DNA of 35,749 nt, taken from NCBI GenBank assembly GCA_018817905.1, contig JAHISS010000068.1, positions 1 through 35,749 of the forward strand, in the 5' to 3' direction. The notes beneath the pieces were generated by a model, which saw only the letters and a list, made by a program, of their open reading frames with translations, was not told where the DNA came from and did no database searches. The translations under genes and the position numbers were made by a program. This stretch comes from Nanobdellota archaeon. GTDB taxonomy: Archaea > Nanobdellota > Nanobdellia > Pacearchaeales > GW2011-AR1. This document shows, in pieces, positions 1 to 35,749 of the stretch. Position 1 is the first letter of the stretch; every line of letters begins with the position of its first letter.

Positions 1-2962
1 CGCGATAATCCACACCATATGAACTTAAATCAAAAATAACATTTTCATTTGCTCTTGCCTTAGATGTCCAGCTTGGCCCAGAGTAAGAAACAATATGCGC
101 ACCTAACGACGTGCTTTCAGGAGGAACAACAAAACTCCCGCTAAACGCATCTATAAAATTTTTTTCTGCCGTTATAATTAAACCATAAGGCAGTTCTTCT
201 TCTTCATAAATAAAATCAATATACGAATCAGGGAAAAGTCTTGACGGAGCTGCTCCACCATACGACACCAGTGTCTGCTCAACATATTCTGTGATGATGT
301 CAGATGCAATTTGTTCATAAACAGTAGAAAGGTTATCCACATCTGAATAATAATAACTTCCATTACAACCATTGTCTGCAATAGCCTTAAGAGTTATATC
401 ATCAACACCGTCTCCAAATCCAATTGCATGAACTATAATTCCATAATCTTCGCACGCATCTATTGACGCTTGGATTGCATCTTGTGTCGCATCTCCTGTG
501 TCTTGTTCATCGCAAGTAGAAGTTGCCTGCCCATCACTCATAACAACCATTGACCTGTGCCTTGTTTCTACTTCACATTCATCATTACAACCATCAAAAT
601 CTTCAAGGTTTCCGTCATCGCATTCTTCTCCGTCATTTAAAACTCCATCACCACATTCTCCGTCTAAATCGCAATCTAAAAATCCATCACAAAAACCAGG
701 GGAATCGATGTTCTGACAATTCAAGGAACCAGCTTGCCCTCCAGATTCACAAAGCTGAGCATCACGGTCACAAACTTCTCCGACCTCTGTAACAGCATTG
801 TCACAATTAGGAGTTATATCATTCAAACCCTGAACTTCTTCTAAAGAAAGTGGTTTTGTATAAATTCTGAAATCATCAATCAGCCCATCGAAGTAAGGAC
901 CACCAGAAGAATGTGTTGTATCTCCAAGACGTGGAGAATTAAAGTTAGGCATGTTTCCTGCAGGTCTATCATCTGAATCAACTAAGTTACCATCAAAATA
1001 CAACTCTACCGACGGCGCATTCCCTCCAAAACGCCAAACACCAACTACATGATGCCACTCGCCTGGTGAAAGTCCTGAAACATCCTGCTCTGTCAAATAA
1101 TCAACGTCAGAAGTGTCCTCAATCATAAATTGTATAAATCCTCTATAATCAATAACCATTGCAAACCTCTTATTATTCGAACCCGGCGAATCACCAGTCC
1201 AAGGATCTCCAACTGTCGCATCAAAAATTGTCTGCTGTCCCCAATTGTCTGCCTTAATCCAAACAGAAACACTTCCTTGCGTTGTGTCAATTATATCTGG
1301 AAGTCCAATAAAATCTCCACTTCCATCAAACTCTGCAGCATTTTCCTCCAATCCCACAACAGAAACAACATTTCCGTTAATTGCTCCATCATTACCCAAT
1401 CCACTTTCATCTGAAATTACAGCTCCTCCAAACGAAGAATCAAAGTCATAATAAACAATCAACCTCCCATTGTTTTCATTCGGCAATACAGTTCCAGGAA
1501 AACTATGCGCTGCCCTGTTAATCCCGCAGCAAATACAGGTCCATCCATATGCATCCCAACCTTCAACTATTGCCTTTAACGAATCATTATCACCTGAAAG
1601 AGGATGATAATCTTCATCTGCAGCAGACGTGCTATAACCAACCAAGCCAACTTCATTCCCGCTGTTATTCAAAATAAAATCAATAAACAAATTATTTGCT
1701 TCTTTTGCAGAATTTATCGGCCCCATCCAAACACCTCCACATTTCCCGCACCAATGTGAACTTTCATGACACTGATGCGATCCATAATACCCAACCTCTG
1801 AACACAACATGCTCCCAGACAAATCTGTCACAGAAAAAACATCAATCCTTTGTGAGATTCCTTCAGTGTAAGAAGCATTTGGCGTTCCCAATCTCAACGG
1901 AATTGTTCTTCCTTCCAATGAATCATAACTTCCCCCAAACAATTCTTTAAGAAAATCATTGTCAAAATTCAAAGTCTCCACGCCGTCTGTAGAACCCTCG
2001 TAAACAGTCACATTTCCAATATTCAAAAACGTCGTGTAATTTGTATCAAGATGCAAAGAAATATCCATTCCTGTCAAACTATTCGGAACATAAAACCCGT
2101 CATACAAATTAACCAGCCCGTCAATTCCAGGAAAACGATAGCGCTTTTGCTCGTCAATCGCCACACCACTATAACTCACTTTAATAAATCCGCCTGCAAT
2201 ATAAAGGTTTTCTCCCCTAAACTCTACAGTGTTTTCCCCAGAACTAAAGTTAGCAGTAGAAAAAGTATAATTCGCTGGCTCTGTTTCTGAAGGCGACGCT
2301 GCAAAACTTCCAACTAAATTATTGTTGACATACATATCAAAATCATTGTTAATCACAAGTTCCATTTTCCCAACTGGCGTGATGTTTCCTTCATAATCTA
2401 TCCTTGCAGAAATATCTCCGTCGCCAACATAACCTCCAAAATAAAAATAAGAAGTTGTTACATTGCTGGAAAGAAAAGCTCTTGCTGCAAATCCAGTAAT
2501 ATTCTTCCCGGCAACTATCCCAGTAATAACCTGCCGCGCAACATCAACATCCCGCGCACTTTCAAACGGCGTGTTGTTCTTAGAAAAAATTAAATCATCC
2601 TTGCCATACCACAACCCAAAATTTTCAGTTGTCTCTATCCCTCCCAAAACATCTTCTGCAAGCAGCCTCGCAATTGTAATATTTAAAATATAAAACTCCC
2701 CAATCTGCTCAAGCAGGTTCTTATTTGGGTCTCTTATCTTCCCGTTTGCAATCAGCGACCTAACATAGTCACTATCAACTTCAGAAACTTTCAACGTCGA
2801 CAAAACCTTCAAAATATCTGAATGTATGTCTGGGTCTGGCTGAAGATAATTACTCACCGGATAACTCACTAAAATAACAAAGAAAATAATTATCAAAGCT
2901 ATGAGCGCGTCAACACTAAAAAAAGCTCCTTTCTTCTGCAAAATTAAATTTTTCAATTCCAT
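1..2962 (-). CDS. Large surface protein, partial (C-terminus beyond window start): pilin-like N-terminal hydrophobic segment, von Willebrand factor A domain interrupted by LamG-like and DUF4215-like domains
   Basis: Open minus frame from ATG at 2962-2960 to the window edge, so missing from the ORF track. N-term MELKNLILQKKGAFFSVDALIALIIIFFVILVSYPVS; MIDAS-like DVFSVTDLSGSM; LamG-like ...SVSVWIKADNWGQQTIFD...YFDGLIDDFRIYTKPLSLEEVQ; CGDGVLNDGEECDDGNLEDFDGCNDEC; then SMVVMSDGQAT. Frame followed codon by codon from ~480 to ~1920 without a stop. Confidence 0.88.
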   Translation of the reverse strand, partial: MELKNLILQKKGAFFSVDALIALIIIFFVILVSYPVSNYLQPDPDIHSDILKVLSTLKVSEVDSDYVRSLIANGKIRDPNKNLLEQIGEFYILNITIARLLAEDVLGGIETTENFGLWYGKDDLIFSKNNTPFESARDVDVARQVITGIVAGKNITGFAARAFLSSNVTTSYFYFGGYVGDGDISARIDYEGNITPVGKMELVINNDFDMYVNNNLVGSFAASPSETEPANYTFSTANFSSGENTVEFRGENLYIAGGFIKVSYSGVAIDEQKRYRFPGIDGLVNLYDGFYVPNSLTGMDISLHLDTNYTTFLNIGNVTVYEGSTDGVETLNFDNDFLKELFGGSYDSLEGRTIPLRLGTPNASYTEGISQRIDVFSVTDLSGSMLCSEVGYYGSHQCHESSHWCGKCGGVWMGPINSAKEANNLFIDFILNNSGNEVGLVGYSTSAADEDYHPLSGDNDSLKAIVEGWDAYGWTCICCGINRAAHSFPGTVLPNENNGRLIVYYDFDSSFGGAVISDESGLGNDGAINGNVVSVVGLEENAAEFDGSGDFIGLPDIIDTTQGSVSVWIKADNWGQQTIFDATVGDPWTGDSPGSNNKRFAMVIDYRGFIQFMIEDTSDVDYLTEQDVSGLSPGEWHHVVGVWRFGGNAPSVELYFDGNLVDSDDRPAGNMPNFNSPRLGDTTHSSGGPYFDGLIDDFRIYTKPLSLEEVQGLNDITPNCDNAVTEVGEVCDRDAQLCESGGQAGSLNCQNIDSPGFCDGFLDCDLDGECGDGVLNDGEECDDGNLEDFDGCNDECEVETRHRSMVVMSDGQATSTCDEQDTGDATQDAIQASIDACEDYGIIVHAIGFGDGVDDITLKAIADNGCNGSYYYSDVDNLSTVYEQIASDIITEYVEQTLVSYGGAAPSRLFPDSYIDFIYEEEELPYGLIITAEKNFIDAFSGSFVVPPESTSLGAHIVSYSGPSWTSKARANENVIFDLSSYGVDYR

Positions 2963-3438
2963 ATATGCAAGTTCATCGTTGTGACTTTATTATTGTAAAC
3001 AACTGCCCGCGTGAGTTTCACCAAGTTCTCGCTGCCACCTGAATCCAGCCCAATGCCATTATCAGTCTCATCACCAAAATAAACAAAAAAATTATTTCTA
3101 ACTCTAAATAAAGACTTAGCAGTCGCATAATCTAAAGCACTAAAATTTCCCACCTTGCTTTCATTAATTTTATCTCCGCTAAGCAGACCAATCCGAATAA
3201 CATTGCTCGCATCCCAATCCACCGGACTTCCTTCAGAAAGCAAACTGTCTGCTATCAACTCTCCGTCGTGCTGCAGCTCCTGAAATTTCTCTTCCTCTCC
3301 GCCAGGATAATTCAACGCAAACATATAAAAAAATACAATTCCTGTTAAAAAAATTACCATTGCCACAATTAAATCAAAGCCCCATGCTTGCGCCAGATTT
3401 GCTTTCACCATCTTTTTCTTTTCACTAAAACAAAACAT
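2953..3438 (-). CDS. Pilin-like / single-TM secreted protein
   Basis: 161 aa ORF, N-terminal hydrophobic helix AQAWGFDLIVAMVIFLTGIVFFYMFALNY; overlaps the start of the downstream VWA gene by about 10 bp. Actual start may be MVKANLAQ. Confidence 0.75.
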   Translation of the reverse strand: MFCFSEKKKMVKANLAQAWGFDLIVAMVIFLTGIVFFYMFALNYPGGEEEKFQELQHDGELIADSLLSEGSPVDWDASNVIRIGLLSGDKINESKVGNFSALDYATAKSLFRVRNNFFVYFGDETDNGIGLDSGGSENLVKLTRAVVYNNKVTTMNLHIWN

Positions 3439-3483
3439 TCGCTGTATTAAAAGTTAATCTTTTATCATGTGTTGTTGAAAAAA

Positions 3484-3565
3484 CGCCGACGACAGGATTC
3501 GAACCTGTGAGCCCCGAAAGGCCCAGATCTCCAATCTGGTGCGTTAACCACTCCGCCACGTCGGC
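3484..3565 (-). tRNA. tRNA-Ser (anticodon GGA)
   Basis: Minus strand GCCGACG...CCAGA-TTGGAGA-TCTGG...ACAGG-TTCGAAT-CCTGT-CGTCGGC-G; complete acceptor, anticodon and T stems, long variable arm, discriminator G, anticodon GGA. Confidence 0.93.
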
Positions 3566-3665
3566 TTGTTTTCTTTCAACGTGGTGGTTGAAACCTTTTG
3601 GTTGATTCCGCCACGTCGGCATAGAAATTAAGAGAAATATGAGCTTATAAGTTTTTAGTAAACAA

Positions 3666-4445
3666 TCACTCAAAAGCCCGCGAAACTGACTTCTTCCCAA
3701 CAACAATTCCATTTTTAACAACTGAAAAAGGAAAAACCTCCCGCGAATGATTTGTTCCCCTCATCTTAAGAACTTCCAAATATCTCTGTCTCTCTTTCTC
3801 ATCCCTAACAAAATAAAAAACCAATATCGAGTCAACTTCAAACTCAATAGCTCGCGAAGTTTTTTTGTTTTTGTCAAATGGTTCTTCTTCAAGCGTCAAC
3901 AACGACGTGCAGTCCCAATCGCGAATCATACCAAACAAAGAAAGCGCCGCCGCCCTCTGCGAAAGTTCATCTTCAAAAAGCAAAGCAAACGAAGTTATGC
4001 TATCAATAACTATCCGTCTGATTTTTTTATTCAGGATAATGCTCTCAATCGTTCCACCGCCCTCTTCAAGCATAGTCTTAACTTTTATCGGCGTGTATTC
4101 CAAAAAGGTAAAAAGCCCTTTCTCCTCGTAAACCTTTAAGTCCCACCCCAACGACAGCATATTTTCATAAAACTGCGCTTTTTTTTCTTCAAACGTAACG
4201 TACAAACATTTCTCCCCTTTTTGCATAGCACTAATCAAAAACTGCGTAGCAAAGATTGTCTTTCCACTTCCCGACCCGCCAACTAAAAGATTAGTAGAAT
4301 CCTTAACAAATCCTCCGCCGATAAGTGAATCAAATTCCCCAATCCCCACAGGAACCCTATCAACTCCGCTGGCACTTTTTCCCACAACTTTCGGCAGAAC
4401 TTTCTTCCTCACTAACATACGCGTCCTCTTTTTCACCTTCTTCAT
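3666..4445 (-). CDS. KaiC/RAD55-family RecA-like ATPase (possibly archaellum FlaH-like)
   Basis: Walker A GGSGSGKT, Walker B-like RRIVIDSITS, N-term VPVGIGEFDSLIGGGFVKDSTNLLVGGSGSGKTIFATQFL typical of the family. Confidence 0.88.
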   Translation of the reverse strand: MKKVKKRTRMLVRKKVLPKVVGKSASGVDRVPVGIGEFDSLIGGGFVKDSTNLLVGGSGSGKTIFATQFLISAMQKGEKCLYVTFEEKKAQFYENMLSLGWDLKVYEEKGLFTFLEYTPIKVKTMLEEGGGTIESIILNKKIRRIVIDSITSFALLFEDELSQRAAALSLFGMIRDWDCTSLLTLEEEPFDKNKKTSRAIEFEVDSILVFYFVRDEKERQRYLEVLKMRGTNHSREVFPFSVVKNGIVVGKKSVSRAFE

Positions 4446-4457
4446 CTTACTATTTAA

Positions 4458-4740
4458 TTATCCAACATATAAAAAGTTAACTGCGGAGTGAAAATGCGTG
4501 TTATCCAAATTTTCAATAGACTCAAATTCTTTCGTGATGCTAAGATTTCCCTTAGTCATAGTCCTACAACCCTCGACAAGCAATTGTTCTTGCTCCTTCT
4601 TAAATTTCTCAGCAGTTACCACGCATCTGTAGAACAAATATAGTTCAAATATTTTTGGCTACTGCCGAATAATCGCCTTGAGATTTATAGTAATTTGTGA
4701 ATGGAGTTTTAATAAAACAATCAGTCCCTTTCTTGAAGAA
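4458..4740 (-). pseudogene. Possible frameshifted small ORF remnant
   Basis: Manual minus translation: ...KGTDCFIKTPFTNYYKSQGDYSAVAKNI* in one frame, continuing in another as FELYLFYRCVVTAEKFKKEQEQLLVEGCRTMTKGNLSITKEFESIENLDNTHFHSAVNFLYVG*; shift near 4645-4660, no ATG at the expected position. Confidence 0.3.
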
Positions 4741-5080
4741 TCGGTTTTTGAACTACTGAAACAGTTTCTTGATTTTCTACTCCTAAATCTTGTTTAGTTA
4801 AAAACCAAGCAAACTTCAAAAAATTCTGAGCAGTAGCATTGTCCATGTTCAATTTATACATATCAGACTTTCCAACTCTTCTTGTCTTAACAATTATTCC
4901 TTTTTCCAAAAAATCTTCAAAAAAACTTTTAAGAGAATTGTAACTTATGTTTGCTTCTCTCGCCATATCAGTCATATTGAAGTCAAAAAAGTGATTTCCA
5001 ATTAAGAAATCCAAAAATCTCAATTTTGGCGTATCTCCAAAATATTCCAAAAATGCTGATTTGTTTTCTCCATTCTCCAT
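4721..5080 (-). CDS. Winged-helix DNA-binding protein (putative transcriptional regulator)
   Basis: 119 aa; DTPKLRFLDFLIGNHFFDFNMTDMAREANISYNSLKSFFEDFLEKGIIVKTRRVGKSDMYKLN fits a wHTH pattern. Confidence 0.75.
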   Translation of the reverse strand: MENGENKSAFLEYFGDTPKLRFLDFLIGNHFFDFNMTDMAREANISYNSLKSFFEDFLEKGIIVKTRRVGKSDMYKLNMDNATAQNFLKFAWFLTKQDLGVENQETVSVVQKPILQERD

Positions 5081-5170
5081 TCACACACTCACACACTCAC
5101 ACTTATAAAAGTTTCTATTTGAGACGTTTAAACTGTCAAAATCGGAAACATTTAAATAAAACATATTCCT

Positions 5171-5437
5171 GTGGTTCTAATGAAAAAAGAGAAATCACAA
5201 CTTATGTTTAAACTTGCATATTCAAAAAAGAATTGGGGGGCAAAGTACGATAGACTTGAACATTTCAAGAGATTTCCAAACCTAAAAAAGATAGTAAAAG
5301 AATTAGAAAATCTTGGATGGCTGATTGTAAAAAAGAAAGTCAACTACACTGGAATATCTTTAAATTCAAAATTCAAAAAAGAGATCATTGAATTTATCGA
5401 AGAGCAAATGCCAGAGGTTAGAGATTGGATAACGTGA
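5171..5437 (+). CDS. Small hypothetical protein (possible wHTH fold)
   Basis: 88 aa ORF, divergent from 4721-5080, TATA-like tttaaata about 20 bp upstream; LKKIVKELENLGWLIVKKKVNYTGISLNSKFKKEIIEFIEEQ. Confidence 0.55.
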   Translation: MVLMKKEKSQLMFKLAYSKKNWGAKYDRLEHFKRFPNLKKIVKELENLGWLIVKKKVNYTGISLNSKFKKEIIEFIEEQMPEVRDWIT

Positions 5438-5525
5438 AGATGAAAGTAAAAGAAATCTGCCTTTAAGAAAATTGGAGCTAAAAAATCTTAAAATTAATAA
5501 GCCAAAATGAAAGATACTAAGGTTC

Positions 5526-6329
5526 TTAATCATCCAACATAATCAGTCTTTTTCTCCACTCAGGATTATCTAAAACATCACCATAATCTGCCATAAGTGC
5601 AGGACCATCAAGATTCATTCTAAAAGCCTGCTCCATTAAAGAGGGAACATCAAAAGATAATCTCTCCCCGCTATATCCCTCTAATTTATCTACTAATTCT
5701 TCTCTTGTTTTAACTAAAGTTTCATCATTTTCATTTCTACTTCCTAAAGCTACTCTTCCAACAGCTATGCTATCGTCATAAAAAGAAGCTACTGCTCGTG
5801 AAGGTGCAAGACCTGAAATCATCCAAAGACTTCCATATCTCTCTGCAAGCCCATTCTCCAACTTAGCTAATCTTTCATTAAGATGCTTTCTCGCAGCTTC
5901 TTCACTAAGAACTGCACCAAAAACCTTCCCGATGTATTTAACATGAGTACCTAAGTTTTTTAGAAATCCTCTTGCTTTTTCCACTTCTCCAACCTCTCCC
6001 TTTTCCAAGGTAAAAGCATCAACTAAATAATCGCCTGCTCCAAAAAGATTATGTGAAGGAGTTGTTAAAACATGATGCGGACCCATCTGTTGTTCAAAAG
6101 CAACTAAATATTCACTCAAGGGAATTGTTTCTTTACTTCTCTTTTTCTGAGCATCTCCTGTAACTGCGCCAACATCACTTTCTCTCACTTGAAGAGCACC
6201 AATATTTCTACTTAGAATTTCATTAACATCTCTTGCTAAAGAAACAACTTGGTCTCTTGGAACATTCACATAAACACAATTTCCTTCTACTAATAAGTTC
6301 GGTTGCACAAGGTCAAATTTAAATTCCAT
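5526..6329 (-). CDS. Hypothetical cytosolic protein
   Basis: 267 aa ORF with balanced composition and no TM or signal; family not recognised. Confidence 0.72.
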   Translation of the reverse strand: MEFKFDLVQPNLLVEGNCVYVNVPRDQVVSLARDVNEILSRNIGALQVRESDVGAVTGDAQKKRSKETIPLSEYLVAFEQQMGPHHVLTTPSHNLFGAGDYLVDAFTLEKGEVGEVEKARGFLKNLGTHVKYIGKVFGAVLSEEAARKHLNERLAKLENGLAERYGSLWMISGLAPSRAVASFYDDSIAVGRVALGSRNENDETLVKTREELVDKLEGYSGERLSFDVPSLMEQAFRMNLDGPALMADYGDVLDNPEWRKRLIMLDD

Positions 6330-6502
6330 AATTTTTTAGGCAAATGACAGTATTTAAATTTTTCTATAATGTAACTACTTTAAAATTCTATCATAAAAAA
6401 CTAACTCCTCAAACTTTCCAACAAAACAAATACAATTCTACTTCTAAGAGCTTTGTAAAAATCTGTTATCTAAATCAAACCTGTTGACACTCTTTCCAGC
6501 AG

Positions 6503-7492
6503 CTACCCAAAAGAACTCACAAAATATTTGAGCAAAAACCACCGCGAAACAAAGAACACAAGCAAAGCAATAACCACCAGCACAACCATAAACTTCATCC
6601 CTTCCCTCTCGCTCCCCTTGCTAACCAAGCCTATAATCAGCGAAGCAAAAATACACATTGCAATAATAAAAGATATGCAAAAGTAAAAAATAAAAGCAGA
6701 CGAAATATTAATGTCTGTAATCGTAAAAGGCAGATTCACAGTTACATCTACTCCTGACACTCCTGCAAACATCTCTGCCATTATCTCAACAAGAACAGAC
6801 GAAAGCGCGAACAACAGCGGCGCCCCAACTGCAACAGCAAAAAAAATAAAAATAACATACATCAAAACATTTGAAGCCGCCCTTTTGTTAACAAATATTC
6901 TCTCTCGCATATTATTCGAAGTCTTTTCCAGCAGAACAGAAAGATTTCCTCCAGAACGAATTCCAGAAATTATCAGCTGAATAGTCTTGCGGATTTCCTC
7001 TGACTTGATTCGTTTCCCCATATCCTGCAGCGCCTCGCTTATTTCCCGCCCAGTCAAAATATCCTTCCCAACATTCAGAATTTCCGCGTCAAGCGGCGCA
7101 AACTCTTTTCGCGCACTGATTATCAACGCCCGGTCAACTGTCATTCCTGCCCGCAGATTAGAAGACATCAAAGAAATAAAATCAGGAAAAGAAAGTTCCA
7201 TTTTCTTGATTTGATTGTGTTCATCCAGTTTCTTCTTCGTAAAAACATAAACAAAGAACAAAACAATCGCCCCGCTAAACAAGAAAAAAGATTTAACAGC
7301 ATCCCTCGTCAAAACAAAAAAAATCGCAGTCACAATCAACATCCCAATGAGGAAAAAAACAAAAATCTTTTGCATACTCAACTTTGCCTTTTTCTTTATC
7401 TTCTTCTCTTTTTCCTTCCTTTTTGCTTCCAGCTCAGCAAGCGTTTCAAACGCTTTTTTCTTCTCTTCAGCAGATTTATCTTTTGTTTTCAT
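6503..7492 (-). CDS. Type II/IV secretion system F (TadC/GspF-like) membrane protein
   Basis: 329 aa; FPDFISLMSSNLRAGMTVDRALIISARKEF...SGIRSGGNLSVLLEKTSNNMRER plus C-terminal TMs; adjacent to second copy and ATPase. Confidence 0.85.
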   Translation of the reverse strand: MKTKDKSAEEKKKAFETLAELEAKRKEKEKKIKKKAKLSMQKIFVFFLIGMLIVTAIFFVLTRDAVKSFFLFSGAIVLFFVYVFTKKKLDEHNQIKKMELSFPDFISLMSSNLRAGMTVDRALIISARKEFAPLDAEILNVGKDILTGREISEALQDMGKRIKSEEIRKTIQLIISGIRSGGNLSVLLEKTSNNMRERIFVNKRAASNVLMYVIFIFFAVAVGAPLLFALSSVLVEIMAEMFAGVSGVDVTVNLPFTITDINISSAFIFYFCISFIIAMCIFASLIIGLVSKGSEREGMKFMVVLVVIALLVFFVSRWFLLKYFVSSFG

Positions 7493-7493
7493 T

Positions 7494-8429
7494 TTACAGT
7501 AAACTTGGTCTGATTGATTTTACAACTCCTAAAAATAAAATTTGAATTATTACAACTGCGGCAAACAATGCTAAAAACATTACTTTTGTAATCAGCGAAG
7601 GAAGATTAATCAACGAAGAGATAATTGTCAAAAAAGTTATAGCAAGCGCTGGAAGAATAACTGAAGAAAGCATATAAAACATAATCGCTGGATTTAATTT
7701 GTTTCCATAATGTTGTATTTGTATAAACTGCTCCTCTCCGAGCGAATGAACTGTATCTTCGATAACAATAGAAATATCGCTTCCAGCGCGCATACCGTTG
7801 CTGATTTGCCACAGCGCGCGCCTGAAAAACTCCGACGGATTCCTCTTGCCAAGATTTTCAAGCACGTCAATCTGCGGCATGCCTGCGTTTATCTCTTTCA
7901 CAGCTTTCTTAAATTCCTGGCTCAACTCGCTGTAATCTGCAGCAGAGATATTTATCATTATCGTAAACAACGGAACTCCTGCGTTCAACTGCACAAGCAT
8001 GTCCTGCAAAGCAGGTATCAGATTTTTCTCAATCTCCTTTTGCTTCCGCGAATTATATACTGAAGGATACACAGCTCTGCTGAAAAAAACAAAAAACCCG
8101 AAAAGAAACGAAAGTCCGAAAGAGAAAAGAAACGCGTTATTAATACCAAGCAAAATAAGCGCCGTCGAAGACAGAACAAACAAAATAATAAAAGAAATAA
8201 AAAACCCGCTGGTGCAAACTGCCAAATATTCTTCCCGAGTTGCATCAGCATCAGCATTCTTAAGACTGTCCCCAATTTTCGATTTATTCTTGTAACCGAC
8301 AAATCTCTTAAAAAAACCAGACCTTTTTTTCAGCTTGTCCAGAGAACCAAAAGCAAACGGCACTCTAAATATCAGTTTATTCGATTTTTTCTTAAAGTTA
8401 AATAACTTAAACTTTTTTTTAGATTTCAT
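7494..8429 (-). CDS. Type II/IV secretion system F (TadC/GspF-like) membrane protein
   Basis: 311 aa; LIPALQDMLVQLNAGVPLFTIMINIS...QISNGMRAGSDISIVIEDTVHSL; TM helices; 1 bp from flanking ORFs. Confidence 0.87.
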   Translation of the reverse strand: MKSKKKFKLFNFKKKSNKLIFRVPFAFGSLDKLKKRSGFFKRFVGYKNKSKIGDSLKNADADATREEYLAVCTSGFFISFIILFVLSSTALILLGINNAFLFSFGLSFLFGFFVFFSRAVYPSVYNSRKQKEIEKNLIPALQDMLVQLNAGVPLFTIMINISAADYSELSQEFKKAVKEINAGMPQIDVLENLGKRNPSEFFRRALWQISNGMRAGSDISIVIEDTVHSLGEEQFIQIQHYGNKLNPAIMFYMLSSVILPALAITFLTIISSLINLPSLITKVMFLALFAAVVIIQILFLGVVKSIRPSLL

Positions 8430-8430
8430 T

Positions 8431-10293
8431 TTACTTCGAAATAACTTCCCTCTTGTCTCTGCTGCTCTGGAGAACTTTTCCTTCAGGTTTTTTGTTAAGA
8501 ACCTCGTTTTTCTTCTTAACTGCCCAGTCCTTGAAAATCGCCCCAGGATTATTCTGCTTTATAGCACTCAACAATAATTCCTTATTCCTATAAAACAAAT
8601 TCATCACCTTGCCGATTTCTTCCAAACTCCGAACGTTGTTTTTAATAAGCCACGTCAAAATGTTCTGCTTTGCCTTCAAATCTTCTTGAATTTCTGTTTG
8701 AGACATTCCAGTATTTCTGCTAATGTCTTCAAAAAAACGCGAGCTTTCGCTGTGCCTAACAATCTCGTCCCTGTCCGCAATCAAGCGATATAAAATATTT
8801 GCCTTCGCGCCGCTCCGTTCAGCCTCAACCTCTGCAAGTTGAAGGATTCTTCTCCTGCCTCTTCTTCTGTCTCTAAACATCACAACATTAAGATTAATCG
8901 CCTTCAACAGATTCGGAGGAACATTTAACGGAGGATTTATCAGACGAGAAATAGTTTCTGGCGCAGAGTCAGCGTGAACAGTAGAATAAACACTATGCCC
9001 TGTATGCATTGCCTCAAACAAAACCATTGCTTCTTTTTCTTTCCTCATCTCACCAAGAACAATTCTATCCGGTCTCATTCTCAAAGAATTAACCAATAAA
9101 TCCAACATTGAAACTTCCCCCTTGCCTTCGGGATTAGGAGTCCTTGTAACAAGCGGAGTCCAATACAAAAAGTCAGGCAGCATCAGTTCCCGAGTGTCTT
9201 CAATACTGATTATTCTCTGATTCGGTGGAATAAACGGCATGCATGCGTTCAAAAAAGAGGTCTTCCCACTTCCGGTTCCACCTGAAATCAAAACGTTCAT
9301 CTCATATTCAATCGCGAGCCACAACAACGCCGCAATTTCCAAATTGCAGGTTTTATTGTTAACCATGTCAACTATTGTAAAAGGATCGCGGGCAAATTTT
9401 CTTATTGTAATTGTATTCCCCTTAGTATTCACCGGATAAAGCACCGCATTAACCCTGTCCCCGGTAACTAAATGCGCATCAAGAAGAGGACTCAGCACAG
9501 TAATCTGCTTTCCAACCCTCCTCGCAATGATATTTGAATAATTAATTATCTTCTCCTCCTTCTCAACTGTGATGTTTGTCAAAAGCCAGCCATACTTTTT
9601 GTAAAAAACTCTTATCGGTTCTTTCGCAGAAGGGATTACAATTTCCTCAAGATTCGGATCAGCAATCAAAAATTCTATCTGTCCGAGGCCAAGCATTTCC
9701 TGCATCAAAGTCCCAACCAAAAAATCTTCAACATCTTTTTCTGTATGGGGAAGTTTTTCCTTCAACAATTTTCTGGCATCATCCATAAATCTTTTCTTTA
9801 TTTTCGAAAACAAAGAAGGGTCTGTAAGTTCTTTCATGCTGACAGTTGTTGCAGAAATAAGCTCATTCCTTATCTCCCCAAGAAAAATCGAGGTCGGGGC
9901 GCTGATTTCTGGAATGTAAAGGTTGTAAGTTATTCCTGATTCATCTTTCCTGATTTCTGTTTCAACATGCGCACCGTCAACAACAAGTTCATATTTTTCA
10001 AGAACATTCCCGCTCCCCTTGCGCTGAACTTTACGAACTTCTCCTTTCATCTGAAAAACTTTTTCTGCAGCAGGTGCAGCAGGTTTAACAACCGCAGGAG
10101 CTTTTGCTGCAGCAACAGGTTCCTTCACAACCTCTTTCGGTTTCTCCTGAACTGGTTCTGCTGGTTTTTCCACTCTTTTTTCAACCTTCTGAGAAGGATC
10201 ATATTCATGTTCGCCCTCTTCTCCAGGCAAAGGAGGCAGTTCTGGAAAATCTTCGACAAAACTTCCTTTTTTCCCTGATTCCATTTTATTCAC
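8431..10293 (-). CDS. Type II/IV secretion system ATPase (GspE/VirB11/ArlI-like)
   Basis: 620 aa; ISGGTGSGKTSFLNACMPFIPPNQRIISIEDTREL; VNSLRMRPDRIVLGEMR; AMHTGHSVYSTVHAD. Confidence 0.95.
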   Translation of the reverse strand: MNKMESGKKGSFVEDFPELPPLPGEEGEHEYDPSQKVEKRVEKPAEPVQEKPKEVVKEPVAAAKAPAVVKPAAPAAEKVFQMKGEVRKVQRKGSGNVLEKYELVVDGAHVETEIRKDESGITYNLYIPEISAPTSIFLGEIRNELISATTVSMKELTDPSLFSKIKKRFMDDARKLLKEKLPHTEKDVEDFLVGTLMQEMLGLGQIEFLIADPNLEEIVIPSAKEPIRVFYKKYGWLLTNITVEKEEKIINYSNIIARRVGKQITVLSPLLDAHLVTGDRVNAVLYPVNTKGNTITIRKFARDPFTIVDMVNNKTCNLEIAALLWLAIEYEMNVLISGGTGSGKTSFLNACMPFIPPNQRIISIEDTRELMLPDFLYWTPLVTRTPNPEGKGEVSMLDLLVNSLRMRPDRIVLGEMRKEKEAMVLFEAMHTGHSVYSTVHADSAPETISRLINPPLNVPPNLLKAINLNVVMFRDRRRGRRRILQLAEVEAERSGAKANILYRLIADRDEIVRHSESSRFFEDISRNTGMSQTEIQEDLKAKQNILTWLIKNNVRSLEEIGKVMNLFYRNKELLLSAIKQNNPGAIFKDWAVKKKNEVLNKKPEGKVLQSSRDKREVISK

Positions 10294-10835
10294 TCCTCCT
10301 TCTCATCGTTCTCCTCATCGTTCTCACCTTGTCCAACTTTTTTCAATCTCACTTCAGGTCCGCCAATCCTCGGATAAGTCAATTCAGCGAACTTTCCAGT
10401 TTCAAGACTCTTAGCCCAGCTCTCAATAATCTCTTCGTCAACATCAAAAACCCTTGCCGCCGTCGACAATCTAAAATGCCCTACCCTCTTCAAAAGTTCA
10501 TAAAAATTATCCAGCTCTGTTCCCTTAGTAAAATGCATCTTATTCTTCAAAATTTCCAAGTCGTGATACTCTTTTTTCAAATCAATCTTATGCTTCGCAT
10601 AAACAAAAAGAATTCCCATCAAGATAAGTGCCCATTCAAAAAAAAGAATTATTTCAGACAGCGGGAATCTAAAACTTTCTTCCCCATCGACATCGCTTTC
10701 ATCAACAGCAAAACCAGCAATCCCACTAAAATGAAACTCCCCGCCGTAAAAATAAAGATGGGCCAGCAGATGCCCAACTGCAAGAACTCCAACAAATATT
10801 AAAAAAAATCTTGCGATGTGCACCCCTTTTTCCAT
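10290..10835 (-). CDS. Two-TM protein with cytoplasmic wHTH-like C-terminal domain, likely pilus assembly accessory
   Basis: 181 aa; two hydrophobic helices then YELLKRVGHFRLSTAARVFDVDEEIIESWAKSLETGKFAELTYPRIGGPEVRL; overlaps the ATPase start by 4 bp. Confidence 0.75.
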   Translation of the reverse strand: MEKGVHIARFFLIFVGVLAVGHLLAHLYFYGGEFHFSGIAGFAVDESDVDGEESFRFPLSEIILFFEWALILMGILFVYAKHKIDLKKEYHDLEILKNKMHFTKGTELDNFYELLKRVGHFRLSTAARVFDVDEEIIESWAKSLETGKFAELTYPRIGGPEVRLKKVGQGENDEENDEKEE

Positions 10836-10944
10836 GTATATCTTAAAACAAGAACCTTTAAAATATTAACTGTCTTTCATGTTCTGTTGAAAAAGTCAGA
10901 AAAGGAATGTGCTATTTTTTCAACAGTCAAATATATCAGAAAAG

Positions 10945-11358
10945 ATGCAAAAAGAAAAAAGAGGTCAAATTAGCACAGAGTATGTTATAATAATTTCGTT
11001 TGTCCTGTTCCTTGTGCTGAGCACTCTCGGCATTGCGTTCTTTTATTCCGCTCAAATTCGCGACGCAATAAAATTCCACCAAATAGAAAGTTTCTCACAA
11101 AAACTAACCTCTCTGTCTGAATCCATTTACTACTCTGGAGAACCGTCGAGAACAACAATGACTGGCTATCTCCCAGAAGGAATAAACGAACTTCAGATTT
11201 TAGATTATTTCATCGTTTACAACGTCTCAACAAACAGCGGCAACGCAATAACAGCTTTCAGGAGCAATGTTAAATTAAGCGGAAGCATATCTCCCTCGAG
11301 CGGACTGCGGAAAATTTACCTAAATGCCACCGAAGACAGCGTCGTGGTTTATGGGTAA
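10945..11358 (+). CDS. Archaeal class III signal peptide type IV pilin
   Basis: MQKEKRGQISTEYVIIISFVLFLVLSTLGIAFF: prepilin peptidase-type KRG/QISTEY motif. ATG at 10945 preferred over track start 10909. Confidence 0.85.
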   Translation: MQKEKRGQISTEYVIIISFVLFLVLSTLGIAFFYSAQIRDAIKFHQIESFSQKLTSLSESIYYSGEPSRTTMTGYLPEGINELQILDYFIVYNVSTNSGNAITAFRSNVKLSGSISPSSGLRKIYLNATEDSVVVYG

Positions 11359-11389
11359 GATGAACGCACCACAAACAGAAAACACAGAA

Positions 11390-11615
11390 AAATAAAATGT
11401 TACAAAAAACTAACCCTCAAAAAAATTTAATAAAACTCCCAATCGCAGAAGATAAAATCAAAAGACAATCGTTATCAACAACCCCTATTCTCCCATTTGA
11501 TTCTGGTTTATGTGACAACCTTGAAGTGGGGCGGGGCGACGCAAGAAAATATATTTTTACCCAATCACAGCAAGCCGGGGAGGTTTCCCACCAATTAAAT
11601 TCCAAGGCATCCTTG
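11390..11615 (+). repeat. Dispersed intergenic repeat, copy 1
   Basis: Shares TTAATAAAACTCCCAATCGCAGAAGATAAAA...AAAGACAATC...GATTCTGGTTTATGTGA-AA-CTT...GGGGCGGGG...CAATTAAA with copies at 25255-25452, 27240-27437 and 23160-23251. Confidence 0.7.
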
Positions 11616-11625
11616 AATTGATGTA

Positions 11626-12018
11626 ATGAAAAAAAACAAAGCCCAATCTGCAATTGAATTTCTCATCCTTGTAGGAGCAGTTTTCTTTTTTGTCGTTACC
11701 CTAACTGGGATATTTCAACAAAACATCAGCGAAAAAACAATTGAAAAGCGAAACTTCGAAATTCAAGAATTAGCACTGGCAGCACAAAACGAACTCAACA
11801 TCGCAGCAAAAGCTACCGACGGCTATCGGCGGGAATTCTACCTTCAAGAAAAAGTCGCAGGAATTGACTACGAGATAAATTTAATCGGCAGCTTTGTCTA
11901 CTTCAACACATCTGACGGCAGGCACACCATAGGAATTCCAGGCCAAAACGCCACAGGAAACTTCGTCAAAGGAACAAATGTGATTGAAAAACAGAATGGG
12001 ATTATTATTTTGAATTAG
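11626..12018 (+). CDS. Archaeal class III signal peptide type IV pilin-like protein
   Basis: MKKNKAQSAIEFLILVGAVFFFVVTLTGIF: KAQSAIEF pilin motif plus hydrophobic helix. Confidence 0.83.
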   Translation: MKKNKAQSAIEFLILVGAVFFFVVTLTGIFQQNISEKTIEKRNFEIQELALAAQNELNIAAKATDGYRREFYLQEKVAGIDYEINLIGSFVYFNTSDGRHTIGIPGQNATGNFVKGTNVIEKQNGIIILN

Positions 12019-12051
12019 TAGTGATGGTTCCTAAATCTTTTCAGTCTTTCT

Positions 12052-12423
12052 CTAACCAAACAATCTTTCAACAGCCCCAGCAACTTCATTTTTTAATACA
12101 CCACTGCCGCTAAGCCCTGCAATAGCAAAATAAAAAAGAACAACTAAAATAATTATGATAATGTTCAAAATCAAAAATACAACATTTTTCTTCTTACTGT
12201 AAATCTCCTTTCCAAGCCCGCGAATAGAAAACAAAGAAAGTATTGGTATTGCAACCCCTGCCAGCGATAAAATGATTGTATAAAATATACCGCTAACATT
12301 CCACTCCAGCCCGTTTTCACCTAAAGTTTTAGAAAAAAGAGGGAGATAAATAAAAGTACAAATCACAACAGCCAAAATCGCTATTATCGCAACGACAATA
12401 AAGACCACCTTTTTCATAGCCAA
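12052..12423 (-). CDS. Small multi-TM hypothetical membrane protein
   Basis: 123 aa with about three hydrophobic helices. Confidence 0.65.
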   Translation of the reverse strand: MAMKKVVFIVVAIIAILAVVICTFIYLPLFSKTLGENGLEWNVSGIFYTIILSLAGVAIPILSLFSIRGLGKEIYSKKKNVVFLILNIIIIILVVLFYFAIAGLSGSGVLKNEVAGAVERLFG

Positions 12424-12500
12424 CTAAACATTTCGAAGATTATAAACTTTACTCAACAACACTTTTGATCTCAATAACTGCGCGGCACTACCCAAATTCA

Positions 12501-12590
12501 CCTTTTGCAATTGATAATTCGGTTTGCACAACTCTCAATTGCAAACCGAAACTATCTGGGCGTGGTGGGTGGGTGCAAAAGGCAAAAGCC
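12501..12590. other. Intergenic element with nested and mutually exclusive inverted repeats
   Basis: CCTTTTGCA 12501-12509 / TGCAAAAGG 12574-12582; TTCGGTTTGCA 12518-12528 / TGCAAACCGAA 12540-12550; alternative TTTGCAATTG 12504-12513 / CAATTGCAAA 12536-12545. Confidence 0.6.
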
Positions 12591-12625
12591 AATCTGCCAT
12601 GCCAATCATTCTACAACGCTCTTTC

Positions 12626-15600
12626 CTAACCAAACAATCCCTTCAACCAATCCCAAAACCCTTCACCTTCAGGAGACAGCTCCATCTTTTCTTTCTCAAT
12701 AAAACCACCAGCACGCTGCTCAGGAACTGGTTCTCTTTGAGGCGCTTCTCGTGAGACGCTTCCGTTGTCTTCCACCATATCTTTTTCACAACACAAATAT
12801 CCAGGATAACCTTCATCAGCACATTCATCTCCAGAAGCCAGTATCACATTACAGTCATCCGGCAACATACAAACACCACCCAACTCGCTGCACGTCAAAG
12901 GCATCGTCCTAACGCAACATTGATATTCTGAACCATATTCTTGCTCACACCAAGCATCTCCTTCTGGAACATAATCCTGTCCGCAACCATCGCTTCGGCA
13001 TTGGTGTTGTGGTTCACAAGACATAATTGGTTCCTTCAAACAAACAAACCCGTAGTCGTCGTCATCCGAAACGAGAAATTCCTGCAACTGGCAATTGCTT
13101 CCGTTCATTGCCTGCGTTCCACAAGAGTCATAAACAACCTCGTCGCAAACAGGATGAACGAAATGAAATCCCGTATCATGCCATAGTTTATGTTCAGTTA
13201 CTCGCACAAATCCGATACAGCCATAATAATGCCCCGGATAACCTTCGCACACTTCACCAGGTCTCAAATGAAAACTATCGCAAACCGAATTCAACTCCAA
13301 ACTGTTTGCAAGCCAGCCATCTTCGGATTCACAATATGAAACAGCTTGGCCATACGTCAAATTCATCTCATATCCGTTGAAAACACATTTATCAATTTGC
13401 GGAAAGTATTGCCAGTTCAGTGGACATATTTTTGGCGAACTTTCGATTTTATGTAAAGAAGGATAATGTCCGTCTTCTTGATACCAAACATTTTCAAAAT
13501 CCCAACCAACATAAGTATCGGCAGGTCTTGGAACAGAAGTCATTTCTTCTGTTGTGCGACCTTCTCCACTCCCATACGGGCTCTCTGTTTGACCGGAAGA
13601 ATTAACGTCCCAATATGAGAAAATTGTTTCGCCTAAACTACAACAACCTACCAAACCACCAATCAAACCATCACAATCTAAACAGCTTACCAACCCTGAT
13701 GAATATGAATTAATTATTTTTCCTCTGTAATCGTCACCAATTAGCCCGCCACTGCAATAGCTCAATGCACTAACCTGTGTATGCGAATAAGAGTTTTCTG
13801 TGGTTAAATTCCACGAATCTCCAACTAATCCCCCCACATAGTACTCTCCAATTACAAGTCCAGTAGAAGATGACTGCGTGATTTGAGAATATGCTGCATG
13901 CCCCACCAGCCCACCAATTCGAATGTTTCCTTCCACCCTTGCATCTTCAATTGATACTTTATTGACTACACTCTCTCCCTTAATCGAACCTGCTAATCCA
14001 CCAACAAAATCATCGCCCTTTAAGGTTATATTAATTAGCGTTAAATTTTTAATGACTCCACCATCTATCTCCCCAAATAAACCAACTTTATCTTTAGTTG
14101 TCTGATAAACAAAATTTGAAATCTTATGGCCGTTTCCGTCGTAGGTTCCATAAAAATTTTCAATTGGCTCAAAGTTCTCTAAATCAGACAAATCAATATC
14201 GCAAACCTGAACATAACTTCTTTCTGGGAAATCTCTAATTTGGTCAAATTCTTCGGGTGTACAGATCTCAATAAGACATACTCCGTCTGAACAAGGACAG
14301 GAAAATCGAGTGTGAGTATATACGTCCCCATTGCAGCGATACTCTATTAAAACAGTTCCATTAATAATACATCTATCTGTTGCATTTGCCCTATTCTCCA
14401 ACTCAACAGTGCCCTTCAGATAAGGATTAATTCCATCAGGATATTCTAGCGTTGTATCTGAATCTTGGCATTTTACACATGCTCCATCTAAGCAAGCCAA
14501 GGGACACCCATACAACTCATAAAGGAGATCACCCTGCCCATTACATCGCCATTCTTGCAAGTCTCCCCAGAAAGAGCATTTTTCTTCTCGGTCAACATAA
14601 TAGTCGCCGTCACTAAAAGAAGCTACCCCTCTTACTAAACTTTTTTCATAGTAATCTCGCCCCCCATCTGTATCAATACAGTCTATCATATTGAATGGGA
14701 AGGTTTCACTATTATCTTCCGCTGAGTCACATGATGGATCGCCCAAATCAATTAGTCCATCTCCATCGTTATCAATTCCATCATTGCATTCTGTAGTTCC
14801 ACAACGGAATCCATTAGCCATATACTCACTTGGATCGTTATCGTTACAATCCCCTATGAAATCGTTGCATCCCGGTGGGCAATTATCTGGCTTTGTTGGA
14901 GAAATCCCCCAATTACAGTAACCATCGCCATCATTGTTTTCACAAGTTACTATTCTTGGTACTAAGTCGCTAATTGCTGGATCGAATAAACTATAAGTCC
15001 ACTCAAAATCCTCAAAAGGAATCATTATTTCACCATAACCCTCTTCTCCCCAATTATCCCCCCAACTATTTTTGAATATCCAAATGTCTTCTCCCTGACT
15101 GTCATTATATCCGATTAAAGCCATCGCATGCCACCAGTCCCAAATGCCACCTGAAACAGAACCTTTTATAATTCGAGTTTTGAGAAATTCCTCGTTTTGA
15201 ACCATTGAATTAAACTCTTCCTTGGCAGCTATTTTCATTTTTTCATCAGGATCAGCACATTTGTTAACACAAGATTCATCACTTGCACTGTAGGGAAAAC
15301 AGTTTTCGTCTACAACTCCTTGTGACTTGATATAATCCAGCGCGTAACCCGGTTGACCCCCATCACAACTGCCCCCTCCACTACAGGACAACACATCTTG
15401 CTCTGATAAATCCAGGTCAATATGCTGATTGAAATAAAGATTTGTTAAGAGTTCAGTGGCCCCCACAGCAGCAAATGCCCAACAGCTTCCGCAACTGCCC
15501 TGGTTCTTGACAGGAGTATTCCAATTTTCTCCGTGGACGTTTCTCCAATCCCAACTTTCCGGAAGTTCGGAAGGAGAAAAAAGCACCTTGCCCGATGAAG

Positions 15601-16498
15601 ACTGTTCGTTTTCTTCTTTATCAATTTCCTGTTCTTCCGCGATTATTTCAGGTTCTTGTTCTGGCAGTTCTTGATGAGTTTTTGGTACCTCTCGTGTTAT
15701 CTCTTCTTGCATTTTAGGTTTTGTTCTACTTGGAGAAACTTCAAAAATTCCTCCTTTATAATACTCAAACCCCTGTAAGTTAGGTAATTCATCTGGAATT
15801 TGGCCATTGCCCCCCAACAACTTTCTTTTTTCCTCATAAGTAAAACCAGAAACAGATGTCTTATCCGGCATCCACCTCAAATTTTCTCTAGCAACTTTCT
15901 CCTGCCAAGCCTCAACTTTCAAGTTTTCCTGATTATCTAAGTAAACCTCATTCGGCAAAAGATCCTGAGAAGATTTTGAACTCAAGGGAAGAACTTCAAT
16001 AGAATCTATCCGCAGCAAGGCATCCTTAATCTCGACTGCAATAGATTTAATTTTCTTCCCGTCAAAATTACACGTCTCCTCACAGATAGACAAAACCTCG
16101 AAGTCCTCACCCAAGACCAGCGAATCACTTCCGAATATTAAATGCTTTCTTCCGAGTTCATCAACAGCAAGTACTCTTGCATAACCCGCCGGAGAAAAAA
16201 TTTCCCCGTCCCCTGAAAAAGTCACAGAAGAAACAGGTTCATCAAAATCAAGAAGAACAATTTCGCTTTTCTCAAAAGCTCCATAAACTTCAGTCTTAAC
16301 AACGCCCTTATCAGGAACAGTGAGATATGAAAGACTTTCCCAATACATTAGCAGATTACTTGAAAAAATATACGCTTGGTCGTATTGCTCAGAACTCGGA
16401 CCCAACCCCACATCCTCCTCTCCAACAAAATATTCCAACCCTGCAAAAACTGCGACAAACAAAATAATCAAAACAATCCCAACAACCTCTTTTCTCAT
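12626..16498 (-). CDS. Secreted papain-family (C1A) cysteine protease with MopE/Ca-binding-like, GLUG-repeat and C-terminal Cys-rich modules
   Basis: 1290 aa; NQGSCGSCWAFAA, WWHAMALIGYND, FKNSWGDNWGEEGYG catalytic motifs; CNDGIDNDGDGLIDLGDPSCDSAED; GGLVG repeats; N-term MRKEVVGIVLIILFVAVFAGLEYF; C-term CC-containing repeats and FWDWLKGLFG. Confidence 0.92.
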   Translation of the reverse strand: MRKEVVGIVLIILFVAVFAGLEYFVGEEDVGLGPSSEQYDQAYIFSSNLLMYWESLSYLTVPDKGVVKTEVYGAFEKSEIVLLDFDEPVSSVTFSGDGEIFSPAGYARVLAVDELGRKHLIFGSDSLVLGEDFEVLSICEETCNFDGKKIKSIAVEIKDALLRIDSIEVLPLSSKSSQDLLPNEVYLDNQENLKVEAWQEKVARENLRWMPDKTSVSGFTYEEKRKLLGGNGQIPDELPNLQGFEYYKGGIFEVSPSRTKPKMQEEITREVPKTHQELPEQEPEIIAEEQEIDKEENEQSSSGKVLFSPSELPESWDWRNVHGENWNTPVKNQGSCGSCWAFAAVGATELLTNLYFNQHIDLDLSEQDVLSCSGGGSCDGGQPGYALDYIKSQGVVDENCFPYSASDESCVNKCADPDEKMKIAAKEEFNSMVQNEEFLKTRIIKGSVSGGIWDWWHAMALIGYNDSQGEDIWIFKNSWGDNWGEEGYGEIMIPFEDFEWTYSLFDPAISDLVPRIVTCENNDGDGYCNWGISPTKPDNCPPGCNDFIGDCNDNDPSEYMANGFRCGTTECNDGIDNDGDGLIDLGDPSCDSAEDNSETFPFNMIDCIDTDGGRDYYEKSLVRGVASFSDGDYYVDREEKCSFWGDLQEWRCNGQGDLLYELYGCPLACLDGACVKCQDSDTTLEYPDGINPYLKGTVELENRANATDRCIINGTVLIEYRCNGDVYTHTRFSCPCSDGVCLIEICTPEEFDQIRDFPERSYVQVCDIDLSDLENFEPIENFYGTYDGNGHKISNFVYQTTKDKVGLFGEIDGGVIKNLTLINITLKGDDFVGGLAGSIKGESVVNKVSIEDARVEGNIRIGGLVGHAAYSQITQSSSTGLVIGEYYVGGLVGDSWNLTTENSYSHTQVSALSYCSGGLIGDDYRGKIINSYSSGLVSCLDCDGLIGGLVGCCSLGETIFSYWDVNSSGQTESPYGSGEGRTTEEMTSVPRPADTYVGWDFENVWYQEDGHYPSLHKIESSPKICPLNWQYFPQIDKCVFNGYEMNLTYGQAVSYCESEDGWLANSLELNSVCDSFHLRPGEVCEGYPGHYYGCIGFVRVTEHKLWHDTGFHFVHPVCDEVVYDSCGTQAMNGSNCQLQEFLVSDDDDYGFVCLKEPIMSCEPQHQCRSDGCGQDYVPEGDAWCEQEYGSEYQCCVRTMPLTCSELGGVCMLPDDCNVILASGDECADEGYPGYLCCEKDMVEDNGSVSREAPQREPVPEQRAGGFIEKEKMELSPEGEGFWDWLKGLFG

Positions 16499-16589
16499 CC
16501 ATCAATAAACTTTCAGACTTATATAAAATTTACTACGCCGCCTTCAAAAATTACAACATCTATTTCCGATTCCGAAATCTGTTAAAATC

Positions 16590-18377
16590 CTACTCAACAA
16601 CACTCTTAACCCTTCTAACCCCAGCACTCACCGACTCTTCCTTCAAAATCTTAAACTTCCCAATATCTTTCGTGTTGCGAACATGCGGTCCGGTACAAAT
16701 CTCCTTACTAAAATATCCTTTCTCCTCGTCAGGCTCAACAACAGTGTAAACCGAAACAACGTCAGGATACTTCGCCCCGAACTCTCCCTGCGCACCTGCC
16801 TCAAACGCCTCTTGCAATGGAACTTCCTCCCTCTTCACTTCCAAACCCCGCGAAATTTTCTCGTTAACTAAATCTTCAACCGCTTGTCTCTCTTCATCCG
16901 TCAACTTTCTCTCAAAAGAAAAATCAAACCTTGACCTCGCAGGGGTAATATTCGAACCCTTCTGCTTAACATCTGCATTCAAAACTCTCTTCAATGCCTC
17001 CACCAACAAATGCGTCGCAGTGTGCAACTTCTTCGTCTGCTCCGAATCATCAGCCAAACCTGACTTAAACTGCCCTGCAGAAGAAGTCCTAGACAAATCC
17101 TGATGTTTCTTAAACTCCTCATTGTATTCTTCCAAATCAACCTTCGCCCCTCGTTCGTTAGCCAACTCGACAGTCATCTCAATCGGAAAACCAAAACTCT
17201 GGAACAAAAGAAACGCCTCCCTTCCAGAAATAATCTCATCCTTCGCAACCTTCTCAAACATCTTCAACCCTTTTTCCAACGTCTGCCTAAATCTTTTCTC
17301 CTCCTCTTCCAACTCTGCATAAATAAACTTATGATTCCTATGCAATTCCTGATAATCTGGATAAATCGGGAGAACCGTCTTCGCAACGTTAACAGTAAAA
17401 TCTCCTTCGATTCCCAAAATTTTCCCATAACGAATCGCTCTTCTAATCAATCTTCTAAGAACATAACCCTGCCCTAAGTTCGAAGGATTCACACCTCGTT
17501 CATCCCCAAGAATAAAAACCGCCGCCTTAATGTGGTCAGCAATAATCCTAAACTCCTTCTTGTTATCTTCATATTTCTTCCCACTCAACAACTCAATCTC
17601 CTCAATAATCGGCCAAAACATCGGGGTCTTATAATTATCATCCAGCCCAAGCAAAACCGCAATCGTCCTCTCAACTCCCATTCCGGTATCAACATTCTTT
17701 TGCGAAAGACTTTCATACCTTCCTTCCTTCGTCCGATTATACTGCATAAAAACATCATTCCAAATCTCGACCCAATTTTTATCTTCAGAATCAAACTTCT
17801 CCGGCAACACCTCTTCTGGACCAATCCAATAAAACATTTCTGTGTCTGGTCCGCACGGTCCTGTCTCTCCAGCAGGCCCCCACCAATTTTCCGACTTAGA
17901 AAGAAAAACAATTCTTTCCTCTGGAATTCCCAACGATTTCCAAATCTCTGCACTTTCTCCATCTCGCGGAGCAGTTTCATCTCCAGCGAAACACGAAACA
18001 GCCAACCTCTCAACAGGAATCTCCAAAACCCTCGTCAAAAACTCAAAAGAAAACTCAATCGCATCTTTCTTCCAATAATCCCCAAGCGACCAATTCCCAA
18101 GCATCTCAAAAAAAGTATGATGCGTCTCATTTCCAACCTCGTCTATATCTCCGGTCCGAATGCACTTCTGCGCGTTCACCAACCGCCGACCATAAGGATG
18201 CCTCTGGCCCTGCAAGTAAGAAACAAGCGGATGCATTCCTGCAGTCGTAAAAAGCACAGTCGGATCATTTTCAGGAATCAGCGACGCCGATGGAATCTCA
18301 TGATGCTTCTTCGACTTAAAAAACTCAACATACGCCTTGATTAATTCCCAGCGGGTTTTTATTTTAACCATGACCAA
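16590..18377 (-). CDS. alaS: Alanyl-tRNA synthetase, bacterial-type, short (ends after editing domain)
   Basis: 595 aa; FTTAGMHPLVSYLQGQRHPYGRRLVNAQKCIRTGDIDEVG; WWGPAGETGPCGPDTEMFYW; editing HTATH and EICTGPHV (HxxxH + CxxxH); ends AGVRRVKSVVE. Confidence 0.94.
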   Translation of the reverse strand: MVMVKIKTRWELIKAYVEFFKSKKHHEIPSASLIPENDPTVLFTTAGMHPLVSYLQGQRHPYGRRLVNAQKCIRTGDIDEVGNETHHTFFEMLGNWSLGDYWKKDAIEFSFEFLTRVLEIPVERLAVSCFAGDETAPRDGESAEIWKSLGIPEERIVFLSKSENWWGPAGETGPCGPDTEMFYWIGPEEVLPEKFDSEDKNWVEIWNDVFMQYNRTKEGRYESLSQKNVDTGMGVERTIAVLLGLDDNYKTPMFWPIIEEIELLSGKKYEDNKKEFRIIADHIKAAVFILGDERGVNPSNLGQGYVLRRLIRRAIRYGKILGIEGDFTVNVAKTVLPIYPDYQELHRNHKFIYAELEEEEKRFRQTLEKGLKMFEKVAKDEIISGREAFLLFQSFGFPIEMTVELANERGAKVDLEEYNEEFKKHQDLSRTSSAGQFKSGLADDSEQTKKLHTATHLLVEALKRVLNADVKQKGSNITPARSRFDFSFERKLTDEERQAVEDLVNEKISRGLEVKREEVPLQEAFEAGAQGEFGAKYPDVVSVYTVVEPDEEKGYFSKEICTGPHVRNTKDIGKFKILKEESVSAGVRRVKSVVE

Positions 18378-18415
18378 TCAAAAAATAGGTTGTATATAAA
18401 ATTATTCCTTAAATG

Positions 18416-18470
18416 CTAAACAACCTCTTTCCTCATCCCTTAACGAACTTTTAGAATTATAAAAAACTTC
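18416..18470 (-). pseudogene. Vestigial 5' end of the MRKEVV secreted-protease family
   Basis: Minus strand TTATAATTCTAAAAGTTCGTTAAGGG ATG AGG AAA GAG GTT GTT TAG = MRKEVV*; upstream sequence resembles the leaders of 12626-16498 and 28435-32244. Confidence 0.6.
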
Positions 18471-18771
18471 TAGCCCATTCTCTTAACAGACTCCTTCTTT
18501 ATCAAATCCCTTTTTTCCTCTGAAACAGAAAACAAAATTTTCTCAATCATTCTTTCTGAAATAGTGAAAACATAATTCATCTTTATAACGCTATCTTTAA
18601 TCGCGCCCTCCTTCTTCAGCAAGGGCACTCCCTTCATCTTTAAATTAGATGTAATGCCTGCACTACCACATTTCCCAACTCCTCGAAAAGAACCAAAGCA
18701 GGCCTCTTCTTTATTTCAAAAGTGTCAGCATACTGAACAGAAGCAAGAACAACTTCCCCAAACTTATGCAT
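18470..18771 (-). pseudogene. PemK/MazF-like toxin, frameshifted
   Basis: Minus frame A MHKFGEVVLASVQYADTFEIKKRPALVLFEELGNVVV..., then frame B GITSNLKMKGVPLLKKEGAIKDSVIKMNYVFTISERMIEKILFSVSEEKRDLIKKESVKRMG*; 302 nt from ATG to stop (one base short of 101 codons); ATG overlaps antitoxin stop (ATGCATAA). Confidence 0.72.
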
Positions 18772-18988
18772 CTTCCCAAGCCCCTTCTTCTTTATTATCC
18801 CACAGCTCTTTCATTTTCTCCTGTTGTATCTTATGCAAAAATTCGTCATACTGATTACTTTGCTTGACTTTAACAAAGATAGAAATCATCTTCTCTATCA
18901 ATTCATTGTAAGTCTGCTTAGGATACTCCTTCGTCTTTTTCAGCATCCCAATTATTTTCTTATCCAGCAAAACAGTTGATTGAATCAT
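18764..18988 (-). CDS. Antitoxin-like protein (archaeal RHH/VapB-like)
   Basis: 74 aa; MIQSTVLLDKKIIGMLKKTKEYPKQTYNELIEKMI...MKELWDNKEEGAWEDA; overlaps toxin start. Confidence 0.7.
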   Translation of the reverse strand: MIQSTVLLDKKIIGMLKKTKEYPKQTYNELIEKMISIFVKVKQSNQYDEFLHKIQQEKMKELWDNKEEGAWEDA

Positions 18989-19001
18989 TCTATTTACTCT
19001 C

Positions 19002-19034
19002 TATATAACAACTATATACAAACTATATAACCGT
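19002..19034. promoter_or_regulatory. Three tandem 11-bp repeats upstream of the antitoxin gene (candidate autoregulatory operator/TATA)
   Basis: CTATATAACAA CTATATACAAA CTATATAACCG, contiguous, just upstream of ATG at 18988 (minus). Confidence 0.6.
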
Positions 19035-19036
19035 TC

Positions 19037-22000
19037 CTACTCAAAAAACTTTTTCAACCAATCCCAAAACCCTTCACCTTCAGGAGAAAGCGCCATCTTT
19101 TCTTTTTCAATAAAACCTCCACCGCCACGCTCAGGAACTGGTTCTCTTTGAGGCACTTCTCTTAAGATTCTTCCTTTATCTTCTTCACAACAATAATATC
19201 TAGGATAACCTTCATCAGCACACTCGTCTCCAGAAGCCAATATCACATCACAATCCTCGGGCAACATACATTCCCCACCTAATTCACTACATGTTAAAGG
19301 AGAAGTTCGAACACAACACTGATATTCTAAACCATATTCTTGCTCACACCAAGCGTCTCCTTCTGGCACAGGGTCTTGGCCGCAGCCATCGCTGCGGCAT
19401 TGGTATTGTGGTTCGCAAGTGGATGATTGACATTTTCCCGCACTGCTTGCTTCATATATCCTCTGAATCTCATTCTGAGAAAGGACACTGTTATACAAAG
19501 AAACTTCGTCAATTAAACCGTCAAAATAAAGAGTGCTAGGGGATGGAGTTCCGCCAATAAACAAGGGCTCGTCGTCTACTAAAATCGGAACATTAATCTG
19601 TCCGATACTCGATAATCCAGCAATCTCTCCATTAATATACAGATTACCCTCGCCAGTTAATTCGTCGTACGTACACGCAACATGATTCCACGCTTCTAAA
19701 TTCAAAAGAATTTCACCACTACCTGCAACCTCCAACAAGCCAGCAGAAGTTTCAAAATAACAGAATAAATCTTCTTCTGGGTAATCATCAATAAACATGC
19801 CATAAGAATAATCTTTTAAGACAACAGTCCCCTCACCAGTAAAATTATTTGATTTTATCCATGCTTCAATTGTCACAGAAGTAACATCTAAATTGTCCGC
19901 ATCCGGAATTTCTACGTAATCATCATAACTGTTGAAAGAAAATGCCTGTTCAGCCCTGCCTTCTGCAAAACCCACACCACCCTTTAATTCTCCATCATTC
20001 TCATCTACAACATCTTCTGCATTTCCTTCTCCAGGCCACCAACTTACTATTCCAAAAGATACGGAGGCGCATTCAAACAAAGCATTATAATTAACTCTTA
20101 AGAAAGCAGGATTGTAATCATTCATATCATCAACCCAAAGCGTATTTGTTTTATCCAGATCAATAACTTCATCAGAAATATCATGTCCTTCTCTAACTCC
20201 GAACGTGGTAAATCCTTCCCTGTTCAAGAAGTTTAGTCCTTCATCATTTAGAACAATTTTACTCTCTTCGCCTAACGCCATCTCTGATAAATACAAATTT
20301 TCAGACAAGAGAACTGGATTATCCACTGTGCCACATTGATTGAAATCTTCGCCAGAAAGAAATAGGGGTGATTGCTGTGTAGACTCTACGGCAGATATGT
20401 AATGATTCCCGTCATCATCATCTGATTCGATGGAAATAGGAAAAACAACAAGTTCGGTTGAGCTTATAGTCATTTCATCAATTAATTGAGAGGTGTCAAA
20501 AGATAGAAACAGCCTACTCGCCTTAATAATCTCTAAAGTTTGATCTCTCATAACTCCCACTTCAAATATATTTTGTGCGTCTCCCTGCCCTGCATCATGA
20601 ACACTATCCCAATCATCTACGTCGTTTGTAGTTTTCCGAATGCTACCACTTCCTAAAAAATTGTGCATTATTTCTAAACTGCACGTTCCGTCTAAATTAT
20701 AACTTCCCCCATAATTACAGACAAATTGACTGCATTCGCTAACATCTAACTGACACCCAGCACTACAATTCAAAATGCCCCCGGCATGTCCTAAACTCTC
20801 GCAAGTTTCACCATTAAAATAAATTCCATCGCATTCTTCCCCAAATTCAATTATCCCGTTACCACAATTAGAGTTCTGAACCAATATCATAGACATATCT
20901 TCACTTGACATTCCATCAATATCATAACCTATTAACTTCAAATAATAAAGATCATTTTCATAAGATATAGAATCAAACAGATGGATGGTTTCGTCTTCCT
21001 TCTGATTTGTAGAAATTGAAATCAGGTACCACTCATTTATCAAAGGGACAAATTCGCTGAAATTTGATTCTTCACTAAACTCAAAAGTGTCTAAATAAAT
21101 ATCATCCATCTCTAACGCTTTCTCTAAACTTCCTTTCCAAGTCTCTCCCTGTAGAAACCCGCTCAATTCACTTTCAGTAATTAAATCTAAATCGATAGCA
21201 GATCTAAAAAATCCCTTGCTTACATACAACTCATAATGATCAAAACTATCAGCCATGGCGGTGCCAATTATTTCTTCCTGCCCAACAATTATCCCGCCAG
21301 TCTCGACAATCGAAATAGGTGGCTTTTCAGAGAATACAGAATTCAATGCATCAATCCTCCCGTAACCTTCACGGTTTGGAGAAATATAGACTGTATGTTC
21401 AATAGCTCCTTCCCTTAAGCTGTGTTGTATTTCTCTTGGAGACCAGCCAGGATGTGCTTGTTTTATTAAAGCCACTAAACCAGATACATGTGGTGTAGAC
21501 ATTGAGGTGCCTGACTTGTACTCATATTCTCCTTCTCGGCATAGATTAAAATCATCGCTATAAGGAACTGCTGCGCAAATCATTACCCCATGAGCAGTAA
21601 CATCAGGTTTTACAATCCCAAAACTCTCTCCAAAAATCGGACCTTTTGATGATGATTGTGCTAAAAAATCGTTTTTGTCAGAGTTTCCAACAACGATTAT
21701 TTCTTTTGACATTGGACTGCCAATAGTCATAGCAGACTCACCACTATTACCTGCAGAAGTAACTGCAACAACTCCGACCTGAACAGAGTTGTCAAAAGCA
21801 TTCGACAAAATATCGTTAGGACCGCATATGCCGCTATACCCTCCAAAATAAACACAAGGCATGCCTGCACTCATACTAATAATATCGAGGTGATCAGAGA
21901 AACCCCCATCTTGGTTAGGATCAACACTCCAATCAACCGCTCTCAAAATGGTGTCTGTAAAAGTATGGCGACTCGAAACTGAGACTTTCAATGCATAAAT

Positions 22001-22789
22001 TTTCGCACCTGGAGCAACACCATTAAACCCTTCATTTTCTTCAACAAGGCCATTGCCATCCCAGTCACCCTTCCCCGCCGCTATAGAAGCAACATGAGTT
22101 CCATGCTCACCGCCAGCCATTGGATCAGGATCATCATCACCAAAATCCCACCCCCCAACAACCTTCTCACAATCCCCTGCCAAAAATTCTTCCGTTGTGC
22201 AGTTCCCTAAATCCGGATGGGTGTAATCAACCCCAGTATCAATAATACCAATTGTAATACCTTCTCCCGTAAGATTTCTCCCGAAATTATCTTGCATCTG
22301 CCAAACGTCATCTGCGTTTATCAAAGGAACAGACTCATTCAAATTAAACTCCAACGGATAGTTCGGAACAATACGCAATACTTCGGGCTGGTTTTTCAAA
22401 TAGTTTAGTTCTGCTTTGGTCACATCTTTAATGAAGATTGCATTCAAGACATTCTTAACAGCTCCCACAGTTTTCCCTTTTTCGGAAAATCTGCTTAATT
22501 TAGTTCTGAAAGAATTCTGTTCCGCTTCAATCGTATTTCTTTGCTGTACCAGTTTTGATTCGACGTTTATCTCTCTGGATTTTTCAAGTGAAACTTTTTT
22601 TTCTATAACGCTCTGCTCCCTAAGCTGCACGATATATTCTGCATTGCTGCTGCTTTCGAGAACCGTGCCCTCTCTTGCAGAATATTTTATCTTAGGAAAA
22701 AACATCTCGTTATCTAAAGAATATTCCAACCCTGCAAAAACTGCGACAAACAAAATAATCAAAACAATCCCAACAACCTCTTTCCTCAT
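19037..22789 (-). CDS. Secreted subtilisin-like (S8) serine protease with I9-like propeptide, LamG-like domain and C-terminal Cys-rich module
   Basis: 1250 aa; GIIDTGVDYTHPD, GEHGTHVASIAAG, TSAGNSGES, SGTSMSTPHVSGLVALIKQAHPGWSP; LamG VTIEAWIKSNNFTGEGTVVLKD...LYFDGLIDEVSLYNSVLSQNEIQRIYEA; shared N- and C-terminal cassettes. Confidence 0.93.
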   Translation of the reverse strand: MRKEVVGIVLIILFVAVFAGLEYSLDNEMFFPKIKYSAREGTVLESSSNAEYIVQLREQSVIEKKVSLEKSREINVESKLVQQRNTIEAEQNSFRTKLSRFSEKGKTVGAVKNVLNAIFIKDVTKAELNYLKNQPEVLRIVPNYPLEFNLNESVPLINADDVWQMQDNFGRNLTGEGITIGIIDTGVDYTHPDLGNCTTEEFLAGDCEKVVGGWDFGDDDPDPMAGGEHGTHVASIAAGKGDWDGNGLVEENEGFNGVAPGAKIYALKVSVSSRHTFTDTILRAVDWSVDPNQDGGFSDHLDIISMSAGMPCVYFGGYSGICGPNDILSNAFDNSVQVGVVAVTSAGNSGESAMTIGSPMSKEIIVVGNSDKNDFLAQSSSKGPIFGESFGIVKPDVTAHGVMICAAVPYSDDFNLCREGEYEYKSGTSMSTPHVSGLVALIKQAHPGWSPREIQHSLREGAIEHTVYISPNREGYGRIDALNSVFSEKPPISIVETGGIIVGQEEIIGTAMADSFDHYELYVSKGFFRSAIDLDLITESELSGFLQGETWKGSLEKALEMDDIYLDTFEFSEESNFSEFVPLINEWYLISISTNQKEDETIHLFDSISYENDLYYLKLIGYDIDGMSSEDMSMILVQNSNCGNGIIEFGEECDGIYFNGETCESLGHAGGILNCSAGCQLDVSECSQFVCNYGGSYNLDGTCSLEIMHNFLGSGSIRKTTNDVDDWDSVHDAGQGDAQNIFEVGVMRDQTLEIIKASRLFLSFDTSQLIDEMTISSTELVVFPISIESDDDDGNHYISAVESTQQSPLFLSGEDFNQCGTVDNPVLLSENLYLSEMALGEESKIVLNDEGLNFLNREGFTTFGVREGHDISDEVIDLDKTNTLWVDDMNDYNPAFLRVNYNALFECASVSFGIVSWWPGEGNAEDVVDENDGELKGGVGFAEGRAEQAFSFNSYDDYVEIPDADNLDVTSVTIEAWIKSNNFTGEGTVVLKDYSYGMFIDDYPEEDLFCYFETSAGLLEVAGSGEILLNLEAWNHVACTYDELTGEGNLYINGEIAGLSSIGQINVPILVDDEPLFIGGTPSPSTLYFDGLIDEVSLYNSVLSQNEIQRIYEASSAGKCQSSTCEPQYQCRSDGCGQDPVPEGDAWCEQEYGLEYQCCVRTSPLTCSELGGECMLPEDCDVILASGDECADEGYPRYYCCEEDKGRILREVPQREPVPERGGGGFIEKEKMALSPEGEGFWDWLKKFFE

Positions 22790-23122
22790 TTATTCCTCTC
22801 TCAACTTCTCCAGCTTCTCCCTAACTCTTTCAATTTCTTCCTTTAAGCTTAACTTCTTTTCTTTCTTCTTCCCACCCTTAACAACTTTCTCTCTAGTTCC
22901 GTATTCTGTTTTTGGCAGAACTTTCTCCAACTTCGCAATCAACTCAAGTGTGCCTTCTACCTTGCTTTTCAAAGCAACTTTCAAAACAAGCTCCTCATTT
23001 CTCAGCGTTTTGTAATCCCTAAAACTCTGCACCAAATTCAAAAGCTCCAACTGCGATTGCAGTAAATGCTTCGCCCCGTAAAATTTTTCCGACGAAGAAA
23101 GTTTCACAAACTCAGATTTCAT
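22790..23122 (-). CDS. Small coiled-coil hypothetical protein
   Basis: 110 aa, charged C-terminal helix; stop directly abuts the S8 protease start (TAAATG). Confidence 0.65.
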   Translation of the reverse strand: MKSEFVKLSSSEKFYGAKHLLQSQLELLNLVQSFRDYKTLRNEELVLKVALKSKVEGTLELIAKLEKVLPKTEYGTREKVVKGGKKKEKKLSLKEEIERVREKLEKLREE

Positions 23123-23159
23123 CTTTCTCTCCTTGAAACAAAAAAGGCTTCTGAAGTTA

Positions 23160-23251
23160 AAAAATAATCATTATCTAATCTGACGGTTCGGTTGTGTAAT
23201 AATCTTAAGGCAGGGGGGCAGCAAGCTGCAGAAATTTCTTCTCGATTAAAC
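23160..23251 (+). repeat. Dispersed intergenic repeat, partial copy
   Basis: AATCATTATCTAATCTGACGG...GTGTAATAATCTTAAGGCAGGGGGGCA...GAAATTTCTTCTCGATTAAAC aligns to 25335-25450; contains stops, lies antisense to flanking genes. Confidence 0.6.
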
Positions 23252-23281
23252 ATAAATCTTGGGTTTGTTTGTAATAACATT

Positions 23282-23914
23282 CTACTCCACCTTTTCAAAA
23301 ATACTCTCTGAAACAATTTTAATCCTTCCCTTAATATGCGCCAAATCTTTTTCCCACGAAGCAAGTTCTTGTTCTTCCCGAAGTTTTGTCTCCCTAATCT
23401 TCTGCACAACTTCGTCAATCTCCTCCAGCCTCTCAGAAATTTCCCTCAAAGTTTTCCGCGCGCTATGAAATTTATCAATCCTCACAAAAATATCTGCCGG
23501 ACGTGCTGTCTGCACATTTGTCCTCGGCGGTTCAACAACATATCTCTGCTCAACAGGTTCATCTTCTTCAATTTCTTCCACCTCATGATGCTCCAACTCC
23601 CTATGCTTTAGAGGATTAACAGGATGCCACTCATCCATTTCAATAACATTAACATCTCTCGACTCATGCCCAATTATCTCCTCAGGTTCTTTATCCTCAA
23701 CTGCTTCCTTTATCGCAACTCGCGAAAACTGATTATGCGACGGAGAATCGGGAAACTTCGGCAAAGCGCTTTTCTCATTATCGTCGTCATATTCTGACCC
23801 GCCAAACTTCGCCCTCATCGAAGAACCTGGCAACGGCGGCAAATCCGGCAATTTCTCTTCTTCCTCTTTTTTTCTAAAAATCATTTCAACCTCGCAACTC
23901 AAAAGCAATTGCAC
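23282..23914 (-). CDS. Coiled-coil hypothetical protein with proline-rich N-terminus (start may be the internal Met MIFRKK)
   Basis: 210 aa; KLPDLPPLPGSS near N-term; C-term DIFVRIDKFHSARKTLREISERLEEIDEVVQKIRETKLREEQELASWEKDLAHIKGRIKIVSESIF. Confidence 0.72.
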   Translation of the reverse strand: MQLLLSCEVEMIFRKKEEEEKLPDLPPLPGSSMRAKFGGSEYDDDNEKSALPKFPDSPSHNQFSRVAIKEAVEDKEPEEIIGHESRDVNVIEMDEWHPVNPLKHRELEHHEVEEIEEDEPVEQRYVVEPPRTNVQTARPADIFVRIDKFHSARKTLREISERLEEIDEVVQKIRETKLREEQELASWEKDLAHIKGRIKIVSESIFEKVE

Positions 23915-24004
23915 TATAAAAAGTTATCTTTCAATTAATCCCAACACAACAAAAGATTAAGTCAAATAGCTTCAACAAGACAGCAGCCATCCAGTTACCC
24001 CTCC

Positions 24005-24235
24005 ACCCCCACAAATCCAACTAATCCAGTATTATCCAAAACTCAATTAATACCACATCTGATTGGTTTTATTATTAATCTATGATCTGGTTGAAAGTGA
24101 AACTATTTTCTAAATGATTTTATAATTTATATACGACAAGTTATCCCAGCCCACCCAATTCTAACCAACCCAAACATTATCCACAAATCCAACCAGCGTT
24201 ATGCTCCCGATTGATTTTATTATTAATTCTGGGGG
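24005..24235. repeat. Pair of degenerate direct repeats in a long non-coding spacer upstream of TFE
   Basis: CCACAAATCCAACTA / CCACAAATCCAACCA and GATTGGTTTTATTATTAATC / GATTGATTTTATTATTAATT, about 150-170 bp apart. Confidence 0.5.
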
Positions 24236-24432
24236 GTGGAAATTATTTAAGCTATTCTTCTAAAAATAATTAATATCCCCTCCATCCTCGCGTGTTCCTC
24301 TGACATAATAACATTCACAAAAATATTGACCGCAGAATGATAAACAATTTTGCTATTTACCTGATTGTAACAAAAAATTCGTGCCTTGCACAAAACAAAA
24401 AGCTTTTTAACTAACTTTTCTCAAAATGATAT

Positions 24433-25239
24433 ATGGAAGAAGACATTCTAAAAAAACTCCTAAAAAAAATAATAACCGACTACGCCGGACCTGACGCTGA
24501 AAAGTTAGTTGACTTTCTATACAAAAAACAAAACGTGAACGAATTTGCTATAGCGAAAAAACTCGAGATGACAATCAACCAAACAAGAAACATGCTCTAC
24601 AAACTCGCCGACTCTGGCTTAGTCCAATTCATCAGAAAAAAAGACAAGAAAAAGGGAGGCTGGTATACTTATTTCTGGACGCTGAAAGCAAAAAGAAGCG
24701 TCATAAAATACAAAGAGAAAATAGCAAACGAAATTGAAGTATTAAAAAACAATTTACAACGCTTGCAGAGAGAACAACACTTTTTCTGTAAAAACTGCGA
24801 ACTTGAATACAGTGAAGAAAACGCTCTAACAAACGATTACACCTGCCCAGAATGCGGCGAAACTTTGGAAATGAAAGATACTACAAAAATAAATATACAA
24901 ATAGAAAGCCAGACTAAAAGACTAAAAGATACCCTTGAAAGAATAGAAAAAGAAATAAGCCTAATAGAAGAAAAAGAACTAAAGACAAAAGAGAAACGGA
25001 TTAAAGGGGAACAAAAGGAAAAAGAAGAAGAAAGAAAACGCAGAAGAAAGGAAAGAGAAAAAGAGAAAAAGAAAGAACTAAAGGAACAGGGAAAAAGCGC
25101 AAAGGTGAAAAAGCCAAAGTCTAAAGAGAAAATGAAAAAGAAATCCCCAAAAAAGTCTAAAAAAGCACCTTCAAAGAAAACAAGAAGTTCATTATTTAAA
25201 AAATTCAAACAATTTTCTAAAAAAAGGAAGAGGAAATAA
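24433..25239 (+). CDS. tfe: Transcription initiation factor E alpha (TFE) with Lys/Arg-rich C-terminal tail
   Basis: 268 aa; N-terminal wHTH DILKKLLKKIITDYAGPDAEKLVDFLYKKQNVNEFAIAKKLEMTINQTRNMLYKLADSGLVQFIRKKDKKKGGWYTYFW; zinc ribbon FFCKNCELEYSEENALTNDYTCPECGETL. Confidence 0.9.
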   Translation: MEEDILKKLLKKIITDYAGPDAEKLVDFLYKKQNVNEFAIAKKLEMTINQTRNMLYKLADSGLVQFIRKKDKKKGGWYTYFWTLKAKRSVIKYKEKIANEIEVLKNNLQRLQREQHFFCKNCELEYSEENALTNDYTCPECGETLEMKDTTKINIQIESQTKRLKDTLERIEKEISLIEEKELKTKEKRIKGEQKEKEEERKRRRKEREKEKKKELKEQGKSAKVKKPKSKEKMKKKSPKKSKKAPSKKTRSSLFKKFKQFSKKRKRK

Positions 25240-25254
25240 ATAATCCAGTCCTAA

Positions 25255-25452
25255 ACCAAAAATGTTATCAAAAACAAACCCACAAAGAAAAGATTTAATA
25301 AAACTCCCAATCGCAGAAGATAAAACCAAAAGACAATCATTATTAACAACCCATATCATCCCATCTGATTCTGGTTTATGTGATAATCTTAAGGCGGGGG
25401 TGGCATTTACCCAAGCACACCAAGCGACAGAAATTTCTTTTCAATTAAACCT
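25255..25452 (+). repeat. Dispersed intergenic repeat, copy 2
   Basis: Close match to 11390-11615; fills the spacer between TFE and rhomboid genes. Confidence 0.7.
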
Positions 25453-25464
25453 CAAGTTAAAGAA

Positions 25465-26316
25465 ATGAACTACTATCAAATACGCAAGAAAAAGAGAAGC
25501 AGCCTTTTGCAAAAGGTGGAAGGTTTTTCCGTAGTAACATGGCTCATAATCATAAATATAATTTTTTCAATAACTGGATTTATTTTCTTCGGAATTTCTG
25601 AAGATTACATCAGCTACCTCGCTCTCAAGCCAGAAAATATCTTGCAGGGAAAGTATCTCTGGACATTAATCACTCACATGTTTGTCCACGGAGGAGTTTT
25701 CCATTTATTTGTCAATATGTTTTCCTTATTTTTCATTGGGAGATGGACTGAAAAAATAATTGGAGGAAGGAGGTTTTTTTGGTTTTACTTCGCGGCTGGC
25801 TTATTTGCCGTAACCCTTACAACATTATTGTCAGTATTTCTTGGAACAAGCGAACTTGGGATGAGAATTTTCGGATCGCCAGAAGTTTTCATGGTTGGAG
25901 CATCCGGAGCTATATTTGGATTAGTAGGAATATTATCCATCTTAATCCCTAAAAGCAAGGTTTCCCTAATCTTTGGGCCGTTGGTGGTTATAGTTGCTCA
26001 AATCATCTTAGAAAAAAGTTTCCCAAGCTTTTCAGGAATTATTAACGTTATTTCGACTGTGTTAATATTTGGGATGATAATTTTTCTTTTCTCTCCTAAC
26101 AATGCAATGAGATCATTGGCTATGCCAATAACAATCAGTCTTTGGATGGTTCCTTTAATTGCGATAGTTCCATTAGTTTTAATAAGTTTATTTATTGCTC
26201 TCCCAATCGGAAACGTCGCACACTTCGGCGGCTTCCTCGCCGGAATCATCTACGGATTATATCTCAAAACAAAATACAAGAAGAAAGTCCAAAGGTTGCA
26301 AAAGATGTTCCGATGA
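25465..26316 (+). CDS. Rhomboid-family intramembrane serine protease
   Basis: 283 aa; LITHMFVHGGVFHLFVNMFSLFFIGRWTEKIIG; GASGAIFGLVG catalytic Ser; NVAHFGGFLAGIIYG catalytic His. Confidence 0.93.
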   Translation: MNYYQIRKKKRSSLLQKVEGFSVVTWLIIINIIFSITGFIFFGISEDYISYLALKPENILQGKYLWTLITHMFVHGGVFHLFVNMFSLFFIGRWTEKIIGGRRFFWFYFAAGLFAVTLTTLLSVFLGTSELGMRIFGSPEVFMVGASGAIFGLVGILSILIPKSKVSLIFGPLVVIVAQIILEKSFPSFSGIINVISTVLIFGMIIFLFSPNNAMRSLAMPITISLWMVPLIAIVPLVLISLFIALPIGNVAHFGGFLAGIIYGLYLKTKYKKKVQRLQKMFR

Positions 26317-26370
26317 TTACCATTACATTTTAACAAATTCAGAAAGATTTAAATAAAAAGTAATGGTAAT
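26316..26370. promoter_or_regulatory. Perfect 11-bp inverted repeat flanking the Fic gene promoter
   Basis: ATTACCATTAC (26316-26326) and GTAATGGTAAT (26360-26370) around a TATA-like TTTAAATA. Confidence 0.6.
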
Positions 26371-26376
26371 AAAATA

Positions 26377-27228
26377 ATGAGAATCATAAAAAGAAAAAAA
26401 GGCGATAAAGAATATTTTTACCTACAGCACTCGTTCAGAAAAAAAGGAAAAATAATAACCAAGGAAAAATATCTTGGGAAAAAAGTTCCTTCTAATATCG
26501 AGAAGATTAAAGAAGAGCTTGTCCACGAAACAAAAAGAGAGCTTTATCTCAAGTTAGAAAAAATAAAAAACCATTTTCAAGAAGAATGGAAAAAAATTCC
26601 AAAATCTGCGAGAGAGAGAGAGTTAAAAGAAATCGCAATTGCTTTCACATACAATACAAACGCAATTGAGGGGTCGACTATAACGCTTGAAGAAACAGAA
26701 GGAATCATTCGGGAAAACATTGCGCCAAACAAACCCCTGAGAGATGTTAAAGAAACAGAAGACCACAACAAAGTTTTTCTCAATCTTTTGAACAAAAAAG
26801 AAAAGTTTACAAAGAAATTGCTTTTGAAATGGCATAAAGAAATTTTTAGCCAAACAAAGAAAGATATTGCTGGAAAATTTAGAGACTATTTTGTCAGAGT
26901 CGGAAACTACCGCGCAATAGATTGGCAGGATATTGATAAAGAAATGAAAAAACTAATCAAATTCGTTGACTCTGAAAATATTAACCCCGTTGAACTATCT
27001 GCCCGCGCACATTATCGCTTTGAAAAAATCCATCCTTTTGGCGACGGCAACGGGCGTGTCGGTCGTCTCCTCATGAACTTCATACTTTGGCACAATTCCT
27101 ATCCAACGTTGATAACAGAATATAAAAAAAGACGCTCGTATTACAAAGCACTGCGAAAAGATGAAGATAAATTTGTAGATTACTTCCTCAGGCGATATCT
27201 CGCAGTTCATGGAAACAGAGCGGAATGA
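26377..27228 (+). CDS. Fic-domain protein (putative AMPylase)
   Basis: 283 aa; HPFGDGNGRVGRLL; inhibitory-helix-like TNAIEGSTITLEETEGII. Confidence 0.93.
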   Translation: MRIIKRKKGDKEYFYLQHSFRKKGKIITKEKYLGKKVPSNIEKIKEELVHETKRELYLKLEKIKNHFQEEWKKIPKSARERELKEIAIAFTYNTNAIEGSTITLEETEGIIRENIAPNKPLRDVKETEDHNKVFLNLLNKKEKFTKKLLLKWHKEIFSQTKKDIAGKFRDYFVRVGNYRAIDWQDIDKEMKKLIKFVDSENINPVELSARAHYRFEKIHPFGDGNGRVGRLLMNFILWHNSYPTLITEYKKRRSYYKALRKDEDKFVDYFLRRYLAVHGNRAE

Positions 27229-27239
27229 ATAATCAAAAA

Positions 27240-27437
27240 TAAAATGCCATCAAAAACAAACCCACGAAAAAAAGATTCGATGTTTAATTTTAGATTTAAT
27301 TATCAAGTAAAATTCCAAATCACAGCAAGTAAAGTCAGAAGACAACCATTATTAACAACACAAATTATCGGATATGATAATCTCTTGGAGGCGGAACATT
27401 TTTATCCAGTAGTAATCTCTTTGGATTTCTCTTCAAT
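27240..27437 (+). repeat. Dispersed intergenic repeat, copy 3 (diverged)
   Basis: AAATGCCATCAAAAACAAACCCACGAAAAAAAGAT...AGACAACCATTATTAACAAC...GATATGATAATCT...GGCGGAA...CTTCAATTAAATTCCA parallels copies 1 and 2. Confidence 0.6.
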
Positions 27438-27461
27438 TAAATTCCAGCTACAACAATCAAT

Positions 27462-28055
27462 GTGACAATGAAAAAACAAAACCTCTCCGTAAAAACACAA
27501 TTCAAAGAAGCCATTTCCTATTTGAAAGAATCAACAAATTACATCTACGCGTCAGTCGCAATTTTCTTCGCAAGTTCAATCGCTGGTTTTATCTTCAGCA
27601 CACATCTCTCATTCATCGACAAACTCCTCGCAGAACTCATCGCCAAAACCCAAGATCTCAACACCGCGGAAATGGTTTTTTTCATTTTACAAAACAACCT
27701 GCAAAGTTCCTTCTTCGCAATCTTGCTCGGGGTTTTCCTCGGCCTGTTCCCACTTTTCGCCGCAATCTCCAACGGCGTTGTTCTCGGCTATGTCTTATCA
27801 AAAACTTACGAAGTCGCCGGCTTTCTTTCTTGGTGGCGGCTCCTTCCCCACGGAATCTTCGAACTCCCAGCAATTTTCATATCAATCGGCCTTGGAATAA
27901 AATTTGGATTTACCATCTTCCTAAACAAAAAAATCCGCATCAAAGAATTCAAAAGGCGATTCTACAATTCGCTCAACACATTCCTCATGCTCATCATCCC
28001 GCTACTGATAATCGCCGCAATTATCGAAGGTCTGTTGATCGGTCTGCTTAGTTAG
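27462..28055 (+). CDS. SpoIIM/DUF95-family membrane protein
   Basis: 197 aa; multi-TM; WWRLLPHGIFELPAIFISIGLGIKFG family signature. Confidence 0.85.
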   Translation: MTMKKQNLSVKTQFKEAISYLKESTNYIYASVAIFFASSIAGFIFSTHLSFIDKLLAELIAKTQDLNTAEMVFFILQNNLQSSFFAILLGVFLGLFPLFAAISNGVVLGYVLSKTYEVAGFLSWWRLLPHGIFELPAIFISIGLGIKFGFTIFLNKKIRIKEFKRRFYNSLNTFLMLIIPLLIIAAIIEGLLIGLLS

Positions 28056-28365
28056 GCTCAAACAATCTCCAGGCAATGCTAAAATCTCTATCTCCATAAT
28101 CTTTGTAAGCGCGCGCCAATCTCTTCGCATCATCAAGAAGTTCATCGCCAAAAAGTTCCAGAAAAGACATAGTAGCATAAACCTTGAGATAAGGCCTTTC
28201 ATCTTTCTTCAAACGCGATTTCCTCACAGCTCTAAAAACATCCAACGCTCTTCCTCTTTTAACAGAATAACCTCCTCCCAAAACCGCCTCTGCAATTTCA
28301 ATATATCTCAACGTCTTGTCTAACGCATTCCTATCTCTTCCCCGCTGGTCATCAATTCCTTCCAT
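28048..28365 (-). CDS. Small hypothetical protein
   Basis: 105 aa helical ORF; no family recognised; small convergent overlap with 27462-28055. Confidence 0.55.
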   Translation of the reverse strand: MEGIDDQRGRDRNALDKTLRYIEIAEAVLGGGYSVKRGRALDVFRAVRKSRLKKDERPYLKVYATMSFLELFGDELLDDAKRLARAYKDYGDRDFSIAWRLFEPN

Positions 28366-28434
28366 CGCTTCACAACTAAAAGACGCTTTTTAAGAATTGT
28401 TGTAACAACAATCTTCTGCAATAACAAATAAAAC

Positions 28435-31400
28435 TCACCCAAACAATCCCTTAAACCAATCCCAAAACCCTTCACCTTCAGGAGAAAGCCGCATCTCCTC
28501 TTTCTCAACAGAAACTCCGACACGTTGCTCAGATGCTGGTTCTCTTTGAGACGCTTCTCGTGGGACGCTTCCGTTGTCTTCCACCATATCTTTTTCACAA
28601 CAATAATATCCAGGATAACCTTCATCAGCACATTCATCTCCAGAAGCCAATATCACATTACAATCATCCGGCAACATACAAACACCTCCTAACTCGCTAC
28701 ACGTCAAAGGCATTGTCCGAACACAACATTGATAATCTGAACCATATTCTTGCTCACACCAAACATCTCCTTCTGGAATAGGATCTTGACCGCAGCCGTC
28801 GCTGCGGCATTGGTGTTGTGGTTCGCACGGCACTAGCACATCGCATTCAAACACAGGATACTGCCCGTCTTCCTGGCACCAAACATTTTCAAAATCCCAA
28901 TCAACATAAGTATCGGCAGGTCTTGGTACAGATGTCATCTCTTCTGTAGTTCTGCCTTCACCACCATCACTCCAGTCTGTTCCAGATGAATTAATATCCC
29001 AGTAAGATGAAACTACTTCTGTATCTGAATAACCAGCCTCAATGATTAAGCCACCACCAGAACCTACATCCCCTGTAGAGTATGAATTAATAATATCCCC
29101 TGGATTAAGTTCTCCAACCAATCCCCCACCATAAGAACTTGAAACTTCCACATTTGCATAAGAATTTAAAACCATTACACCTTCCCCGACTCCCACTAAA
29201 CCTCCTACTGTGTCTCCCCCATCTATCGCACCATCCACAGATACTTGGGAAATAAACGTCCAAAAAGACCGCCCGACCAACCCTCCAGTTTCATCACCAC
29301 CGACCAAATTAATATTCCTCATCTTAGTATTCTTAATAGTCCCGCCGTGAGACAAGCCAACCAAACCCCCCAACTCGTATACACCATTTGAAAAGTTAAT
29401 ATTTTCCAGCCAAACATTAGAGATAATGCCTCGGAACACATTCCCAAAAAAACCAACCCTCTCTCTATATCCATTAAAACTAACATTGGATATCTTAAAC
29501 CCGTTACCATTATACGACCCCTTAAACCGAGAGTCCATAGCAATTGGCTCAAATTCCCCCCACCCAGATAAATCAATATCGCAAACCTGAACATAATGGT
29601 AATCCAGATTATTTCTCACGTTGTCAAGATCCTCGGCTGTACAAATTTCTATGTCTTCATAATCACATGATGAAGAACAACCATCTCTATCTAATACATT
29701 TCCATCATCACATTCCTCTCCTGTCTCTCTTTTTCCATTACCGCAAATCCTGAATTCTTCCCATGCTAACATTGGATAATCCCCATCAGACTGAAGCCAA
29801 ACATTTTCAAAATCCCAACCAACATAAGTATTCTCAGGCCTTGGTACCGAAGTCATCTCTTCTGTTGTGCGACCTTCGCCACCAGCGCTCCAATCTGTTC
29901 CAGATGAATTGATATCCCAATAAGAGGATATTATTTCTAGCTCATAACCTTGCATGGACTTATTTTGTCCAATCAAACCGCGGCCCAAAATATTCCCATT
30001 TGTAATCCCAACAGAATATGAATTGTTAATTGTACCCGTCCCCGCTACAAGACCGCCAACTAACCCCCCCACATGTTCACCTGTAGAAAGTCTTACATCA
30101 GAATGAGAGTTCTCTATTTTACTGTCACAACCACAGGTACGACATAAATCACCAAAACTTTCCACTAAACCGCCCAAAAAAATACCCGGCCATTGTGTAT
30201 TCACTTCTCCAACAGAATACGAACTCCTAATTATCCCATCGCACATATCTCCAACTAATCCTCCGGCATGGCCTTCAATCACAATGTCTGCAGCAGACTT
30301 TTCAATCGTACTCCTATAAGAATAACCTACTAATCCTCCAACAGTTATAACACCGCCACCTTCAATAAATCCAGATACAGAAACCCCACTGATGTTTGCA
30401 TACATGGCTTCCCCTACCAATCCTCCCCTGAAATTTACATATTGTGCCTCTAATGTAATGTTTTCAAGTTTAAGGTTCTTAACTTCTCCATTTTTTATTA
30501 GTCCAAATAAACCACTATACCAATAAGAACTGCTCTGAAATAGATTTGATATTTTATGGCCTTGTCCATCGTATAAACCGGAAAAGTGAACAGGGCCTAT
30601 GTCAACAGAACGTATCGGTTCAAATTCGCCCCATTCAGATAAATCAATATCACAAACTTGAATGTAATGGTAGTCCAAATTACTCCTCACATTATCAAGG
30701 TCCTCTGGTGTACAAATTTCTATTGGTGGGCGTAGTGTTAATAACACATGAACATCAATAACCTGGTCTTCAATAACTTCCTCAGTTATTATCTCATCAG
30801 AGTAAAATTTCCTTGTTAATTTAATCTCGCGCTCCCCTGTTTTCAGCCCAATAACTCTAGGTGTCTCCCCCCTGTAAACAAACTCCTGAGTAATTTCATC
30901 CTTAACATAAACTCCTGCTCCAGATGGTTCAGATGTGACATTCAAATATCCGATAGGATACATCAACAACCCGCAATTCTCAAAAATGCTTTCATTAGCG
31001 TCATCACAATCTCCAATAACACCATCACATGGTGGACAATTGTCTGGCTTCACACCAATACCCCAGTTACAATACCCATCTCCATCATTATCATTACATA
31101 ACTTCTCTGGAGGATCCGACAAAAGAGGTTGCGGCTCTTCAACCGCATAAGCAAACCATGAATCAATACCAGAATCGCCCATTAAAATTTTAAAGTAGCC
31201 GTCCTCCCCCCAACCAGTTCCCCAGCTATTTTTCACAATCCAATACTCCATTCCATCATACATTCCCCAGCCAACAATAGTCACTGAATGATCTCCCTCC
31301 CGGCGGCCAGTTACATGAAAATAAATTCCTTCACTGTACACTAAAAAATCCTCATAAATTTCCATCCCAACATTGACAGGCCCGTATTCCATAATTGTCT

Positions 31401-32244
31401 GTTTTATTGCATCAACAGACAACGTCGGGTTGGCATAAGAAACTATTTTCCACGCTGTCTGCTGCCAATCAGCACATCTATTACTGCAATCACTATCAGT
31501 CGCTGTGTAAGGAAAACATTCTTCTGCTGACACACCGTTGTTTTGAAGATAATCACTAAATAGTTCTTCTATTTCATAAGTATAAGCACCATTACACCCA
31601 TCCCCAAGATAACACGACACCAAGTCCTGTTCCGACATGTCAATGTCTAAATCAGGATTATTGTAATAAGCATTTGTACTTCCTTCAAGGGATGCGAGAG
31701 CACCAAATGCCCAACAGCTTCCACAAGCTGCTTGATCTTTTATTGAAGTAATATAATCTTCACCATGCTGCTCTCTCCAATCAAAAAAATCAGGCAACAT
31801 TTCCGATCTCTCTCCAGAACCAACTTGTTCTTCTATCGGAGTTGTCGGAGGTTTAAGACCATACAAAGATTCTCGCTCTTCATCACTTAAAAGATATTTA
31901 GAAGTGAAATCTGCTTCCCACAATCCCCCCTTATCCTGGACCTCTTTCCTAATCTCCTTCAATTCATAATTTAATTCTGTCTGCCTTTCAGGAGACAAAC
32001 TCTTTAGCCCCTCTTTTATCTCTAAAGGCAGAGAATTTATTTCCTCACTGTTAAAATCAATTGAATACTCGGATAACAAATTATCTTGCACCTCTCTTAT
32101 ATCACTATCACTGGACGTGATGGGCGGGGCACCTCTTCGCCCAGGACTCAACTCCAAATCATTTTCTAACAAAAAATACTCCGCTCCACTAAAAACCAAA
32201 ACAAAAACCACAATCAAAACAATCCCAACAACCTCTTTCCTCAT
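28435..32244 (-). CDS. Secreted papain-family (C1A) cysteine protease with duplicated GLUG modules, DUF4215-like repeat and C-terminal Cys-rich module
   Basis: 1269 aa; DQAACGSCWAFGALAS, GDHSVTIVGWG, VKNSWGTGWGEDGYF; two EICT.EDLDNVR..LDYHY.QVCDIDLS modules; CGNGKRETGEECDDGNVLDRDGCSSSC; shared N/C cassettes. Confidence 0.93.
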   Translation of the reverse strand: MRKEVVGIVLIVVFVLVFSGAEYFLLENDLELSPGRRGAPPITSSDSDIREVQDNLLSEYSIDFNSEEINSLPLEIKEGLKSLSPERQTELNYELKEIRKEVQDKGGLWEADFTSKYLLSDEERESLYGLKPPTTPIEEQVGSGERSEMLPDFFDWREQHGEDYITSIKDQAACGSCWAFGALASLEGSTNAYYNNPDLDIDMSEQDLVSCYLGDGCNGAYTYEIEELFSDYLQNNGVSAEECFPYTATDSDCSNRCADWQQTAWKIVSYANPTLSVDAIKQTIMEYGPVNVGMEIYEDFLVYSEGIYFHVTGRREGDHSVTIVGWGMYDGMEYWIVKNSWGTGWGEDGYFKILMGDSGIDSWFAYAVEEPQPLLSDPPEKLCNDNDGDGYCNWGIGVKPDNCPPCDGVIGDCDDANESIFENCGLLMYPIGYLNVTSEPSGAGVYVKDEITQEFVYRGETPRVIGLKTGEREIKLTRKFYSDEIITEEVIEDQVIDVHVLLTLRPPIEICTPEDLDNVRSNLDYHYIQVCDIDLSEWGEFEPIRSVDIGPVHFSGLYDGQGHKISNLFQSSSYWYSGLFGLIKNGEVKNLKLENITLEAQYVNFRGGLVGEAMYANISGVSVSGFIEGGGVITVGGLVGYSYRSTIEKSAADIVIEGHAGGLVGDMCDGIIRSSYSVGEVNTQWPGIFLGGLVESFGDLCRTCGCDSKIENSHSDVRLSTGEHVGGLVGGLVAGTGTINNSYSVGITNGNILGRGLIGQNKSMQGYELEIISSYWDINSSGTDWSAGGEGRTTEEMTSVPRPENTYVGWDFENVWLQSDGDYPMLAWEEFRICGNGKRETGEECDDGNVLDRDGCSSSCDYEDIEICTAEDLDNVRNNLDYHYVQVCDIDLSGWGEFEPIAMDSRFKGSYNGNGFKISNVSFNGYRERVGFFGNVFRGIISNVWLENINFSNGVYELGGLVGLSHGGTIKNTKMRNINLVGGDETGGLVGRSFWTFISQVSVDGAIDGGDTVGGLVGVGEGVMVLNSYANVEVSSSYGGGLVGELNPGDIINSYSTGDVGSGGGLIIEAGYSDTEVVSSYWDINSSGTDWSDGGEGRTTEEMTSVPRPADTYVDWDFENVWCQEDGQYPVFECDVLVPCEPQHQCRSDGCGQDPIPEGDVWCEQEYGSDYQCCVRTMPLTCSELGGVCMLPDDCNVILASGDECADEGYPGYYCCEKDMVEDNGSVPREASQREPASEQRVGVSVEKEEMRLSPEGEGFWDWFKGLFG

Positions 32245-32383
32245 CCATCAATAAACTTTCAAAGATATATAAAATATTCCCTCCACTCAATCTCTCCGCA
32301 CAAAAATAAACATCTCTAAATTGATTTTTTCAACAACGCCCAACCACAACAAACCTTTAAAATAACTCAATCTATCTAAAACC

Positions 32384-32914
32384 ATGCACGAACATATAAC
32401 TGAAAAAAGCGTTGAAGAACTTGACACAGAAATCGAATTCGAGAATTTAAAAAAAATAGAAGCGGCGCTCTTCCTTGCCGGCAGGTTCATGACAATCCCA
32501 GAGCTCATAACTTTAACAGACGTCAATCCAATTCTTCTAAAGAAAATGCTCTCTGACCTTCAAGACAAATATAAAGATTCAGGGATAAACATAATCCAAC
32601 AGGAAAACTCCTGGAAAATGGACGTCTCTGAAGACCACATCTCAATGGTGAACAAACTCGCAACCGGCTCCAGCGAATTCACAAAAGCCGAGCAGGAAAC
32701 CCTTGCCATCATCGCCTACAAACAGCCAATAAAACAGTCGGTAATCATCAAAATCCGCGGCAACAAGGCCTACGACCACATAAAACAATTCGTAGAAATG
32801 AACCTCCTAAACAAAAAGAAAACCGGCCACACCGCAGAGCTCACCCTCACCGAAAGGTTTTACGATTATTTTAGTTTGAATAGAGACCAAGGTGAAGGAC
32901 TGAGAGGAGGGTAA
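32384..32914 (+). CDS. scpB: Segregation and condensation protein B (ScpB)
   Basis: 176 aa; EAALFLAGRFMTIPEL; TKAEQETLAIIAYKQPIKQSVIIKIRGNKAYDHIKQFVEMNLL. Confidence 0.9.
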   Translation: MHEHITEKSVEELDTEIEFENLKKIEAALFLAGRFMTIPELITLTDVNPILLKKMLSDLQDKYKDSGINIIQQENSWKMDVSEDHISMVNKLATGSSEFTKAEQETLAIIAYKQPIKQSVIIKIRGNKAYDHIKQFVEMNLLNKKKTGHTAELTLTERFYDYFSLNRDQGEGLRGG

Positions 32915-32915
32915 G

Positions 32916-34154
32916 GTGCCAGATTTCATAACGACTGTTTATTTGGTCTTCATGTTCGTAGCCCTCTACTTTTTTTCTTTCTTTATCATTTTAACTATAA
33001 AAAACAAAGACAAGTTATTTGACTATCCAAAACCACGAAAAGATTTTTTCATCAGCGTTCTAACCCCAGCCTATAACGAAGAAGACACCATCCGAGACAC
33101 TATAGAACACATTATGGAACTAGAATACCCAAAAAACAAAATAGAACTCATCGTTTTAAACGATTGCTCAACAGACAACACTTCTAAGATAATTAAAGAA
33201 TTAATGAAAAAATACAAAAACCTAAAACTGATTGAAAACAAAACAAACCTCGGCAAAGCAAAATCTCTAAACATTGGGATTAAAAAAGCAAGGGGCGAAT
33301 TAATTGCTGTTGTCGACTCTGATAGTTTCCCGAGCAAAAATTCTTTGCAAAAATTAACTGGGTTTTTTTCTGACCCAAAAATGGGCGCTGTCACCTCTTT
33401 TGTCAGAGTAAGAAACAAAGAAAAGAACCGCCTCGCAAAAATCCAGTCAATAGAATACTTAATAATGGGTTGGAGCAGAAAACTTTTAGATTTTATCGAC
33501 TCTGTTTATGTTACAAATGGTCCGCTAAGCGTTTATAGGAAGTCCTACGTGAACAAAGTGGGAGGTTTTGATCCAACCACTGTAACAGAAGATATTGACA
33601 TAACCTGGAACATGATGTATCATGGTTATAAAACCGGGATGTGTTTAGGCGCTGATGTGTCTACAGTTGCGCCATCTTCTTACAAACAATGGTTCAAACA
33701 AAGGATGCGGTGGGGAATGGGCGGATTGCAGGCAATCTCGAAATATAGAAAGATATTTTTCAAAAAAGGAATGTTCGGAGCTTTTGTTCTCCCGTTCGTC
33801 TCATTTAGCATTGTTATGAGCCTATTAACATTTATGTTTTCCATTTATTTGGTGCTCAAATTTTTCGCTACCCGTCTTTTAACGGCAGGATATTCTCTGT
33901 CTACAGATTCTGCGATTTTTAGTCTGCAAGATATTAACTTATATCCTTCTGTGATAATCTTCTTTTTCGTAGTGCTTTTCACACTCTCAACAGCATATGC
34001 ATGGTATGTTCTAAATAAAACAGAATACGAGCAAAACATAAACACAAAAAAATTCTTCAACATACTTTTTTACACTGTTCTTTACCTATCAATTTATCCA
34101 GTAGTTTGGTTCGCTTCAATATATAAATTTGCGAGGAATGATTTGAGATGGTGA
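32916..34154 (+). CDS. Family 2 glycosyltransferase, membrane processive-type
   Basis: 412 aa, GTG start with upstream GAGGAGGG; SVLTPAYNEEDTIRDTI, DSDSFPSKNSLQ, KQRMRWGMGG; C-terminal TMs. Confidence 0.92.
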   Translation: MPDFITTVYLVFMFVALYFFSFFIILTIKNKDKLFDYPKPRKDFFISVLTPAYNEEDTIRDTIEHIMELEYPKNKIELIVLNDCSTDNTSKIIKELMKKYKNLKLIENKTNLGKAKSLNIGIKKARGELIAVVDSDSFPSKNSLQKLTGFFSDPKMGAVTSFVRVRNKEKNRLAKIQSIEYLIMGWSRKLLDFIDSVYVTNGPLSVYRKSYVNKVGGFDPTTVTEDIDITWNMMYHGYKTGMCLGADVSTVAPSSYKQWFKQRMRWGMGGLQAISKYRKIFFKKGMFGAFVLPFVSFSIVMSLLTFMFSIYLVLKFFATRLLTAGYSLSTDSAIFSLQDINLYPSVIIFFFVVLFTLSTAYAWYVLNKTEYEQNINTKKFFNILFYTVLYLSIYPVVWFASIYKFARNDLRW

Positions 34155-34230
34155 ACTGGGCGCCGTTTATTTTTTCCCAGCCATTCCATTAATTATAGTT
34201 TCAATCGGCTGGATTTTTCAGCAGGTTTCG

Positions 34231-35538
34231 TTAACAATTCTCACATTCAATATCACACTCAAATCTCACAGGCTTAGAGCATTCAACTTCAAAAGAAAAA
34301 TCAACCTCGCCATCCTGGGCTATCTGTCCAAGTTCTTCACTCCACTCTCCGCTGTCTCCATCTAAAGGCAGCAATGGGAAAATGCCGCGTCTGCAGTTCA
34401 TAACAACCTCAACAGCATCAGCTCCTCCAGCATTCGAAACAGAACCCTCAACATAACATCTCCCACTTGCATAACTTGAGTCAAAGTAATCAAAAGACAA
34501 AATCGGAGCAGGAGAAGTCAAAACAGAATCCTGAGCAAAAATTATAGAAAAGACCAAAAACCCAGAATAACCAATCATTATCGCAAAGACAGCAGCCTTT
34601 AACGTTTCAACTTTCTCATTTTTCCTTTTCTTGGATTTTTCCATAGAGAAATAATTTCTCACTCTCCCAGAAAGATAAACAGAAACAAGAGTAACAGTAG
34701 ACAATAAGAACAAACCATTAAACTTGTTCAATGAATAAATCTTCCAGTCGCCAAGGCAGGTCTCAATAAAAGCCTCGTGAAACAAAAACAAGAGCAAAGT
34801 ATTCGCAGCAATGACGCTTAAAATCTTGGAAGACAGAAATTTCCATTTAAAGCTGAAGACCACAAAAAAGATAGCAAACGGAATAACCATCATTGGATCT
34901 ATCAAAACAATCAGAAGAGAAATAAGAAGCGCTTCTACTTTCTTATTATAAGCAAAGGCTATCCCAAAACAAAATTCTCCAATAAAAAACAAAGGAGGAA
35001 AAGAAGCAAGTGTCAAATATTCGCCCCGAACCACACTCATTACCACAAAAACAAAAACAAGAAACCAAAGACTCTTCTTAGTAAACTTATTTAGATAAGG
35101 AAATAAAATATACAACCCAATTAAAGGGGGCAGAAACCATGCAGACCCAATGATGCTATACATTGTTTCGGGAGTAAGAAAATCCAAGAACAAAGCATGC
35201 AGCAGTAAATTCTTAAACAAACTACCCGAATAAACCTGTTTCGAAAACAAAAGGACAAATACAATCAACGCAAAATAATAAAGAGATGCAATTTTTATGT
35301 ATCTCTTAAAGAACCATTTGAATGAAAATTCCTCAAGTCGAGAATAATGCTTGACCAAAACAAAACCGCTGACAATGAAAAAAAGAGACACTCCAACAAA
35401 CCCAATAGGGCGAAGGGAGTTGTTATGAGTGAGAATAAATAACAAATGAAACACGATAACAAGCAAGATAGCCAAAACCCTGATAAGGTCAACAGAAATA
35501 ATCCTCTTCTCTTTCTTCGCCATGCTTAATTCTGGCAT
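34231..35538 (-). CDS. Acyltransferase family 3 membrane protein with C-terminal soluble domain
   Basis: 435 aa; RIISVDLIRVLAILLVIVFHLLFI...GVSLFFIVSGFVL...FFKRYIKI; multiple TMs. Confidence 0.87.
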   Translation of the reverse strand: MPELSMAKKEKRIISVDLIRVLAILLVIVFHLLFILTHNNSLRPIGFVGVSLFFIVSGFVLVKHYSRLEEFSFKWFFKRYIKIASLYYFALIVFVLLFSKQVYSGSLFKNLLLHALFLDFLTPETMYSIIGSAWFLPPLIGLYILFPYLNKFTKKSLWFLVFVFVVMSVVRGEYLTLASFPPLFFIGEFCFGIAFAYNKKVEALLISLLIVLIDPMMVIPFAIFFVVFSFKWKFLSSKILSVIAANTLLLFLFHEAFIETCLGDWKIYSLNKFNGLFLLSTVTLVSVYLSGRVRNYFSMEKSKKRKNEKVETLKAAVFAIMIGYSGFLVFSIIFAQDSVLTSPAPILSFDYFDSSYASGRCYVEGSVSNAGGADAVEVVMNCRRGIFPLLPLDGDSGEWSEELGQIAQDGEVDFSFEVECSKPVRFECDIECENC

Positions 35539-35631
35539 GTAAACTATAAAAACATATTCTTCTTTTTTCTAAGATTAATTTACTTTGACCAGAGACGTAC
35601 CGAGCGAGCGAATTTGGGACAGGATTAAGTT

Positions 35632-35749
35632 CTAAGATTTGTTTTTAAGATCGATTAATTTGTTATGTAATGTGTCGGCTGTGCCGACATATAAAACAGA
35701 TTTCTGAATTACCTTTCCGTCTTTCTTAACTGATTTAGCAACAAACCAA
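35632..35749 (-). CDS. C-terminal fragment of an ORF continuing past the window
   Basis: Minus translation WFVAKSVKKDGKVIQKSVLYVGTADTLHNKLIDLKNKS*; open to the window edge. Confidence 0.5.
   Translation of the reverse strand, partial: WFVAKSVKKDGKVIQKSVLYVGTADTLHNKLIDLKNKS

Follow-up and report, generated by a model that had tools for sequence, protein, structure and literature searches.

Pilin-linked VWA domains that are split by extra domains are already known, as are VWA domains that carry arms. In CpaL of Caulobacter, the pilin-linked VWA occupies residues 148-203 and 384-626 and is split by a beta-domain insert (residues 204-383) (PMC12607857), and in RrgA, GBS104 and Mfa5 extra subdomains (ARMs) are inserted into VWA loops (PMC7835359). 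In S. sanguinis, the pilin-linked VWA protein PilB binds protein ligands and the pilin-linked ConA-like lectin PilC binds glycans, both being adhesive (PMC8179133, PMC9934059). The VWA proteins linked to archaeal type IV pili have been discussed mainly as regulators (Makarova et al. 2016, PMC4858521). Our search of the literature outside subscription journals found no description of the archaeal family analysed here, none of a LamG domain nested in a VWA, and none of the alpha3-betaD loop as a recurrent insertion site.

We analysed a contig of a Nanobdellota archaeon (JAHISS010000068.1, 35,749 nucleotides, here called the window). Its pilin-like VWA gene is a single open frame on the minus strand (2962..2, 987 aa) whose 3' end is open: the window takes in the complete contig, which stops inside the gene. 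The C-terminus of the protein is absent from the window; the orthologue in genome G375 is complete. The original prediction had described, without stating the strand, a VWA split by inserted domains at positions 290-1850 in one continuous frame. This interval corresponds to residues 372-891 of the minus-strand protein, and the frame is indeed uninterrupted. The coordinates of the features are collected in Table 1.

Table 1. Features of the VWA gene and of the neighbouring pilus locus, in window positions.
Feature	Position	Strand	Evidence or remark
VWA pilin-like protein	2..2962	-	family profile matched to position 708/867; last ~160 positions beyond contig end
N-terminus KKGAFFSVDALIALIII...	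2861..2935	-	pilin-like hydrophobic helix; Asp at +5 if Gly-Ala cleavage
Stalk, residues 36-370	1853..2857	-	C-terminal part beta-rich (AF2 of no-insert orthologue L034)
VWA first half, residues 372-488	1499..1849	-	betaA, alpha1, betaB, betaC, alpha2, alpha3 (Pfam, AF2)
MIDAS DLSGS, residues 380-384	1811..1825	-	sequence; D 105, S 105, S 104 of 111 family members
MIDAS Thr475 then CICC	1526..1540	-	T in 100/111; Cys columns 101, 88, 100 of 111
310-aa insert, alpha3/betaD, residues 489-798	569..1498	-	profile split, no-insert orthologue alignment, AF2
LamG / ConA-like domain of insert, residues 502-716	815..1459	-	PF13385, 4qvs match
Cys-rich segment, residues 719-800	563..808	-	final 33 residues = DUF4215 / TIGR02232 repeat
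VWA second half, residues 801-890	293..562	-	betaD with MIDAS Asp810 (MSDG), alpha5, betaE, alpha6, betaF, alpha7
Small pilin-like protein, directly upstream of VWA gene	2953..3438	-	kept beside the VWA gene in most related loci whose flanks were examined
KaiC-family ATPase	3666..4445	-	PF06745 E 1.1e-55
Two TadC/ArlJ-type platform proteins	6503..8429	-	T2SSF E 2.5e-19 and 3e-14
TadA/ArlI-type secretion ATPase	8431..10293	-	T2SSE E 1.5e-35; FlaI and TadA models
Two more small pilin-like proteins (RGQISTEYV..., KAQSAIEFL...)	10909..12018	+	conserved in related loci

The N-terminus of the protein is pilin-like and conserved in the family, with the consensus KKG.fFs.DAllA, in which the Asp is invariant. 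A Pfam search of this region matched no pilin or class III signal-peptide family, and no TadE/G-like domain at E up to 1. The stalk was predicted by AF2 mostly with low confidence ahead of residue 285 (L034 model).

A domain parse with Pfam splits the VWA round the LamG and DUF4215 domains. VWA_2 matched residues 417-506 (profile 22-105 of 107), and a second VWA match, at residues 803-883, covered the second half of the profile only (105-173 of 174). Between them lies a full-length Laminin_G_3 domain (PF13385, residues 547-711, E 9.4e-23, 81.5 bits against a gathering score of 27.6, profile 2-151 of 151), and the closest solved sequence to the insert is 4qvs, an S-layer domain-containing protein (insert residues 14-228, E 1.1e-13). 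The first VWA half with its DLSGS and T475-CICC motifs, the full LamG inside the VWA and the resumption of the VWA after the insert, at the MSDG that holds D810, were all found where the original prediction had put them. Its DUF4215-type Cys repeat stands through the NCBIfam model of this type of repeat, TIGR02232, which passes its cut-off at residues 768-800 (31.9 vs 20.8 bits), and not through PF13948 itself, whose match (residues 768-796, 20.3 bits) is under the 27-bit cut-off. The MIDAS (DxSxS, T, D) is complete in the window protein and conserved among the 111 family members (D 105, S 105, S 104, T 100, D 104). Together with the orthologues described below, these matches put the split-VWA arrangement far beyond chance.

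Most of the 111 members also carry TCxCC at the MIDAS Thr (Cys 101, 88 and 100). Together with the Cys conserved after MSDG (83 members) and ahead of the final strand (81), these residues surround the metal site with an unusual Cys cluster.

The AF2 model places both VWA halves in one core, with pLDDT mostly 80-93 either side of the insert and with the canonical VWA order of elements (betaA-alpha1-betaB-betaC-alpha2-alpha3-[insert]-betaD-alpha5-betaE-alpha6-betaF-alpha7), so that the second half completes the VWA and the halves do not form two independent domains. The order of elements is identical in the AF2 model of the no-insert orthologue L034, where the alpha3-betaD link has 5 residues vs 314 in the window protein. 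Compared with solved VWAs, the L034 model gives target TM-scores of 0.7-0.8; structural neighbours include the pilus or surface VWA adhesins Mfa5, S. sanguinis PilB and LapA, and SpaC and Mfa5 are among the matches of the no-insert orthologue. The model of the window protein was made from an alignment of four sequences, including three no-insert orthologues; the window's second LamG was kept out because it misaligned when added. Since only four sequences were alignable, confidence is low for the insert and much of the stalk, and since the alignment contains no-insert orthologues, model and orthologues count as concordant but not as separate lines of evidence. From VWA topology, not from coordinates, we infer that the insert leaves the fold at the pole facing away from the MIDAS, because the MIDAS Asp ends betaD at the top of the sheet and the insert sits just before betaD.

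Orthologues of both kinds, with and without the insert, were recovered. The close relatives that lack the insert (L005-L013, L034-L037) can be aligned to either flank of it and bridge the gap with a few residues. Together with the Pfam split and the AF2 core, the two kinds of orthologue support the nested insertion inside a VWA fold that had been proposed. The LamG-Cys cassette is found in six other genomes of the same family (G375, G492, G453, G493, G497 and G417), and the G375 orthologue, from the same genus, carries the same insert and is 56% identical over its whole length. All seven cassettes can be aligned with one another, mostly with the entire Cys segment. One of these genomes, G497, has a tandem (L171, contig C36) of a no-insert VWA pilin (820 aa) and a copy with the LamG-DUF4215 insert (1172 aa). 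A mobile-element origin was rejected, the repeats round the insert being only of chance length, and no intein-like family occurs among the Pfam matches of the window VWA protein.

The adjacency to a type IV pilus locus claimed in the original prediction is borne out by the TadA, TadC, KaiC and pilin genes of Table 1: the secretion ATPase, TadC-type platform proteins and pilins that together mark an archaeal type IV pilus locus all lie here. Largely the same set (TadA, two TadC, KaiC, three small pilins) accompanies the VWA gene in related loci, and the pilin-like VWA protein is widespread across the phylum in this conserved setting. A tRNA-Ser (GGA) gene lies within the pilus locus between the KaiC and small pilin genes (3484-3565, minus strand). 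Elsewhere in the window, three proteins of ~1250-1290 aa (12626-16498, 19037-22789 and 28435-32244, minus strand) have near-identical N-termini (MRKEVVGIVLI...), similar C-termini (...GEGFWDW...) and differing middles, which by eye comprise a papain-like protease plus GLUG-type repeats, a subtilase plus LamG, and papain-like plus GLUG-type repeats plus DUF4215, respectively. They look like a set with swapped middles.

Our best inference is that the VWA protein is an adhesin that displays ligand-binding domains on the surface of its VWA. In an archaeal type IV pilus of the TadA/TadC kind, the gene product would be a large minor pilin that probably sits at the tip. Its N-terminal helix would anchor it in the filament, and the beta-rich stalk would raise a VWA head with an intact MIDAS. 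With the LamG (a ConA-like lectin) and the Cys-rich repeat threaded through the alpha3-betaD loop, one polypeptide would have two binding surfaces: the metal-dependent VWA face would take protein ligands, and the LamG face, at the opposite pole, most likely glycans. That the MIDAS is conserved and the gene sits in a pilus locus speaks for a functional, metal-dependent head placed at the tip or close to it. By analogy with PilC, whose ConA-like module binds glycans from a pilin, the most likely role of the nested LamG is to supply a face for glycan binding; against this reading, some LamG domains are not lectins. We consider it likely that the protein is a pilus-tip adhesin whose VWA head serves as a scaffold for exchangeable ligand-binding modules, and such a head may take part in the choice of partner cell or surface. 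In related archaea the alpha3-betaD loop, and less often other VWA loops, holds other modules or none, so that the modules of the scaffold would be gained, lost or exchanged.

The family was surveyed with a profile built from 61 short members and scanned against all fetched homologues; the tree set comprised 111 non-redundant members, the long ones fetched deliberately, and one more insert carrier is an open fragment. The alpha3-betaD loop (profile positions 495-509) holds inserts of 160-755 aa in 28/111 members, a count that is not an estimate of frequency because the sample was enriched for long homologues on purpose. Seven inserts occupy other VWA loops: three after DLSGSM (in the distant members L071, L072 and L073), one near betaB-betaC (a MAM domain), two after MSDG (L057 and L065) and one at alpha6/betaF (a LamG). 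According to Pfam, inserts contain LamG in L048, L068 and L072 (twice), MAM in L067 (E 5e-26), and weak galactose-binding matches in L049 and L069; the remaining ones have little or no Pfam content. The members of the largest insert group have in common a repeated W...GxNVIAVEL...FDLEL signature, which we take to be a galactose-binding-like jelly roll. In L072 (genome G014), LamG inserts are present at two VWA loops (profile 412 and 499), and their 54% identity over 85 residues suggests that the module may have been copied from loop to loop within one gene. The alpha3-betaD loop is a recurrent insertion hot spot in related archaea, and this variable loop is a good candidate for the way these cells change their attachment target.

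The homologue L127 (G104) keeps the pilin-like N-terminus and has ~245 unrelated residues in place of the VWA, followed by the shared C-terminus; ORFs of 655-668 aa in G347, G198 and G118 have N-terminal matches and lengths like that of L127. L175 (G382:C16) is a run of ORFs whose proteins have a VWA of the same subfamily plus DUF4215 repeats but nothing that matches the pilin-like part.

The same inserts could be read as a passive spacer or shield, the LamG and Cys-rich repeat adding bulk or stability and binding no specific ligand. Both would tolerate insertion, their N- and C-termini being close together; at the distance of the alpha3-betaD loop from the MIDAS, inserts may be neutral; and several close relatives lack the insert. 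We think this unlikely, given that the recurrent modules (LamG, MAM and probable jelly rolls) are mainly carbohydrate- or protein-binding folds and that, even where cassettes have diverged to 24-48% identity, most of their LamG-Cys architecture is retained. It is also conceivable that the head is a mechanosensor rather than mainly an adhesin, reading pilus tension and being tuned by the conserved Cys near the MIDAS: PilY1 and CpaL have been proposed as VWA mechanosensors of pili (PMC9210963, PMC12607857), and the CxCC motif by the MIDAS Thr is family-wide. Ligand choice explains the exchange of surface modules better than force sensing does, and we regard sensing as the main function as quite improbable; the two functions are not exclusive. 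Finally, the contig does end within the VWA gene, but an assembly chimera that erroneously joins unrelated domains is ruled out by the same in-frame arrangement in six other genomes and by no-insert orthologues that align continuously over the junction, and two domains that do not complete one VWA are, given the single AF2 core, next to impossible.

In the backbone tree the seven carriers of the cassette do not form a clade (7 changes; AU p 2e-43), and a single gain would need 11 losses; a single vertical origin with the carriers as one clade was rejected on the backbone. The tree of the inserts does not conflict with the order in which the backbone places the carriers (AU p 0.145-0.91), with two scrambled orders rejected, so that free movement of the cassette between backbones is not needed. 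The stalk alone rejects the carrier clade (p 9e-67) but the VWA alone does not (p 0.16). In G375, the stalk is sister to that of a no-insert relative (support 98) and the VWA is sister to the window VWA (support 96), the other pairing not being rejected by the VWA columns (p 0.33). As a control, four scattered seven-member sets were tested on the VWA columns, which rejected three; because the fourth was not rejected (p 0.08), head exchange between stalks is only suggested. One may tentatively picture the VWA head as an exchangeable cassette holder, with whole heads and the modules nested in them recombining between pilin stalks, the alpha3-betaD loop as a plug-in site and, as the outcome, lineages that switch attachment partners by exchanging a domain nested within another folded domain, a picture that we hold to be possible but doubtful. 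The LamG module might in addition be coupled mechanically to the MIDAS through betaD.

The VWA fold tolerates repeated large inserts in one loop, at the pole that by topology is opposite the metal site, and repeated insertion in a single loop is a useful rule for nested-domain evolution and for protein engineering. For the recognition of partner cells by DPANN-type archaea, the protein is a pilus subunit of wide occurrence whose variable site is defined, so that comparisons or swaps of heads can put attachment specificity to the test.

Compared with the known systems, CpaL/TadG of the Tad pili (Caulobacter, Aggregatibacter) are like the window protein in their pilin-like N-terminus, split VWA, MIDAS and related machinery. 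The CpaL insert lies between DxSxS and the MIDAS Thr, whereas that of the window protein consists of a LamG and a Cys repeat and lies after the MIDAS Thr helix, at alpha3/betaD; the CpaL-like site, just after DLSGSM, is the one used by the distant members L071, L072 and L073. PilY1/PilC1 of bacterial type IV pili, to which roles in adhesion and the sensing of surfaces have been ascribed, are VWA proteins of the pilus tip with no known insert of the kind described here, and the C-terminal beta-propeller of PilY1 was matched neither by the window protein nor by L034 and L036, two orthologues that are complete. The pilus-tip adhesins RrgA, GBS104, SpaC and Mfa5 carry their VWA on a beta-domain stalk, as does the window protein, but on pili that are sortase-assembled or type V, unlike the window's. 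ARM2 of RrgA, GBS104 and Mfa5 is placed at the fourth strand/fourth helix, beside the MIDAS, and the insert of the window protein before the strand of the MIDAS Asp; the ARM2-equivalent site, after MSDG, is occupied in the archaeal family only in L057 and L065. In the pilus-tip VWAs already known, the arms flank the MIDAS, whereas the insert described here would emerge at the opposite pole. The PilB and PilC pair of S. sanguinis also brings these two functional modules, VWA and ConA-like lectin, to minor pilins of type IV: there, two proteins carry the modules in series and the PilB arms flank the MIDAS, whereas in the window protein one module is nested in the other.
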